NCBI RefSeq assembly: GCF_016591715.1
Contig: NZ_AP024109.1
Coordinates: 3,658,001 to 3,722,000, forward strand
DNA: 64,000 nucleotides
DNA from: Mesorhizobium sp. J8
GTDB lineage: Bacteria; Pseudomonadota; Alphaproteobacteria; Rhizobiales; Rhizobiaceae
Direction of reading: 5' to 3'
A program made the position numbers and the translations under genes. The stretch's first letter is position 1; each line of letters begins with the position of its first letter. The notes beneath the pieces are model-generated. The model made no database searches, was not told the origin of the DNA, and saw only the letters and a program-made list of their open reading frames with translations. Shown here piece by piece: positions 1 through 64,000 of the stretch.

Positions 1-360
1 GCCGACGAGGATCAGCGAAAGCAGGAGCGATGCCGCGACGAAGGCGGTCCGCGCCACGCTCTCGCCCGCGTCCGGCCTTGCCGCCGTGTTCAGCAGCGTT
101 TCGACGAAGGCCCAGCAGAACAACACCGCGACGGTCAGGAGCGCGATGGAAAGCGGCGCCAGAACGGCGACATTTTCCAGCCCGGCAAGCCCGTTGGCCT
201 GGACTGAGAGGCCAAGCACGCCAAGCGCCGTCGCTATGCCGCGGCTGCCGTCCATGCAGATATAGGCGAGCAGAGCGAAAACCACCGCCCAATGCAAGGC
301 CAGAACTGAGCTCAACACGTGCCGCATACGCTTCCCGCTGACGGAGCTCGGGGAGGTCAT
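1..360 (-). CDS. Hypothetical membrane protein (C-terminus beyond window)
   Basis: An open frame reads leftward from an ATG at 358-360 through 120 codons without a stop and leaves the window, so the gene is partial only because of the edge. The product is hydrophobic, with segments at about residues 14-36, 60-95 and 105-120 that look membrane-spanning, and short polar stretches between them. I do not recognise a family. No strong Shine-Dalgarno motif precedes the ATG. The 111-bp gap upstream is AT-richer than its surroundings and leads to a perfect palindrome at 472-516. Confidence 0.7.
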   Translation of the reverse strand, partial: MTSPSSVSGKRMRHVLSSVLALHWAVVFALLAYICMDGSRGIATALGVLGLSVQANGLAGLENVAVLAPLSIALLTVAVLFCWAFVETLLNTAARPDAGESVARTAFVAASLLLSLILVG

Positions 361-471
361 GGTTAACCTTTCCCTACTCCAGCGAACGAAGATTGGGCTT
401 TGCAACGGCTCACCGCAACGGAAACCATTTGTTAAGGTTAACAGCTATCCACAGATGGACAATCCGCCCTG

Positions 472-516
472 GAGCATGAAGCCGAAGAGCGCGAAGCGGT
501 CTTCGGCTTCATGCTC
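472..516. repeat. Palindromic intergenic repeat, copy 1 (perfect 16-bp stem)
   Basis: The arms 472-487 (GAGCATGAAGCCGAAG) and 501-516 are exact reverse complements around a 13-base loop containing GCGAAGCGGT. The loop core matches the loops of the repeats at 31253, 54037, 56280 and 57982 although the stem differs. It lies 17 bp past the aidB stop, so its transcript could act as a 3' hairpin, but no T-run follows on either strand. Confidence 0.75.
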
Positions 517-533
517 CTCGATTTAGGGCGGGA

Positions 534-2192
534 TCAGGTCACTGGCGGATAAAGCGTGTCGATGATCATGCGCGCGTCGTGGCGCGAATCGAGCATGCCG
601 TAGGTGGTGCGCCATTGTCCGCCCAGCCGCGTTTCGACGAAGGCGTCGGCGATCCGCCCTGCTCCCAGCCGGCGCAGCTCCGCCGCGGCAGCCGACAGCG
701 CGAGCTGTTCGGTGAGCAGGCGCGCCGAGCCCTGGTCTGTCGCGGCGACCTGCATGGCCGCCTTCAGCACGCCGATGGTGCCGCGCCCGCCGGTGCCGAG
801 ATCGCGGTCGATGCCGGCGAGCACTTCCTCGAACAGGCCGGGCGCGCGGCCGAGCACGCGCAGCACGTCGAGCGCCATGACATTGCCCGATCCTTCCCAG
901 ATCGCATTGACCGGCGCCTCCCGATAATAGCGGGCAAGCGGCGCTTCCTCGACATAGCCGTTGCCGCCGAGGCATTCCATCGCCTCGTAAAGCAGCGCCG
1001 GCGCGATCTTGCAGACCCAGTATTTGACCACCGGCGTCATGGCGCGGGCAAAGGCCGCCTCGCCACGGTCGCTTGCCGCCTCGTCGAAAGAACGCGCCAG
1101 CCGGAACGACAGCGCCGTTGCCGCGGCGACATCGAGTGCCATGTCGGCCAGAACCCGCTGCATCAGCGGCTGGTCGATCAGGTTCGATCCGAACACCTGG
1201 CGATGGCGCGTGTGATGCACGGCCTCCGCAAGGCCCGCCCGCATCAGCGCCGACGAAGCGACCGCGCAGTCGAGCCGGGTCAGCGTCACCATATCCATGA
1301 TCGTCTTCACGCCGGCGCCGGGGTCGCCGACCATCTCGCCGATGGCATTGACGAACTCCACCTCCGACGAGGCGTTTGAGCGATTGCCGAGCTTGTCCTT
1401 CAGCCGCTGGAAGCGGAAGCCGTTGCCGGAACCATCGCCCAGGATGCGCGGAACGAGGAAGCAGGACAGTCCCTCCGACGCCTGGGCAAGCACCAGGAAG
1501 GCATCCGACATCGGCGCCGACATGAACCATTTGTGGCCGGACAGTCGGTAAAAACCGCTGCCGGTGCGCTCCGCCCTCGTGGTGTTGGCGCGCACATCGG
1601 TGCCGCCCTGCTTCTCGGTCATGCCCATGCCGAGCGTCAGCCCGGTCTTCTGCACCGGCGGCTTCTGCGTCTGGTCGTATTTGCGCGTCGTCACGCGCGG
1701 CGCCCATTCGCGGAAAAGTTTCGGGCTCGCCATCAGCGCCGCCAGCGAGGCGCTGGTCATGGTGATGGGGCACAGATGCCCCGTCTCGAGCTCGGCGGTC
1801 AGGTAGAAGCGCGCCGCCCTCACCTGATGGCGGCGGCCGATCTCGGCGTCGCCGTTTTCCCACACCGAAGAATGCAGGCCGCCGGCAATCGAGCGGCGCA
1901 TCAAGGCGTGATAGGCCGGGTGGTATTCGACCAGGTCGAGGCGCCGGCCCTGCCGGTCATGGGTGCGCAATTTCGGCGTGTCGGTATTGGCGAGGCGGGC
2001 AAGCTCCTGCGCCTCCTGCGTCATCACGAACCGGCCAAGCCCGTCGAGGTCCTTGCGCACGGCATCGGAAAAACGCTCGGCAAGCTGGATGAGCAACGGA
2101 TCGCCCCGCCATGCATTGCCGCCTGCCAGCGGCGGCGGCTGGTTGGTCACCTCGTCGGTCACGCCCAATCCTTCAGTTGCCCAATCCTTCAA
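534..2192 (-). CDS. aidB: Acyl-CoA dehydrogenase, AidB family
   Basis: This 552-aa flavoprotein matches the length of the AidB branch of acyl-CoA dehydrogenases (E. coli AidB is about 540 aa), not that of the usual 380-aa enzymes. The N-terminal NQPPPL motif at residues 17-22 is typical of AidB. The middle domain carries the flavin-binding stretch TLGMGMTEKQGGTDVR, and the C-terminal helical domain carries ECLGGNGYVEEAPL, which is conserved in this fold. AidB belongs to the adaptive response to alkylation in E. coli, binds DNA there and has weak isovaleryl-CoA dehydrogenase activity. No other alkylation-response gene is adjacent, so the role here is inferred from family only. Confidence 0.9.
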   Translation of the reverse strand: MKDWATEGLGVTDEVTNQPPPLAGGNAWRGDPLLIQLAERFSDAVRKDLDGLGRFVMTQEAQELARLANTDTPKLRTHDRQGRRLDLVEYHPAYHALMRRSIAGGLHSSVWENGDAEIGRRHQVRAARFYLTAELETGHLCPITMTSASLAALMASPKLFREWAPRVTTRKYDQTQKPPVQKTGLTLGMGMTEKQGGTDVRANTTRAERTGSGFYRLSGHKWFMSAPMSDAFLVLAQASEGLSCFLVPRILGDGSGNGFRFQRLKDKLGNRSNASSEVEFVNAIGEMVGDPGAGVKTIMDMVTLTRLDCAVASSALMRAGLAEAVHHTRHRQVFGSNLIDQPLMQRVLADMALDVAAATALSFRLARSFDEAASDRGEAAFARAMTPVVKYWVCKIAPALLYEAMECLGGNGYVEEAPLARYYREAPVNAIWEGSGNVMALDVLRVLGRAPGLFEEVLAGIDRDLGTGGRGTIGVLKAAMQVAATDQGSARLLTEQLALSAAAAELRRLGAGRIADAFVETRLGGQWRTTYGMLDSRHDARMIIDTLYPPVT

Positions 2193-2362
2193 TTGGCCGA
2201 GAGGTCCTTAGCATTTGCAAGGCCGCGGTCGCGAATCCGAAGCCTCCGGGCCTTATAGCCCAAGCCACGGAAGGCGCGCGACGAAAATACCGGGGAGAAC
2301 GCCCGCAATCCAAAGCTGGCGCTTGCGGCAGGCCGGACCGCACCCTATAGCAGCGCCTTGAG

Positions 2363-3328
2363 ATGACCGACGCTTCGTCCCTGCCGCTCTTTCCCCACCG
2401 CCATCTTCTGGGCATCCGCGATCTGTCCCCGGCCGATATCGAGCTGTTGCTCGATCGCGCCGATCAGGCCGTGGCGATCTCGCGGCAATCGGAAAAGAAG
2501 ACCTCGACGCTGCGCGGCCGCACCCAGATCAACCTGTTCTACGAGGCATCGACCCGCACGCAGTCGTCCTTCGAGCTGGCCGGCAAACGCCTCGGCGCCG
2601 ACGTCATGAACATGTCGGTGGCGAGCTCCTCGGTGAAGAAGGGCGAGACGCTGATCGACACGGCGATGACCCTCAACGCCATGCGCCCCGACATCCTGAT
2701 CATCCGCCACCAATCGGCCGGTGCGGCCGCCCTTTTGGCCCAGAAGGTCGGCTGCTCGGTGGTCAATGCCGGCGACGGCGCGCATGAGCATCCGACGCAG
2801 GCGCTACTCGACGCGCTGACCATCCGCCGGGCCAAGGGGCCGCTGTCGAAGCTGATCGTGGCGATCTGCGGCGACATCCTGCATTCGCGCGTCGCCCGCT
2901 CCAACATCATGCTCCTGAACGCGCTTGGCGCGCAGGTGCGCGTCGTCGCGCCCTCGACATTGCTGCCGTCCGGCATCGACAGGATGGGCGTTATCGTCGC
3001 GCGCTCGATGGCCGAGGGCCTCAAGGATGCCGATGTGGTGATGATGCTGCGCCTGCAGCGCGAGCGCATGGAAGGTGCCTTCGTGCCGTCGATCCGCGAG
3101 TATTTCCGCTATTTCGGCCTCGATGCCGAGAAGCTGAAAGCCGCCAAGGACGATGCGCTGGTCATGCATCCCGGCCCGATGAACCGCGGCGTCGAGATTG
3201 CCTCCGAGATCGCCGACGGACCGCAAAGCGTCATCCAGGAGCAGGTGGAGATGGGGGTGGCCGTGCGCATGGCGGTGATGGAAGCGCTGCTTGATCCGCG
3301 CCGCAACCATGAGGGGCGCGGCGCATGA
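2363..3328 (+). CDS. pyrB: Aspartate carbamoyltransferase catalytic chain
   Basis: PyrB condenses carbamoyl phosphate with L-aspartate in the second step of pyrimidine synthesis. The 321-aa product has the carbamoyl-phosphate loop STRT at residues 63-66, HPTQALLD in the middle of the protein and [11 protein letters not shown] near the C-terminus. All are hallmarks of the family, and the length is normal. The last codons overlap the next gene in an ATGA junction, so the two are translationally coupled. No regulatory chain (PyrI) is present. The partner gene looks like a non-catalytic dihydroorotase homologue, as in Pseudomonas-type ATCase complexes. Confidence 0.97.
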
Positions 3329-4611
3329 GCGTGACCGTCTTCAGCAAGGCGCACATCGTCGACCCGTCGCGCGGCGTGGACGAGATCGGCAGCGTCATCG
3401 TCGACGGCCGCAAGATCGTCGCGGCCGGGAAAGCCGCATTGAACCAGGGCGTCCCGGAAGGCGCCACCGTCGTCGACTGCACCGGCAAGACGATCATTCC
3501 GGGCCTTGTCGACGCGCGCGTCTTCATCGGCGAACCCGGCGGCGAGCATCGCGAAACCATCGCCTCGGCAAGTGTGGCGGCGGCGGCCGGCGGCGTCACC
3601 TCCATCGTCATGATGCCCGACACCGATCCGGTGATCGACAATGTGGCGCTGGTCGAATTCGTGCTGCGCACGGCACGCGACACCGCAAGCGTCAACATCT
3701 TCCCGGCGGCCGCGATCACCAAGGGCCTCGAAGGCCGCGAGATGACCGAATTCGGCCTGCTGCGCGAGGCCGGCGCCGTCGCCTATACCGACGGCCGCCA
3801 CACCATCGCCAACGCGCTGGTCATGCGCCGCGCGCTGACCTATGCCCGCGATTTCGGCGGCGTGATCGCGCATGAAATCCAGGATGCCGACCTCGCCTCG
3901 TCCGGCGTCATGAACGAAGGGCTCTATGCGAGCTGGCTCGGTCTTTCGGGCATTCCGCGCGAGGCCGAGCTGATCCCGCTCGAACGAGACCTGGCATTGG
4001 CCCGGCTGACCGGCGGCGCCTACCACGCAGCCAAGATCTCGTCGGCGATGGCGGCTGGCGCGGTGAACCGGGCCAAGACGGACGGCGCCAATGTCACGGC
4101 CGGCGTCGCCATCCACAACCTGTCGCTCAACGAGAACGATGTCGGCGAATACCGCACCTTCTTCCGGCTGACCCCGCCCCTGCGCGCCGAGGACGACCGG
4201 CTGGCGATGATCGAAGCGATCAAGGACGGCACGATCGACATCATCGTCTCCTCGCACGACCCGCAGGATGTCGACACCAAGCGCCTCCCCTTCGCCGATG
4301 CCGCTGCCGGCGCGATCGGGCTGGAGACGCTGCTTGGCGCGGCGCTGCGGCTCTATCACAACGGCGATGTGCCGCTCACCAGGCTGATCGAGACGCTGTC
4401 TACGGCGCCTGCACGACTGTTCGGCCTGCCGGCTGGCACATTGAAGCCAGGCGCGTCGGCCGATCTCGCGGTCGTTGATCTTGACGAGCCGTGGATCGTC
4501 AGCGAAAGCGGCCTGCGTTCGCGTTCGAAGAACACATGCTTCGAAGGCGCGCGCCTCCAAGGCAAGGTCTTGCTGACGATGGTCGCGGGCCGCACGGTGT
4601 TTTCAGCATAG
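3325..4611 (+). CDS. pyrC: Dihydroorotase-like protein, probably non-catalytic ATCase partner
   Basis: The 428-aa product has the fold and landmark spacing of class I dihydroorotase ([53 protein letters not shown]). The metal-binding HxH that normally follows GLVD is R65-V-F67, and the TDHAPH motif reads S309-S310-H311-D-P-Q, losing the catalytic Asp. The second His of the HxxH element is Lys237. In Pseudomonas a homologue with lost ligands (PyrC', pDHO) serves as a structural subunit for PyrB. The ATGA overlap with pyrB supports that role here. Many pipelines would call it an active dihydroorotase; the missing ligands argue against that. A true dihydroorotase must then lie elsewhere in the genome. 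Confidence 0.85.
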
Positions 4612-4791
4612 CCCATCCATTGCTTTGAGTGCTGCCGGGCACAGGGTTGCTTGGCGAACCCTCCCGACTCTACCATTATATGTCCAATTGGTGCTTGAGC
4701 AGTGCCGGCCCTTGCAAACCATGGTTGCATAGCGCACATTGCTTCAATCTTAAGACGAGCACCCACAGAGAAGGGAACACCGGGGGAAACA

Positions 4792-5373
4792 ATGGGTTAC
4801 GTGATCGCGCTCGTCTTCGGCTACCTGCTCGGCTCGATCCCGTTCGGGCTCCTGATTACCCGTGCGGCCGGGCTCGGCGACGTGCGCAAGATCGGCTCCG
4901 GCAATATCGGCGCCACCAATGTGCTGAGGACCGGCAACAAAGGGCTCGCTGCCGCCACGCTGCTGCTCGACGCGCTGAAGGGCACCGCAGCCGCCCTGGT
5001 CGCCGGTCATTTTTCGCCGGATTACGGGGTTCTGGCGGGCTTCGGCGCCTTTCTCGGCCACCTCTTCCCGGTCTGGCTCGGCTTCAAGGGCGGCAAGGGC
5101 GTCGCCACCTATCTCGGCGTGCTGCTCGGCCTTGCCTGGCAAGGCATGCTTGTCTTTGCCGTCGTCTGGCTCGCTATGGCCTTCCTGTTCCGCTATTCCT
5201 CGCTGGCGGCATTGGCGGCCGCGGTGGTCGTGCCGATCGCCCTCTATTTCATGAACACGCCGCAGATCGCCGGCCTGTTCGCGCTGATGAGCTTGATCGT
5301 CTTCATCAAGCACCGCGCCAACATCTCGCGCCTGTTTGCCGGCACCGAAGGCAGGATCGGGGCGAAGGGATGA
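4792..5373 (+). CDS. plsY: Glycerol-3-phosphate acyltransferase PlsY
   Basis: PlsY is the membrane enzyme that transfers acyl groups from acyl-phosphate to glycerol-3-phosphate, the first step of phospholipid synthesis. The 193-aa protein shows the three signature loops: GSIPFG early, [10 protein letters not shown] around residue 40, and the glycine- and lysine-rich FKGGKGVAT. It has about five hydrophobic segments. The ATG at 4792 follows a GGGGGA ribosome-binding site. An upstream in-frame ATG at 4702 would add 30 polar residues and is unlikely. Its TGA overlaps the dprA ATG. Confidence 0.95.
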
Positions 5374-6497
5374 GCGCTCCGGCCGCCGGCCCGCGCCTCA
5401 GCGACCGGCAGCGGCTTGCCTGGCTTCGCCTGATCCGCACGCCCAATGTCGGCCCAGCCTCGTTTCGCGAGCTGATCAACCGCTTCGGCTCGGCCGAAGC
5501 CGCGCTTGAGATGCTGCCCGAATTGATGATCTCGGGCGGCGCCAATCGTATCGCCCGCATCCCCTCCATTGCCGAGGCCGAAGCCGAGTTGGACGCCGCC
5601 CGGCGCGCCGGCGCCCGCTTCGTCGGCATCGGCGAGGCCGATTATCCACCCCTGCTGAAGACCCTGGACAATCCGCCGCCGCTGCTTGCGGTGAAGGGCG
5701 AAGGCGCGGTCTTCCGCTTGCCGGCGGTGGCGATCGTCGGCGCCCGCAATGCGTCGCTCGCCGGCATCAAGATGGCCCGCATGCTGGCGGCCGATCTCGG
5801 ACGCGAAGGCTACGCCATCGTTTCCGGTCTGGCGCGCGGCATCGACACGGCCGCGCACAAGGGCAGCGTTTCGACCGGCACTATCGGCGTACTCGCCGGC
5901 GGGCTCGATGTCCCCTACCCGCCCGAGAATGCCGGCTTGTGCGACGAGATCGCCGATCGCGGCGGCGCCATCGTGTCGGAAATGCCCTTCGCGTGGCAGC
6001 CGCGCGCCCAGGATTTTCCGCGCCGCAACCGCCTTGTCGCCGGCATAGCGCTCGGTCTCGTGGTGGTCGAAGCCGCACAGCGCTCCGGCTCGCTGATCAG
6101 CGCCCGCCTCGCCAATGAAATGGGCCGGCTGGTCTTCGCCGTGCCGGGCTCGCCGCTCGACCCGCGCGCCGCCGGCTGCAACGCGCTGCTCAAGGACGGC
6201 GTCACGCTCGTCACCGAAGCCACCGACGTGCTTGGCGCGCTGGCGCCGCTTGCCGGTGCCCGGCTTCCAAGAACCCTCCCGCTTGCCGAGGCGCCCGACA
6301 TGTCGGCCATGCCGCCGCCCGGCGAAAACGACCGCGCCGATGTGCTGGAAGCGCTTGGGCCTACGCCGATCGCGGTGGACGACATCATCCGCCACACGGG
6401 TATGAGCGCAGCACAGATCTCGATGGTGCTGCTGGAACTCGACCTCGCCGGACGGCTGGAGCGTCACGCCGGAGGGAATGTGTCGCTGATCGCGTGA
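5370..6497 (+). CDS. dprA: DNA-processing protein DprA (Smf)
   Basis: DprA loads RecA on incoming single-stranded DNA in transformation and is widely conserved in species without obvious competence. The 375-aa product has an N-terminal helix-hairpin-helix or SAM-like region and a Rossmann-like DprA core ([67 protein letters not shown]). It ends in a winged-helix-like domain from about residue 315. The start at 5370 overlaps the plsY stop (ATGA), so the upstream in-frame extension is not used. In Sinorhizobium dprA is usually followed by topA; here the next gene is on the opposite strand. Confidence 0.95.
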
Positions 6498-6528
6498 GCT
6501 GCGGCCTTCAGGTCCGAGTTTGGCCGTC

Positions 6529-7671
6529 CTACCGGAACAGATATTTCGACACTTCCGGATTGCCGCGGCGCCACATCACATTGTCAAGGAAATAGTGGTG
6601 CACGTTGATGAAGATCAGCACGATGAAGAAGAACAGCGAGGAACCGAGCACCTGCCTGTCGTAGGGGACCAGGGCGGTCAGCACGAACGGGATCAGCCAG
6701 AAGCCGAGATAGCCGAGGGCGGCGCCTCCGATGATGAATCCCAACACCCGCAGCCTGTAGCGAGGGCCGAGGACGGACAGTATTTTCGGCTCCGGATCGC
6801 GCGCCGCATCCGAAACGTCACGCTCGACATTGGTCTGATAGCGCCACACCACAGCCAGATATTGCAGCGAGTGCAGCGCCGGCACCACCAGCAGCCAGAG
6901 CGGGTTTATCCTGGCAATCAGGATCCAGAGATAAAGCGACGCGATATAGGCAACGATACCGTTATACGGCAGGCCGCCATTCTTTCGCCGACGACTGGCC
7001 AGCATCACGAGTGTGGCCGCTGTCGATGCGACGGCCGCCGTCAAGGCAACGTCGGTGGCCCATGAAGGCGCGGCGAAGGTGTAATACTGGAGTCCGTAAT
7101 ACTGTCCTGCGGTCACCGCAGTGTTGGTCTGCAGCCAGGCCAGGATCCACACAGCGTAGCTGTTGACGAGCAACACCTTCTTGTCCCGGTCATCGAAGAA
7201 TTTGCGCTTCAGGACGGCGTCGACCATCAGCATGCCGTAGCCTTGCTTGACGTAGTGCCAGCCGACGAAGAAGAACATCGCATTGGCCGCGAGGCCGAGC
7301 AGCCGCGTGTTCGACGTCGCCGCGCCATAGGCGAAGAACAGGGCCATGATCACCGGAACGATGACGCCGGCGAAAATGTAGCGAAACTGCAGGCTTCGGT
7401 CGTAGCCGTCGCCACGCGCCTTGCGGCCGAAATTGCGATAGAAGATCTGGTAGGAATGGGCGAAATGCGGGTAGTTCACCAGATAGGCCACGACGACCAT
7501 CGTCGCGGCCAGCGGGCCTTCATAATCGCGCGGCACGAAATAAAGCACCGGCAGGATCAGGAACGCGCTGCCGCCGAGCATCAGGAAATCGGCGACCGGG
7601 CCGAAGAGATATCTGCCGGGCGGCGTCGCCGCTTTGCGGGCCGCGGTCTCTACCGAAAGGTCAAGTGCCAT
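6529..7671 (-). CDS. Uncharacterised His-rich polytopic membrane protein
   Basis: This 380-aa protein starts at an ATG preceded by GGAGG and has roughly nine to ten hydrophobic segments. His and aromatic residues cluster at segment ends: NYPHFAHSY near residue 90, GWHYVKQGYGML near 145, PALHSLQYLAVVWRY near 275 and INVHHYFLDNVMWRR near the C-terminus. Such intramembrane His patterns occur in membrane oxygenases, desaturases and haem- or di-iron-binding proteins, but I cannot assign a family. It is convergent with dprA with only 31 bp between stops and appears monocistronic. Confidence 0.85.
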   Translation of the reverse strand: MALDLSVETAARKAATPPGRYLFGPVADFLMLGGSAFLILPVLYFVPRDYEGPLAATMVVVAYLVNYPHFAHSYQIFYRNFGRKARGDGYDRSLQFRYIFAGVIVPVIMALFFAYGAATSNTRLLGLAANAMFFFVGWHYVKQGYGMLMVDAVLKRKFFDDRDKKVLLVNSYAVWILAWLQTNTAVTAGQYYGLQYYTFAAPSWATDVALTAAVASTAATLVMLASRRRKNGGLPYNGIVAYIASLYLWILIARINPLWLLVVPALHSLQYLAVVWRYQTNVERDVSDAARDPEPKILSVLGPRYRLRVLGFIIGGAALGYLGFWLIPFVLTALVPYDRQVLGSSLFFFIVLIFINVHHYFLDNVMWRRGNPEVSKYLFR

Positions 7672-7762
7672 CCTGGAGCCTCCTTCGGGGCCCCGAGTTT
7701 AACCATGCCCCTGTCCAGGGACAAGTTTTGCCCGTGACCGGCACTCACCGTCTTGGGGAAAG

Positions 7763-8011
7763 TCAGCCCTCAGAGCAAGGCAGCCCGGCGATCTTCATCA
7801 GCCGCTTCCGGGCTTCTGCCACGCGCTTCTGTTCCGACCGTATGCGGCTGCACAGCGCGAGGTTGATGCCTACGCCACAGTCCTCGTCCAGCATTTCCTT
7901 TGCGTGATTGAGAGAAGTTTCGGCGCGCTTTACGCTCTGCCTGGCCCTGGCCAGTTCCAAGTTCAGTACGTCCACTGTATCCGCATCCCAAATTGCGGTC
8001 CCTTCGGCCAC
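7763..8011 (-). CDS. Small hypothetical protein, possibly truncated
   Basis: The 82-aa frame starts with GTG and encodes a charged, helix-favouring product (ELARARQSVKRAETSLNHAKEM, then SEQKRVAEARKRL) that could form a coiled coil. No ribosome-binding site is visible at the GTG. The frame is open for a further 11 codons upstream to a TAG near 8045, so the true start, or a lost N-terminal part, is uncertain. Composition is protein-like and unlike the overlapping arginine-rich frames. No family recognised. Confidence 0.45.
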   Translation of the reverse strand: MAEGTAIWDADTVDVLNLELARARQSVKRAETSLNHAKEMLDEDCGVGINLALCSRIRSEQKRVAEARKRLMKIAGLPCSEG

Positions 8012-8509
8012 GCAACGGTCGCGAATGGTTTTTGTTCCGATTGCCTAGGCCATCAAGCTGGCAGCTTTGGCGAAAAGCGCGGTTATTTCCGGAGCAGAGG
8101 CTGGATGGACGCCTTTAGCTGGTCGGCGAGTTGATCCTCCAGGCGCCATCGCCTGCGAACCCTTGCCCGTTTGTTGGGCTTGTACTCGGCAAGCTCGCGC
8201 TGCGCCTTGGCGGTAGGCATTGCGAACATCAAGGGGTCCGTCCGGAGCCCTCTGGACGACGCCGAGGATTATGTTCCTCCGATGCTGACCGACGGCGAGA
8301 CCCCAAGGGCCTCGGCCCTTCATCCGAGCCAGTTTGTTGCCGAAAAAGCCGGATGCCCGAACGGGGCCACCAGCGTGCCCTATCGCGAACCGAGTACCCA
8401 GGGCAATTTACAAAAATGTAAAGCGCCGGCGGCGGCGACCTAATGTCATGGTGGCGGTTGGACTTGGGGAAATTCGGCAAATATGGCCGGGCCGTAGGGC
8501 GGTCGTTGA
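8012..8509. other. Poorly coding gap next to tRNA-Lys
   Basis: About 500 bases between the small ORF ending at 7763 and the tRNA gene hold several short overlapping frames on both strands, none with convincing homology. The best is a 48-codon minus-strand frame (8083-8229, listed separately). TTTAC-N6-GTAAA at 8407-8422 is a small inverted repeat. Base composition is somewhat less GC-rich than in neighbouring genes. Confidence 0.4.
8083..8229 (-). CDS. Possible 48-aa basic small protein
   Basis: A frame from ATG at 8229 (with a second in-frame ATG at 8220) to TAA at 8083 encodes a Lys- and Arg-rich peptide with the core EYKPNKRARVRRRW followed by an amphipathic stretch, LEDQLADQLKASIQPLL. 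The basic and amphipathic layout resembles a small nucleic-acid-binding or ribosome-associated protein. There is no clear ribosome-binding site, and an overlapping 92-codon frame (8045-8323) competes on the same strand. This is a weak call. Confidence 0.3.
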   Translation of the reverse strand: MFAMPTAKAQRELAEYKPNKRARVRRRWRLEDQLADQLKASIQPLLRK

Positions 8510-8585
8510 TGGTGAGCGCGATGGGATTCGAACCCATGACCTACTGATTAAAAGTCAGTTGCTCTACCGGCTGAGCTACGCGCTC
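8510..8585 (-). tRNA. tRNA-Lys, anticodon TTT, CCA encoded
   Basis: Read on the minus strand, a 7-bp acceptor stem (GAGCGCG with CGCGCTC), a D arm with AGCCGGTA loop, an anticodon stem ACTGA/TCAGT enclosing CTTTTAA, a T arm ATGGG-TTCGAAT-CCCAT, discriminator A and a genomic CCA end form a complete cloverleaf of 73+3 nt. The anticodon TTT decodes AAA and AAG lysine codons. No duplicated 3' tRNA fragment that would mark an integration site was seen nearby. Confidence 0.96.
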
Positions 8586-8861
8586 CCGCGGGCTCAAAAC
8601 GCCGCCCTCGAAATTGCGCGGAACATAGGGAGAGTGCCGCGGCCGGTCAACCGGAAAAAGATGGCCTTCCAAGGCCGATTTTTTGAACGGATTCGGGGGG
8701 CGCCGAGGGTGTTTCCGAAGAGCTTTCGATACCGGCGCCAATGATCCGGGTCCGCATTGCGTCAGAAAGCTCCACAACAACGGGTTGATGTAGAAGGGAA
8801 CAATTTGCGACCCGCACCCGTTTCGCAGCGGGGACGTCGATCAACCTCGAGGAGAAGATTA

Positions 8862-9314
8862 ATGAACAAGATCGCATCGGGCCTGCTGGCAACCGCTCTC
8901 TCGGCGTCGTTCGTCGCGGCGGAGGTCGTGCCGGTCAACGCTCAGCCCAACTATGTGCCGCAACCCCAGGGCCTGTCGGATGTCCAGACCGTGCAGTATC
9001 GGGACTGGAGAAGGCATCGCGGCTTCAACCGCGATTTCTCGCGCCGTGGTGACGCCGTCTATTGGAATGGCCATCGCGGCTATCGTGAATATCGCCACGG
9101 CTATCGCCGTCACGGCGACTATTGGTTCCCGCTGGCTGCTTTCGCGACTGGCGCGCTGATCACCGGCGCCATCGTCAACAGTGAAAACAACCGTGTGTAT
9201 CGCGGCAACGCGCATGTGCAGTGGTGCTACGACCGCTATCGCTCTTACCGCGCCTCGGACAACACCTTCCAACCGAACAACGGCCCGCGTCAGCAGTGCA
9301 TTTCGCCCTACTGA
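8862..9314 (+). CDS. BA14K family secreted or surface protein
   Basis: The 150-aa product starts at an ATG preceded by GAGGAGAAG and has a Sec-type signal peptide (positive MNK, hydrophobic core, cleavage after about residue 27). The centre is rich in Arg, His, Tyr and Gly (HRGYREYRHGYRRHGDYW), then a hydrophobic segment (AAFATGALITGAIV). The C-terminus HVQWCYDRYRSYRASDNT...QQC is the BA14K domain. BA14K was described in Brucella as an immunoreactive, lectin-like protein. An inverted repeat resembling a terminator follows. Confidence 0.9.
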   Translation: MNKIASGLLATALSASFVAAEVVPVNAQPNYVPQPQGLSDVQTVQYRDWRRHRGFNRDFSRRGDAVYWNGHRGYREYRHGYRRHGDYWFPLAAFATGALITGAIVNSENNRVYRGNAHVQWCYDRYRSYRASDNTFQPNNGPRQQCISPY

Positions 9315-9346
9315 CGGCCTCCAGTCAATACCCAGGGTCGTTGATT

Positions 9347-9372
9347 GAGCCCGCGCCGCAAGGCGCGGGCTC
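9347..9372 (+). terminator. Hairpin downstream of BA14K gene
   Basis: GAGCCCGCGCC, the loop GCAA and its exact complement form an 11-bp GC-rich stem 32 bp after the stop, followed by TCTCG. The U-tract is weak, so termination efficiency is uncertain, but the position and stem strength are typical of an intrinsic terminator. Confidence 0.6.
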
Positions 9373-9419
9373 TCTCGTGGCATTCAACCGGACTTCAAGA
9401 ACTGAGCGCGCTCCGCGGG

Positions 9420-9889
9420 TCAGCTTGCCCAGCTAACGGTTTTGAGGATCAGATAAAGACCTACCCCGCCATCATCAGGAGGAGAGCGATAGGCTCCGCA
9501 GGCGTTGCAAATCCGAGTCACCGCTGAGGTCAATTTCCAGCCGAGTCCGTCAATATCTTCGTCCGTCACATAGTCTCGGGTGAGCTCGCCGATGCCATGG
9601 TTCTTGCCGAAAGATCGGGCTGATTGCGCGTCAGTTATGAACTCCGAAGGCCAGTACGAGTTTGCCCAAGCCCAGAGCCAGTTGCCTTGGCGCTGGTGGA
9701 GCCCGCGATCTGGATTTCCGAGACGACCTTGACGCCGCTCAGGTCGGAAAACACCAACTTTCCTGCCGTCAAGTCGTAGTTGTAGCGCGACCAACTGCCG
9801 AGGCGGAAATCCTTCGCCAGGCGCGCATTCTTGGCGGTGAGCTGTTCAACGGCCTCATCGCGCCAAGCAGGATACCAATCCGGTTGCAT
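9420..9889 (-). pseudogene. DUF6882-like gene split by an apparent one-base frameshift
   Basis: Two overlapping minus-strand frames make one protein of about 156 aa. The N-terminal part (9889 to about 9690) begins MQPDWYPAWRDEAVEQL and reaches EIQIAGSTSAK. The C-terminal part (about 9689 to 9420) begins GNWLWAWANSYWPSEF and ends LILKTVSWAS. GSxS followed by WLWAWANS is the hallmark of DUF6882 proteins. Adding one G in the AAGGC run at about 9684-9688 joins the frames as GSTSAK-GNWLWAWAN. This is either a recent inactivating deletion or a sequencing error. The function of the family is unknown. Confidence 0.75.
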
Positions 9890-9911
9890 TCTCCCCCAAA
9901 TCCCGAGATCG

Positions 9912-11405
9912 CTACTGCGTGCTCAGCGTCCGGCGCACCGCATCGCGCCATCCGGCCAGCTTCGTCGCGCGTGTTGCGGCGTCCATTTCCGGCTTGAAGC
10001 GCCGCTCAAGCGCCCAGCTCTTGGCGAAATCCTTCGCTTTCGGCCACACGCCGGCCTTCGACCCGGCAAGCCAGGCCGCGCCCAGCGCCGTCGTCTCCAG
10101 GATCGTCGGACGGTCGACCGGCGCGTCGAGAATGTCGGCGAGCCGCTGCATGGTCCAGTCGGACGCCACCATGCCGCCGTCCACCCGAAGCACCGTCTTG
10201 GCCGAGGCGCCTTTCCAGTCCTTGCGCATGGCGTCGAGCAGGTCACGCGTCTGGAAGGCGACCGATTCGAGTGCCGCGCGGGCAAATTCCGCCGGTCCGG
10301 AATTGCGCGTCAGCCCGAAGATCGCGCCGCGCGCGTCGGCGTCCCAATGCGGCGCGCCGAGCCCGACGAAGGCCGGCACCAGATAGATTTGTTGCGCCGG
10401 ATCGGCGCTCGCGGCGAGCGCGCCGCTTTGCTCGGCCTTGCCGATCACCTTGATGCCGTCGCGCAGCCATTGCACGGCGGCGCCGGCGATGAAGATCGAA
10501 CCTTCCAGCGCATAGGTGGTCTTGCCGTTCAACCGGTAGGCGATCGTGGTCAGAAGCCGGTTCCTCGAGCGCACAAGGTCGGCGCCGGTGTTGAGCAGCG
10601 CGAAGCAGCCGGTGCCGTATGTGGACTTCATCATGCCGGGCTCGAAACAGGCTTGGCCGATGGTCGCCGCATGCTGGTCGCCGGCGACGCCGAGGATCCG
10701 CATCTCGGCCCCGAAAAGGCTCTTCTCGGTGACGCCGAAATCGTCGGCGCAGTCCTTCACCTGAGGCAGGATCGCAGCCGGAATCTTGAGGATCGAAAGC
10801 AGCTCTTCGTCCCAGACATTCTTCTCGATGTTGTAGACGAGCGTGCGCGAGGCGTTTGTCGCGTCGGTGGCGTGCACTTGGCCGCCGGTCAGCCGCCAGA
10901 TCAGGAAACTGTCGATCGTCCCGGCGAGCAGTTCGCCCCTCTCGGCGCGCTTCCTGGCGCCCTTCACCTTGTCCAGCATCCAGGCGATCTTGGTGCCGGA
11001 GAAATAGGGGTCGAGCAGCAGGCCGGTCTTCTTCGTGAATTTCTTCTCCAGCCCCTGCTTCTTGAGCTTCTGGCAGAGCGGCGCGGTCCGGCGATCCTGC
11101 CAGACGATCGCATTGTGGATCGGCTTGCCAGTCGTCTTGTCCCAGATCACGACCGTCTCGCGCTGGTTGGTGATGCCGATTGCGGCGACATCGGATGCCG
11201 CGCGGCCTGCCGCCTTCAGCGCGGATTTCACCGTGGCCAGAACGCTTGCCCAGATATCTTCCGGATCATGTTCGACCCAACCGGAGGCCGGATAATGCTG
11301 GGCGAATTCCTGCTGGCCGGCACCTGCGACCTTCATCTTGTCGTCGAACAGGATCGCCCGGGTCGAGGTCGTTCCCTGGTCGATCGCCAGCACAAAACCG
11401 CTCAT
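9912..11405 (-). CDS. glpK: Glycerol kinase
   Basis: GlpK phosphorylates glycerol to sn-glycerol-3-phosphate in the cytoplasm. The 497-aa FGGY-family kinase begins [21 protein letters not shown] with the phosphate-binding DQGTTSTR, and has the glycerol-binding [10 protein letters not shown] and TNQRET, then DGGMVASDW in the second domain. The start at 11405 has GGAGGGATGG just upstream; an in-frame codon eight residues earlier lacks such a site. It is the last gene of the glycerol operon, 90 bp after glpV, with an imperfect hairpin in the gap. Confidence 0.97.
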
Positions 11406-11430
11406 TCCATCCCTCCACTTTTCATGCAAC

Positions 11431-11457
11431 AGGGGAGACGGCCAAGCCGCCTCCCCT
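11431..11457 (-). other. Intercistronic hairpin between glpV and glpK
   Basis: A 12-bp inverted repeat (AGGGGAGACGGC with GCCGCCTCCCCT, one mismatch, loop CAA) occupies the gap. No U-tract follows on the minus strand, so it more likely stabilises or partially attenuates the mRNA than terminates it. That would lower kinase expression relative to the binding protein. The role is inferred from position. Confidence 0.45.
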
Positions 11458-11495
11458 GCATTTCCTACACAGGTCCGCAGGCCTGCGTCATGCAG

Positions 11496-13220
11496 CTACT
11501 TCTGCCAGCTCTTCACCAGCTCGTCGTAGTTGACGGTGATCGGCTTGTCCTTCTCATTCTCGACCTTGAGCTGCGGCGCGAGGTTGCCCTTCGAGACGGC
11601 GTCCTTGTTCCAGTAATCGAGGTCATGCTCCTCGGCCATCTTCGGGCCGATGTCGCCCTGGACGCCCGATTTCTCCAGACGAGAGAGTACCTTCTCCTGG
11701 TCGGCGCAAAGCGAATCCATCGCTTCCTGCGGGCTCTTGGCCCCCGAGGACGCGTCGCCAATGTTCTGCCACCAGAGCTGCGCCAGCTTCGGATAGTCCG
11801 GAACGTTGGTGCCGGTCGGCGTCCACTGCACGCGCGCCGGCGAGCGGTAGAACTCGATCAGGCCGCCGAGCTTCGGCGCACGTTCGGTGAAGCTCTTGTC
11901 GTGGATGGTGGAGTCGCGGATGAAGGTCAGGCCGACCTGGCTCTTCTTCACGTCGACCGTTTTCGATACCACGAACTGCGCGTAGAGCCACGCGGCCTTG
12001 GCGCGATCCGTTGGGGTCGACTTCAGAAGGGTCCAGGAACCGGCATCCTGGTAGCCGAGCTTCATTCCATCCTTCCAGTAGACGCCATGTGGCGACGGCG
12101 CGACGCGCCATTTCGGCGTGCCGTCCTCATTGACGACCGGCAGACCGGGCTTGGCCATGTCGGCGGTGAAGGCGGTGTACCAGAATATCTGCTGGGCGAT
12201 ATTGCCCTGCGAGGGCACCGGGCCGGACTCGGAGAAGGTCATGCCCTGCGCTTCCGGCGGCGCATAGGCCTTCAGCCAATCGAGGTATTTCTGGATGGCA
12301 TAGACCGAGGCCGGTCCGTTGGTGTCGCCGCCGCGGGCGACGCAGGAGCCGACCGGACGCGAATTCTCGTCGACCTTGATGCCCCATTCATCGACCGGTT
12401 TGCCGTTCGGGATGCCCTTGTCGCCATTGCCCGCCATGGACAGCCAGGCATCGGTGAACCGCCAGCCGAGCGACGGGTCCTTCTTGCCGTAGTCCATGTG
12501 GCCATAGACCTTCTTGCCGTCGATCTCACGGCCGGTGAAGAACTGGGCGATGTCCTCATAGGCCGACCAGTTGACCGGCACGCCGAGGTCGTAGCCGTAT
12601 TTCGCCTTGAAATCCGCCTTGTTCTTCTCATCGTTGAACCAGTCGTAGCGGAACCAGTAGAGGTTCGCGAACTGCTGGTCAGGCAATTGGTAGAGCTTGC
12701 CGTCCGGTGCGGTCGTGAACGACTTGCCGATGAAGTCGTCGACGTCGAGCATCGGATCGGTGACGTCCTTGCCCTCGCCGGCCATCCAGTCGGTCAGGTT
12801 GCGCGCCTGCTGATAACGCCAGTGCGTGCCGATCAAGTCGGAATCGTTGACCCAGCCGTCGTAGAGGTTCTGTCCCGTCTGCATCTGGGTCTGGATTTTC
12901 TCGACGACGTCGCCTTCCTGGATGACGTCATGCGTGACCTTGATGCCGGTGATCGCGGAGAAGGCCGGCGCCAGCACTTGTGATTCATACTGGTGCGTGG
13001 TCAGCGTTTCCGAGACCACCTTGATTTCCATGCCGGCGAACGGCTTGGCGGCGTCGATGAACCACTGCATCTGCTTTTCCTGATCGGCGCGCGAAAGCGT
13101 CGACATGTCGCCTATCTCCTTGTCAAGAAAGGCTTTTGCCTCGTCCATCCCGGCATAGGCGTGGCCCGCTCCAAGCAATAGGACAAGGGCGGTCGTGGAT
13201 GTTAGAAATTGCCGTCGCAT
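11496..13220 (-). CDS. glpV: Glycerol ABC transporter, periplasmic binding protein
   Basis: This 574-aa extracellular solute-binding protein has a Sec signal (MRRQFLTSTTALVLLLGAGHAYA), then a large mature domain rich in Trp and Asp. It belongs to the long family 1 binding proteins tied to the rhizobial GlpSTPQUV importer described in Rhizobium leguminosarum. Its place in the operon (between glpU and glpK) and its size match that system. It should capture glycerol in the periplasm for GlpP/GlpQ. Confidence 0.92.
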   Translation of the reverse strand: MRRQFLTSTTALVLLLGAGHAYAGMDEAKAFLDKEIGDMSTLSRADQEKQMQWFIDAAKPFAGMEIKVVSETLTTHQYESQVLAPAFSAITGIKVTHDVIQEGDVVEKIQTQMQTGQNLYDGWVNDSDLIGTHWRYQQARNLTDWMAGEGKDVTDPMLDVDDFIGKSFTTAPDGKLYQLPDQQFANLYWFRYDWFNDEKNKADFKAKYGYDLGVPVNWSAYEDIAQFFTGREIDGKKVYGHMDYGKKDPSLGWRFTDAWLSMAGNGDKGIPNGKPVDEWGIKVDENSRPVGSCVARGGDTNGPASVYAIQKYLDWLKAYAPPEAQGMTFSESGPVPSQGNIAQQIFWYTAFTADMAKPGLPVVNEDGTPKWRVAPSPHGVYWKDGMKLGYQDAGSWTLLKSTPTDRAKAAWLYAQFVVSKTVDVKKSQVGLTFIRDSTIHDKSFTERAPKLGGLIEFYRSPARVQWTPTGTNVPDYPKLAQLWWQNIGDASSGAKSPQEAMDSLCADQEKVLSRLEKSGVQGDIGPKMAEEHDLDYWNKDAVSKGNLAPQLKVENEKDKPITVNYDELVKSWQK

Positions 13221-13256
13221 GTGTCTCCTCCAGTCTTAGGTTGTGAAGTGCGATCC

Positions 13257-13284
13257 GGAGCAGCCGCCAGCACGCGGCCGCTCC
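13257..13284 (-). other. Intercistronic hairpin between glpU and glpV
   Basis: GGAGCAGCCGC pairs with GCGGCCGCTCC (one mismatch, 6-base loop) in the 78-bp gap ahead of glpV. Stems at this position in ABC operons often set the level of the binding-protein message by protecting an mRNA end. No U-run makes it a clear terminator. Confidence 0.45.
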
Positions 13285-13298
13285 GACTATTTCCCCCT

Positions 13299-13586
13299 CT
13301 ATACGTATCGGAACACGCCAACGGCGTAGACCACGGAGAGAGCGAGAGCCCACCACAGGTTGGGTCCTACCAGACCCAGCCAAGCGAGATGGATGAAGGC
13401 GCTGCCGAGCAGCGAAACAAAAAGGCGGTCGCCGCGCGTCGTCTCGAAGCGCAACACGCCGACGCGCGGATTGCCGCCGGGCGAGACATATTCCCAAACG
13501 CCCATGCCGCAGAGCATCAGCGCAATCACGACGAAGAAGGCGGCCGTCGGCCACGTCCATGCCATCCAGGAGAAGTCGAGGTTCAT
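13299..13586 (-). CDS. glpU: Small membrane component of glycerol transporter (DUF2160)
   Basis: The 95-aa product has two to three hydrophobic segments (residues about 12-31, 57-76 and 77-92) and the DUF2160 features FSWMAWTWPTA and WEYVSPGG. It corresponds to glpU of the R. leguminosarum glycerol operon, whose exact role is not known. It sits 3 bp after the glpQ stop. It is too short to be a permease itself and may be an accessory membrane subunit. Confidence 0.88.
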   Translation of the reverse strand: MNLDFSWMAWTWPTAAFFVVIALMLCGMGVWEYVSPGGNPRVGVLRFETTRGDRLFVSLLGSAFIHLAWLGLVGPNLWWALALSVVYAVGVFRYV

Positions 13587-13589
13587 GGC

Positions 13590-14498
<909 letters not shown>

Positions 14499-14501
14499 CT
14501 G

Positions 14502-15368
14502 TCAGCGCTCCGCGTCGTAGTTGGTCATCACGGTGTAGAACACCCACGACAACAACAGGATGATCAGGAAGTAGACCAGCGACATGGCTGCCGCCGGGCC
14601 GAGGTCGAACTGGCCGAGCGCCGTCTTGACGAGATCGATCGACAGGAAGGTCGTCGAATTGCCGGGGCCACCGCCGGTAACGACGAAGGGCTCGGTATAG
14701 ATCATGAAGCTATCCATGAAGCGCAGCAGCACGGCGATCAGGAGCACGCGCTGCATCTTGGGCAATTGGATGTAGCGAAACACCGCCCAGCGCGAGGCGC
14801 CGTCGATCTTGGCCGCCTGGTAGAAGGCGTCGGGAATGGAGACCAGGCCGGCGTAGCAAAGCAGCACCACCAGGCTGGTCCAGTGCCAGACATCCATGAC
14901 GATGACGGTGACCCAGGCATCGAACGGATCCTGGACGTAGTTGTAGTCGATGCCGAGCGCGTTGACGGAGTAGCCGAGCAGGCCGATGTCGTTGCGGCCG
15001 AACACCTGCCAGATCGTGCCGACGACGTTCCACGGGACGAGCAGCGGCAGCGCCATCAGCACCAGGCACACCGGCACGCCCCAGCCCTTCTTCGGCATGT
15101 TGAGCGCGATGAAGATGCCGAGCGGCACTTCGATCGCCAGGATGATGAAGGAGAAGATCAGATTGCGCACCATCGCTTCCCAGAAGCGGTCGGAATGCAG
15201 CAATTCCTCGAACCACTCGGTGCCGGCCCAGAAGAAGACGTTGTTGCCGAACGTGTCCTGCACCGAATAGTTGACGACGGTCATCAGCGGGATCACGGCC
15301 GAGAACGCCACCAGCACCAGCACCGGCAGGACGAGGAACCAGGCTTTGTTGTTCCAGGTCTTGTCCAT
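14502..15368 (-). CDS. glpP: Glycerol ABC transporter permease
   Basis: A 288-aa inner-membrane permease with six hydrophobic segments and an EAA-type loop (IPDAFYQAAKIDGASRWAVFRYIQLPKM). It should pair with GlpQ as the heterodimeric channel. The start codon abuts the glpT stop, indicating tight co-translation with the ATPase genes. Confidence 0.92.
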   Translation of the reverse strand: MDKTWNNKAWFLVLPVLVLVAFSAVIPLMTVVNYSVQDTFGNNVFFWAGTEWFEELLHSDRFWEAMVRNLIFSFIILAIEVPLGIFIALNMPKKGWGVPVCLVLMALPLLVPWNVVGTIWQVFGRNDIGLLGYSVNALGIDYNYVQDPFDAWVTVIVMDVWHWTSLVVLLCYAGLVSIPDAFYQAAKIDGASRWAVFRYIQLPKMQRVLLIAVLLRFMDSFMIYTEPFVVTGGGPGNSTTFLSIDLVKTALGQFDLGPAAAMSLVYFLIILLLSWVFYTVMTNYDAER

Positions 15369-16436
15369 CTATGCCCCCATCTCGACACGCCAGGAACCGG
15401 CATAGATGTTGATGCCGGCCGGATCGAAGCGGACTTTCGGCTCGGCAGGCACTTCGTCGTCCTCGCCGATCACCGCGGCAATCTCCCTGCCCTCCAGATT
15501 GGCGCGCACGACCTTGTGGCGGCCGACGTCCTCGACCTTGCTGACCTGCACCGCCATGCCTTCACGGCCGAGCCGCACATATTCGGGACGGATGCCGAGT
15601 TCGACGGCGCCGGCTTCGGCTTTGGGCACGCCAGGCAATTCGATGCGTTGCGCGCCGAGTGTCGCCGTCCTGCCGTCGAGCGACACCGGCAGCACGTTCA
15701 TGCCCGGCGAGCCTATGAAATAGCCGACGAAAGTGTGGCGCGGGCGCTCGAAGAGCTCCGCCGGCGTGCCGATCTGGACGATCTCGCCGTCATACATGAC
15801 CACGACACGGTCGGCGAAAGTCAGCGCTTCGGTCTGGTCATGCGTGACATAGACCATCGTGTAACCGAAGCGGCGGTGCAGTTGCTTCAACTGCGAGCGC
15901 AGCACCCATTTCATATGCGGGTCGATCACCGTCAGCGGCTCGTCGAACAGGATAGCATTGACGTCCGAGCGCACCAGGCCGCGCCCGAGCGAGATCTTCT
16001 GCTTCTGGTCGGCGGTGAGCCCGCGCGCCTTCTTCTTCGCCAGCGAAGCGAGATCGATCATATCGAGGGTCTCGCGCACCTTGCGATCGACGTCGGTCTC
16101 GGGCACGCGGCGGTTGCGCAGCGGGAAGGCCAGATTGTCGTAGACGGTCATGGTGTCGTAGATGACCGGGAACTGGAACACCTGCGCGATGTTGCGCTCC
16201 TGCGTCGACAGGTTGGTCACGTCCCGGCCGTTGAACAGAAGCTGGCCGTGCGAGGGATGCAGCAGTCCGGAAATGATGTTGAGCAAGGTGGTCTTGCCGC
16301 AGCCGGATGGTCCGAGCAGGGCATAGGCGCCGCCATCCTCGAAGGTGTGGTGCACCTCCTTCAGCGCGAAATCCGAATCCTTCTGCGGGTTGGGCAGATA
16401 GGAGTGGCGGATGTGGTTGACCTCGATGCGCGCCAT
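15369..16436 (-). CDS. glpT: Glycerol ABC transporter ATPase with degenerate signature motif
   Basis: The 355-aa MalK-type ATPase has Walker A GPSGCGKT (42-49), Q-loop Q88, Walker B AILFDEP (161-167), D-loop TVID and a normal H-loop VTHD with H199, plus a C-terminal TOBE-like regulatory domain. The ABC signature, usually LSGGQ, is LTADQ at 140-144. The neighbouring ATPase GlpS has the reverse pattern, so one composite ATP site should be canonical and one degenerate. This is not the E. coli GlpT antiporter. Stop and start with glpP are adjacent. Confidence 0.93.
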   Translation of the reverse strand: MARIEVNHIRHSYLPNPQKDSDFALKEVHHTFEDGGAYALLGPSGCGKTTLLNIISGLLHPSHGQLLFNGRDVTNLSTQERNIAQVFQFPVIYDTMTVYDNLAFPLRNRRVPETDVDRKVRETLDMIDLASLAKKKARGLTADQKQKISLGRGLVRSDVNAILFDEPLTVIDPHMKWVLRSQLKQLHRRFGYTMVYVTHDQTEALTFADRVVVMYDGEIVQIGTPAELFERPRHTFVGYFIGSPGMNVLPVSLDGRTATLGAQRIELPGVPKAEAGAVELGIRPEYVRLGREGMAVQVSKVEDVGRHKVVRANLEGREIAAVIGEDDEVPAEPKVRFDPAGINIYAGSWRVEMGA

Positions 16437-16446
16437 CCGATCCTCC

Positions 16447-17526
16447 TCAGGCCGCCAGCTTCGACGCCGTCACGGCGCGGCCGTTCTGGTCGAACACCAT
16501 TATGTGACGAGGATCGATGAACACCTCGACCTCGTCGTCCGTCTCGAAATCGAGGATGCCATGCGCGAGCATCACCCAGCGCGCGTCGGCGAAATCGAGA
16601 TGGACGAAGCTCTCCGAGCCGGTGATCTCGGTGATGGTGACTTTGGCCCGCACCGGCACCGCGCTGGCGTTCGGCCGCTCCAGCGACAGATGATGCGGCT
16701 GGAAACCGATCGTGTAGCTGGCGTCCGCAATGCCGGCGAGCTCCGGCGGCACCGGCAGCTTGACGCCGCCTTCAAGCAGGAAGTCAGCCCCCTTCTTGGA
16801 GAGCACGATTGTGTTGAGCGGCGGGTCGGCGAAGGTCCGTGCCGTCACCAGGTCGACGGGCTTGCGGAACACGTCGACGGTCGGGCCGAACTGCGTGACG
16901 CGGCCTTCCGAGAGCGTCGCCGTATTGCCGCCGAGCAACAGCGCTTCGTGCGGTTCGGTCGTGGCATAGACGAAGATGGTGCCGGCGGCGGCGAAGATCT
17001 TCGGCAATTCGGCGCGCAATTCCTCGCGCAGCTTATAGTCGAGATTGGCCAAAGGCTCGTCGAGCAGCACCAGGCTGGCATTCTTGACGATGGCGCGGGC
17101 AAGCGCGGTGCGCTGCTGCTGTCCTCCGGACAGGTTGAGCGGCGTGCGGTCGAGATAGGGTGTCAGCTTCAAGAGCGCCGCCGCATTGCGCACTTCCTTG
17201 TCGATCTTGGCCTGCTCGATGCCGGCGACCCGCAGCGGCGAGGCGATGTTCTCGTAGACCGTCATCGCCGGGTAGTTGATGAATTGCTGGTAAACCATGG
17301 CGACGTTGCGCTTCTGCACCTTCTGTCCGGTGACGTCCTTGCCGTCGAACCAGACCGAGCCGGACGTCGGCGCGTCGAGGCCCGCCATCAGCCGCATCAG
17401 GCTGGTCTTGCCGGAAAGCGTCGGTCCGAGGAGCACGTTCAGCGAGCCATGCTGAAGCGTCAGCGACACGTCGCGGATATGCTCCTGCGCGCCGACTGTC
17501 TTCGTCACGTTCCTCAGTTCCAGCAT
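16447..17526 (-). CDS. glpS: Glycerol ABC transporter ATPase with altered H-loop
   Basis: The 359-aa ATPase has Walker A GPTLSGKT (34-41), Q-loop QQ80-81, an intact signature LSGGQ (132-136) and Walker B LVLLDEP (152-158). The H-loop reads ATTEPHEA, with Thr190 where the switch His is expected. A MalK-like C-terminal domain follows. The ATG at 17526 follows GGAGGAGGCGTG; a GTG one codon earlier is also possible. First of the transporter genes after glpD. Confidence 0.93.
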   Translation of the reverse strand: MLELRNVTKTVGAQEHIRDVSLTLQHGSLNVLLGPTLSGKTSLMRLMAGLDAPTSGSVWFDGKDVTGQKVQKRNVAMVYQQFINYPAMTVYENIASPLRVAGIEQAKIDKEVRNAAALLKLTPYLDRTPLNLSGGQQQRTALARAIVKNASLVLLDEPLANLDYKLREELRAELPKIFAAAGTIFVYATTEPHEALLLGGNTATLSEGRVTQFGPTVDVFRKPVDLVTARTFADPPLNTIVLSKKGADFLLEGGVKLPVPPELAGIADASYTIGFQPHHLSLERPNASAVPVRAKVTITEITGSESFVHLDFADARWVMLAHGILDFETDDEVEVFIDPRHIMVFDQNGRAVTASKLAA

Positions 17527-17565
17527 CACGCCTCCTCCCAGGCCTTGCGCATCAGCGGTCGAACC

Positions 17566-19092
17566 TCATTCCGCAGCCGCGACGTGACGGTTGCTCAATC
17601 CGCGCATGAATTCCTCCAGCGCCGCCGCCTGCTCGCGGCTGAAATGCAGGCCGCGCTTGGTGCGGCGCCACAGCACGTCCTCGGCGGTGACCGCCCATTC
17701 GTTCTCGACGAGATAGCGGACTTCCGCCTCGAAAAGGTCGGCGCCGAAATTGCGGCCGAGATCGGCATTCGACTTGGCGAGCCCGAGCAGCTTTTCCGCG
17801 CGCGTGCCGTAAAGCCGGGTGAAGCGGCGAGCCAGCCGCTGATCGAGGAACGGATAGGCGCTCTTCAGCCTGGCGACCTGCGCGTCGAAACCGGTGGCAG
17901 GAAAATCACCACCCGGAAGCGGCGCGTCATGCGTCCAAGGCTTGCCGCGCTTGCCGAGAAAGCCCTCGATCTTCTCAAGCATCGATTCCGCCAGCCGGCG
18001 GAAGGTCGTGATCTTGCCGCCGAAGGCGTTGACAAGCGGGGCGACGCCCTCCCCGCCATCGGCCTTGAGCACATAATCGCGCGTCGCCTCCTGCGCCTTG
18101 GACGCGCCGTCATCATAGAGCGGGCGCACGGCGGAATAGGTCCAGACGATATCGGAGCGCTTCACGGCTACGGCGAAATACTCGCTCGCCGCGGCGCACA
18201 GATAGTCGATCTCGGCGTCGGAAATCTTCACGTCGTGCGGATCCCCCGGATAGTCGCGGTCGGTGGTGCCGATCAGCGTGAATTCTTCCTCATAGGGGAT
18301 GGCGAAGATGATGCGGCCATCCTTGTTCTGGAAGAAATAGGCGCGCGGATCGTCGAACTTCTTGGCGACGACGATATGGCTGCCTTGCACGAGGCGGACA
18401 TTGTGGACCTCATTCTGGCCGACGGCGGCCGAGAGCACGTGATCGACCCATGGGCCGGCGGCGTTGACGAGAAGCCGCGCGCGAACCTCCTCGGTTTCGC
18501 CGCTCAACACGTTCTGCACCTTGACGGCCCAGGTCGAACCGTCGCGCCGCGCGCTGACGACCTTGGTGCGGGTGCGGATGATGGCGCCCCGGTCGGCGGC
18601 GTCACGCGCGTTCAGCGCCACCAGGCGCGCATCGTTGACCCAGCCGTCCGAATATTCGAACGCCTTGCGGAACAATGGCTTGAGCGGCTTGCCTGCCGGA
18701 TCGCTCGCCATGTCCAGCGTCTTCGTCGCCGGCAAGAGCTTGCGCCCGCCGATATGATCGTAAAGGAACAGCCCGAGCCGGATCAGCCAGGCGGGCCTCA
18801 AGCCCTTCGCGTAAGGCAGGACGAAGCGCATCGGCCAGATGATGTGCGGCGCGTTTTTCCACAGGACCTCGCGCTCCATCAGCGCTTCGCGCACCAGCCG
18901 GAACTCGTAGAATTCGAGATAGCGAAGGCCGCCATGGATAAGCTTGGTCGAGCCGGAGGAGGTCCCGCTCGCCAGGTCGTTCATTTCGGCCAAGTATACC
19001 GAGTATCCGCGGCCAACGGCGTCGCGGGCTATGCCGCAGCCATTGATGCCGCCGCCGATGACGAAAATGTCATGGATCGGGGATGCGTCCAA
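17566..19092 (-). CDS. glpD: Aerobic glycerol-3-phosphate dehydrogenase
   Basis: GlpD is the membrane-associated FAD enzyme that oxidises glycerol-3-phosphate to dihydroxyacetone phosphate and passes electrons to quinone. The FAD-binding motif VIGGGINGCGIARD lies near the N-terminus, followed by GTSSGSTKLIHGGLRYLE, typical of the family. Total length is about 508 aa. The frame has only TTG starts. The one at 19092 sits a good distance from GGAGGA and is preferred over TTG 19104. It is first in the glpDSTPQUVK operon and is preceded by repeated TTTCG/CGAAA elements. Confidence 0.95.
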   Translation of the reverse strand: MDASPIHDIFVIGGGINGCGIARDAVGRGYSVYLAEMNDLASGTSSGSTKLIHGGLRYLEFYEFRLVREALMEREVLWKNAPHIIWPMRFVLPYAKGLRPAWLIRLGLFLYDHIGGRKLLPATKTLDMASDPAGKPLKPLFRKAFEYSDGWVNDARLVALNARDAADRGAIIRTRTKVVSARRDGSTWAVKVQNVLSGETEEVRARLLVNAAGPWVDHVLSAAVGQNEVHNVRLVQGSHIVVAKKFDDPRAYFFQNKDGRIIFAIPYEEEFTLIGTTDRDYPGDPHDVKISDAEIDYLCAAASEYFAVAVKRSDIVWTYSAVRPLYDDGASKAQEATRDYVLKADGGEGVAPLVNAFGGKITTFRRLAESMLEKIEGFLGKRGKPWTHDAPLPGGDFPATGFDAQVARLKSAYPFLDQRLARRFTRLYGTRAEKLLGLAKSNADLGRNFGADLFEAEVRYLVENEWAVTAEDVLWRRTKRGLHFSREQAAALEEFMRGLSNRHVAAAE

Positions 19093-19130
19093 AGGGTCCT
19101 CCAACGATTTCGCATTGCACCATTTTTGTG

Positions 19131-19184
19131 TTTTACGAAACCGTGTCGGAATTATTTCGAACTCAAACCGAATGTCAAACGAAA
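19131..19184 (-). promoter_or_regulatory. glpD promoter region with candidate GlpR half-sites
   Basis: The glpR-glpD gap contains ACGAAA at 19135-19140, TTTCG at 19155-19159 and ACGAAA at 19179-19184; the last two are inverted relative to each other. Similar TTTCG/CGAAA arms form the clearer inverted repeat upstream of glpR (20000-20032). DeoR-family GlpR proteins often bind repeats of this type. Assignment is by inspection and position only. Confidence 0.5.
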
Positions 19185-19218
19185 TATCACAGCAGCGTGA
19201 AGCGGTCGCGATGCACGC

Positions 19219-19986
19219 CTATTCGAGCGCGGTCTCGATCAGCCGGACCTCCGTCTCCTCGCAGATCCGGCGGATCGAGGGGATGTCGCAACGATCGGTG
19301 ATGAAGGTATTCACCTGCGAAAGGTGACCGATCCGGACTGGTGCCGTGCGCTCGAATTTGGTCCTGTCGGAGACCAGAATGACATGACGCGCATTGGCGA
19401 TGATGGCCTGCGCCACCTTCACTTCGCGGAAATCGAAATCGAGCAGCGCGCCGTCATGATCGATCGCTGAGGCGCCGATGACGGCGTAGTCGACCTTGAA
19501 CTGGCGTATGAAATCGACGGCCGCTTCGCCGACAACGCCCCCGTCGGAGCCGCGCACCACGCCGCCGGCGATCACCACCTCTATCGTAGGATATATGCGC
19601 ATCCTATTGGCAACATTGATGTTATTGGTGATCACCATAAGCCCGCTATGGTCGAGCAGCGCCTTGCTGACGGCCTCGGTGGTGGTGCCGATATTGATAA
19701 ACAGCGAGGCATTGTCCGGGATCAACCGCGCCGCCGCGCTGCCGATCGCCTCCTTCTCGTCGGCGGCGATCTTGCGGCGCGCCTCATACTCCATGTTCTC
19801 GATGCCGGACGGAAACAGCGCGCCGCCGTGGATGCGGGTGAGCAGGCGCTGATCGCAGAGATCGTTAAGATCCTTGCGGATGGTCTGCGGCGTCACATTG
19901 AAATGCGTCGCCAGATCGTCGACCAGAACCCGGCCATGATCTTTCGCCATCTGGATGATTTCGGCGTGACGTGGCGAAAGAAACAT
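19219..19986 (-). CDS. glpR: DeoR-family glycerol-3-phosphate regulon repressor
   Basis: The 255-aa regulator has an N-terminal DeoR helix-turn-helix (RHAEIIQMAKDHGRVLVDDLATHFNVTPQTIRKDLNDL) and the DeoR C-terminal sensor domain (NIGTTTEAVSKAL, TNNINVANRM, DYAVIGASAIDHDGALLDFD, VSDRTKFER). It lies immediately upstream of and co-directional with glpD, so it most likely represses the glycerol genes and responds to glycerol-3-phosphate. The start follows GGAG. Confidence 0.93.
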   Translation of the reverse strand: MFLSPRHAEIIQMAKDHGRVLVDDLATHFNVTPQTIRKDLNDLCDQRLLTRIHGGALFPSGIENMEYEARRKIAADEKEAIGSAAARLIPDNASLFINIGTTTEAVSKALLDHSGLMVITNNINVANRMRIYPTIEVVIAGGVVRGSDGGVVGEAAVDFIRQFKVDYAVIGASAIDHDGALLDFDFREVKVAQAIIANARHVILVSDRTKFERTAPVRIGHLSQVNTFITDRCDIPSIRRICEETEVRLIETALE

Positions 19987-19999
19987 CCGGCTCCTCCAT

Positions 20000-20032
20000 T
20001 TTCGTTTTTTCCGTCTATATCGGAAAACGAAA
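20000..20032. promoter_or_regulatory. Inverted repeat upstream of glpR, candidate GlpR operator
   Basis: TTTCGTTTTTTCCG (20000-20013) faces CGGAAAACGAAA (20021-20032), a near-perfect inverted repeat with a 7-base spacer, 14 bp upstream of the glpR start. Arms of TTTCGTTT type are known in GlpR operators of other proteobacteria. Autoregulation of glpR is the simplest reading. Confidence 0.6.
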
Positions 20033-20110
20033 GCGAAGAAAAGGTATAAGCCGGCTAACGAAAATCACCTGATTGCAAAAGGCAAACCGGCGCGGAACGT
20101 CTCCGACGTC

Positions 20111-21523
20111 TCAGGACGAGCGCCGCGCAATCTCGGTTATGACGTCGAACGCCGCATCGACATCGGCCGCCGTCGCCTCGAACTGCCCCGCCTGAAAGCG
20201 GATCGCCACGCGCCCATCGACTCGCGTTTGCGTCAGGTAAATGCGGCCATCGGTGTTGATGGCGTCGACGAGGCGGAGATTGTGCTCGTCCGGATCGGCG
20301 CCCGAGGGCGCTTGGTGACGGAACGAGAACAGCGAAAGCATCGGCTCGCTGGCGAGATCGAAATCCGCTTCCCCGGCGAGGCGCGCGGCAAGCCCTGTGC
20401 TCCAGGCGACGTGGTTGCGGATCATGGTGCGCAGGCCCTCGAGGCCATGGGCGCGCAGCAGGAACCAGAGTTTGAGCGCGCGGAAGCGGCGCCCCAGCGG
20501 CACCGACCATTCCGAATAGTTGATGATGCCGTCGTGGCCGCGTGTCTTCAGATAATCCGGCTTGATCGCCAGCGTGCGCACGAGATCCTCCGGCTGGCGC
20601 ACGAACTGGATCGAGCAATCGAACTGGGCGCCGAGCCATTTGTGCGGATTGAAGACGATGGAATCGGCGCCTTCGACGCCCGCCCAGAAATGCCGGTATT
20701 CCGGGCAGATCATCGCCGAGCCGGCCCAGGCCGCATCGACATGCAGGTAAAGCCCATGCCGCTTCGCCACAGCGGCCACCGCGGCGATGTCGTCGGTGCC
20801 GCCGGTGCTGGTGCCGCCGACGCAAGCGATGATGCCTGCCGGCAGCAGACCGGCTTCACGATCGGCAAGGATCGCCGCCTCCAGGGCCGCCGTGTCCATC
20901 GCGCGAAAACGTCCGGAGACCGGGATGCGGACAAGGTTGTCCTCGCCGATGCCCGAGACCCAGATGGCGCGATCGATCGAGGTGTGGACCTGGTCGGAGC
21001 AATAGACGCGCAGCTTGCCCTGTCCGGCCAGCCCCTTCTTGTTTCCCTGCCAGTCGAGCGCCCGCTCGCGCATGGTGAGCACTGCGGCAAGCGTCGCCGA
21101 CGAGGCCGAATCCTGGATGACGCCGGAAAACCCTTCAGGCAGGCCAAGCGCCTGGCGCATCCAGTCGACGATGCGCGTCTCGAGTTCGGTCGCCGCCGGC
21201 GAGGTCTGCCACAGCATGCATTGCGCGGCCATCGCCGAGACCAGATATTCGGCAACCACCGAGACAGGCGCCGCATTGGCCGGGAAATAGGCGAAGAAGC
21301 GCGGATGCTGCCAATGCGTCATGCCCGGCACGATCTTGGCTTCGAAATCGGCGAAGATCTTTTCCATCGGTTCGGGCAATTCGGGCGGCGAGGCCTCGAT
21401 GCTCCTGAAGATTTCCCCCGGCGCGATTGCGGGCCGAACCGGACGGTCACGCAGGCCCGCGCGGTAGTCGGCGCCCCAATCGGCAGCCCGCCGGGACCAG
21501 TCGCGAAATTCCTCATTCTCCAT
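20111..21523 (-). CDS. PLP-dependent amino acid decarboxylase, group II
   Basis: The 470-aa enzyme is of the aromatic-L-amino-acid decarboxylase type: THWQHPRFFAYFPAN near residue 70, DSASSATLAAVL, VHVDAAW-like LYLHVDAAWAGSA, and the PLP lysine in NPHKWLG. It releases CO2 from an L-amino acid, forming an amine such as tryptamine, tyramine or phenethylamine. The substrate cannot be read from the sequence. It stands alone, 124 bp from glpR, with a palindrome upstream of its start that may be an operator. Plant-associated bacteria use such enzymes for amine synthesis, but that is inference. Confidence 0.9.
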   Translation of the reverse strand: MENEEFRDWSRRAADWGADYRAGLRDRPVRPAIAPGEIFRSIEASPPELPEPMEKIFADFEAKIVPGMTHWQHPRFFAYFPANAAPVSVVAEYLVSAMAAQCMLWQTSPAATELETRIVDWMRQALGLPEGFSGVIQDSASSATLAAVLTMRERALDWQGNKKGLAGQGKLRVYCSDQVHTSIDRAIWVSGIGEDNLVRIPVSGRFRAMDTAALEAAILADREAGLLPAGIIACVGGTSTGGTDDIAAVAAVAKRHGLYLHVDAAWAGSAMICPEYRHFWAGVEGADSIVFNPHKWLGAQFDCSIQFVRQPEDLVRTLAIKPDYLKTRGHDGIINYSEWSVPLGRRFRALKLWFLLRAHGLEGLRTMIRNHVAWSTGLAARLAGEADFDLASEPMLSLFSFRHQAPSGADPDEHNLRLVDAINTDGRIYLTQTRVDGRVAIRFQAGQFEATAADVDAAFDVITEIARRSS

Positions 21524-21580
21524 GTTTTTCCTCCCAGCAGCCGTCGAAGATACGGCCGATCGAGCCGTCTTCGAATTTAA

Positions 21581-21592
21581 TTAACATGTTAA
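21581..21592. promoter_or_regulatory. TTAACATGTTAA palindrome upstream of the decarboxylase
   Basis: A perfect 12-bp palindrome in an AT-rich island (TTTAATTAACATGTTAAAT) about 60 bp upstream of the decarboxylase start. It is the only strongly AT-rich, symmetric stretch in this gap and could be a repressor operator overlapping the promoter. No regulator gene is adjacent. Confidence 0.45.
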
Positions 21593-21625
21593 ATATGGCA
21601 ACGCAACGGTGGAATGGGAGGAGCC

Positions 21626-22357
21626 CTACCCCGGAAAATCGGGCAGATTTGAAAACGCGATCTTCAGCGCGTTGGACCAGCCATCGGAAATGGTTCGGTA
21701 ATAAGGATCATCCTGGCCGATCCGTCGGTTCAGCCCCACCCTGAGCGCATCCCGTTCCAGGAACAGCAGGTCGAGCGGCAGGCCGACCGAAAGGTTGGAT
21801 TTCAGCGTCGAGTCGAACGACACCAGAAGCAGCTTCACCGTTTCGGCTAGGCTCATTGTCCGGTCATAGGCGCGGATGATGATCGGCTTACCGTATTTCG
21901 TCTCGCCGATCTGGAAGAAAGGCGTGTCGTCGGTCGACTCGATGAAGTTGCCTTCCGGATAGATCATGAACAGCCTGGGCGAGCTGCCCTTGATCTGGCC
22001 GCCTAGGATGAAGGAGGCATTGAAGTAGGAATCCGCCTTGTCGCCGTTCGGCGAGGCATGCTCGATGACTTCCTTGACCGTCTCACCGACCAGCCGCACC
22101 GTCTGGTACATGGATGGCGTCTCGAGCAGCTTGGGATGACGGTCGCCAGCGGCCTTGTTGCGTTCGTCGAGCAGGCTGACCACGGCCTGCGTTGTGGCAA
22201 GATTGCCCGCCGACATCAGCACGATCACGCGCTCGCCCGGCTCTTCCCACACATGCATCTTCTTGAAGGTCGAGATCGAATCCATGCCGGCATTGGTGCG
22301 CGTGTCCGACATGAATACGAGCCCGCGATCGATCTTGAGGCCGACGCAATAGGTCAT
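21626..22357 (-). CDS. Anbu-type proteasome-like peptidase
   Basis: From ATG 22357 the 243-aa product begins MTYCVGLKIDRGLVFMSDTRTNAG, with the candidate N-terminal nucleophile Thr2, Asp in SDTRTN and Lys in STFKKMHV. These are the Ntn-hydrolase residues of the proteasome beta fold. Anbu (ancestral beta subunit) proteins form ring assemblies related to HslV. A longer frame to 22648 is an artefact because the motif starts at Met98. It closes a four-gene set with transglutaminase, alpha-E and ATP-grasp proteins, the usual Anbu neighbourhood. The substrate is unknown. Confidence 0.92.
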   Translation of the reverse strand: MTYCVGLKIDRGLVFMSDTRTNAGMDSISTFKKMHVWEEPGERVIVLMSAGNLATTQAVVSLLDERNKAAGDRHPKLLETPSMYQTVRLVGETVKEVIEHASPNGDKADSYFNASFILGGQIKGSSPRLFMIYPEGNFIESTDDTPFFQIGETKYGKPIIIRAYDRTMSLAETVKLLLVSFDSTLKSNLSVGLPLDLLFLERDALRVGLNRRIGQDDPYYRTISDGWSNALKIAFSNLPDFPG

Positions 22358-22372
22358 GGTCGCTCTTCTGCT

Positions 22373-22416
22373 GAGCAACTCCGGGAAAGGCGTATAGCGT
22401 TTTTTTGCCCGGAATT
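22373..22416. repeat. Palindromic intergenic repeat, degenerate copy
   Basis: GAGCAACTCCGGGAAAG...CCCGGAATTGCG followed by an A-rich tail AAAACAAAGAGATAGAGCGG matches the repeat family but with a decayed stem. It fills the gap between the transglutaminase gene and Anbu. Confidence 0.6.
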
Positions 22417-22491
22417 GCGTGAAAACAAAGAGATAGAGCGGCTCGGCGATTCTATCAAACGCTGAACCCGCCCCCTGCGATTCGAGGCGGA

Positions 22492-23286
22492 TTACTGCTC
22501 TACCGTGACGGTGACGGCAAGCTTCTCTTGCGCCTGCCCCAAGAGTATGCCCGACACTGGCGAGGCGTCGCGATAGTCGCGCCCCGTCGCCACCCGCACA
22601 TAGCGTTCGTCCGGAGAGATACCGTTCGCCGGGTCGAAGGCAACCCATCCGAGCCCGACGACATAAGCCTCGGCCCAGGCATGGCTCGCGGCCTGCTCGA
22701 CGGCCGCATCCATCATCAGGTAGCCGCTGACATAACGGGCGGGAAAACCAAGCGCGCCGGCGGCGGCGATGAAGATGTGGCTGTGGTCCTGACAGACGCC
22801 GGACTTCAGCGCGAGCGCCTCCTCGGCCGGCGTCACGACGCTGGTCGTTCCCGGTCTGTAGGCGACGCGTTCGCGGATCACCCCCATCAACCGGTGCAAT
22901 CGCTCGATCTCGGTGCCCTGCCCGACCGCGCCGGCCAATTCGCGTATGCCCTTGCCGGCAGCGGTGAGCGGCGTCTGCTGTGCGAACAGCCAGAGCGGCG
23001 CAAAGCCCTGATGCGGCCCCGTCACGCCCGCCGTATCATGCGTGGTCACCTCGCCCGCGGCCTCGACGGTGATCGAGTTCCGGCCGCTCTCGGCGCTCAC
23101 CAGCCGTGTGTCGTTGCCGAAATGGTCGGCGAAGCGCACCTCCTCGCGCGCGCCGTCCACCTTGATCGCCCAGGAACCGACTGTCTGCGTGCGCCCGCTG
23201 GAAGGGAGCAGGCGCAACCGCTGCAGCAGGTACTGCACCGGCTGATCGTAACGGTACTCGGTGCGATGGGTGATCTTGAGCCGCAT
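22492..23286 (-). CDS. Transglutaminase-like cysteine peptidase family protein
   Basis: The 264-aa protein has an N-terminal beta region (bacterial transglutaminase-like N domain) and a C-terminal transglutaminase core with the triad C165 (GVCQDHSH), H202 (SHAWAEAYV) and D218 (FDPANG). It lies 21 bp after the alpha-E gene, in the cluster that Iyer and colleagues linked to peptide ligation and cleavage. It probably hydrolyses or transfers an amide bond of the product made by the ATP-grasp protein; direct evidence is lacking. Confidence 0.92.
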   Translation of the reverse strand: MRLKITHRTEYRYDQPVQYLLQRLRLLPSSGRTQTVGSWAIKVDGAREEVRFADHFGNDTRLVSAESGRNSITVEAAGEVTTHDTAGVTGPHQGFAPLWLFAQQTPLTAAGKGIRELAGAVGQGTEIERLHRLMGVIRERVAYRPGTTSVVTPAEEALALKSGVCQDHSHIFIAAAGALGFPARYVSGYLMMDAAVEQAASHAWAEAYVVGLGWVAFDPANGISPDERYVRVATGRDYRDASPVSGILLGQAQEKLAVTVTVEQ

Positions 23287-23307
23287 AGCGCTCGCCCTCG
23301 GCTGTGC

Positions 23308-24249
23308 TCAATAGAACCGGTAGTCCTGGGCGATCTCGTCGCCCAGCCTGGTGTTGTCGCGAATGAACTCGTGCAGGAACTCGTGCAGGCCGTGGTCGAA
23401 TATGTCCTTGATCGAACCCTTCCTCAGCATCGCCTGGATCTTCTCGTAAGTGGCGTGGCAGGCGTGGCGCTCGCCATAGTCGTCGGCGAGAAATTTCAAA
23501 TGCTCGCCCAGGAACCGGTAGCAGAAGGTCAGCGAACGCGGCATGCGCACATTGAGGATCAGATAGTCGGCGATGTTCGTCGGCTTGTAGTCGGCTTCAT
23601 AGACCCAGCGATAGGAGCGATGCGCCGACACCGAACGCAGGATCGACTCCCACTGGTAGTTGTCCAGCGTCGAGCCGACCCAGGACAGCGAAGGCAGCAG
23701 CACATAATATTTCACGTCGAGGATGCGCGCCGTGTTGTCGGCGCGCTCGACATAAGTGCCGAGCTGCGAGAAATCGAAGATCTCGTTGCGCAGCATCGTG
23801 CCGTAGAACGAGCCGCGGATCAGCGCCGTCTCGCGCTTGATAGCGTCGAGCACCGTAGGCAGGTCCCGCTCGTCGATGGGCTTCGCCAGCATGCGCTTCA
23901 GCGACATCCAGGCTTCGTTGATGCTTTCCCAGGTCTCGCGCGTCAGCGCCGTGCGCACCATGCGAGCATTGTTGCGCGCCGTCTCGATCGACGACATCGT
24001 GCTCGAAGGGTTCGAGGTGTCGCGCAGCAGGAAGTCAGAGACGTTGGCGGCGGTGTACTCCTGGTATTTCTGGCTGAAGGCGAGGTCCGAGCCGGCGCTG
24101 AGCAGCACCGAATTCCACTCCTCGGATGCGTCCTGGGTACGCGTCAGCGCCATGCGCAGGCCGGCATCGACGAGACGCGCCATGTTTTCGGCCCGCTCGA
24201 TATAGCGGTTCATCCAGTAGAGACCGTTGGCGGTGCGGCCCAAAAGCAT
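23308..24249 (-). CDS. Alpha-E domain protein
   Basis: This all-helical 313-aa protein begins MLLGRTANGLYWMNRYIERAENMARLVDAGLRM, the signature of the alpha-E family (DUF403). It has no recognised catalytic motif. Alpha-E proteins nearly always occur beside a circularly permuted ATP-grasp and a transglutaminase. That holds here: it lies 92 bp after the ATP-grasp gene and 21 bp before the transglutaminase gene. A structural or substrate-presenting role is assumed. Confidence 0.92.
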   Translation of the reverse strand: MLLGRTANGLYWMNRYIERAENMARLVDAGLRMALTRTQDASEEWNSVLLSAGSDLAFSQKYQEYTAANVSDFLLRDTSNPSSTMSSIETARNNARMVRTALTRETWESINEAWMSLKRMLAKPIDERDLPTVLDAIKRETALIRGSFYGTMLRNEIFDFSQLGTYVERADNTARILDVKYYVLLPSLSWVGSTLDNYQWESILRSVSAHRSYRWVYEADYKPTNIADYLILNVRMPRSLTFCYRFLGEHLKFLADDYGERHACHATYEKIQAMLRKGSIKDIFDHGLHEFLHEFIRDNTRLGDEIAQDYRFY

Positions 24250-24270
24250 CTCAGCTTGCTCCGGTGTCGA

Positions 24271-24298
24271 GCGAATAGCGAATAGCGAGTAGCGAATA
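24271..24298. repeat. Four tandem heptamers, GCGAATA type
   Basis: Units at 24271, 24278, 24285 and 24292 read GCGAATA, GCGAATA, GCGAGTA and GCGAATA. The array lies in the gap between the ATP-grasp and alpha-E genes, just upstream of the alpha-E start on the minus strand. Seven-base tandem arrays can change length by slippage and so alter the spacing of an mRNA leader. Confidence 0.8.
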
Positions 24299-24341
24299 GG
24301 GAGGATTGCGTTTCATGATTGCTGCGCCCCCCCTGCTCATC

Positions 24342-25778
24342 TCAATCATCCAACACCCAAGTGTCTTTCGTGCCGCCACCTTGTGATGAGTTCACAACCA
24401 GCGAACCTTCCTTCAAGGCAACGCGCGTGAGGCCGCCGGGCACGATCTGGATACGGTCCGAAACCAAGACGTATGGCCGAAGGTCGACATGGCGCGGCGA
24501 CAGGCCCTTTTCGGTCAGGATCGGGCAGGTCGAGAGCGCGAGCGTCGGCTGGGCGATGTAGTTGGAGGGTTTCGCCTGCAGCTTCTTGGCGAATGCCTCG
24601 CATTCCTTCTTGGTCGCCGCCGGTCCCACCAGCATGCCGTAGCCGCCGGAGCCGTGCACTTCCTTGATCACCAGCTCGCCGATGTGCTCCAGCACATATT
24701 TGAGGCTATCCGGCTCCGAGCAACGCCAGGTCGGGATATTGCCCAGGATCGCCTTGCGGCCGGTGTAGAACTCGACGATCTCCGGCATATAGGAATAGAT
24801 CGCCTTGTCGTCGGCGATGCCGGTGCCGGGCGCATTGGCGATGGTAATGTTGCCCGCGCGGTAGACATCCATGATGCCTGGGACGCCGAGCGCCGAGTCC
24901 GGCCGGAACGTCAGCGGATCGAGGAAGGCATCGTCGACGCGCCGGTAGAGCACGTCGATCTGCTTGTAGCCTTCGGTCGTGCGCATCGCCACATGGCCGT
25001 CGACGACGCGCAGATCCTGCCCTTCCACGAGTTGCACGCCCATCTGGTCGGCGAGGAAGGCGTGCTCGAAATAGGCCGAGTTGTAGGAACCCGGCGTCAG
25101 CACCGCGATGGTCGGCGTGCCTTTGGCGCTTTGCGGCCTGACCGCCGCCAGCGACTGGCGCAGCAGCTGCGGATAGTTCTCGACCGGCCGCACCTTGATC
25201 TTCTGGAACAGCTCCGGAAAGAGCTGCATCATCGTCTCGCGGTTCTCCAGCATATAGGAGACGCCGGACGGCGTGCGGGCATTGTCCTCCAGCACGTAGA
25301 ACTCGTTCTCCGAGATGCGCACGATGTCGACGCCGATGATATGTGTATAGACGCCGGCCGGCGGCCTGACGCCGATCATCTCAGGCAGGAAGGCCTCGTT
25401 CCTGGCGATCAGATCCTTGGGCACCCGCCCGGCGCGCAGGATCTCCTGGCGATGGTAGATGTCGTCGAGGAAGGCGTTCAGCGCCTGCACGCGCTGTTCG
25501 ATGCCTTGCGTCAGCCGCCGCCATTCCTGGCCGGAAAGGATGCGCGGGACGATGTCGAAAGGGATCAGCCGCTCGGAAGCTTCCTGCTCGCCATAGACGG
25601 CAAAGGTGATGCCGGTCTTGCGGAAGACGCGCTCGGCGTCCTGCATCTTCTGGGTGAGCCTGGCCGGGTCCTGCTCCTTCAGCCAGCGATCGTAAGCCTC
25701 ATAAGGTCTTCTCAATCCGGAGACTTCCGGAAGCATTTCGTCGAACGCTGCCAATCGCGTACTCCCCTCTGAAGCCAT
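24342..25778 (-). CDS. Circularly permuted ATP-grasp protein
   Basis: The product of about 478 aa contains GLRRPYEAYDRWLKEQ, ERVFRKTGITFAVYGEQ, the RVDDAFLDPLTFRPDS block and GSGGYGMLVGP, hallmarks of the circularly permuted ATP-grasp family (COG2308) predicted to act as amidoligases. It should use ATP to join an amino acid or peptide to an amine; the substrate is not known. The start is uncertain: ATG 25778 is used here, ATG 25811 adds 11 residues, and a TTG after GAGGGGAG is possible. First gene of the four-gene Anbu cluster. Confidence 0.9.
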   Translation of the reverse strand: MASEGSTRLAAFDEMLPEVSGLRRPYEAYDRWLKEQDPARLTQKMQDAERVFRKTGITFAVYGEQEASERLIPFDIVPRILSGQEWRRLTQGIEQRVQALNAFLDDIYHRQEILRAGRVPKDLIARNEAFLPEMIGVRPPAGVYTHIIGVDIVRISENEFYVLEDNARTPSGVSYMLENRETMMQLFPELFQKIKVRPVENYPQLLRQSLAAVRPQSAKGTPTIAVLTPGSYNSAYFEHAFLADQMGVQLVEGQDLRVVDGHVAMRTTEGYKQIDVLYRRVDDAFLDPLTFRPDSALGVPGIMDVYRAGNITIANAPGTGIADDKAIYSYMPEIVEFYTGRKAILGNIPTWRCSEPDSLKYVLEHIGELVIKEVHGSGGYGMLVGPAATKKECEAFAKKLQAKPSNYIAQPTLALSTCPILTEKGLSPRHVDLRPYVLVSDRIQIVPGGLTRVALKEGSLVVNSSQGGGTKDTWVLDD

Positions 25779-25917
25779 TTCACTGGCCCTGCCGGAGAAA
25801 ATCAAGCGCAATCGGCGATTTAGGAAGCCGCGACGGCCACTCTATGCAAATTGTTCAAGGCATGGGCGGCAAGGCCGGGTCAGTACCTGCCTGCCGGCGG
25901 GGCAAAGACAGACCCGG

Positions 25918-26154
25918 TCAGAACGCCCGGAAGGTCACGATGGTGAAGGTGTCCTTGATTCCAGGCAGAACCTGCACCCGCTCGTTGACGAAGTGGCCGA
26001 CATCTTCCTCGTCGTCGATATAGAATTTGGCGAGCAGGTCGTAATTACCGGCGGTCGAGTAGATTTCGGAGGCGATCTCGGCATCGGCGAGCGCGCTGGC
26101 GACCTCATAGGACTTGCCCAGGTCGCACTTGATCTGCACGAAAAATGCCTTCAT
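25918..26154 (-). CDS. Stand-alone Lrp/AsnC ligand-binding domain protein
   Basis: The 78-aa product contains only the C-terminal RAM (AsnC_trans_reg) fold: MKAFFVQIKCDLGKSYEVASAL, then YSTAGNYDLLAKFYIDDEED and VQVLPGIKDTFTIVTF. It lacks the helix-turn-helix of full Lrp proteins. Such short proteins bind small molecules or modulate full-length Lrp proteins by mixed assembly. The gene is isolated between the ATP-grasp and DUF4864 genes. Confidence 0.9.
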   Translation of the reverse strand: MKAFFVQIKCDLGKSYEVASALADAEIASEIYSTAGNYDLLAKFYIDDEEDVGHFVNERVQVLPGIKDTFTIVTFRAF

Positions 26155-26365
26155 TGCCCGGTCCTGCCAGCCTGCTTCACGATCAAGCGGCCCTTGTGGC
26201 AGACTGCCGCCCGGCTTTCAAGCTTTGCCCTCCGCGCAAGTCAAAGAGTAGCTGATCCCGCCCCCCGGCGCTGAAACGACGAAATCTTCGCGGGTCGGTG
26301 AAACCACGCCATGCGGCGCTGCGTATGTTAGATTCGTTCGCCAGCGAATTCCCGGGAGGCAGGCC

Positions 26366-26785
26366 ATGCGCCGTGTGTTGTTCGCATTAGCTCTTGTTCC
26401 TATGTTGATGATCTCGCTTGCCTTCGCAGGCGACGCCGAGATCAAGGCCGCGCAGACCGCCATCGACAGCCAGTTGAAGGCCTTCATCGCCGATGACGGC
26501 GCCACCGCCTACAGTTTCGCCGCGCCGAACGTGAAGCGGATCTTTCCAACGGTCGACACCTTCATGAACATGGTGACGAACGGTTACGCGCCGGTGCGCA
26601 AACCCCAATCCTATTCCTTCGGCAAGGTCGAGGAGACCGCGCCCGGTTCGATCGTCCAGCAGGTGCTGATCGTCGGCCCGGACGGCAAGGATTACGAAGC
26701 GGTCTATACGCTGCAGCGGCAGCCGGACGGCAGCTTCAAGATCACCGGCTGCAGCCTGCGCGCCTCGAACTCGGTCAGCACCTGA
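26366..26785 (+). CDS. DUF4864 secreted protein
   Basis: The 139-aa protein has a Sec signal (MRRVLFALALVPMLMISLAFA) and a mature domain starting DAEIKAAQTAIDSQLKAFIADDGATAYSFAAPNVK, typical of DUF4864. The fold is NTF2/SnoaL-like by family, with unknown function. GGGAGG lies at a normal distance before the ATG. A palindromic repeat begins directly after the stop codon. Confidence 0.88.
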   Translation: MRRVLFALALVPMLMISLAFAGDAEIKAAQTAIDSQLKAFIADDGATAYSFAAPNVKRIFPTVDTFMNMVTNGYAPVRKPQSYSFGKVEETAPGSIVQQVLIVGPDGKDYEAVYTLQRQPDGSFKITGCSLRASNSVST

Positions 26786-26827
26786 GCAATCTCAGGAAAG
26801 CGCGAAGCGATTTCCGTGCGGAGTTGC
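26786..26827. repeat. Palindromic intergenic repeat copy adjoining a stop codon
   Basis: GCAATCTC at 26786 faces GGAGTTGC ending at 26827, enclosing AGGAAAGCGCGAAGCGATTTCC. It has the same layout and GCGAAGCG loop as the other copies, with a partly mismatched outer stem. It starts one base after the DUF4864 stop and lies between convergent genes, so it could act in 3'-end formation. Confidence 0.7.
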
Positions 26828-26847
26828 GACAAAAATAGATATCGGCG

Positions 26848-27978
26848 TCACAGCGCCGGAACATCGCCCCTCGCCCAGCCTTCGGTGATCTCGGCGGTGC
26901 GCGCTTCGAAGGACTGCGCCTCGATGGCGGCCCGGATGTCCTGCATCAGCTTCTGATAGTAAGACAGATTGTTCCAGGTCAGCAGCATGGCGCCGAGCGC
27001 TTCCTGCGAGCGCACAAGGTGGTGCAGATAGGCGCGCGAGTAATCGCGCGCGGCCGGGCAGTCGCTCTCCTCGTCGAGCGGACGCGGATCGTCCGCATGG
27101 CGGGCATTCCTGAGATTGACCTTGCCGCGCCGCGTATAGGCAAGACCGTGGCGGCCGGCGCGGGTCGGCATCACGCAGTCGAACATGTCGATGCCGCGCG
27201 CCACCGATTTCAGGATATCGTCCGGCGTCCCGACGCCCATCAGGTAGCGCGGCTTGTCGGCTGGCAGTTCCGGGCAGGTGATGTCGAGCATCTCCAGCAT
27301 CACCGACTGCGGCTCGCCGACCGCAAGCCCGCCGACGGCATAGCCTTTGAGGTCCATCGCCTTCAGCGCCTGCGCCGAGCGTATGCGCATCGGCGCGCTG
27401 TCGCCGCCCTGGACGATGCCGAACATCGCCTTGCCCGGCTGTTCGCCGAACGCCGTCTTGCAGCGCTCGGCCCAGCGCAGCGACAATTCCATGGCGCGCT
27501 CGATCTCCTTGGGCTTGGCCGGAAGCGCCGTGCATTCGTCGAGCTGCATCTGGATGTCGGAATCGAGCAGTCCCTGGATCTCGATCGACCGCTCCGGCGA
27601 CATTTCGTAAGGCGCGCCGTCGATATGCGAGCGGAAGGTGACGCCCTGCTCGGTCAGCTTCCGCAGCTTCGACAGCGACATGACCTGGAAGCCGCCGCTG
27701 TCGGTCAGGATCGGCTGCGGCCAGCGCGCGAACTCGTGCAGACCGCCGAGCCGCGCCACGCGCTCTGCGCCAGGCCGCAGCATCAGATGATAGGTATTGC
27801 CGAGGATGATGTCGGCGCCGACGCCGCGCACCTGATCCATATACATGGCTTTGACGGTGCCGCCGGTGCCGACCGGCATGAAGGCCGGCGTGCGTATTTC
27901 GCCGCGCGGCATTGAGACAAGACCGCGCCTGGCCTTGCCATCGGTGGCAAGCACCTTGAAGGAAAAAGTCTCGGCCAT
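26848..27978 (-). CDS. tgt: Queuine tRNA-ribosyltransferase
   Basis: Tgt exchanges guanine-34 for preQ1 in tRNAs with GUN anticodons. The 376-aa protein has D93 in DSGGFQ and the nucleophile region [18 protein letters not shown] near 261-277. The canonical zinc motif CxCxxC is reduced to S305-D-C307-P-A-A310, while the following YSRAYLHHL is conserved. The start at 27978 gives the usual family length. An ATG at 28032 has a better GGAG and overlaps the queA end. Next to queA, forming a queuosine pair. Confidence 0.95.
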
Positions 27979-28021
27979 TGAACTGCCCGTCGGCAACGGG
28001 CGCGCCGACTGTCTTTCGAGA

Positions 28022-29110
28022 TCAACGTCCATCGCTTGTCTCCGCTCGAAAAAGCAGGCTGGCATCGCCATAGGAATAGAACCTGTAGCGGTTCTCGATC
28101 GCATGCGCATAGGCCGAACGCATCGCCTCCAGCCCGCTGAAGGCCGAGACCAGCATGAACAGCGTCGAGCGCGGCAGATGGAAATTGGTCATCAGCATGT
28201 CGGCGGTGCGGAAGCGATAGCCGGGCGTGATGAAGATGTCGGTGGGTCCGGACCAGGGCTCGATCCTGCCGTCCGCGCGCGCTGCGCTCTCCAGCAGGCG
28301 CAGCGAGGTCGTGCCGACGCAGATGATCCGCCCTCCCCGCGCCTTCGCCGTGTTGAGCGCCGCCGCCGTCTCCGGGCTCACCGAGCCGGTCTCGGCATGC
28401 ATCTTGTGATCGGCCGTGTCGTCTGCCTTCACCGGCAGGAAAGTGCCGGCGCCGACATGCAGCGTGACGAAGCGGCGCTCGATGCCCTTGGCGTCGAGCG
28501 CGGCAAACAGCTCCGGCGTGAAATGCAGGCCCGCGGTGGGCGCAGCGACCGCGCCCTCTTCCCTGGCATAGATCGTCTGGTAATCGGCGCGGTCGCGCTC
28601 GTCGTCATCTCGCTTCGAGGCGATGTAAGGCGGCAGCGGGATGTGGCCGACCGCATGCAGCGCCTCGTCGAGGAACGGCCCGGACAGGTCGAAGCCGAGC
28701 AGCGCCTCGCCCGCCTCGCCCTTCTCGAGCACCGTCGCGTCGAGCTGGCCAAGGAAGCAGGAGTTGCCGTCATGGCCGAAATGGATGCGGTCGCCGGCAG
28801 CGATGCGCTTGCCCGGCCGCATGAAGGCCTGCCAGCGGTCCGGCGCCACCCGCATATGCAGCGTCGCCTCGACCTGCGCCATTGCCTCGCCGCGCCGGCG
28901 GATGCCTTTCAGTTGGGCCGGAATGACCTTGGTGTCGTTGAATACCAGCACGTCGCCTTCGCGCAGCAGCGACGGCAGATCGAAGACGATGCGGTCCTGC
29001 AATGGTTCGCCCGGCTTGACGACCAGCAATCGGGCGCTGTCGCGCGGCTCCGCCGGGCGAAGCGCGATACGCTCCTCCGGCAGGTCGAAGTCGAACAGGT
29101 CGACGCGCAT
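28022..29110 (-). CDS. queA: S-adenosylmethionine:tRNA ribosyltransferase-isomerase
   Basis: QueA adds the cyclopentene ring to preQ1-modified tRNA using the ribosyl group of AdoMet, after Tgt. From ATG 29110 the 362-aa product begins [29 protein letters not shown] and contains [31 protein letters not shown] and [17 protein letters not shown], all family marks. The start overlaps by one base the stop of the transporter gene upstream (TGATG), indicating coupling. A longer in-frame ORF toward 29683 covers other genes and is not used. Confidence 0.96.
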
Positions 29111-29559
29111 CAGTAGAGCCGGATGAGCAGCGCCCCGGCAAGCAAGAGCACGGCGCCAGCGACGCGGCCAAGCGAGATTTCGCGCACCGCCACGCCTAGG
29201 AAACCGACGCGGTCGATCAGCATGCCGGCGAGCAACTGCCCGGCGACCAGGAAGGCCATGAGGGCCGCGGCGCCGATGCGCGGCGTGAGAATGGTGGAGA
29301 GCGTGACATAGAAGCCGCCGAGCATGCCGCCGGCGATAAACAGCCAAGGCGCCGGCGCCTTCCAGTCGAGCGTGATGCCCTGCAGCCTCACCACCGCGAA
29401 GGCAATGATACCAAGCACAACCGCGCCCGACAGGAAGGAGAACGCCGCCGCCGCGACCGGAAGACCGAGGCCGCGCGCCAATTGCGAATTGATCGGCGCC
29501 TGGACGGCGATGAAGGCGCCGGACAGGATGCCAAGCAGGGACCAGACTGCGCCCATCAT
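29110..29559 (-). CDS. Small DMT-family membrane transporter (YdcZ/DUF606 type)
   Basis: The 149-aa protein has five hydrophobic segments and the N-terminal pattern [19 protein letters not shown] typical of the DUF606 branch of the drug/metabolite transporter superfamily. These proteins are half-size and usually work as pairs; only one copy is present here. Coupled to queA by a TGATG junction, though a link with queuosine metabolism is not established. Confidence 0.88.
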
Positions 29560-29571
29560 CGTTCTTGTGCC

Positions 29572-30084
29572 TTACTTGACGTCGGCCGCGACCTTCAGCG
29601 ACACGATCTTGTCGGGATCCTGAACCGGCTCGCCGCGCTTGATCTTGTCGACATTCTCCATGCCTTCGATGACCTGGCCCCAAACCGTGTACTGGCGGTT
29701 GAGGAAGGCGGCGTCGTCGAAGCAGATGAAGAACTGCGAGTTCGCCGAGTTCGGGTTCTGGGCTCTGGCCATCGAGCAGGCGCCGCGGCCGTGATTGGCG
29801 TTGGAGAACTCGGCCTTGAGGTCCGGCTTGTCGGAGCCGCCCATGCCCGCGCGCGACGGCGCATAGGTTGGCTTCGAGGAGTTGCCGAACTTGACGTCGC
29901 CGGTCTGCGCCATGAAGCCGTCGATGACACGATGGAACACCACCCCGTCATAGGCGCCTTCACGCGCCAGTTCCTTGATGCGGGCGACGTGCCCGGGCGC
30001 CAGCTCGGGATACATCTCGATGACGACCTGGCCCTTGGTCGTCTCCATGATGAGCGCGTTCTCGCGATCCTTGATCTCAGCCAT
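29572..30084 (-). CDS. ppiB: Cytoplasmic cyclophilin, peptidyl-prolyl cis-trans isomerase
   Basis: The 170-aa cyclophilin has [36 protein letters not shown] and a C-terminal [13 protein letters not shown]. It lacks a signal peptide, so it acts in the cytoplasm on prolyl bonds. It lies 29 bp after a second cyclophilin with a signal peptide. High identity between the central regions suggests a local duplication followed by different targeting. Confidence 0.95.
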
Positions 30085-30113
30085 GTCAGAAATCCTTTTG
30101 GAAATTGAGGGAG

Positions 30114-30719
30114 TTATTTGCCGTCGGCGGCGATACGAACCTTGATCATGCGGTCGGGGTCGGTGACCGTGCCGTTGTCGGCCTCGTCGCCCTTTTTGAT
30201 CTTGTCGACGAGTTCCATGCCGCTCTCCACCTTGCCGACAATGGTGTACTGGCCATCGAGGTTCGGTGCCGGCGCGAACATGATGAAGAATTGCGAGTTC
30301 GCCGAGTTCGGGTCTTGCGATCGGGCCATGCCGACCACGCCACGCGTGAACTGCTCGCTCTGCGAGAACTCGGCCGGCAGGTCGGGAAGATCGGAACCGC
30401 CGGTGCCGACGGCTTGCGGGTTGAAGCCCTTCTTCATGTTGCCGAACTTGACGTCGCCGGTCTGCGCCATGAAGCCGTCGATGACCCGGTGGAAGGCGAC
30501 ATTGTCATAGGCGCCGTCGCGCACCAGCTTCTTGATCTGCGCCACATGCTTGGGCGCCAGATCGGGACGCAACGCGATGGTCACGTCGCCGTCCTTGAGC
30601 GTGATGATCATGGTGTTTTCCTTGTCGGCGGCGACGGCCGGCCCGGATATCGAGAAAAGGGATGCCGCGAAAAGGCCGGCAAGCACGACAAGGAACGAAG
30701 CGAGCTTCTTCAGCTGCAT
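30114..30719 (-). CDS. ppiA: Periplasmic cyclophilin, peptidyl-prolyl cis-trans isomerase
   Basis: The 201-aa product starts with a signal peptide (MQLKKLASFLVVLAGLFAASLFSISGPAVAA) followed by a cyclophilin domain with [39 protein letters not shown] and VESGMELVDKI. It should assist folding in the periplasm. It sits 18 bp after coaD, so the coaD, ppiA, ppiB, transporter, queA, tgt series is probably one transcript. Confidence 0.95.
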   Translation of the reverse strand: MQLKKLASFLVVLAGLFAASLFSISGPAVAADKENTMIITLKDGDVTIALRPDLAPKHVAQIKKLVRDGAYDNVAFHRVIDGFMAQTGDVKFGNMKKGFNPQAVGTGGSDLPDLPAEFSQSEQFTRGVVGMARSQDPNSANSQFFIMFAPAPNLDGQYTIVGKVESGMELVDKIKKGDEADNGTVTDPDRMIKVRIAADGK

Positions 30720-30737
30720 AGGGATCTCCGGGAAAGC

Positions 30738-31238
30738 CTATCTGGTGAACTTGGCGTTGAGCGCGCCGGCGACGGCCGCTGGCACGAACGGGCGGATATC
30801 GCCGCCCATCGACGCAATCTGGCGCACGAGTGTGGCGGTAATGGTGCGCACGGACGGGCTGGCGGGGAGAAAAACCGTCTGCAACTCCGGCGCCATCGTC
30901 TCGTTCATGCCGGCCATCTGCATCTCGTAATCGAGGTCGGTACCGTCGCGCAGGCCTCGGATCATGATCGAGGCGCCGTGCTTGCGGGCAGCGTCGATGA
31001 CCAGCCCATCGAAGGCAACGACCTTGATGCGACCACCGTCGCGGCCGAACTCGGCCTTGGTCGCGGCCTCGATCAGTTCCACGCGTTCCTCGAAGGAAAA
31101 CAACGGCTTCTTGCCCGGATGGATGCCGATCGCCGCATAGACGGTGTCGGCCACCGCCAGCGAGGCTTTCAGCACGTCGAGATGGCCGTTGGTCAGCGGG
31201 TCGAAGGAGCCGGCGTAAAGGGCGGTGCGTTCGGTCAT
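30738..31238 (-). CDS. coaD: Phosphopantetheine adenylyltransferase
   Basis: CoaD transfers AMP to 4'-phosphopantetheine in coenzyme A synthesis. The 166-aa nucleotidyltransferase carries [14 protein letters not shown] (HxGH-like motif) and the conserved [20 protein letters not shown], with the C-terminal [21 protein letters not shown]. It heads the minus-strand operon with two cyclophilins. Confidence 0.97.
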
Positions 31239-31252
31239 GGCAGGCTTCTAGA

Positions 31253-31295
31253 GCAATTCCAGGAAAAGTGTGAGCGGTTTTCCGTCCGGAATTGC
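31253..31295. repeat. Palindromic intergenic repeat
   Basis: GCAATTCC (31253-31260) faces GGAATTGC (31288-31295), with an inner GGAAAA/TTTTCC stem around GTGTGAGCGGT. An A-rich tail and AGAGCGG follow to about 31318. It lies between coaD and a divergent small gene. Confidence 0.85.
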
Positions 31296-31522
31296 GCAAA
31301 ACAAAAAAGACAGAGCGGTCCGCCGTTTCCGACGAAAGGCTTTAGCGAGCCTCTCGAAGGATGGCAAATCCATCGATCGGACGGTCGTGAACCTTTTCGC
31401 GCCCATGAATGACAGATGAACGCGGCAATCACGAACGTTTCACGCAGCGTTCACTAGGTTGCCGCTTCAAGGGATGAAACCAAATCCCCACGTCATCGTT
31501 GTAAGCCCAGGAGAACACGCAA

Positions 31523-31675
31523 ATGCTGATCTACATGCTTGCCACTGCAATGACCATCGTGATGCTGATCGCGACCGCATTCGGATTGCACCAGGAAGCG
31601 GCGCGGGTGCGCGTCAAGGCCAACGCCAAGCGGCTCGATGGTTTCGCACATCGCAACGTCTACCGTCGCCACTGA
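31523..31675 (+). CDS. 50-aa small membrane protein
   Basis: A frame from ATG 31523 to TGA 31673-31675 encodes one N-terminal hydrophobic helix (MLIYMLATAMTIVMLIATAFG) and a basic tail ending NVYRRH. CAGGAG lies about 10 bases before the start. This is a good-quality small gene, convergent with gyrA. No family name is known to me. It would insert in the inner membrane with a cytoplasmic C-terminus if the positive-inside rule holds. Confidence 0.7.
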   Translation: MLIYMLATAMTIVMLIATAFGLHQEAARVRVKANAKRLDGFAHRNVYRRH

Positions 31676-31724
31676 TCTCCGCCAAGACCAAGCCGGCCCA
31701 AAGGCCGGTCGACCCGGACGAACC

Positions 31725-34511
31725 CTATTCGCTTCCGCCCGTATCGTCCTCATCAGTCTCGCTCGAAGACACGTCTTCCGCCTCCTCGTCAGACTGCGGC
31801 TCCGAAATCCGCTCGACCGACACAACCCTCTCGCCTTCGGCCGTGTTGAAGATCGTCACGCCCTTGGTGGCGCGGCTGGCGAACCGTATGCCGTTGACCG
31901 GCACCCGGATGACAGTGCCGCCGTCCGAAACCAGCATGATCTGATCGTCATTGCCGACCGGGAAGGTCGCGACCAGGCGGCCGATCTCGGCGGTCTTCGA
32001 CACGTCGGTGGCGCGGATACCCTTGCCGCCCCGGCCCGTCAGGCGGAAGTCGTAAGATGACGAGCGTTTTCCGTAGCCATATTCGGTCACCGTCAGCACG
32101 AGCTGTTCATGCGCCTTGAGGAACTCATAACGCTCGTCGGAAAGCTCGGCTTCCTCGCCGACCTCCTCATTGGTGAGCGCGATCTCCTCTTCCTCGCCGG
32201 CTCCGCCGGCGGCAAGCCGGCGCTCCGTTGCGGCGCGCTTCAGGTAGGCTGCGCGCTCGGCGGGTGAGGCATCGACATGCTCGATGATCGACATCGAGAT
32301 GATGCGGTCGGTCTCGGCCATGCTTATGCCGCGCACGCCCACGGAATTGCGGCTCTGGAAGACACGCACGTCGGAGACCGGGAAACGGATGCACTGGCCG
32401 GAATTCGCCGTCAGAAGCACGTCGTCATTGTCGGTGCAGGTCTCCACGCCCAGGATCTCGTCGCCCTCTTCCTCCAGCTTCATGGCAATCTTGCCGTTGC
32501 GGTTGACCTGGACGAAGTCGGACAGCTTGTTGCGGCGCACGGTGCCGCGCGTGGTGGCGAACATCACGTCGAGCTCGCCCCAGCTGGTCTCGTCCTCCGG
32601 CAGCGGCATGATCGTGGTGATGCGCTCGCCCTGCTCGAGCGGCAGCATGTTGATCAGCGCCTTGCCGCGCGACTGTGGGTTGCCGATCGGCAGCCGCCAG
32701 ACCTTTTCCTTGTAGACGATGCCGCGCGAAGAGAAGAACAGCACCGGGGTGTGCGTGTTGGCCACGAACAACCGGGTGACGAAATCCTCTTCCTTGGTCG
32801 ACATGCCGGAGCGGCCCTTGCCGCCGCGACGCTGCGCCCGATAGAGCGACAGAGGCACGCGCTTGATGTAGCCGGAATGGCTGACGGTGACGACCATGTC
32901 CTCGCGCTGGATCAGGTCCTCGTCTTCCATGTCCGCCCCACCCTCGGAGAGCTCGGTGCGGCGCGGCGTGCCGAATTCGTCCCGGACCGCTATCAGCTCG
33001 TCCTTGACGATCTGCTGGATGCGCGCGCGAGACGACAGAATATCAAGGAAATCAATGATCTCCGCGCCGATCTTGTTCAGCTCATCGGCGATCTCGTCAC
33101 GGCCGAGCGCGGTCAGGCGCTGCAGGCGCAGGTCGAGGATGGCGCGCGCCTGTTCCTCGGAGAGATTGTAGGTGCCGTCCTCGTTGATGCGGTGGCGCGG
33201 GTCGTCGATCAGCTTGATCAGCGGCGCGACGTCATGGGCCGGCCAGCGCCGCTCCATCAACTGCTCGCGCGCCGTCTGCGGATCGGGCGCGGTGCGGATC
33301 AGCTTGATCACCTCGTCGATGTTGGCGACGGCGATCGCCAAGCCGACAAGGACGTGCGCCCGCTCGCGCGCCTTGCGCAGCAGGTATTTGGTACGGCGGC
33401 TGATCACCTCCTCGCGGAAACCGACGAAGGCTTTCAGCATGTCGATCAGCGTCATCACTTCCGGCTTGCCGCCGTTGAGCGCCACCATGTTGGCGCCGAA
33501 CGAGGTCTGCAGCGGCGTGAAGCGGTAGAGCTGGTTGAGGATGACGTCGGCGACGGCCTCGCGCTTCAGTTCGATGACGACCCGGTAGCCCTGGCGGTCG
33601 CTCTCGTCGCGTATGTCGGAAATGCCGTCGATGCGCTTTTCGCGCACCAGTTCGGCCATCTTCTCGATCATCGCTGCCTTGTTCACCTGATAGGGGATTT
33701 CGGTGACGACGATGGATTCACGGTCGTTGCCGCGCCTTTCGATCTCGACACGGCCGCGCATGACAATCGAACCGCGGCCGGTGGAATAGGCGCTGTAGAT
33801 GCCCGAGCGGCCTAGCACGATGCCGCCGGTCGGGAAATCCGGGCCGGGCACGATCTCCATCAGCGCCGGCAGGTCGATGCCCGGATTGTCGATGATCGCA
33901 ATCGCCCCGTTGCACACTTCGGCAAGATTGTGCGGCGGGATGTTGGTGGCCATGCCGACGGCGATGCCACCCGAACCGTTGACCAGAAGGTTCGGAAAGC
34001 GCGCGGGCAGCACCTTGGGCTCTTGCTCGGCGCCGTCGTAATTGTCCTGAAAATCGACCGTTTCCTTGTCGATATCCTCCAGGAGCTCATGCGCGACCTT
34101 GGTCAGCCGTGACTCGGTGTAGCGCATGGCCGCGGGCGGATCGGCATCGATCGAGCCAAAATTGCCCTGCCCGTCGATCAGCGGCACGCGCAGCGACCAG
34201 TCCTGTGCCATGCGCACCAGGGCGTCGTAGATCGAGGCGTCGCCGTGCGGATGGTATTTACCCATCACGTCGCCGACGATACGCGACGATTTCACATGCT
34301 TGCGGTTCCAGTGATAACCGCCTTCCTGCATGGCGTAGAGGATGCGGCGGTGCACGGGCTTCAGGCCGTCGCGCACGTCGGGCAAGGCGCGGCTGACGAT
34401 CACGCTCATGGCGTAATCGAGATAGGAGCGCTGCATCTCCTCGATGATCGAAATCGGCTCGATGCCGGTGGGGCCGCCATCCGGCCCGCGCGGTGTCTTC
34501 TGGTCGGTCAA
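31725..34511 (-). CDS. gyrA: DNA gyrase subunit A
   Basis: GyrA is the breakage-reunion subunit of gyrase. The 928-aa protein has the catalytic Tyr in AAMRYTE, the quinolone-determining region [10 protein letters not shown] and the GyrA-box QRRGGKG in the C-terminal wrapping domain, plus an acidic tail ([17 protein letters not shown]). At the position of E. coli Ser83 the residue is Ala92, while Asp96 matches Asp87. Ala at this site also occurs naturally in Bartonella and goes with reduced quinolone sensitivity. The gene is monocistronic. Confidence 0.98.
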
Positions 34512-34684
34512 ATCAGGTCACAATCCAGTCGGGAATCACTGGATGCTTATATAGGAAGCCTCGCCGAAACTCCAATGTCGGCCGGACTTTTCCAGAGACA
34601 ATTTTGATGGTAATTTCAAATGGATACCGCTGATTGCGACGATATGGCCACCGTCGTTTTCGCCGTCATGCGGCAAGGGCGGCG

Positions 34685-36415
34685 ATGGATCGGGCAAAAA
34701 TCCCAAGTGCTGTGAACCAGACCTCATGGCTGCCCTTGCGGGCGCTGAGCGGCTGGAGCGTCAAGGACTTCAATGGCGACCTGGCGGCAGGCGTCACGCT
34801 GGCCGCGATCGCCATTCCCGAGCAGATGGCGACGGCGCGGCTCGGCGGTTTCGCGCCGGAGATTGGCTTTTTCACCTTCGTCGCCGGCTCGGTCGCCTTC
34901 GCGCTGCTCGGGGCCAACCGCCAGCTGTCGGCGGGCGCGGATTCGACCATCACCCCCTTGTTCGCCGGCGGTCTGGCATTGATCGCCACCTCGGGCTCGC
35001 CGCATTACCTGGCGCTGGCGGCCATGCTGGCGCTGATGGTTGGGCTGTTGGTGGTGCTCAGCGGCATTTTCCGTCTCGGCTGGATTGCCGATCTCCTGTC
35101 CGTGCCGGTCACGACCGGTTTCCTCGCCGGCATTTCCATCCATATCATCGTCTCGCAATTGCCTTCCTTGCTCGGCCTGCCGCCCGAAAGCGGCGAGACG
35201 GTGCGGCGGATCGGCGAGATAGGCGCCAATCTCCACCTCACCAATCCCTGGTGCCTGGCAATCGGCCTTGGCGTCTTCGCAGTCGTCTTCGCCGCCGGAC
35301 AGGTCAGCGCGCGGATCCCGGCGGCATTGATCGGCATGGTGCTGGCGACGCTTGGCGTTGTCGCCTTCGATTTGAGGAACCGGGGCGTCGAGGTGCTCGG
35401 CGCCTTGCCGAACGGGTTGCCGGCCCCTGGCATGCCGACCGCCGACTTCCACGACGCGCAGGCGCTTGTCCCGCTGGCGCTGCTGATCGCCATCGTCGTC
35501 ATGGTGCAGACGGCGGCCACCAGCCGCGCCTTCCCGCCACGGGACGGCGAAGCGACCGACGTGAACCGCGACTTCGTCGGCGTCGGCGCGGGCAGCATGG
35601 TGGCCGGCCTGTTCGGCGCCTTTGCCGTCAACGCCAGCCCGCCGCGCACGGCCATCGTCGCCCAGACCGGCGGCCGCTCGCAACTGTCAGGCCTGATCGC
35701 GGCGGCCATCGTTTTGGCGCTCGGCGCGTTCGGCGGCAGCCTGCTGGCCAACGTCCCGCAGGCGGCCCTTGCCGGCGTGCTGATGTTCCTGGCCCAGCAT
35801 ATCCTGCGCTGGCAGGTGTTCGCCAAGGTCTGGCGCCAGGCGAAGGTCGAGTTCGCGCTGATCCTGATCACCATGATCGCCATCGTCGTGCTGCCGATCG
35901 AAACCGGCGTCGCGATCGGCATTGGCCTGTCGCTGCTGCACGGCATCTGGGGCTCGACGCGCACGGAACCGATTGAGCTGGCGCAGGTGCCGGGCACCTC
36001 GGTCTGGTGGCCGCCGAGCGGTTCCAGCCCCGGCGAGCGGCACCCCGGCGTGCTGGTGGCGGCATTCCAGGCGCCGCTTTCCTTCGTCAACGCCGACCGG
36101 TTCAAGCGCGGCCTGTGCGACCTGATCGACGCCAGGAACGAGGATGTGAAGCTGGTGGTGCTGGAGGCCAGCAACATCGTCGAGATCGACTATACCGCCG
36201 CACAGGCACTGATCGACACGATTAGCCATTGTCGCGACAAAGGCGCGGTCTTTGCCATTGCGCGCATGGAATCGCTCCGCGCCCAGGCGGCGCTGACGCG
36301 GTTCGGCATTGCCGACATCGTCGGCGCTGAGCGCATTTTCCACAGCGTCGACGCGGCGATCAGATCGCTTGGTCCGGGGAAACCGCAGCTCAAGAAACAG
36401 GATAGCGTGCCATGA
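34685..36415 (+). CDS. SulP family anion permease with STAS domain
   Basis: The 576-aa protein has a long multispan SulP region (DFNGDLAAGVTLAAIAIPEQMATARLGG; VGVGAGSMVAGLFGAFAVNASPPRTAI) and a C-terminal STAS domain from about residue 450 (VLVAAFQAPLSFVNADRF; LEASNIVEIDYTAAQALID). SulP proteins move sulfate, bicarbonate or dicarboxylates; the substrate is not visible. The start at 34685 follows AAGGGCGG. The final codons overlap the ParB-like gene in ATGA. Confidence 0.92.
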   Translation: MDRAKIPSAVNQTSWLPLRALSGWSVKDFNGDLAAGVTLAAIAIPEQMATARLGGFAPEIGFFTFVAGSVAFALLGANRQLSAGADSTITPLFAGGLALIATSGSPHYLALAAMLALMVGLLVVLSGIFRLGWIADLLSVPVTTGFLAGISIHIIVSQLPSLLGLPPESGETVRRIGEIGANLHLTNPWCLAIGLGVFAVVFAAGQVSARIPAALIGMVLATLGVVAFDLRNRGVEVLGALPNGLPAPGMPTADFHDAQALVPLALLIAIVVMVQTAATSRAFPPRDGEATDVNRDFVGVGAGSMVAGLFGAFAVNASPPRTAIVAQTGGRSQLSGLIAAAIVLALGAFGGSLLANVPQAALAGVLMFLAQHILRWQVFAKVWRQAKVEFALILITMIAIVVLPIETGVAIGIGLSLLHGIWGSTRTEPIELAQVPGTSVWWPPSGSSPGERHPGVLVAAFQAPLSFVNADRFKRGLCDLIDARNEDVKLVVLEASNIVEIDYTAAQALIDTISHCRDKGAVFAIARMESLRAQAALTRFGIADIVGAERIFHSVDAAIRSLGPGKPQLKKQDSVP

Positions 36416-37035
36416 TCGATCCTCGAGAGCCCATTGTCACCCCGGTCCCAGTTGAGGACCTGAGGCCGACGCAGATCACGGTCGGCATGCGGGAGGTTGC
36501 TTTGAAGCGCCAGATGATCCGGGCACAGGACGCCAAGAAGAAGACCGGTGTCTTTCTGGGCAGACACGTGGTGCCGGTGGTGCTGGGTCCGAAAAACCGC
36601 AACTACGTCACCGATCACCACCATCTCGCCCGCGCCCTGCTCGAGGAAGGCGTCAAGGACGTGCTCGTGACCGTGATTAGCGACCTCTCCGCGCTCGACA
36701 AGGACGCCTTTTTCTTCGTGCTCGACAATCGCGGCTGGATGCACCCCTTCGACGAGAACGGCCGGCGTCGCGATTATTCGGCCATTCCAAAAACCATCGG
36801 CGAGCTGGTCGATGATCCTTATCGGAGCATGGCGGGCGAATTGCGCCGGCAGGGCGGCTTCGCCAAGGACACGACGCCGTTCAGCGAATTCATCTGGGCG
36901 GATTTCCTGCGTAGGCGCATCGATAAGGATGCGGTTGCGAAGAACTTCGACAAGGCGATGAAGCAGGCGCTGGCGCTGGCCAAAGGCAAGGATGCGGATT
37001 ACCTGCCCGGCTGGTGCGGTCCGACCGACGATTGA
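36412..37035 (+). CDS. ParB-like nuclease-fold protein
   Basis: The 207-aa protein has a ParBc_2-like domain: LRPTQITVGMREVALKR, VVLGPKNRNYVTDHHHLARALLEEG and FFFVLDNRGWMHPFDENGR. It is not the chromosomal ParB, as it lacks the HTH and dimer domains. Related proteins are annotated as ParB-like putative nucleases and often accompany SulP genes; the biochemical role is not established. Its ATG overlaps the sulP stop. Confidence 0.85.
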   Translation: MIDPREPIVTPVPVEDLRPTQITVGMREVALKRQMIRAQDAKKKTGVFLGRHVVPVVLGPKNRNYVTDHHHLARALLEEGVKDVLVTVISDLSALDKDAFFFVLDNRGWMHPFDENGRRRDYSAIPKTIGELVDDPYRSMAGELRRQGGFAKDTTPFSEFIWADFLRRRIDKDAVAKNFDKAMKQALALAKGKDADYLPGWCGPTDD

Positions 37036-37044
37036 AGGCAAACC

Positions 37045-37875
37045 CTATCGGGCGCCAGTCCGTTTGGCTCGGTATGCGCCCGGCGCCTCTCCCATCTCTC
37101 GCCGGAACCGGCGGTTGAAGGTCGACAGGTCGTTGAAGCCTGCATCGAAGGCGATTGACGAGATCGTCGCGTCCGAGCTGCGCAGGCGCACCGCGGCGCG
37201 GTGCAGCCTGGTCCTCAGCAGGAACTGATAGGGCGTCATGCCGGCCACGTGCCGGAACGTGCGCAGGAAATGATACGGGCTGGTCGCCGTGCCGTCGGCA
37301 AGCTCGCTCAGCGAGAGCGGCCGGTCGGTATTCAGCTCGATCAGCCGCACCGCTTCGGCAACCCGTTTCTGGTCGCGGCAGCTTGGAGTCTGCGCAGGTT
37401 GGCAAGAACCTGCCGCAGCCGCGACCACCGCGCCGGCAATGCGCAGGCCGAGTTCTTCGAACGCCTCGTTGTCCCCCTTTTCTCGCGCGGCCTCCGCCTC
37501 GGCCAGCACCGGCGCCAGCGACGGTAGGGACGGCAGGCGCGGATCGGCGAAGCCCAGGCGCTTCGCGCCCGGCAGTTCGGCCACGACGCGCTCCAGATAG
37601 GCCGGCGAAAAATGGAAGGAAAGGCAGCGATCGCCGGCGCCATGCTCGTGCCCGCATTCATAGCAGGCGCCAGGATTTCCGAGCAGGATGGCGCCCGGCA
37701 CCAGCATCGTCGTGCCCTGGCGCGTGCGGTAGCGGAAAGTGCCCCTGGTGACCGCGGCGATGCAGAAGCCGCGATGCTCCTCCTCGAACGGCCTGTCGCC
37801 GACGGTTGCCGCGCACACCACGTCGGACACTGACCAGCCCGATCCGGAAGCCAGAGTTTTCTGCGTTGTCGTCAT
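37045..37875 (-). CDS. AraC-family transcriptional regulator
   Basis: The 276-aa regulator has an N-terminal cupin-like sensor (residues 1-100, with CYECGHEHGAGDRC) and a C-terminal AraC DNA-binding pair: LSLSELADGTATSPYHFLRTFRHVAGMTPYQFLLRTRLHRA, then the second helix-turn-helix ISSIAFDAGFNDLSTFNRRFRREMG. It is divergent from the DUF1579-like gene with an 85-bp gap, so it probably controls that gene. The longer frame to 37962 overlaps the divergent promoter and is not used. Confidence 0.9.
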   Translation of the reverse strand: MTTTQKTLASGSGWSVSDVVCAATVGDRPFEEEHRGFCIAAVTRGTFRYRTRQGTTMLVPGAILLGNPGACYECGHEHGAGDRCLSFHFSPAYLERVVAELPGAKRLGFADPRLPSLPSLAPVLAEAEAAREKGDNEAFEELGLRIAGAVVAAAAGSCQPAQTPSCRDQKRVAEAVRLIELNTDRPLSLSELADGTATSPYHFLRTFRHVAGMTPYQFLLRTRLHRAAVRLRSSDATISSIAFDAGFNDLSTFNRRFRREMGEAPGAYRAKRTGAR

Positions 37876-37960
37876 GTCCGAAAGATAGCAATTTTTCCCA
37901 AGCGGCGAACCCTGCCGCGCGCCTATTGCTTGCCCTCTCCTGACAAACGAGGCAGCAATC

Positions 37961-38494
37961 ATGACCGATCCCTTTGCCGAAGCCCTGCACAGCGACGGCC
38001 CCGTTCCGGACCTCGCCGAAAAGTTGAAGCTCTACGGCCGCTTCATCGGCGCCTGGACGTTCGATGCCACGCGCATTCTGGAGGACGGCACCAGGCTAAC
38101 CGGTCGCGGCGAGGTGCATTTCGGTTGGGTTCTGGAAGGCAAGGCCGTGCAGGACGTCTGGATCCTGCCCGCCCGGGACGCGGATCCGTCGCCGTCCCTC
38201 GGTCCATGGACCTTCTATGGCACGACATTGCGCATCTACGATCCCGGCGCCGATGCCTGGCACATCTTCTGGAGCGACCCGCGCAACCAGTATTACAGCC
38301 GGCAGCTCGGCCGCGCCGAGGGCGACGCGATCGTCCAGGTCGGCGCCGACGGCACCGGCGCGTCGGTGCGCTGGAGCTTTTCACGCATCACCGAAAACTC
38401 GTTTCGCTGGCTGGGCGAGCGATCCCATGACGGCGGCGCGACCTGGCGCATGGAGGTCGAGTTTCTGGCCCGTCGAGTGAATGAGGCTCCATAA
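37961..38494 (+). CDS. DUF1579-like hypothetical protein
   Basis: The 177-aa protein has the pattern LYGRFIGAWTFDATRILEDGTRLTGRGEVHFGWVLEGKAVQDVW and a closing WRMEVEFLARR, resembling the lipocalin-like DUF1579 family. No signal peptide. Divergent from the AraC regulator. A role in binding a small hydrophobic ligand is plausible by fold only. Confidence 0.75.
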   Translation: MTDPFAEALHSDGPVPDLAEKLKLYGRFIGAWTFDATRILEDGTRLTGRGEVHFGWVLEGKAVQDVWILPARDADPSPSLGPWTFYGTTLRIYDPGADAWHIFWSDPRNQYYSRQLGRAEGDAIVQVGADGTGASVRWSFSRITENSFRWLGERSHDGGATWRMEVEFLARRVNEAP

Positions 38495-38660
38495 AGATCG
38501 GAAAGTCACCAGGAATTGAAACGCAGCGATCCTTCGCGCGGACGCTGTCCCGCCTGCTTTCACAGCTTCGCGCACCATTTCTCTCCCGCCTGTTCCCACC
38601 GCCCAGGCTTTGCTCTACCAATTGCGGAGGCTGGGCTTCGCCTGGCGGGAGGGGCCAGCG

Positions 38661-39290
38661 ATGCCGAGTTTCGACAGCCTGTTCAACGCCTTCGTCACCA
38701 TCTTGGTGACCATCGACCCGCCGGGACTGGCGCCACTCTTCCTCGCCGTGACGCGCGGCATGAACCGCGAGGAGCGTCAGCAGGTCTCGGTGCGCGCCTC
38801 CGTGATCGGCTTCCTGGTCATGGCGCTGTTCGCGATTGCCGGCGCCTCGATCCTCTCGGTGTTCGGCATCACGCTGCCGGCCTTCCGCGTCGCCGGCGGC
38901 TTCCTCCTGTTCTTCATCGCCTTCGAAATGGTGTTCGAGCGCCGCCAGGACCGCAAGGAGAAGATCGGCGACGTTGCCATCACCAAGGACATGATCCACA
39001 ACATCGCCGCCTTCCCGCTGGCGATCCCGTTGATCGCCGGCCCGGGCGCAATCTCGGCAACCGTGCTCTTATCGGGGCATTTCGAAGGCTTTGCCGCCCA
39101 GGCAGCCCTGGTCGGCATCATCTTCCTCTGCCTCGTCATCACCTATCTGGTGTTCGTGCTGTCGGAACGCATCGACCGCATCCTCGGCCAGACCGGCCGC
39201 TCGATCCTGACAAGGCTGCTCGGCGTCATCCTTGCGGCGCTTGCCGTGCAATTCGTGGCGGATGGTGTCAGGGCGCTGATGGCCGCGTAG
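38661..39290 (+). CDS. marC: MarC family integral membrane protein
   Basis: The 209-aa protein begins MPSFDSLFNAFVTILVTIDPPGLAPLFLAVTRGMN and has six hydrophobic segments and a charged central loop (FERRQDRKEKIGD), as in MarC/SNARE-type proteins. The name comes from the mar locus of E. coli, but MarC does not confer drug resistance and its function is unsettled. The start at 38661 has GGGAGGGG upstream; an earlier in-frame ATG at 38610 is less likely. Confidence 0.92.
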   Translation: MPSFDSLFNAFVTILVTIDPPGLAPLFLAVTRGMNREERQQVSVRASVIGFLVMALFAIAGASILSVFGITLPAFRVAGGFLLFFIAFEMVFERRQDRKEKIGDVAITKDMIHNIAAFPLAIPLIAGPGAISATVLLSGHFEGFAAQAALVGIIFLCLVITYLVFVLSERIDRILGQTGRSILTRLLGVILAALAVQFVADGVRALMAA

Positions 39291-39320
39291 CTCATCGCCG
39301 CGAGCAACGCCTCCTACTGC

Positions 39321-39746
39321 CTACTTGGCCGCTGTCTCGACCACCTCGAAATCATGCGTGAGCGCCGCCGTCTTGGCCATCATCGCGCTGGCCGAGCAGT
39401 ATTTCTCGATCGACAGGTCGATCGCCCGTTTCACCTTGTCATGCGACAGCGCGCGGCCCTTGACGATGAAATGCATGTGAATGCGGGTGAACACCTTCGG
39501 GTCGGTCTCAGCGCGGTCGGCGTCGAGCTCGACCACGCAGTCCTCCACCGCCTCGCGGCCCTTCTCGAGGATGTGCACGACGTCGAAGGCCGAGCAGCCG
39601 CCGGTGCCGATCAGCACCAGTTCCATCGGGCTCGGTCCGGGCGTCTTGCCGTCCGGCCCATGCGCCGTGCCCAGCACGACCTTATGCCCACTGCCGGACT
39701 CGCCGACAAAGGTGCGTTCCTCGACCCATTTTACGCGTGCTTTCAC
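39321..39746 (-). CDS. OsmC/Ohr family redox protein
   Basis: The 141-aa OsmC-like protein has MELVLIGTGGCSAFDVVHIL with one catalytic Cys and a second at SIEKYCSASAMM. These two cysteines reduce organic hydroperoxides in OsmC and Ohr enzymes. GTG 39746 with AAGGAA upstream is preferred over an upstream in-frame start that overlaps the DUF2306 gene. It is downstream of, and codirectional with, a small membrane protein gene. Confidence 0.9.
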   Translation of the reverse strand: MKARVKWVEERTFVGESGSGHKVVLGTAHGPDGKTPGPSPMELVLIGTGGCSAFDVVHILEKGREAVEDCVVELDADRAETDPKVFTRIHMHFIVKGRALSHDKVKRAIDLSIEKYCSASAMMAKTAALTHDFEVVETAAK

Positions 39747-39765
39747 GTTGATATTCCTTACGAGG

Positions 39766-40164
39766 TTACTGGCCGAACACCACGGCATGCATGATCCGGC
39801 CGGGCAGCAGCGTGAACACGCCCGCGCCGATCAATGCGAAAACATAGAGGGAAATCATCACCTTGCGATGCTTCGTCACACGGTGGTTGCGCGCATGCCA
39901 AACTGCCAGCGGCACCGTGACCAGCACCAGGATCGATAACAGATGGATCGGGCTGAACGGACCGATGAGCCGGATCTGCTGGATCCAGAAACTCGATATG
40001 GCGATGACCAGCATCAGCGCCACCCAGACATAACCCAGCGCGCGGTGACGCAAAGTACCCTTCGGCAGCGCCAGCTGGGCGCCGCCGACGGCTAAAGCGG
40101 CCAAGGCCGCGAAGGCATGCCACGGAATGGGAGGCGGCGCCGACAGAAGCGGTCCGAGCGACAT
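39766..40164 (-). CDS. DUF2306 membrane protein
   Basis: The 132-aa protein has four hydrophobic segments and HRALGYVWVALMLVIAISSFWIQ with RVTKHRKVMISLYVFALIGAGVFTLLPGRIMH, fitting DUF2306. The conserved His residues at segment ends (HR near 40, HK near 99) are usual in the family, which is suspected of haem or quinone binding. No experimental role is known to me. Confidence 0.88.
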   Translation of the reverse strand: MSLGPLLSAPPPIPWHAFAALAALAVGGAQLALPKGTLRHRALGYVWVALMLVIAISSFWIQQIRLIGPFSPIHLLSILVLVTVPLAVWHARNHRVTKHRKVMISLYVFALIGAGVFTLLPGRIMHAVVFGQ

Positions 40165-40197
40165 CGCGCCTTCCCCTCAAGTGACCATGTCGAGACC

Positions 40198-40719
40198 TTA
40201 GAACGGGATCTCGTCGTCCAGCTCGCGCGACGATCCGCCGCCACCGCCGCCCCTGGAACCACCACCGCCACCGCGGCTGAAACCTTCGTTCGGGCCGGAC
40301 TGGCCGAAATCGGAGCCACGGCTGCCGCCGCCCCCGGAATAGTTGCCCACCTGGCCGCCGCCCTCGCCGCGCGCATCGAGCATCTGCAATTCGCCACGGA
40401 ATTTCTGCAGCACGATCTCGGTCGTGTAGCGGTCATTGCCAGTCTGGTCCTGCCATTTGCGGGTCTGCAGCTGGCCCTCGACATAGACCTTCATGCCCTT
40501 CTTCAAATACTGCTCGGCCACCTTGGCGAGCTGGTCGTTGAAGATCACGACATTGTGCCACTCGGTCTTTTCCTTGCGCTCGCCCGAGTTCTTGTCGCGC
40601 CAGCTTTCCGAAGTGGCGACGCGGATGTTGACGACCGGATCGCCGGAATTCAGGCGGCGGATTTCAGGGTCCGCCCCGAGATTGCCGACCAGAATGACCT
40701 TGTTGACGCTACCCGCCAT
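40198..40719 (-). CDS. ssb: Single-stranded DNA-binding protein
   Basis: The 173-aa Ssb has an OB-fold N-terminal domain ([51 protein letters not shown]), a Gly- and Arg-rich linker and the acidic tip DDEIPF, used to recruit repair proteins. A GTTC-N7-GTTC LexA box lies about 102 bp upstream of the start, so it is probably SOS-inducible. Confidence 0.97.
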
Positions 40720-40820
40720 CTTACTTCTCCGCGCTCATCCGAAACAAATTTTAAGTCGCTCACCTTACAGCCTCGGGGTCGCCCCTGCCCGCAAAGGCTG
40801 GCTTTTCCCACAAGGTTTTT

Positions 40821-40835
40821 GTTCTCTTTTCGTTC
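40821..40835. promoter_or_regulatory. Candidate LexA (SOS) box for ssb
   Basis: GTTC at 40821-40824 and GTTC at 40832-40835 are separated by exactly 7 bases (TCTTTTC), the alphaproteobacterial LexA consensus GTTC-N7-GTTC. It lies in the 236-bp gap between ssb and an ArsR gene, so it may serve either promoter. ssb is the sensible target. Confidence 0.75.
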
Positions 40836-40955
40836 TAGTCACAACCGCCTTTTCTGTCAAGGAATGTCAGCAAAGGCAGGGTTTAGACCTATGTCCCGAT
40901 ATGGCGATCAAATAGCGGCTTGCCAAATCAATAAGTATCGACTTATGCTTTACCC

Positions 40956-41270
40956 ATGATCGAAGCAGAGATTTTCCGGGCGCTCGCCGACCCCACGCGT
41001 CGCGCCGTCTATGAGCGGCTGACCGCCGGCGAGATGAGCGTAAGCGAGCTGCGCGCCGGTATGAGCATCTCGCAGCCGGCGGTCTCGCAGCATCTCGCCG
41101 TTCTGCGCGGCGCCGGCCTGGTGGTCGAGCGGCGCGCCGGCCGCAACGCCTATTACCGCGCCGATCCGCAGGGGCTCGATCCGCTGCTCGGCTGGATCGA
41201 ACGCTACCGCGCCTTCTGGCCGGAACGCATCGAGAAGTTGAAGACGGTTCTGAAGGGAATGGATCAATGA
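40956..41270 (+). CDS. ArsR-family transcriptional regulator
   Basis: The 104-aa winged-helix protein begins IEAEIFRALADPTRRAVYERLTAGEMSVSELRAGMSISQPAVSQHLAVLRGAGLV, typical of the ArsR/SmtB fold. No metal-binding Cys cluster is seen. Its stop overlaps the SRPBCC gene (ATGA), a common pairing in which the regulator controls a START-like protein. Confidence 0.93.
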   Translation: MIEAEIFRALADPTRRAVYERLTAGEMSVSELRAGMSISQPAVSQHLAVLRGAGLVVERRAGRNAYYRADPQGLDPLLGWIERYRAFWPERIEKLKTVLKGMDQ

Positions 41271-41740
41271 CGGCAACCGAAAACCCGATGGTCGACGAAG
41301 CGCCACTCAGCTTCGAATGCGACCTCCCCGATCCGCCGGAAAAGGTCTGGCGGGCGTTGACCGAGCCGGAACTGCTCGCCGCCTGGATGATGCCGAACGA
41401 CATCAAGGCGGAAGCCGGCAGCCGCTTCGCCTTTGCCGGACCGGATGCGACTATAGAATGCGAGGTGCTCGAGGCCGAGCCGGGCAGGCTGCTGCGTTAT
41501 TCCTGGCGCGAAAAACCTGGGGCTGACGACGGCGGGCTTCCAGCCTTCGACAGTGTGGTCACCTTCACGCTTGCCGGCACGGCCTCGGGCGGCACGCATC
41601 TCTGCATCGTGCATGACGGCTTCGTGCCGGTCGCGCAGCCTCTTGTCGCTGTTTCCGGTGCCGGCTGCGGGCTTTCGCTCGACACGCGCAAGAACCCAAC
41701 CGCCGCCAATGCGCCTTGCATGATGCTGCGCGCGGCCTGA
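41267..41740 (+). CDS. SRPBCC (AHSA1/START-like) domain protein
   Basis: The 157-aa product has [37 protein letters not shown], the SRPBCC/AHSA1 core that binds hydrophobic ligands in a deep pocket. The C-terminal stretch after residue 130 is unusual and lacks the final helix pattern seen in relatives, so the last 20 residues may be altered. Translationally coupled with the ArsR gene. Confidence 0.88.
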
Positions 41741-41756
41741 TCGAGAGGAATCCGTC

Positions 41757-42359
41757 ATGAGCATTGCCAACCTGGTGCCGATGGTCATCGAGCAATCGAG
41801 CCGCGGCGAACGTTCCTTCGATATCTTCTCGCGGTTGCTGCGCGAGCGGATCGTCTTCATCAACGGCGAGATCAACGACAACGTGTCGGCGCTGGTCTGC
41901 GCGCAGCTTCTGTCGCTGGAATCGGACCATCCCGACAAGGAAATATCGCTCTACATCAACTCGCCCGGCGGCATGGTGACCAGCGGCTTCGCCATCTACG
42001 ACACGATGCAATACATCTCCTGCCCGGTCTCGACAGTCTGCATGGGCTTCGCCGCCTCGATGGGCTCCTTCCTGCTGATGGCAGGCTCCCCGGGGCGGCG
42101 CATCGCGCTGCCCAACACGAGGATCGTGCTGCATCAGCCGCTCGGCGGCTTCCAGGGCCAGGCCTCCGACATCCAGCGCCACGCCGAGGACATTCTGCGC
42201 ACCAAGCAGCACATGACCGAGCTCTACGCCAAGCATTGCGGCCGGACCTACGAGGAGGTCGAGCGCACGCTCGACCGCGATTACTTCATGAGCGCCGCCG
42301 AAGCCAAGGACTGGGGCCTCGTCGACCACGTCTACGACACGCGCAAGAAAGCGGCCTGA
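41757..42359 (+). CDS. clpP: ATP-dependent Clp protease proteolytic subunit
   Basis: The 200-aa serine protease has the full triad S101 (GFAASMGSF), H126 (VLHQPLGG) and D175 (LDRDYFMSA). The N-terminus [23 protein letters not shown] is typical of the family. It is not linked to clpX, so it is probably one of several ClpP paralogues known in rhizobia. GAGAGGAAT lies before the start. Confidence 0.95.
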
Positions 42360-42435
42360 CGTCGCGGGGCAGGCGCGCGGCAATTTGATCGCCGCGCGTC
42401 TGGCATCTCTTCGGCCGCGTCCCTATAGTCCGCGC

Positions 42436-42717
42436 ATGATCAGGTCCGCTCAGCCCAGACATTTGTGCGCTGCCCTCGCCGCGCTTGCCACCGTGCTGAT
42501 ACCCGGCGCCGCGCTGGCCGACGACAGCTCGCTGCAGAAACTGCCCGGAGTGAGCGGCGACTACCGCATCGCCAAGCCGGCGCCGCAGCCGGAACCCGAT
42601 GACACCCAGCCGGCCGGCAGCGACGGCTCGTTCAAGATCGGCAACACCGATGTCAGGATCGGCGGCAGCATCACCATCGACATGGCGACGGGCGGCATGA
42701 AGTTGCCGAACCGCTGA
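42436..42717 (+). CDS. Small secreted hypothetical protein
   Basis: The 93-aa protein has a signal peptide (MIRSAQPRHLCAALAALATVLIPGAALA) and a short mature part rich in Pro, Asp and Gly ending in a repeat-free hydrophilic region (SFKIGNTDVRIGGSITIDMATGGM). The VRIGGSITIDMA-like end suggests a beta strand. No family recognised. Start 42436 is chosen because the signal begins there. Confidence 0.65.
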   Translation: MIRSAQPRHLCAALAALATVLIPGAALADDSSLQKLPGVSGDYRIAKPAPQPEPDDTQPAGSDGSFKIGNTDVRIGGSITIDMATGGMKLPNR

Positions 42718-43509
42718 TTGGCCGGGTCGCAGGTCAAGCGTTCCGCAAAATGTAAGCCCCATCCCTGCTCTGCAGACGAATGGGGCTTCATGGATCTGAA
42801 ATCCAATTTTAGCCGGGAGTGGACTGCCGGCGTTCTGTTTCGGATGCAACGCGGCGTTCGGCCGACGATCCGACTATGGTCTCTAATTGTAGGAATCGGC
42901 AAGTCACGGTTTGTCGGGCCGGCGTTTCAAGTCTGCCCTGGCACTTATGCCTGCCGTGGCTCCATCTCCGCGTGGAGCCTCAAGGGACTGTCCGGTGGCG
43001 TCATGCTCCGCTCCTGGGTCCATTGCGACAATGTCGTTCGAAGCGCAAATCGCTATCGCCTGCGGCGTCTCGCAGGCCGCCTGTTGGGCGGCGAGGCCAT
43101 CGAAAGACGGCCGGCTTCGTTGACGATTTGAGACTGCTCCCGTGGGTCGCTGGCGTCAACACTTGAATAGCCGGTTACCGAAAAATGTGATCGCCGGGAG
43201 GTTACGTTTGGGTAAGCCGAGCTCAGTGGATCAACGAGGCGGGCATCGGCGGCACTTGTTTCCACGATGCTTCGAGCGATTGTTCCACAGCGCCTGACGC
43301 GATTGTTTCCACAAAGCTTTGTCAGGAGCGTGTTCGGCCTTTGTTCTTTCCGCTTGCCCGCTCGCGCGAAAGACGGTTAAACCCATGAACGGCTTCTTCC
43401 GTCGAGATTGTGGCGTCTCTCGACGCGGCGGCAAAACAACCTACATAAGGGATGGCCGGGACAACCCGCCCAATCCAAGCAAATTCCAGATCTGAGGCGG
43501 CGACCGGCG
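42718..43509. other. 792-bp non-coding region upstream of uvrA
   Basis: No convincing gene is present. Several overlapping frames of 70-137 codons on both strands have shadow-like Arg, Ser and Cys-rich composition. The segment nearest uvrA contains the LexA box at 43332. The rest may hold a decayed gene, or the promoter of an unrecognised RNA. It is less GC-rich than the surroundings. Confidence 0.5.
43332..43346. promoter_or_regulatory. LexA (SOS) box upstream of uvrA
   Basis: GTTC at 43332-43335, 7 bases (GGCCTTT) and GTTC at 43343-43346 match GTTC-N7-GTTC exactly, 164 bp before the uvrA start. uvrA is a known LexA target in Alphaproteobacteria, which supports the call. Confidence 0.82.
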
Positions 43510-46431
43510 ATGGCCGACCAAAAATATCTTTCCATTCGCGGGGCGCGCGAACACAATCTCAAGAACGTCGATCTCGACCTGCCGCGCGACAGCCTGATCG
43601 TCATGACCGGACTGTCGGGGTCTGGCAAGTCGTCGCTCGCCTTCGACACGATCTACGCCGAGGGCCAGCGCCGCTATGTCGAAAGCCTGTCGGCCTATGC
43701 CCGGCAGTTCCTGGAGATGATGCAGAAGCCGGACGTCGACCAGATCGACGGCCTGTCGCCCGCCATCTCGATCGAGCAGAAGACAACCTCGCGCAACCCG
43801 CGCTCGACGGTCGGCACCGTCACCGAGATCTACGACTATATGCGCCTGCTCTTCGCGCGCGTCGGCGTCCCCTATTCGCCGGCCACCGGCCTGCCGATCG
43901 AGAGCCAGACGGTTTCGCAGATGGTCGACCGCGTGCTGGCGCTGGAGGAAGGCACGCGCCTCTATCTGCTGGCGCCGATCGTGCGCGGCCGCAAGGGCGA
44001 GTACCGCAAGGAACTGCTGGAGCTGCAGAAGAAAGGGTTCCAGCGCGTCAAGGTCGACGGCACCTTCTACGAGATCGCCGACGTGCCGGCGCTGGACAAG
44101 AAGTACAAGCACGACATCGATGTGGTGGTCGATCGTATCGTCGTGCGCGGCGATCTGGCGACCAGGCTCGCGGATTCGATGGAGACGGCGCTGAAGCTTG
44201 CCGATGGCCTTGCGGTGGCCGAATTCGCCGACCGGCCGCTCGACGCCAGCCTGACCGGCGAGGACTCGGTCAACAAGTCGAAGAACGAGACGCATGAGCG
44301 CATCCTGTTCTCGGAAAAATTCGCCTGCCCGGTGTCCGGCTTCACCATTCCGGAGATCGAGCCCAGGCTGTTCTCCTTCAACAACCCGTTCGGCGCCTGC
44401 CCGACCTGCGATGGCCTCGGCAGCCAGCGCGCCATCGATCCCAACCTCGTGGTGCCGGACGAGAACGTCTCGCTGCGCGACGGCGCCATCAGCCCGTGGG
44501 CGAAGTCGACCTCGCCTTATTACGCGCAGACGCTGGAAGCGCTCGGCAAGGCCTATGGCTTCAAGCTCGGCGACAAGTTCAAGGACCTGAGCGCGGAGGC
44601 GCAGAAAGCCGTGCTGCATGGCACCGGCGAGCGCGAGATCACCTTCCAGTATGACGACGGCCTGCGCTCCTATAAGACCACCAAGACCTTCGAGGGCGTC
44701 ATCCCCAATCTCGACCGGCGCTGGAAAGAAACGGAATCGGCCTGGATGCGCGAGGAGATCGAGCGTTTCATGTCGGCCACCCCTTGCCCCGCCTGCAACG
44801 GCTATCGGCTGAAGCCGGAAGCGCTGGCCGTGAAGATCGCCGGCAAGCACATCGGCGAGGTCACTGAGCTGTCGATCCGCAAGGCTGACCAGTGGTTTAC
44901 CGACCTGCCGGCGCAGCTCAACGAGAAGCAGAACGAGATCGCGGTGCGCGTGCTCAAGGAGATCCGCGAGCGGCTGCGCTTCTTGAACGACGTCGGCCTC
45001 GATTATCTGACGCTGTCGCGCAACTCCGGCACGCTGTCGGGCGGCGAGAGCCAGCGCATCCGGCTCGCCTCGCAGATCGGTTCGGGCCTCACCGGCGTGC
45101 TCTATGTGCTGGACGAGCCGTCGATCGGCCTGCACCAGCGCGACAATGCACGCCTGCTCGATACGCTCAAGCACCTGCGCGACATCGGCAACACCGTGAT
45201 TGTCGTCGAGCATGACGAGGATGCCATCCTGCATGCCGACTACGTCGTCGACATCGGCCCCGCCGCCGGCATCCATGGCGGCCGCATCATCGCGCAGGGC
45301 ACGCCGCAGCAGATCATGGCGACACCGGCCTCGATCACCGGCAAATATCTGTCCGGCGAGCTCGAAGTGGCGACGCCGGAAGTGCGCCGCGAGGCTAAGA
45401 AGAACCGGCGCATCAAGGTGGTCGGCGCGCGCGGCAACAATCTGAAGAACGTGACGGCGGAGATCCCGCTCGGCACTTTCACCTGCGTCACCGGTGTCTC
45501 CGGCGGCGGCAAGTCGACCTTCCTGATCGAGACGCTGTTCAAGGCGGCCTCACGCCGCATCATGGGCTCGCGCGAGCATCCGGCCGAGCACGACCGCATC
45601 GAAGGGCTGGAATTCCTCGATAAGGTCATCGACATCGACCAGTCGCCGATCGGCCGCACGCCGCGCTCCAACCCAGCGACTTATACCGGCGCCTTCACCC
45701 CGATCCGCGACTGGTTCGCGGGGCTCCCCGAAGCCAAGGCGCGCGGCTACCAGCCGGGCCGCTTCTCCTTCAACGTCAAGGGCGGCCGCTGCGAGGCGTG
45801 CCAAGGCGACGGCGTGATCAAGATCGAGATGCACTTCCTGCCCGACGTCTACGTTACCTGCGACGTCTGCCACGGCAAGCGCTACAACCGCGAGACGCTG
45901 GATGTGCTGTTCAAGGGCAAGTCGATCGCCGACGTCCTCGACATGACGGTCGAGGAAGGCGTCGAGTTCTTCTCGGCGGTGCCGGGCGTGCGCGACAAGC
46001 TGGAGACGCTGAAGCAGGTCGGCCTCGGCTATATCCATATCGGCCAGCAGGCGACGACGTTGTCGGGCGGCGAGGCGCAGCGGATAAAACTCGCCAAGGA
46101 ACTGTCGCGCAAGGCGACCGGCAAGACGCTCTATATCCTCGACGAGCCGACCACGGGCCTGCATTTCCACGACGTCGCCAAGCTGCTCGAAGTGCTGCAT
46201 GAACTGGTCGACCAGGGCAATACGGTGGTGGTGATCGAGCACAATCTCGAAGTGATCAAGACCGCCGATTGGGTGCTCGATCTCGGCCCGGAAGGAGGCG
46301 ACGGCGGCGGCGAGCTGGTGGCGTCCGGCACGCCGGAAGCTATCGTGCGCGAGAAACGCAGCTACACCGGCCAGTTCCTGAAGGAGCTTCTGGAGCGCCG
46401 CCCCGGAGGCAAACGCGAAGCGGCGGAGTGA
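43510..46431 (+). CDS. uvrA: Excinuclease ABC subunit A
   Basis: UvrA recognises DNA lesions for nucleotide excision repair. From ATG 43510 the 973-aa protein begins [22 protein letters not shown] and has Walker [10 protein letters not shown], then a second ATPase domain with GVSGGGKST. The signature motifs are [12 protein letters not shown] and [12 protein letters not shown]. Zinc-binding pairs include CEACQGD with CDVCHGK. The first zinc motif reads CPVSG, lacking one Cys; I recall this form from other alphaproteobacterial UvrA proteins. LexA-controlled. Its TGA overlaps the ATG of a 36-aa frame. Confidence 0.98.
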
Positions 46432-46541
46432 TGGCAAGCAACGGCCTGATCTCTGTCGAAAGCCGCTTCGGCGCCGTCGCGGCTATGGCTGCCGGGATGC
46501 AGAAGGTCGTCGCGGCCGCTGCCGGAGTGGACCAATCATGA
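46431..46541 (+). CDS. Possible 36-aa peptide coupled to uvrA
   Basis: A frame starts at ATG 46431, sharing its A with the uvrA TGA, and ends at TGA 46539-46541, which overlaps the GNAT gene ATG at 46538. The product ([36 protein letters not shown]) is Ala- and Met-rich and amphipathic. The double overlap suggests it serves as a ribosome bridge between uvrA and the acetyltransferase gene. Confidence 0.45.
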   Translation: MASNGLISVESRFGAVAAMAAGMQKVVAAAAGVDQS

Positions 46542-46996
46542 GAGCGGCCCGCCCCGGCGATCTCGCCGCGGTCATCGCGCTGACTGCGGATGCTTATGCG
46601 CCGTACACGCCCATCTTTGGTGGGCCGCCGATCCCGGTCACCGAGGACTATGCGCCGCGCATCGAGCGCGGCGAAGTCTGGCTGCTGGAAGAAAGCTCAG
46701 AACTCGCCGGATTGATCGTTCTCGAACGCCACCCAGACCACGCCATGATCTTCAGCGTCGCCGTCGCCCCGGCTTTCCAGGGCAAAAAGCTCGGGATCAG
46801 ATTGCTGACCTTCGCCGACGAGCAGGCGCGGGCATGGGGCGTGCCGGAGGTGCGGCTCTACACCAATTCGCGCATGGAGCGGAACATCGCGCTCTATTCC
46901 GCTTACGGCTATCGGGAAACGGGTCGCCGCGCCAATCCATACCGACCAGGATGGACCCTGGTCGACATGGCAAAGCCCGTCGACCGAGCGGCCTGA
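46538..46996 (+). CDS. GNAT family N-acetyltransferase
   Basis: The 152-aa protein has the acetyl-CoA binding turn VAVAPAFQGKKLGIRLLTFADEQA and the C-terminal NIALYSAYGYRETGRR of the GNAT fold. It transfers acetyl groups to an amine of unknown nature. It is coupled to the preceding 36-aa frame by ATGA, so it may be transcribed with uvrA. Confidence 0.93.
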   Translation: MRAARPGDLAAVIALTADAYAPYTPIFGGPPIPVTEDYAPRIERGEVWLLEESSELAGLIVLERHPDHAMIFSVAVAPAFQGKKLGIRLLTFADEQARAWGVPEVRLYTNSRMERNIALYSAYGYRETGRRANPYRPGWTLVDMAKPVDRAA

Positions 46997-47023
46997 TCGC
47001 ATTTCGAACGGAGGAGGAAGACG

Positions 47024-47830
47024 ATGACTGCCCAAGGAAAAATCCGCTCCGGCATGGGCGGCTGGACCTTCGAGCCCTGGGATACCGCCTTCTATCCGGA
47101 GAAGCTCGCCAAGGCCAAGCAACTGCACTATGCGAGCCGCCAGGTGCCGAGCATCGAGGTCAACGGCACCTATTATTCCAGCTTCAAGGAACCGACCTTT
47201 GTGAAGTGGGCCAAAGACACGCCTGAGGGTTTCGTCTTCTCGCTCAAGGGCAATCGCTTCGTCACCAACCGCCGCGTGCTCGGCGAAGCCGGCGAATCGA
47301 TGATGCGCTTCCTCGGCTCCGGCGTTGCCGCGCTCGGCGACAAGCTCGGGCCGATCCTGTGGCAATTCGCGCCGACCAAGAAATTCGATGCCGACGATTT
47401 CGAAGCGTTCCTGAAGCTTCTGCCCGAAAAGCAGGACGGCGTGCCTTTGCGCCACGCGCTGGAAGTGCGCCATGACAGCTTCATCGTACCGGAATTCCCG
47501 GCGCTCGCCCGCAAATACAACGCCGCGATCGTCTATGCCGACCACGCGAAATATCCTGCGATCGCCGACGTCACCGGCGATTTCGTCTACGCACGCCTGC
47601 AGACCGGCAGCGACGACAATCCCGACTGCTACACGCCGAAAGGCCTCGACGAATGGGCGAAGCGCGTAAAGACCTGGGCGGAAGGCAAGCAGCCCGCCGA
47701 CTTGCCGCGCGCCGATCCCAAGACCGATGCGCCGGTCAAGCCGCGCGACGTGTTCGCCTACTTCATCACCGAGGGTAAGGTGCGCGCGCCGTTCGGCGCC
47801 ATGGCGCTGATGAAGCGGGTGGCGAACTGA
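47024..47830 (+). CDS. DUF72 family protein
   Basis: The 268-aa protein begins GKIRSGMGGWTFEPWDTAFYPEKLAKAKQLHYASRQVPSIEVNGTYYSSFKEPTFVKWAKDTPEGF, the classical DUF72 (YecE-like) TIM-barrel entry. The family has no confirmed biochemical role. It lies 27 bp after the GNAT gene with GGAGGAGG upstream, so it probably shares its transcript. Confidence 0.93.
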   Translation: MTAQGKIRSGMGGWTFEPWDTAFYPEKLAKAKQLHYASRQVPSIEVNGTYYSSFKEPTFVKWAKDTPEGFVFSLKGNRFVTNRRVLGEAGESMMRFLGSGVAALGDKLGPILWQFAPTKKFDADDFEAFLKLLPEKQDGVPLRHALEVRHDSFIVPEFPALARKYNAAIVYADHAKYPAIADVTGDFVYARLQTGSDDNPDCYTPKGLDEWAKRVKTWAEGKQPADLPRADPKTDAPVKPRDVFAYFITEGKVRAPFGAMALMKRVAN

Positions 47831-47942
47831 TAAGGGCAAATCCGGCAATCTTCGCGGCGATCGTAACGTAATCGATACTTCCTTGCTGCACTAATGGACC
47901 TACGTCAGGTTGCAGAAGCCCGGCGCCGGCAAGGACGCGTGC

Positions 47943-49088
47943 ATGCTGCTCGACTACAATTCATTGCTTCTGGCCGTCGGCTTCTCCGCCGCTTGCCTCA
48001 GCCTTACCTTGTTCGGAACCTGGATGGCCGCACGTTCCGACAAGTTCCTTTTGACCTGGGCGGTCAGCGTGCTGGTCGTGGTGGTCGAGGTCTTTGCCTA
48101 TGACGCCTATATCGCAAGGCCCGGAACGGCGCTCGGTGTGCTGACGCTGGCACTGCTCTTGCTCGGCTTCTCGGTCATGCTGGGTGCTGCCCATCAATTC
48201 AGGACAAGACGCTCGCCCTTGCCGCTGATCGCGCTCGGCGCCGGAATTTCCTATGCTCTCGCGCTGCCGCCCATGGCGCTCGGCTATGACGGCCTGGGCT
48301 TCATGCTGGAAAACGCCTTGGCCGCGCTGCTCTTGTTCGGAACCGCCTATGAATATTGGCGGGGCCGCGCCGAGGCGCCTGTCCATCTCATCGGCGTGGC
48401 ATTGCTCTATTCGCTGACCGCGGCCTCCTTCGTGCTGTGCGCGGCCGTGCTGGCATGGGACGGCAGGCTCATCCTCGGGCACGCGCCGAGCAACTGGGCG
48501 GAGGATCTAAGCCTCGTCATCGTCATCGCCTCCATGACCGGCATCGGCGCATTGTCCCTGGCGCTCAACCAGGGGCGGCACGCCCGCCATCATCAGCGCG
48601 AGGCGCAGACCGACGCCTTGACCGGTCTGCTCAACCGCCGCGCTTTGTTCGATTTGCACGGCAAGACGCCCATCGGCGCTTTTACGGCGGTGGTGGTTTT
48701 CGATCTCGACGGCTTCAAGGCCATCAACGACCAGTTCGGCCATGCCGCCGGCGACGGGGTGCTCAAGGTCTTTGCCGAGGTGCTCTCCGCCGACCTGCGC
48801 CCGAACGACTCCGTCGCCCGCATGGGTGGCGAGGAATTCGCCATGGTGCTGAGGCGCACCTTGCCCGAGACAGCCGAGGCGACGGCCGAACGTGTCAGAG
48901 CCGCGTTCGCCGCGCGTACCGTCGAGACGGAGACTGGGCCGTTGCGCTGCACGGTCAGCGCCGGCTTCGCCTTCGGCAGCACGGATGGCATGAGCTTCGA
49001 CAAGGTCCTCAGCGCCGCCGACAAGGCGCTCTATGCCGCCAAGCGCGGCGGCCGCAACCGCGTGCTCGACTTCCGCCGTGCCGGTTGA
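47943..49088 (+). CDS. Membrane-bound diguanylate cyclase (GGDEF)
   Basis: The 381-aa protein has about six hydrophobic N-terminal segments (residues 1-215) and a C-terminal GGDEF domain from about residue 225 (DALTGLLNRRALF). The active site is GGEEF near residue 295, with the inhibitory I-site RPND nine residues before it, so it should make cyclic-di-GMP and be product-inhibited. The start at 47943 is preferred because it begins the first membrane segment. No EAL domain. Confidence 0.93.
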   Translation: MLLDYNSLLLAVGFSAACLSLTLFGTWMAARSDKFLLTWAVSVLVVVVEVFAYDAYIARPGTALGVLTLALLLLGFSVMLGAAHQFRTRRSPLPLIALGAGISYALALPPMALGYDGLGFMLENALAALLLFGTAYEYWRGRAEAPVHLIGVALLYSLTAASFVLCAAVLAWDGRLILGHAPSNWAEDLSLVIVIASMTGIGALSLALNQGRHARHHQREAQTDALTGLLNRRALFDLHGKTPIGAFTAVVVFDLDGFKAINDQFGHAAGDGVLKVFAEVLSADLRPNDSVARMGGEEFAMVLRRTLPETAEATAERVRAAFAARTVETETGPLRCTVSAGFAFGSTDGMSFDKVLSAADKALYAAKRGGRNRVLDFRRAG

Positions 49089-49096
49089 AGCTTAGA

Positions 49097-49141
49097 GCAT
49101 GTCTCCCGAAAGTGGGAACCGGTTTCGGGATAAAGACATGC
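49097..49141. repeat. Palindromic intergenic repeat, GCATGTCT subtype
   Basis: GCATGTCT (49097-49104) faces AGACATGC (49134-49141) with an inner CCCGAAA/TTTCGGG pair and loop GTGGGAACCGG. A tail CGCAAAATCAAAAACC follows. It has the same architecture as the GCAATTCC copies but a different stem and loop. Confidence 0.8.
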
Positions 49142-49214
49142 GCAAAATCAAAAACCTGAAGCGCATGGAGCGAACCTGAAAGATCGCGACGCGCTTTAGG
49201 CTAAGGTATCGCCC

Positions 49215-49391
49215 TCAGTGATGGGCGATCACTTCGTTGAAGGCGTCGAGATCGACGTAGAAGACCTTGGTCATTTCTCCCAGCAGATCATCCTCGTCGA
49301 AACCCTGCGACATCAGGATGTTGATCGCCGTCATGATATCGGCGCGGTCAGTGAGCCGCCGCTTCTGATAGTCCTCGACAAAACGTTCCAT
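49215..49391 (-). CDS. 58-aa small acidic protein
   Basis: From ATG 49391 to TGA 49215 the frame encodes MERFVEDYQKRRLTDR...FDEDDLLGEMTKVFYVDLDAFNEV, an acidic, helical protein with a plausible AGGGGA site before the start. Composition and reading frame look genuine, but no family is known to me. It faces the diguanylate cyclase gene, with the palindromic repeat between them. Confidence 0.75.
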   Translation of the reverse strand: MERFVEDYQKRRLTDRADIMTAINILMSQGFDEDDLLGEMTKVFYVDLDAFNEVIAHH

Positions 49392-49654
49392 CGCCGTCCC
49401 CTGGCATGAATTTTTTGGACGCGTTGACCGGCAATCACTGCGGGGAAAGCTAGGCAGGCTTGCTTGCGTGGAACTTGCGGGCGGTGACCGCGCGCCTTCC
49501 CCTCATTCGAGACTGATACGGAAGCGGCCGACTCACCAAGGCCAAGAAAAGACTAGCATGCAGCCCTTGTTCCGCCAGGGTTGGGACAGGGTTGCATGGA
49601 AGAAATATTGGACCTGCTGTCGTTTCGCGGTTCAGGCGAAGTCGAGCGGCCGCT

Positions 49655-50350
49655 TTAGACTGTCAGGAACTTCCGCACATCCGCTCTATCAAGGTCTTCG
49701 GCCGGCCCGGTATGCACGATCTGGCCGCGATCCATGATGTTGACCTCGTCGGCAAGCTCGCGGCAGAAGTCGAGATATTGCTCGACCAGCAGCACGGCGA
49801 TTCCCGCTTGGTCGCGCAGATAGCGGATGGCGCGGCCGATATCCTTGATGATCGAGGGCTGGATGCCTTCGGTCGGCTCGTCGAGCACCAGGAGCTTCGG
49901 CCGCATCACCAGCGCGCGGCCGATGGCGAGCTGCTGCTGTTGGCCGCCGGAAAGGTCTCCGCCTCGCCGCGACAGCATCTGTTTCAGCACCGGGAACAGC
50001 TCGAAGACATAGGCCGGAATGGTGCGGTCGGCACGCCTGAGCGGCGCGAAGCCGGATTCCAGGTTCTCGCGCACCGTGAGCAGCGGAAAGACTTCCCTGC
50101 CCTGCGGCACGAATGCGATGCCCGACCGGGCGCGATCATACGCCGCGCTCCGGTCGAGCGCCTTCCCCTCGAAGGCAACGCTTCCGCTCGTCAGCCGGTG
50201 ATGGCCGACGATCGATCTCATCAAACTGGTTTTGCCGACGCCGTTGCGGCCGAGCACGCAAGTGATCTTGCCGGCGCCCGCCTTCAGCGAAACGCCGCGC
50301 AGCGCCTGGGCGGCGCCGTAATGCAGCGTGGCATTGGAGACTTCGAGCAT
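49655..50350 (-). CDS. urtE: Urea ABC transporter ATP-binding protein UrtE
   Basis: The 231-aa ATPase begins MLEVSNATLHYGAAQALRGVSL with Walker A GRNGVGKTS, signature LSGGQQQQLAIGRAL and Walker B LLVLDEPTEG. It is a LivF-like short ATPase. The last gene of the urt operon, it pairs with UrtD to drive urea uptake. A longer frame to 50623 is an overlap artefact. Confidence 0.95.
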   Translation of the reverse strand: MLEVSNATLHYGAAQALRGVSLKAGAGKITCVLGRNGVGKTSLMRSIVGHHRLTSGSVAFEGKALDRSAAYDRARSGIAFVPQGREVFPLLTVRENLESGFAPLRRADRTIPAYVFELFPVLKQMLSRRGGDLSGGQQQQLAIGRALVMRPKLLVLDEPTEGIQPSIIKDIGRAIRYLRDQAGIAVLLVEQYLDFCRELADEVNIMDRGQIVHTGPAEDLDRADVRKFLTV

Positions 50351-50420
50351 GGTCAGCCCCTTCTCCAGCGCTTCAGGAAAGCGAAATCGAAACGATGGAA
50401 CGGAACCCGCCAGATCATGC

Positions 50421-51167
50421 TCAGCGCCCCAGATAGACTTCGACGACGCGCTCGTCGGCCGAAACGAAATCGAGCGAGCCTTCCGACAGGACGGAACCCT
50501 CATGCAGGCAGGTGACCTTGACGCCGAGCTCGCGCACGAAATGCATGTCGTGCTCGACGACGACCACCGAATGGTCGCGGGCGATGTCCTTGAGCAGGCG
50601 CGCGGTCTCCTCGGTTTCGGCATCGGTCATGCCGGCGACCGGCTCGTCGACGAGCAGGAGCTTCGGGTCCTGCGCCAAGAGCATGCCGATCTCCAGCCAT
50701 TGCTTCTGGCCGTGGCTGAGATTGGCGGCGAGCTCGTCGCGCTTGTCGCCGAGACGGATGATGCCGAGAATGTCGTCGATGCGCCGCGTCTCGGCCGCCG
50801 AGCGGCGATGGAACAGCGCCGGAAAGATCGAACGCGGCCCCTTCAGCGCCAGCATCAGATTGTCCTCGACGCTGTGGCTTTCGAAGACGGTCGGCTTCTG
50901 GAACTTGCGGCCGATGCCCATCATGGCGATTTCGGCCTCGTCGTGGCGGGTGAGATCGACCTGGCCGTCGAAGAACACCTCGCCCTCGTCCGGCCGCGTC
51001 TTGCCGGTGACGATGTCCATCATCGTCGTCTTGCCGGCGCCGTTCGGGCCGATGATGGCGCGCATCTCGCCCCTATCGAGCACCAGCGACAGATTGTTGA
51101 TGGCGCGAAAACCGTCGAAGGAGACCGAGACGCCGTCGAGATAGAGAATCGTGTTCGACTTGCTCAT
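50421..51167 (-). CDS. urtD: Urea ABC transporter ATP-binding protein UrtD
   Basis: The 248-aa LivG-like ATPase has Walker A GPNGAGKTT, a signature variant LSHGQKQWLEIGM, Walker B LLLVDEPVAGM and an H-loop VEHDMHFV. The LSHGQKQ variant is normal for UrtD. It lies 6 bp from urtC. Confidence 0.95.
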   Translation of the reverse strand: MSKSNTILYLDGVSVSFDGFRAINNLSLVLDRGEMRAIIGPNGAGKTTMMDIVTGKTRPDEGEVFFDGQVDLTRHDEAEIAMMGIGRKFQKPTVFESHSVEDNLMLALKGPRSIFPALFHRRSAAETRRIDDILGIIRLGDKRDELAANLSHGQKQWLEIGMLLAQDPKLLLVDEPVAGMTDAETEETARLLKDIARDHSVVVVEHDMHFVRELGVKVTCLHEGSVLSEGSLDFVSADERVVEVYLGR

Positions 51168-51173
51168 GACCGC

Positions 51174-52397
51174 TCACTCCGCCGGCTGCGGTTCGGGGCT
51201 GGTGGCCGACCAGGCGCCCGGCGTCCGCGCCGCCGAGCGAACGATCTTCGGCTGTGGCATCTCTGGATCAGCGCCGGCTTCGGCGGCAAGCGAAGCCGCG
51301 CGCAGCGCCTTGGCCTGGCCGCGCCAGGCATCCCACATACCGACGATGCCTTTGGGCAAAAGCAGCGTGACGGCGACGAACAGCCCGCCGAGCGCGAACA
51401 GCCAGAATTCCGGCAGCACGCCGGTGAACCAGGATTTGCCGGCATTGACCAACAGCGCGCCGATGATCGGCCCGACGATGGTGCCGCGCCCGCCGACAGC
51501 GGTCCAGATCACAACCTCGATCGAGTTGGCCGGATCGAATTCGCCGGGATTGATGATGCCGACCTGCGGCACGTAGAGTGCGCCGGCGATGCCGGCCATG
51601 ACGGCAGAGACGGTGAAGGCGAACAGCTTGACGTTCTCCGCCCGCCAACCGAGGAAGCGGGTGCGGCTCTCGGCATCGCGCACCGCCATCAGGAGCTTGC
51701 CGTATTTGGAGCGCACGATCGCCGCCGTGACGAAAACGGCCAGCGCCAGCGTGACGGCGCTCGCCGCGAACAGCGCCGAGCGCGTCGCGTCCGCCTGCAC
51801 GGGGAAGCCGAGAATATCCTTGAAATCGGTCAGGCCGTTGTTGCCGCCGAAACCCATGTCGTTGCGGAAGAAGGCGAGCAGCAGCGCATAGGTCATCGCC
51901 TGGGTGATGATGGACAGATAGACGCCAGTGACGCGGCTGCGGAAGGCGAACCAGCCGAAGACGAAGGCGAGCAGGCCCGGCACGGCGAGCACCATCAGCG
52001 CCGCGAACCAGAAATGGTCGAAGCCGTACCAGAACCAGGGCAATTCCTTGTAGTTCAGAAACACCATGAAGTCGGGCAGGATCGGATTGCCGTAGACGCC
52101 GCGCGAGCCGATCTGGCGCATCAGATACATGCCCATCGCATAGCCGCCGAGCGCGAAGAAGGCGCCGTGGCCGAGCGAAAGAATGCCGCAATAGCCCCAG
52201 ACCAGGTCGAGTGCGAGCGCCAGCAGCGCGTAGCACAGATATTTGCCGACCAGCGCCACGATGTACGGCGGGATATAGAAGGCGCTTTGTGGCGACACAG
52301 CGAGGTTGAGCAGCGGCACGATGATGGCTGCCGCAAGCAGCGCGACGATCGTAACGCCAATCCGGCGGTCGGCGGAAAGGAAGCGTTGCGTGATCAT
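51174..52397 (-). CDS. urtC: Urea ABC transporter permease UrtC
   Basis: The 407-aa LivM-like permease has about ten hydrophobic segments, GYCGILSLGHGAFFALGGYAMGMYL and GRGTIVGPIIGALLV, plus a C-terminal hydrophilic tail of about 45 residues. The start at 52397 overlaps the urtB stop, so the two are coupled. Confidence 0.95.
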   Translation of the reverse strand: MITQRFLSADRRIGVTIVALLAAAIIVPLLNLAVSPQSAFYIPPYIVALVGKYLCYALLALALDLVWGYCGILSLGHGAFFALGGYAMGMYLMRQIGSRGVYGNPILPDFMVFLNYKELPWFWYGFDHFWFAALMVLAVPGLLAFVFGWFAFRSRVTGVYLSIITQAMTYALLLAFFRNDMGFGGNNGLTDFKDILGFPVQADATRSALFAASAVTLALAVFVTAAIVRSKYGKLLMAVRDAESRTRFLGWRAENVKLFAFTVSAVMAGIAGALYVPQVGIINPGEFDPANSIEVVIWTAVGGRGTIVGPIIGALLVNAGKSWFTGVLPEFWLFALGGLFVAVTLLLPKGIVGMWDAWRGQAKALRAASLAAEAGADPEMPQPKIVRSAARTPGAWSATSPEPQPAE

Positions 52398-54010
52398 GCT
52401 TCCACCGCCCTGCCCTTCAGTGCGAACAAGCCGCGCGGGCGCTTCTGGATGAACAGGATGATCAGCACCAGCACGACGATCTTGCCCAGCACCGCGCCGG
52501 CATAGGGCTCGAGGAACTTGTTGACGATGCCGAGCGAGAAGGCGCCGACCAGCGTGCCCCACAGATTGCCGACACCGCCGAAGACCACGACCATGAAACT
52601 GTCGATGATGTAGCCGCGGCCGAGATTGGGCGACACGTTGTCGATCTGGCTGAGCGCCACGCCGGCGATGCCCGCGATGCCCGAGCCCAGCGCAAAGGTC
52701 AGCGCGTCGACCCATGGCGTCCTGATGCCCATGGACGCGGCCATGCGCCTATTTGCGGTCACGGCGCGCATCTGCAGGCCCCAGGGCGTGCGCTTCATGA
52801 CGTAGAGCAGCACCGCGAACACGGCGAGCGCGAACACCAGGATCCACAGCCGGTTCCAGGTGATCGCCAGCTGGCCGATATCGAACGAGCCGGACATCCA
52901 GGATGGATTGCCGACCTCCTGGTTGGTCGGCCCGAAAATGGTGCGCACCGCTTGCTGCAGGATGAGCGAAACGCCCCACGTGGCCAAAAGCGTCTCCAGC
53001 GGGCGTCCATAGAGAAAGCGGATGATGCCGCGCTCGATGGCGAGACCGACCAGCGCCGCGACGAGGAAGGCGAGCGGCAGCGCGATCACCAGCGACCAGT
53101 CGAACAGGCCGGGAAACGAGGTGCGGATCGCCTGCTGGACGACGAAGGTGGTGTAGGCGCCAAGCATCACCATCTCGCCATGCGCCATGTTGATGACGCC
53201 CATGACGCCGAAGGTGATGGCAAGGCCGATCGCCGCAAGCAGCAGCACCGACCCCAGCGAGATGCCATACCAGATGTTCTGGCCGGCATCCCACAGGGCG
53301 AGCTTGGAGTTGATATGTCCAATCGCGGCGTTCGCAGCGTCCTTGACCGCGCCCTGGGCATTGGCATCGACCGAAGTCAGCAATGAAAGCGCGTCGCGGT
53401 CGCCGCGCGCGGCGATGACCGAGATGGCCGCAGTTTTGTCGGCTTCGGGCTTGTCGGAAACCACAACCGACGCCGCGCGCGCCTGTTCGAACAGGGTTTT
53501 GACGGCCGGTTCGGTCTCGGCCGCTATGGCGGCGTCGAGCGGCTCGATATTCGCGGCGTCGGGCGTCTTGAACATGGTCATCGCAGCGGCAAGGCGCACG
53601 CTCGCGTCCTTGGCCCGCAACGTCAGCGTGCCCAGCGCGTCGCGGATCGTGCGGCGGAGCCCATTGTTGACCTTGATCTTGGTGAGATCGGTCTTGGCGG
53701 CGTCGGCCGCCTTTTCGCCGCTCAGCGGATCGAGCAATTCGATGCCCTCTCCCGCCTCCTTGCCGACAAAAACCTGGGAGTCACTCTTGCGAATGTAGAG
53801 ATTGCCGTCGGCCAGCGCCGAAAGCGGGCGCTCGACCGCCGGATCGCCACTCGCGGCCAGCTCGCGCACGACGGCCTCCGTGGCCGAGAAACCGGTGGCG
53901 GCCGCGAATTTGGCGAGCGTCGCGCGAAGGTCGGCCTCGGCCGCCTTCGACGGCAATAAGCTTGCCATCGTCAGCAGCAACACCAGACCAATTGCGCGCA
54001 GCAACAGCAT
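52394..54010 (-). CDS. urtB: Urea ABC transporter permease UrtB
   Basis: The 538-aa LivH-like permease has a signal-like first segment (MLLLRAIGLVLLLTMASLLPSKA), then an extracytoplasmic domain of about 215 residues (24-240) typical of UrtB, and a C-terminal permease part (WYGISLGSVLLLAAIGLAITFGVMGVINMAHGEMVMLG). The start at 54010 is preferred to an upstream in-frame codon because it begins the signal. Overlaps urtC. Confidence 0.95.
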   Translation of the reverse strand: MLLLRAIGLVLLLTMASLLPSKAAEADLRATLAKFAAATGFSATEAVVRELAASGDPAVERPLSALADGNLYIRKSDSQVFVGKEAGEGIELLDPLSGEKAADAAKTDLTKIKVNNGLRRTIRDALGTLTLRAKDASVRLAAAMTMFKTPDAANIEPLDAAIAAETEPAVKTLFEQARAASVVVSDKPEADKTAAISVIAARGDRDALSLLTSVDANAQGAVKDAANAAIGHINSKLALWDAGQNIWYGISLGSVLLLAAIGLAITFGVMGVINMAHGEMVMLGAYTTFVVQQAIRTSFPGLFDWSLVIALPLAFLVAALVGLAIERGIIRFLYGRPLETLLATWGVSLILQQAVRTIFGPTNQEVGNPSWMSGSFDIGQLAITWNRLWILVFALAVFAVLLYVMKRTPWGLQMRAVTANRRMAASMGIRTPWVDALTFALGSGIAGIAGVALSQIDNVSPNLGRGYIIDSFMVVVFGGVGNLWGTLVGAFSLGIVNKFLEPYAGAVLGKIVVLVLIILFIQKRPRGLFALKGRAVEA

Positions 54011-54036
54011 TGTCGTCTTCAAGCCAGCTTTCTCAA

Positions 54037-54080
54037 GCAATTCCAGAAAATGTGTGAAGCGGTTTTCCGTCGGGAATTGC
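54037..54080. repeat. Palindromic intergenic repeat
   Basis: GCAATTCC (54037-54044) faces GGAATTGC (54073-54080), with an inner AGAAAA/TTTTCC stem around TGTGTGAAGCGG. It lies in the leader gap between urtA and urtB, on the path of the operon transcript, where it could fold as RNA. Confidence 0.85.
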
Positions 54081-54209
54081 GCCAACTAGGTTTCGGGATC
54101 TTGCCCGGGCGGACCGAAATGGCCCGCCCGGGCAGCGGTCTAGGATCGTGGGGCCACTCCTCGATCCGTCAGACCTGGGAGGACTTGGGGACCTAAGTCC
54201 GGGCCGGGA

Positions 54210-55517
54210 TCAGTTGGTGCCCTTGCCGCCGCATTTGCCGGTCTTGACGTTGAAGTTGCCGCAGCTCAGCGGCGCCCGCCAATCGGAGATGAGGTCCTTG
54301 GAGTCCGGCAGGTAGTCAGACCACTCGTCGCCCATGACGAGGCCGGGCGTTTGCGAGACGGTCTCGAACTGGCCGTCGGCCTGGATCTCGCCGATCAGCA
54401 CCGGCTTGGTGATGTGGTGGTTGGGCATCATCGTCGAATAGCCGCCGGTCAGGTTCGGGACCGACACGCCGACCATGGCGTCGATGACCTTGTCCGGGTC
54501 GGTGGTGCCGGCCTTCTCGACCGCCTTCACCCACATGTTGAAGCCGATGTAATGGGCTTCCATCGGGTCGTTGGTGGTGCGCTTGTCGTTCTTGATGAAC
54601 TTGTGCCAGTCCTCGATGAACTTCTTGTTCTCGGGCGTGTCGACGCTCTCGAAGTAGTTCCAGGCGGCAAGATGGCCGACGAGCGGGCCGGTATCGAGAC
54701 CGGCCAGTTCCTCCTCGCCTACCGAGAAGGCCATCACCGGGATATCCTCGGCCTTGATGCCCTGGTTGCCCAGTTCCTTATAGAACGGCACGTTGGCGTC
54801 GCCGTTGACGGTCGAGACCACGGCCGTCTTCTTGCCGGCCGAGCCAAACTTCTTGATCGCCGAAACCTCGGTCTGCCAGTCGGAGAAGCCGAACGGCGTG
54901 TAGTTGACCATGATGTCCTCGGCCGGCACGCCTTTCGACTTGAGGTAGGCTTCGAGGATCTTGTTGGTGGTGCGCGGATAGACATAGTCGGTGCCTTCCA
55001 GCACCCAGCGCTTCACCGCGCCGCCATCGGCGCTCATCAGGTAATCGACGGCCGGAATGGCCTGCTGGTTCGGCGCTGCGCCGGTGTAGAAGACGTTGCG
55101 CTCGCTCTCCTCGCCTTCATATTGGACGGGATAGAACAGGATGTTGTCGAGCTCCGAGAACACCGGCAGCACCGATTTGCGCGACACCGAGGTCCAACAG
55201 CCGAACACGGCCGCGACCTTGTCCTTCGAGATCAGCTCGCGCGCCTTCTCCGCGAAGAGCGGCCAGTTGGATGCCGGATCGACGACCACGGCTTCCAGTT
55301 TCTTGCCGAGCAGTCCGCCCTTGGCGTTCTGCTCGTCGATCAGCATCAGCATGACGTCTTTCAGCGTCGTCTCCGAAATCGCCATGGTCCCCGACAGCGA
55401 ATGGAGGATGCCGACCTTGATCGTGTCTTCCGCCTTGGCCGAAGCCGACGCCAGCAGGCCGGCCGCGACGACTCCCGCCGACAGAATCTTTGTTATTTTC
55501 GCGAAGTTACCCCTCAT
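54210..55517 (-). CDS. urtA: Urea ABC transporter substrate-binding protein
   Basis: The 435-aa periplasmic protein has a signal peptide (MRGNFAKITKILSAGVVAAGLLASASAKA) and the UrtA features IKVGILHSLSGTMAISETTLKDV, VAAVFGCWTSVSRKSVLPVF and FYPVQYEGEESERNVFYTGAAPNQQ. It binds urea and delivers it to UrtB/UrtC. First gene of urtABCDE; the promoter upstream is of sigma-54 type. No urease genes are in the window. Confidence 0.96.
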   Translation of the reverse strand: MRGNFAKITKILSAGVVAAGLLASASAKAEDTIKVGILHSLSGTMAISETTLKDVMLMLIDEQNAKGGLLGKKLEAVVVDPASNWPLFAEKARELISKDKVAAVFGCWTSVSRKSVLPVFSELDNILFYPVQYEGEESERNVFYTGAAPNQQAIPAVDYLMSADGGAVKRWVLEGTDYVYPRTTNKILEAYLKSKGVPAEDIMVNYTPFGFSDWQTEVSAIKKFGSAGKKTAVVSTVNGDANVPFYKELGNQGIKAEDIPVMAFSVGEEELAGLDTGPLVGHLAAWNYFESVDTPENKKFIEDWHKFIKNDKRTTNDPMEAHYIGFNMWVKAVEKAGTTDPDKVIDAMVGVSVPNLTGGYSTMMPNHHITKPVLIGEIQADGQFETVSQTPGLVMGDEWSDYLPDSKDLISDWRAPLSCGNFNVKTGKCGGKGTN

Positions 55518-55542
55518 ATGACACGCTCCCAAGCTTGGTTGT

Positions 55543-55567
55543 TTGCACCGCAATATGAGCGGTGCAA
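55543..55567. promoter_or_regulatory. Perfect inverted repeat in the urtA leader
   Basis: TTGCACCGC (55543-55551) and GCGGTGCAA (55559-55567) are exact complements with a 7-base spacer. The half-sites TGCACC/GGTGCA resemble NtrC sites, but the arms are 11 rather than about 5 bases apart, and the repeat overlaps the -12 element. It may be an atypical operator or an mRNA hairpin. Confidence 0.5.
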
Positions 55568-55578
55568 GCGACGTGCCA
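55563..55578 (-). promoter_or_regulatory. Sigma-54 (-24/-12) promoter of urtA
   Basis: On the minus strand TGGCAC (55578-55573), 5 bases and TTGCA (55567-55563) match the RpoN consensus TGGCACG-N4-TTGCA. GG and GC are exactly 10 bases apart. It places the start of transcription about 35 bases before the urtA ATG. Sigma-54 control fits nitrogen-regulated urea uptake. Confidence 0.82.
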
Positions 55579-55824
55579 GACGAGAACGCCCCCGCCAAAA
55601 TTTCAGGATAAGGAAGCGATTACAGTCAGTTATCCGATAGCCGGAAAAGTTTTCGCATCTGCCGCGATCTGGCGATCTGAGAAAAGTTTACGCAATGCTG
55701 CCTAGATTCTGTCCAAATGGCAAAAATGCTCAAACTTTCATCATGACGCTGAAACCAGCCCAACTGGCCCTGTTGCAGGCCCATGGCGAAATGGGGCAAG
55801 GTCGCCCTGCAAACGAGCGACGTC

Positions 55825-56214
55825 ATGGCCCTGCGAACGATCCTGACTTTCCTGCTTCTGATATCCGCCGCCGGCAGCGCCCGCGCCGATTTCGCCGAAG
55901 GCAAGCTGCCGGACGGCGTCTATCATTGCGAGGTCTACCTGCTCGGTCTGTTCCTCAATCTCGGCGAGATCACCATCAAGGGAAACCTCTACAGCGGCCC
56001 TGTGACCTTCGGCGCTCCGCCGCCGCCTTACAACTATCAGATGAACCCCAATGGCGAGATCACCTGGCTCGGTCCGCTCGGCGGCTACACCAGCGGCGGC
56101 AATTCGATCTCGATGACCCAGGCGACGCTGGACGACCCGAGCGGCCCCTCCTTCGACATCATCATGAAGCAGCAGGACGGCGCCTTCACGGCCTCGACCT
56201 GCACCCGAAGGTAG
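55825..56214 (+). CDS. Small secreted hypothetical protein
   Basis: The 129-aa protein has a signal peptide (MALRTILTFLLLISAAGSARA) and a mature domain with GVYHCEVYLLGLFLNLGEITIKGNLYSGPVTFG, ending in GAFTASTCTRR. Two cysteines (in YHCEV and STCTRR) could form a disulfide. Start 55825 is chosen because the signal begins there. Family not recognised. Convergent with the GMC oxidoreductase gene. Confidence 0.7.
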   Translation: MALRTILTFLLLISAAGSARADFAEGKLPDGVYHCEVYLLGLFLNLGEITIKGNLYSGPVTFGAPPPPYNYQMNPNGEITWLGPLGGYTSGGNSISMTQATLDDPSGPSFDIIMKQQDGAFTASTCTRR

Positions 56215-56222
56215 CCGCGCAT

Positions 56223-56256
56223 AAAAAAGGCGCGGAACCCGTTCGGATTCCGCGCC
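56223..56256 (-). terminator. Intrinsic terminator, minus strand
   Basis: A 9-bp stem (GGCGCGGAA with TTCCGCGCC, 10-base loop) is followed on the minus strand by TTTTTT. This is a textbook rho-independent terminator for the transcript of the GMC oxidoreductase gene, and the stem could also serve the convergent gene on the plus strand. Confidence 0.82.
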
Positions 56257-56279
56257 AGCAGGCAGTCGGGAGGACAAAC

Positions 56280-56323
56280 GCAATTCCAGGAAAAGTGTTC
56301 AGCGGTTTTCCGTCCGGAATTGC
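56280..56323. repeat. Palindromic intergenic repeat
   Basis: GCAATTCC (56280-56287) and GGAATTGC (56316-56323) enclose GGAAAA/TTTTCC arms around GTGTTCAGCGGT, with the A-rich tail CGACAAACAAAAAT after it. It sits between the terminator and the GMC gene. Confidence 0.85.
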
Positions 56324-56370
56324 GACAAACAAAAATAGCTGAAGCGGGTCGGCGGTTACGCCGATCCGCT

Positions 56371-57942
56371 TCAGATAGTCTTGGCCGACATTTGCGCGGC
56401 GATGTAGTCGGCCTGGCGGATCGCCAGCGTCACGATGGTCAGCGTCGGGTTCTCCGCGGCGCCGGTGGTGAACTGGCTGCCGTCGGAAACGAACAGGTTC
56501 TTGATGTCGTGCGACTGGCCATGCTTGTTGACCACGCCGTCCTCCGGCTTCTCGCTCATCCGGTTGGTGCCGAGATTGTGGGTCGACGGATAAGGCGGCG
56601 TCGGGAAGGTCCTGGTCGCGCCGACCGCGGCATAGAGCGCCTGGCCTTGGCTGTAGGCATGGTTGCGCATGGCTTCGTCGTTCGGATGATCGTCGAAATG
56701 GACGTCGGCGATCGGCATGCCGTGCTCGTCCTTTTCGTCCTTGTGCAGCGTGATGCGGTTCTCCTCGCGCGGCATGTCCTCGCCGACGATCCACAGGCCC
56801 GCCATATGGTCGTAGTGGTCGAGCGCCGTGGTAAAGGAACGGCCCCAGCCGCCCGGGTTGAGGAAGGCCGCCATGAACGGCAGGCCAAGCGACAGCGTCT
56901 CCATCTCATAGCCGCCGACGAAGCCGCGCGAGGGATCGTGGCGCGCCTCGTCGCGGATGATGCCGGCCATGGTGGTGCCGCGATACATGTGAACCGGCTT
57001 GTCGAAGATGGCATAGACCGAGCCGGTGGTGTGGCGCATGTAGTTCTTGCCCACCTGTCCCGAGGAATTGGCAAGCCCATGCGGGAATTTGGACGACTCC
57101 GAGTTGAGCAGCAGGCGCGGGCTCTCGATCGAATTGCCGGCGACCGCGACGACGCGCGCCTTCTGCTCCTGCAGCTTGCCGTCCTTGTCGGCATAGACGA
57201 CGCCGGTCACCTTGCCTGACGCGTCATGGTTGATCTTGATCGCCATCGAGTTCGGCCGCACCTCCAGATGCCCGGTCGCCTCGCCCTTCGGGATCTCGGT
57301 GTAGAGCGTCGACCATTTGGCGCCCCATTTGCAGCCCTGGAAGCAGAAGCCGGTCTGCTGGCAGGAGTTGCGGTCGTCGCGCTCCACCGAATTGATGGCC
57401 ATATTGCCGGTGTGGCATTCCTTGTAGCCGAGCTTGTCGGCGCCGGCCTTGAGCACCTTGAAGTTGTTGTTGCCCGGCAGCCGCGGCCAGTTGTTGGTTC
57501 CGGTGACGCCCATCTTGGCTTCGGCCTTGGCGTAGTAGGGCTCCATCTCGGCCAGCGTCACCGGCCAGTCGAGAAGGTTCGCGCCCTTGACCTTGCCGTA
57601 GGTCGTGGCTGCCTTGAACTCATGCTCCTGGAAACGCAGCGAGGCGCCCGCCCAGTGCGTGGTCGAGCCGCCGACCGACTTGACGATCCAGGCCGGCAGG
57701 TTCGGGAAATCCTTGGCGACGCGCCAGTCGCCAGACGTGGTGCGCTTGTCCTTCCAGGCGAGCTGGGCAAAGGACTCCCACTCGTCGTTGATGAAGTCCT
57801 CATATTCGTGGCGGGCGCCCGCCTCGAGGATGACGACGTCGATGCCTTTCTGCGCGAGCTCGTTGCCGAGCGTGCCGCCGCCCGCGCCGGAGCCGATGAT
57901 GACGACCACGCCGTCATTGTTGAGATCAAATTGTGCTGCCAT
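56371..57942 (-). CDS. GMC family oxidoreductase (FAD), locus 1
   Basis: The 523-aa FAD enzyme has the dinucleotide motif VVIIGSGAGGGTLGNELAQKG, the GMC patterns GGSTTHWAGASLRF and NSIESPRLLL, the catalytic region STHNLGTNRM and the C-terminal ENPTLTIVTLAIRQA. It resembles the catalytic subunit of gluconate-2-dehydrogenase-type complexes. It lacks an export signal and probably travels with the Tat-bearing subunit encoded next to it. No cytochrome gene lies in this locus. Substrate unknown. Confidence 0.9.
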   Translation of the reverse strand: MAAQFDLNNDGVVVIIGSGAGGGTLGNELAQKGIDVVILEAGARHEYEDFINDEWESFAQLAWKDKRTTSGDWRVAKDFPNLPAWIVKSVGGSTTHWAGASLRFQEHEFKAATTYGKVKGANLLDWPVTLAEMEPYYAKAEAKMGVTGTNNWPRLPGNNNFKVLKAGADKLGYKECHTGNMAINSVERDDRNSCQQTGFCFQGCKWGAKWSTLYTEIPKGEATGHLEVRPNSMAIKINHDASGKVTGVVYADKDGKLQEQKARVVAVAGNSIESPRLLLNSESSKFPHGLANSSGQVGKNYMRHTTGSVYAIFDKPVHMYRGTTMAGIIRDEARHDPSRGFVGGYEMETLSLGLPFMAAFLNPGGWGRSFTTALDHYDHMAGLWIVGEDMPREENRITLHKDEKDEHGMPIADVHFDDHPNDEAMRNHAYSQGQALYAAVGATRTFPTPPYPSTHNLGTNRMSEKPEDGVVNKHGQSHDIKNLFVSDGSQFTTGAAENPTLTIVTLAIRQADYIAAQMSAKTI

Positions 57943-57981
57943 GGTTTCCTCCCATGAAATCTGTCGAAAAGCGGTTCAGGA

Positions 57982-58025
57982 GCAATTCCAGGAAAAGTGC
58001 GTAGCGGTTTTCCGTGCGGAATTGC
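57982..58025. repeat. Palindromic intergenic repeat with a second hairpin
   Basis: GCAATTCC (57982-57989) and GGAATTGC (58018-58025) enclose the usual inner stem and GTGCGTAGCGGT loop. The tail AAAACGAAGACTTAGAGTGG runs into a further imperfect hairpin (58041-58070). It separates the two genes of oxidoreductase locus 1. Confidence 0.85.
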
Positions 58026-58084
58026 GTAAAACGAAGACTTAGAGTGGCTCGGCAAAACGCCGAACCGCTCTGGGACAGAGCGGC

Positions 58085-58633
58085 TCAGAGCCACTCGATG
58101 TCGTTGAAGCCGCGCGCGATGTAGCCGCCCTTGGAGTAGGACTCGCCCTCGTAACCGAAGATGGGCCACACCTCCTTCTGGTTGTAGAGGCTGACGACAA
58201 GCCCGCCGCGCACCGCCTGGAAGAACGGCGTCTTCTCGATGCCGGTGAGCAGCGCCACCCGCTGCTCCTCCCAGCCGAGCCCGCGATAGCCGCCCTTGCC
58301 CGCCTTCTTGTCGAGCTCGGCGATACCCTTCTCGATCAACTCCTTGTGGGCCGGGTCCTTGGCGGCCGTCTCGTCATGGCCCTTGACGGCAATGGCGTAA
58401 TATTTGTCCGGCACCTGGTCGTGCGGGTAGATGTCACGCGCCACCTGGATCAGCGTCGCCATCGTCTCCGGTTTCAGCGCCGAGGTTTCGAGCCCCCAGG
58501 CGTGCTCGGGGCTGATGACGGCGCTGCCGGAGATGATGAGCAGCGCGCCCGCGCCGCCGCGCTTCAGAAGCTCGCGCCGCGATAGCCCGGCTTTCGTCTC
58601 GTGGCCCGCTCTCTTCTCGTAGACTGTAACCAT
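58085..58633 (-). CDS. Gluconate 2-dehydrogenase subunit 3 family protein, locus 1
   Basis: The 182-aa protein has a Tat signal (SRRELLKRGGAGALLIISGSAV) and the subunit-3 pattern LIQVARDIYPHDQVPDKYYAIAV. The start at 58633 follows GGGAGG. It should carry the GMC partner across the inner membrane. The 142-bp gap to the GMC gene contains a palindromic repeat. Confidence 0.9.
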   Translation of the reverse strand: MVTVYEKRAGHETKAGLSRRELLKRGGAGALLIISGSAVISPEHAWGLETSALKPETMATLIQVARDIYPHDQVPDKYYAIAVKGHDETAAKDPAHKELIEKGIAELDKKAGKGGYRGLGWEEQRVALLTGIEKTPFFQAVRGGLVVSLYNQKEVWPIFGYEGESYSKGGYIARGFNDIEWL

Positions 58634-58710
58634 GATTTCCTCCCTGCTTGCTGTTCGCACCCTGGAAGAGTGCCGTTGCTGGCGCCGCGCCTCTCCGCGG
58701 CGAATGTCCC

Positions 58711-59106
58711 CTATTGGAAGCGCCCTCCCCGCTGCAGGACCTCGATCTTGTAGCCGTCGGGATCCTCGATGAAGAAGAAGCGGGCGATCAGCGCCCCGTC
58801 GCGGTTGAACTCGACGATCTTCTTCGGGTTGAGACCGAGCGCGCCGATCCGATCGTGCTCGCTGTCGAGATCGGCTACCGAGACGGCGAGATGACCGTAG
58901 CCGTCGCCAAGCGCGTAGGGCTCGGTACGTCCTTTGTTGACGGTCAGTTCCACCTCGAAAGGCGAACTCTCATTGCTGAGATAGATCAGCGTGAAGGTCT
59001 CGAAATCGAGCCGCTGCGCGACCTTAAGGCCAAAGGCCTTGTTGTAGAAATCGACGGACCGCGCCTCGTCGAGCACCCTGATCATGGAATGGATCGTCTT
59101 CGCCAA
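58711..59106 (-). CDS. VOC family metalloenzyme, glyoxalase I-like
   Basis: From a TTG at 59106 (CGGAG upstream) the 131-aa product begins MAKTIHSMIRVLDEARSVDFYNKAFGL. It has the four VOC metal ligands in place: His7, a Glu in SPFEVEL, His in GYGHLAVS and Glu in YKIEVL. It resembles lactoylglutathione lyase and may detoxify methylglyoxal. An upstream in-frame extension to 59187 is possible but lacks homology. Confidence 0.85.
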   Translation of the reverse strand: MAKTIHSMIRVLDEARSVDFYNKAFGLKVAQRLDFETFTLIYLSNESSPFEVELTVNKGRTEPYALGDGYGHLAVSVADLDSEHDRIGALGLNPKKIVEFNRDGALIARFFFIEDPDGYKIEVLQRGGRFQ

Positions 59107-59346
59107 ATCGGACTCCGTGAACTCTTCATGCTTTTCGAAGCCGATTATGCGCGCCGGCGAAAAATGGTGGTGGCAGCCAATTACCACGCATGCGGCCTGA
59201 AAATGGGTAGTCTCGCCCGCGTGTAAGGACGAAAGTCTGATTGCCGTCGACGGCTATCGGATCGAAAATGACGGACGCAGGCAGTGTTCCAAAAGGCGCC
59301 AGCCGACCCGACAGGCGCCCAAGACAAACAACAACGGGAGGTACCG

Positions 59347-59652
59347 ATGTGCAGAGTCTTCGCCGGGCAGGACCCGGAAGGCTACCGGCAGATCAACAGG
59401 TCGATCCGCATCGACGGCCATTCGACCAGCATTCAGCTCGAGGCGACGTTCTGGGCTCTGCTCGACGAGATCGCCGACAGTCAGGGACTGACGACCCCGA
59501 AATTCATCTCGAAGCTCTATGACGAGGCGATCGAGATCAACGGCCAGATCCCGAACTTCGCTTCCATGCTGCGCACGACCTGCGCGCTTTATCTTCGCGG
59601 CCACCGTCCCAGCGTCGAGGACCAGGCCGCATTGAAGCGGGAGGCTGCCTAA
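59347..59652 (+). CDS. Ribbon-helix-helix domain protein
   Basis: The 101-aa protein starts after GGGAGG and has NRSIRIDGHSTSIQLEATFWALLDEIADSQGLTTPKFISKLYDEA, the RHH_4-type DNA-binding fold. It could be a small transcriptional regulator of one of the flanking oxidoreductase loci. That is inferred from position only. Confidence 0.85.
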   Translation: MCRVFAGQDPEGYRQINRSIRIDGHSTSIQLEATFWALLDEIADSQGLTTPKFISKLYDEAIEINGQIPNFASMLRTTCALYLRGHRPSVEDQAALKREAA

Positions 59653-59917
59653 CCGGCAGCGCGGTAATTGGCCCTGGACAGGTCAGGCGGCGGAGCGATC
59701 CGCGCGCCGACAGGTTATTGCATCCATCTAAAATACAGGCACAACGGACAACGGTGGCAGGCCTAACCAACGATCGACGATGCGCTTGACGGACAGTCTA
59801 TCTTTCCGCAGGCTGGCAACAAATCGAGCTATGCGGCTTGAGCTTTGCAGTTTCCGTCATCTTTAACTTGGGCGTGATTTCCCGAGGCAGGCACCTTTAT
59901 TTTTCGAGGCACCTAAT

Positions 59918-60670
59918 ATGAGCCATCGCTATCCTATCAGGATGAATCGGCGTCTTTTCCTCTCCTCTGTCGCCATGCTGACGATCACAGCTCCGGCCGT
60001 GAGCTTCGCGCGAACGATCTCGGGCTCCCTGCCCTGGGAGCCGATGGCTTCGGATCCGCCGGCGCGGGTCGTCCCCGGAGGATGGCAGTTCTTCACGCCG
60101 CAGGAAGCGGCTCTGGTCGAGGCCATCGTCGACAGGCTGGTCCCCCACGACGACCTCAGCATCGGTGGCAAGGAAGCCGGGTGCGCCGTCTACATCGACC
60201 GGCAACTGGTGGGCGCATTCGGGACATCGAGCCGGCTCTACACGCAAGGGCCGTTCAAGCCGGCATTGCCGACACAGGGCTATCAGGGCGAAGCCAACCC
60301 GGCACAGCGCTACCGCACCGGACTGGCGGCCATGGATGCCTTCCTGAAACAGCGCGACGGCAAGACATTCGTCGAACTCAAGCCGGATGAACAGGACGCT
60401 TTCCTCACCGAGATGGAAGCGGGCAAGGTCGATCTGCCCAACGGAGTCAAGGCCGCCGGATTCTTCGGGCTTTTGCTGCAGAACACGATGGAGGGCTTCT
60501 TCGCCGACCCGATCTATGGCGGCAACAAGGACATGGCGTCGTGGCGCATGCTCGGCTTCCCGGGCGCCCGCTACGACTACCGGGACCACGTCGCCAAGCA
60601 CAATCAGCCTTATCCGCTGCCGCCGGTGTCGATCGCCGGGCGTCCGGAATGGCTCGGCAAGGGAGCTTGA
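59918..60670 (+). CDS. Gluconate 2-dehydrogenase subunit 3 family protein, locus 2
   Basis: The 250-aa protein begins MSHRYPIRMNRRLFLSSVAMLTITAPAVSFA, a Tat-like signal with twin arginine at NRRLFLSS, followed by TPQEAALVEAIVDRLVPHDDLSIGGKEAGCAVYIDRQL, the mark of this family. It is 3 bp from the GMC gene. It forms the small, exported subunit of a three-part dehydrogenase. GAGG lies 8 bp before the ATG. Confidence 0.92.
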   Translation: MSHRYPIRMNRRLFLSSVAMLTITAPAVSFARTISGSLPWEPMASDPPARVVPGGWQFFTPQEAALVEAIVDRLVPHDDLSIGGKEAGCAVYIDRQLVGAFGTSSRLYTQGPFKPALPTQGYQGEANPAQRYRTGLAAMDAFLKQRDGKTFVELKPDEQDAFLTEMEAGKVDLPNGVKAAGFFGLLLQNTMEGFFADPIYGGNKDMASWRMLGFPGARYDYRDHVAKHNQPYPLPPVSIAGRPEWLGKGA

Positions 60671-60673
60671 GCC

Positions 60674-62440
60674 ATGACCAGGATATTGCCCCGCAAGGAC
60701 GTCGTCATCGTCGGTCTCGGTTGGACCGGAGCCATTCTCGCCAATGAACTGACCGACCAGGGCCTCGACGTGCTCGCCATCGAGCGCGGTCCCTGGCGGG
60801 ATACCGCGACCGATTTCAACATCGGCTATGCGCAGGACGAGCTGCGCTATTCGGTCCGCCGCGATCTTTTCCTGCAGCCGGTCGTCGAGACCATGACGAT
60901 GCGCAACGACCCATCGCAGACGGCGCTCCCGATGCGCGATTTCGGCTCGTTCCTGCCCGGCAACGGGGTGGGCGGCGCCGGCGTGCACTGGAACGGTCAC
61001 ACGTGGCGCTTCTGGGATTCCGACTTCAAGACCAAGAGCAATCTAACGAGCCGTTACGGCGCGGCGCGCATTGCCGAGCTCCAGGTCGAGGACTGGGGCG
61101 TCACCGGCGCCGACATGGAGCCCTATTACGACCAGTTCGAATATCTGGCGGGAATCTCCGGCAAGGCCGGCAACATCAAGGGACAACTGCAGGAAGGCGG
61201 CAATCCGTTCGAGGACCCCAGAGCACGCGACTATCCGAACCCGCCTATGCAGATGACCTACGCGCCTACGCTCTTTGCCGAAGCCGGCCGGTCGATGGGA
61301 TTGCATCCGTTCCCGACGCCGTCGGCGAACATGTCGCGCGCCTATACCAATCCGCTCGGCATCACGCTTGGCCAATGCACGTTCTGCGGCTTCTGCGAGC
61401 GCTTCGGTTGCGCCAACTATTCCAAGTCGAGCGCCCAGACGACCGTCCTGCCGGTGCTGATGAAGAAGTCCAATTTCGAGGTCCGCACGGACAGCGAGGT
61501 GCTGCATGTCGACCTCGCCGCCGGCGGCAAGTCCGCGCGCGGGGTTACCTATATCGACTCATCTGGCGAGGAATATTTTCAGCCGGCCGACCTGGTGCTT
61601 TTATGCGCCTACGGCCTGCACAATGTGCGGCTGATGATGCTGTCCGGTATCGGCAAGATCTACGATCCCAACACCGGCGAGGGAACGGTCGGACGCAACT
61701 ACTGCTACCAGACCAACGCCGGCGTGCAGGTGTTCTTCGACGACAAGAACTTCAATCCGTTTATCGCCGCCGGCGCGCTCGGCCAGACGATCGACGATTT
61801 TAATGGCGATGCCTTCGATCATGGCGGCCTCGATTTCGTGGGTGGCGCGGGCATCAACTGCATCCCGACCAATGGCCGCCCGATCGGCACGCGCCCGACG
61901 CTTCCCGGCACTCCGAAATGGGGCAGCGCCTGGAAGAAGGCCACCGTGGAGGGCTACAAGAGCACCCTTTCCTTCTCCTCGCAGGGAAGCAGCTATGCCA
62001 CGCGGACCAACTATCTCGACCTCGATCCGACCTACAAGGATCGTTTCGGCCGCCCGTTGATGCGCATGACCTTCGACTTCCCCGACAACGACGTCCGCAT
62101 GTCGAACTATCTCTGCGACCGGATGGAGGAGATCGCCAAGAAGCTCGGCGGCAAGCAATACGCCGTCGGCCGGCGCAAGAAAGGCTGGGACAGCGTGCCG
62201 TACCAGAGCACGCACAACACCGGCGGCGCGATCATGGGGACGGACCCCAAACGAAGCGCCGTCAATGTCTTCCTGCAAAGCTGGGACGTGCCGAACGTCT
62301 TCGTCATCGGCGCTTCGGCCTTCCCGCAGAACGCGGGCAAGAATCCGACGGGAACCGTGGGCGCGCTCGCTTTCCGCGCCGCCGATGCCATCCGCAACCA
62401 ATATCTGCGCAATCCGGGCGCACCGTTGGTGCAGGCATGA
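60674..62440 (+). CDS. GMC family oxidoreductase (FAD), locus 2
   Basis: The 588-aa FAD protein has VVIVGLGWTGAILANELTDQGLDVLAIERG, GVGGAGVHWNGHTWRF, the cysteine-containing FCGFCERFGCANYSKSSAQTTVLP and the catalytic end STHNTGGAIMG with GKNPTGTVGAL. This is the pattern of gluconate-, 2-ketogluconate- or sorbitol-type dehydrogenase large subunits. The substrate cannot be told from sequence. Its stop overlaps the cytochrome gene (ATGA). Confidence 0.92.
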   Translation: MTRILPRKDVVIVGLGWTGAILANELTDQGLDVLAIERGPWRDTATDFNIGYAQDELRYSVRRDLFLQPVVETMTMRNDPSQTALPMRDFGSFLPGNGVGGAGVHWNGHTWRFWDSDFKTKSNLTSRYGAARIAELQVEDWGVTGADMEPYYDQFEYLAGISGKAGNIKGQLQEGGNPFEDPRARDYPNPPMQMTYAPTLFAEAGRSMGLHPFPTPSANMSRAYTNPLGITLGQCTFCGFCERFGCANYSKSSAQTTVLPVLMKKSNFEVRTDSEVLHVDLAAGGKSARGVTYIDSSGEEYFQPADLVLLCAYGLHNVRLMMLSGIGKIYDPNTGEGTVGRNYCYQTNAGVQVFFDDKNFNPFIAAGALGQTIDDFNGDAFDHGGLDFVGGAGINCIPTNGRPIGTRPTLPGTPKWGSAWKKATVEGYKSTLSFSSQGSSYATRTNYLDLDPTYKDRFGRPLMRMTFDFPDNDVRMSNYLCDRMEEIAKKLGGKQYAVGRRKKGWDSVPYQSTHNTGGAIMGTDPKRSAVNVFLQSWDVPNVFVIGASAFPQNAGKNPTGTVGALAFRAADAIRNQYLRNPGAPLVQA

Positions 62441-63654
62441 GGACGCTGGCCATCACCCTTGCCGCGGGTCTCGCCACCCTGTGCTGGACCTCCGCCATCG
62501 CCGCCGACCAGGCGGACCAGATCATTCGCGGCCAATATCAGGCCGTGCTCGGCGATTGCGCCGGCTGTCATACCAGGCCAGGCGGCAAGCCTTTGGCCGG
62601 CGGCCTGCCGCTCGAAACGCCGTTCGGCGCCTTGGTCCCGCCAAACATCACGCCCGACAGCGAGACGGGCATCGGCAACTGGAGCGAGGCCGATTTCCGC
62701 AACATGATGAAGACCGGCATCGGCCACAATGGCGTGCGGCTTTATCCGGCGATGCCCTACCCGGCCTACACCAGGATGACCGAACAGGACATTTCCGACC
62801 TTTGGGCCTATCTCACCACGGTCGAACCGGTCTCGAACAAGGTCGAGGCCAACCAGTTGCCGTTCCCGCTCAACATCCGCCTGTCGATGTGGGGCTGGAA
62901 CCTGCTCAACTTCAGCGAGACGGCTTTCACGCCGGATCCGTCCAAGCCGGCGGAATGGAACCGCGGCGCCTATATCGTCCAGGGGCCAGGCCATTGCGGC
63001 ACCTGCCACACGCCGAAATCGTTCCTCGGCGCGGACAAGGACAGCGTCTTCTTGGAGGGTGCTTCGCTGCAGGGCTGGTTCGCGCCCGACATCACCAACA
63101 ATGCGCAATCCGGTCTTGGGAAATGGTCCGAGGACGATGTGATCCAGTACCTCAAGACCGGCGTCAACGCCCATTCGATCGCGTCGGGCCCGATGGCCGA
63201 GGCCGTAGAGAACTCGACCTCCAAGATGACCGATGCGGATCTGAAAGCCGTCGCCGTCTATCTGAAGAGCCTGGGTTCGGATACCGGCAACGCGCAACCG
63301 GCAAAACCCGACCAGGCAAGGATGGTGACCGGCGAGGCCATCTACCGGGACAATTGCTCGGCCTGCCATGGCGGCGACGGCGCGGGCGCAGGCGCCCTCT
63401 TCCCTGCGCTGAGCAACAACTCCATCATTGCCCAGAGCAATGCGGAAACGCTGGCCCGGTTGGTCCTGGCGGGAAGCCAGGCCGTGCATACGCGGCATGC
63501 GCGGACCACTCCGGCGATGCCATCCCTGGCCTGGCGGTTGAGCGATCAGGAAGTCGCCGATGTCCTGACCTATGTGCGCAACAGCTGGGGCAATGCCGCT
63601 CCGGCGGTTTCGTCCGGCGACGTCGCCGCCGTTCGCAAGGAGTTGACGCAGTAA
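62437..63654 (+). CDS. Tri-haem cytochrome c subunit of sugar or polyol dehydrogenase
   Basis: The 405-aa periplasmic cytochrome has a signal peptide (MRTLAITLAAGLATLCWTSAIAA) and three CxxCH haem sites: CAGCH (41-45), CGTCH (187-191) and CSACH (307-311). These transfer electrons from the FAD subunit to ubiquinone or terminal oxidases. It completes the subunit 3, GMC and cytochrome operon. Coupled by ATGA to the GMC gene. Confidence 0.94.
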   Translation: MRTLAITLAAGLATLCWTSAIAADQADQIIRGQYQAVLGDCAGCHTRPGGKPLAGGLPLETPFGALVPPNITPDSETGIGNWSEADFRNMMKTGIGHNGVRLYPAMPYPAYTRMTEQDISDLWAYLTTVEPVSNKVEANQLPFPLNIRLSMWGWNLLNFSETAFTPDPSKPAEWNRGAYIVQGPGHCGTCHTPKSFLGADKDSVFLEGASLQGWFAPDITNNAQSGLGKWSEDDVIQYLKTGVNAHSIASGPMAEAVENSTSKMTDADLKAVAVYLKSLGSDTGNAQPAKPDQARMVTGEAIYRDNCSACHGGDGAGAGALFPALSNNSIIAQSNAETLARLVLAGSQAVHTRHARTTPAMPSLAWRLSDQEVADVLTYVRNSWGNAAPAVSSGDVAAVRKELTQ

Positions 63655-63657
63655 CGC

Positions 63658-64000
63658 TCAGCTCTCGGCCGCGACTTCGAGCGCCAGCTGGGTCATGTCG
63701 GCGAAGAGGGCCTGGCGCTCCGAATAGTCGGTCAGCTCGCCGGTGGCGACATGATCGACCACGGTGAGCAGCGACAGCGCCCGCGCGCCGAACTGCGCCG
63801 CGATCCGATAGAGCGCGCTGGTCTCCATATCGACCGCCAGCGCTCCGAGCGCCCTCGGCTCGTCGAACCGCGCGCGGCCGTCGGGATGGTGGAAGACGTC
63901 GCTGCAGATCGTCAGTCCGGCGCTGCAGGCAATTCCGAGGTCGGCTGCGCGTCGCAGCGCCAGCGCATGCAGCGCCGGGTCCGGTCCCGCCGGCTGGTAC
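63658..64000 (-). CDS. deoD: DeoD-type purine-nucleoside phosphorylase (N-terminus beyond window)
   Basis: The minus-strand frame runs from beyond the right edge to a TGA at 63658. The last 114 residues include ICSDVFHHPDGRARFDE, VDMETSALYRIAAQFGARALSLLTVVDHVATGE and ERQALFADMTQLALEV, matching the C-terminal half of DeoD. It cleaves purine nucleosides with phosphate. Convergent with the cytochrome gene with 3 bp between stops. Confidence 0.85.
   Translation of the reverse strand, partial: YQPAGPDPALHALALRRAADLGIACSAGLTICSDVFHHPDGRARFDEPRALGALAVDMETSALYRIAAQFGARALSLLTVVDHVATGELTDYSERQALFADMTQLALEVAAES

Follow-up and report, generated by a model that had tools for sequence, protein, structure and literature searches.

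Four genes lie together on the minus strand of the Mesorhizobium sp. J8 chromosome, within a stretch of 64,000 nucleotides that was analyzed as a whole and is here called the window. All four are complete and intact, and in order they encode an ATP-grasp protein (AG), an alpha-E protein (AE), a transglutaminase-like protein (TG) and the proteasome homolog Anbu (Table 1). An earlier note on this DNA had given the proteins these identities, which matches to Pfam families and solved relatives confirmed, and had rightly described the set as complete and on one strand. The cluster is the standard, already published Anbu operon and not a new system. This operon was proposed in 2008-2009; Iyer 2009 is said to be the original proposal of a synthesis and degradation system in the Anbu neighborhood. 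Passages of two published studies present the neighborhood as a proposed system of peptide or amide synthesis and degradation with an undefined substrate (PMC5666114, PMC6376114), in agreement with the earlier note.

Table 1. Features of the Anbu operon in the window, its flanking genes and the second AG-AE locus of the genome
Feature	Position	Strand	Pfam match
AG, circularly permuted type 2 ATP-grasp, 478 aa, predicted amide ligase	24342-25778	-	CP_ATPgrasp_2, E 2.9e-167
AE, alpha-E, 313 aa, all-helical, two tandem halves	23308-24249	-	Alpha-E, E 1e-92
TG, transglutaminase-like protein, 264 aa	22492-23286	-	Transglut_core, E 5.1e-24; Bact_transglu_N, E 8.9e-20
Anbu, 243 aa	21626-22357	-	Proteasome, E 1.1e-7
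Lrp/AsnC ligand-binding domain, stand-alone, 78 aa, no HTH	25918-26154	-	AsnC_trans_reg, E 6.5e-12
PLP-dependent decarboxylase	20111-21523	-	Pyridoxal_deC, E 2.9e-96
Second locus, Mesorhizobium sp. J8 (G000)	L035 7518-14270, about 5.46 Mb		

Among the 148 loci examined, all four genes were at most 6 kb apart at 84 of 149 AG hits, a share that is no natural frequency since Anbu or AE served to retrieve most of the loci, and in which one AG split over two frames (L131) counts twice. Because of this co-occurrence, chance is excluded as the origin of the gene set in the window. Median gaps between successive operon genes across the 148 loci were 2, 12 and 32 bp, the gap of 2 bp being that between AG and AE. 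While the earlier note was right that the locus is complete, its special usefulness for finding the product was less well supported, given that the four-gene set is common.

The four proteins and a second AG-AE locus

The closest solved relative of AG in a sequence search was 3n6x (E 6.5e-198), whose PDB label of putative glutathionylspermidine synthase is not a tested function. AG carries E164, N166, K372, a Gly-rich loop at 378-381, D432, R434, R452 and N463, with roles that we take to be those assigned in the ATP-grasp superfamily, and the ATP/metal-site residues are conserved across 146-147 of the 148 rows aligned. Family profile and intact site place the protein among the circularly permuted type 2 ATP-grasps. 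A passage of PMC6376114 reports that the operon ATP-grasp of Y. bercovieri liberates phosphate from ATP. The solved relative found for TG by sequence was 3isr (E 5.8e-14), and Bact_transglu_N together with a Transglut_core with Cys-His-Asp identifies TG as a bacterial transglutaminase-like protein. Its triad of C165, H202 and D218, which the earlier note had called intact, naming also Thr2, Asp and Lys of Anbu, is present and conserved in 121, 125 and 124 of 126 aligned rows.

The Anbu residues are present too, with Thr2, Asp18 and Lys33 (counting Met) in 112, 113 and 113 of 113 rows. The gene starts with an ATG at 22357 (MTYCVG..., no leader; the mechanical ORF list begins at 22648) and encodes no propeptide; in Thr1 numbering the other two residues are Asp17 and Lys32, and Thr1 would be exposed once Met is removed. 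Crystal-structure relatives include 5loy, 5nyj, 5nyf, 5nyw and 5lox (E 8.7e-95 to 5.8e-66). At the S1-pocket positions we found T20, F30, S48, L52 and T55, which fit the Anbu-1 type (T20, F30, T/S48, L52, S/T55) as opposed to the basic pocket of Anbu-2 (PMC5666114). Two groups report no activity of Anbu on the peptides they assayed (PMC5666114, PMC6376114), and Fuchs et al. regard a role in peptide synthesis as less likely than one in protein degradation (PMC5666114). Separately, locus L103 contained, in antisense, a weak match resembling Anbu over 52 residues (E 0.003).

By its sequence, AE is duplicated internally and carries the conserved ERA[ED]N-x-AR motif twice, as ERAENMAR at 18-25 and as ERADNTAR at 168-175. 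Aligning half against half with hhalign gave a probability of 99.0 (E 3.2e-18; reversed controls, about 1). E18/R19 are kept in 145 and 147 of 148 rows, and E168/R169 in 147 and 144. The helical domain with the conserved ER motif is that of the Alpha-E family; an AlphaFold2 model reached a pLDDT of 88.9 and a pTM of 0.88, and a search of solved structures gave no confident match (best by sequence, E 0.47). At the second locus of the genome AG and AE form one 803-aa protein, whose ATP-grasp half has lost its ATP/metal-site residues. A 1116-aa TG-DUF2126 putative amidoligase adjoins the fusion, and Anbu is absent. The AE duplication and this dead second copy lead to concrete structural hypotheses.

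Core and optional genes across Pseudomonadota

Among 299 sampled Pseudomonadota genomes, 157 contained AG and 156 of these also AE; the sole exception had a weak AG match (E 2.5e-4) and an 85% complete genome. Both genes were present in 101 of the 102 genomes with Anbu (kinship among genomes weakens any P value on this co-occurrence), and 55 of the 156 genomes with AG and AE had no Anbu. By these counts AG and AE pair obligately and appear to form the core of the operon; natural AG-AE fusions also exist.

Conversely, Anbu and TG are dispensable, optional genes. Two Mesorhizobium genomes (G194 and G197) kept AG, AE, TG and both flanking genes and are missing Anbu alone, for which no match was found genome-wide. 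Within Mesorhizobium, near relatives that share this gene setting can be found both with Anbu and lacking it. The named genomes included 32 loci with no adjacent Anbu, and in 13 of the 14 tested Anbu was absent genome-wide. On the AG tree of 147 rows, which leaves out the split L131, Anbu adjacency changed at least 13 times, with nine changes forced by well-supported branches. Four further genomes (G031, G102, G284 and G288) contained AG-AE-Anbu and no match to Bact_transglu_N, the one domain by which TG absence was judged. The earlier note had expected product to build up in Anbu or TG mutants. With 55 genomes naturally lacking Anbu and four lacking Bact_transglu_N, such build-up is not required, and the accumulation test is weak because both genes are naturally dispensable. 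The informative single-gene deletions are those of AG and AE. The comparison narrows the question to a minimal unit of AG and AE, where substrate and product are to be sought.

Alternatively, Anbu may work as a general peptidase independent of ATP, sharing no more than the operon with AG, AE and TG, which would do something else. This would agree with the common occurrence of AG-AE without Anbu, with one genome (G094) having Anbu but neither AG, AE nor Bact_transglu_N, and with 13 genomes in which Anbu lies away from AG (14 of 103 Anbu places). However, Anbu nevertheless tracks the core, which accompanies it in all but one of the Anbu genomes (shared ancestry again weakening any P value) and in each of the 13 genomes where Anbu is unlinked, and we regard such a bystander role as unlikely. 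In several genomes of one family the unlinked Anbu adjoins mutS, which we read as plain synteny. Upstream of 13 unlinked Anbu genes, one sigma54 site with 2 mismatches was found, the others having at least 4 or none, which gives no support for shared promoters.

Promoters and neighboring genes

In a genus-diverse set, 15 of 68 AG upstream regions contained a sigma54-type site with at most one mismatch, against 0.13 expected. Enrichment was weaker in the named set, with 2 of 77 at this threshold (0.13 expected) and 11 of 77 at up to two mismatches (1.85 expected). An NtrC-like dyad was present in 7 of 28 sigma54-type AG promoters (control P <= 0.05). Sigma54-type promoters occurred at 18 of 53 AG loci with an adjacent Anbu and 8 of 15 without (genus-diverse set); the control is thus one of AG-AE and is uninformative on Anbu. 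The enrichment is in line with published nitrogen control, since the AG-AE-TG cluster of a B. cenocepacia ntrC mutant is reported to be down 8.2-, 9.4- and 9.4-fold (PMC5491218). For the window, the nitrogen link would be by analogy with other species: none of 20 Mesorhizobium-group rows had a sigma54-type promoter ahead of AG, and the best -24/-12 candidate upstream of the window AG had 3 mismatches (at -372). Elsewhere in the window, urtA is preceded by a perfect sigma54-type site. A scan for sigma70-type promoters near the cluster was uninformative (2 found, 1.3 expected).

The Lrp/AsnC-domain gene lies 139 bp upstream of AG and the decarboxylase gene, on the same strand, 102 bp downstream of Anbu. 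They occurred at 14 and 12, respectively, of 16 loci (L116-L131) and at none of the 64 others (L132-L195); both are neighbors in Mesorhizobium and near kin only, and their membership in the operon is putative. The product might be a small polyamine or biogenic-amine amide, resembling glutathionylspermidine, with the amine made in Mesorhizobium by this decarboxylase. The label of 3n6x, the position of the Pyridoxal_deC gene and its retention in both Anbu-less Mesorhizobium relatives would suit this, but with so narrow a distribution of the decarboxylase, and a label in place of a tested function, we find it unlikely. The decarboxylase had no NCBIfam equivalog above cut-off.

De novo clustering of neighboring ORFs of 70 aa or more at 82 loci revealed no family that accompanies the operon across lineages as a conserved fifth gene. 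The widest cluster, an ABC ATPase, was found at 18 loci, and only four of its members lay 1.5 kb or less from a gene of the operon. The gap between AG and AE contains a repeat, CTACTCGCTATTCGCTA, of which the genome has two copies.

Another possibility is a tagging scheme comparable to pupylation, in which AG and AE would link proteins to an amino acid, an amine or a peptide, TG would edit this tag, and Anbu would break down the tagged proteins so that their amino acids are reused during nitrogen starvation. Here a proteasome homolog does adjoin an amide ligase, and the nitrogen control described above would suit recycling; the protease role is favored by the structural study (PMC5666114), and tagging is already cited as a proposal (PMC6376114). 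Against this, the operon gaps are too short for a small tag gene, which rules one out within the operon, though a tag may be encoded elsewhere; no unfoldase was among the conserved neighbors in the ORF set above; 55 of 156 AG-AE genomes manage without Anbu; and, in another species, Anbu as bait caught no specific partner and no operon partner (PMC6376114). We therefore think tagging and degradation unlikely.

Proposed function and comparison with known systems

We suggest, with a probability of about 0.5, that AG and AE together form an ATP-dependent amide ligase in two parts, serving nitrogen economy, and that TG and Anbu are optional hydrolases. AG would phosphorylate a carboxylate, which an amine would then attack, and AE, probably in contact with AG, would bind or present one ligation partner. 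TG and Anbu, either of which may be missing, would act as separate amide-bond hydrolases or transferases on the product or its derivatives, in an order that may vary from this outline. The sigma54-type promoter that precedes AG in much of the phylum points to a service in nitrogen economy; in Mesorhizobium, the upstream Lrp/AsnC-type domain may sense amino acids in its place. A bolder version, which we hold to be improbable, is that AG and AE are a nitrogen-controlled protein-modifying ligase, Anbu the degrader, AE a new substrate-presenting subunit and the dead fusion a scaffold for the DUF2126 amidoligase. If true, Proteobacteria would have an equivalent of pupylation that works with no protein tag and recycles amino acids under nitrogen stress.

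Like the window operon, the second locus has members of the AG, AE and TG families as well as Bact_transglu_N proteins; it differs in its fused, residue-depleted AG-AE, its TG-DUF2126 neighbor and its lack of Anbu. The Pup-proteasome system of Actinobacteria also combines an amide ligase with a proteasome-type hydrolase and is tied to nitrogen stress. Its ligase, however, belongs to another superfamily than AG, and its tag gene and unfoldase were not found at the window operon. The NtrC/sigma54-controlled DUF404/407-DUF403-transglutaminase cluster of B. cenocepacia (I35_5080-5083) shares AG, AE and TG; in the part of the source describing it, a large transglutaminase protein is named but no homolog of the proteasome (PMC5491218), whereas in the window Anbu is present and AG has no sigma54 site upstream. 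The closest counterpart is the Anbu operon of Pseudomonas, Yersinia and Hyphomicrobium, with which the window shares the four families, their order, single strand and tight spacing, and the conserved Anbu active-site residues. Unlike that operon, the Mesorhizobium group has no sigma54-type promoter ahead of AG (0/20 rows), and the window adds the stand-alone Lrp/AsnC-type domain and the decarboxylase as neighbors.

The four-gene cluster

The earlier note had described four genes on one strand, encoding a circularly permuted ATP-grasp protein (AG), an alpha-E protein (AE), a transglutaminase-like protein (TG) and the proteasome homologue Anbu, with an intact TG triad and Thr2, Asp and Lys in Anbu. 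Pfam, solved relatives and residue conservation upheld this description. In the window TG, Anbu and AG keep all their active-site residues, which are near-invariant over aligned relatives. The sole correction concerns the start of Anbu, which the mechanical ORF list places at another position. The genome is that of a Mesorhizobium: AG is 99% identical to its homologue in Mesorhizobium sp. B4-1-3, and Anbu 93% to that of Mesorhizobium sp. B3-1-6.

Features of the window and of the second locus in the same genome (L035)
Feature	Position	Strand	Basis or distribution
PLP-dependent decarboxylase, downstream of Anbu	20111-21523	minus	Mesorhizobium and near kin only
Anbu, fourth in transcription order	21626-22357	minus	Pfam, solved relative
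TG, third	22492-23286	minus	Pfam, solved relative
AE, second	23308-24249	minus	Pfam
AG, first	24342-25778	minus	Pfam, solved relative
Stand-alone Lrp/AsnC ligand-binding domain without HTH, directly upstream of AG	25918-26154	minus	Mesorhizobium and near kin only
urtABCDE, complete urea ABC transporter operon	49655-55598	minus	Each gene above NCBIfam cut-off
L035: TG-DUF2126 putative amidoligase, AG-AE fusion, TG	7518-14270 (about 5.46 Mb in the genome)		

The genes are separated by 92 bp (AG-AE), 21 bp (AE-TG) and 134 bp (TG-Anbu). The first gap (24250-24341) contains a short repeat, CTACTCGCTATTCGCTA, with one other copy in the genome; the equivalent gap measures 460-480 bp in three other fetched loci (L101, L117 and L125).

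AG and AE as the probable core, with variable TG and Anbu

AG plus AE appear to be the core of the operon. Profile matches among 299 Pseudomonadota genomes numbered 102 for Anbu, 156 for AE and 157 for AG. AG was present in all 156 AE genomes, while AE was missing from a single AG genome, where the AG match was weak. Both accompanied Anbu in 101 of 102 genomes and occurred without it in 55. Co-occurrence of Anbu and AE gave a Fisher P of 1.6e-37, which ignores kinship and overstates the evidence because the sampled genomes are related. Among 103 Anbu places, 82 lay no more than 12 kb from AG; 13 genomes held the 14 located elsewhere, and seven were unclassified.

AE was near AG at all 149 AG hits in 148 fetched loci, many of them fetched via AE; this bias is absent only from the 299-genome sample. 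The neighbourhoods were AG-AE-TG-Anbu (84), AG-AE-TG (35) and AG-AE-Anbu (8); the remaining 22 carried genes of the second-locus type. One locus (L080, genome G094) has Anbu and no AG, AE or Bact_transglu_N match.

Anbu and TG come and go among relatives. On an AG tree (FastTree, 147 rows), Anbu adjacency changed at least 13 times, with well-supported branches requiring nine or more of these changes, and TG presence changed three times or more. Two Mesorhizobium genomes (G194 and G197) lack an Anbu match genome-wide and retain the rest of the arrangement, from the Lrp/AsnC-type gene upstream through AG, AE and TG to the decarboxylase downstream; a search for an Anbu remnant between TG and the decarboxylase found nothing above noise. 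From the 32 named loci without adjacent Anbu, 14 named genomes were tested; Anbu was nowhere in 13 and elsewhere in one. Four genomes (G031, G102, G284 and G288) have AG-AE-Anbu without a Bact_transglu_N match, the match in G186 is below cut-off, and three Aureimonas genomes have TG relatives located elsewhere.

The two halves of AE matched each other (family alignment of 24 sequences; probability 99.0, E 3.2e-18), and a control with reversed columns gave about 1. The motif ERA[ED]N-x-AR occurs in both halves (18-25 and 168-175 in the window's protein). Its Glu and Arg positions are conserved in 142 to 147 of 148 rows, except Glu21 (Glu in 138, Asp in 7). An AlphaFold2 model graded good (pLDDT 88.9, pTM 0.88) is all-helical, and comparison with solved structures gave no confident match.

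Nitrogen control

We scanned 250 bp upstream of AG for sigma54-type sites, taking expected counts from stretches placed at random in those loci. Sites with at most one mismatch occurred in 15 of 68 regions (mostly one per genus; 0.13 expected), and with at most two in 26 (1.93 expected). For named loci, the counts were 2 and 11 of 77 (0.13 and 1.85 expected). A first scan against Markov shuffles agrees (at most one mismatch, 18/146 versus 1.0). NtrC-like dyads at control P ≤ 0.05 accompanied 7 of 28 promoters examined (1.4 expected). Sites occur both with and without adjacent Anbu. The same scan found none in the 20 rows of the window and its kin; its positive control was urtA in the window, which is preceded by a perfect -24/-12 site at 55578. 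Judging from this enrichment and the 0/20, nitrogen control is widespread in the family and not in evidence for the window's species.

Another perfect sigma54-like site (48148, plus strand) lies inside ORF 47910-49088, where a GGEEF-type motif was seen by eye; the true start of this gene may lie downstream.

Published work reports that transcription of the AG, AE and TG cluster is lost in a Burkholderia cenocepacia ntrC mutant (PMC5491218), that Anbu is induced in nitrogen-limited Pseudomonas putida (cited in PMC5666114 and PMC6376114), that a predicted sigma54 regulon lists COG3484 (PMC12316311), and that these operon domains correlate with urea metabolism in metagenomes (PMC3597751).

A predicted two-part ligase

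PMC5666114 and PMC6376114 already present the four-gene operon and its proposed peptide or amide chemistry, lacking a substrate, and credit the earliest proposal to Iyer 2009. They also give crystal structures of Anbu, detect no peptidase activity with the substrates tried, and describe one ATP-grasp of an Anbu operon that releases phosphate. Our search of open-licence PMC found no paper naming the operon's substrate or product.

At the second locus, AG and AE are fused. Among 11 fusion rows (10 distinct ones, since the fusion from Mesorhizobium enters twice), E164 and K372 are each kept in one, and N166, G378, G379, G381, D432 and N463 in none; unfused AG retains each in 68 or 69 of 69 rows. 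From the ATP-grasp superfamily, we take these residues to form the ATP/metal site. Their loss makes it unlikely that the fused protein is an ATP-dependent ligase, in keeping with the adjoining TG-DUF2126 protein, another putative amidoligase.

Given their obligatory pairing and natural fusions, AG and AE most likely make up a ligase with two parts. TG and Anbu would each separately hydrolyse the product of this predicted ligase, or a compound derived from it. Less likely rival readings are a tagging system like pupylation, the synthesis of a polyamine amide, and an Anbu that is unrelated to the other genes.
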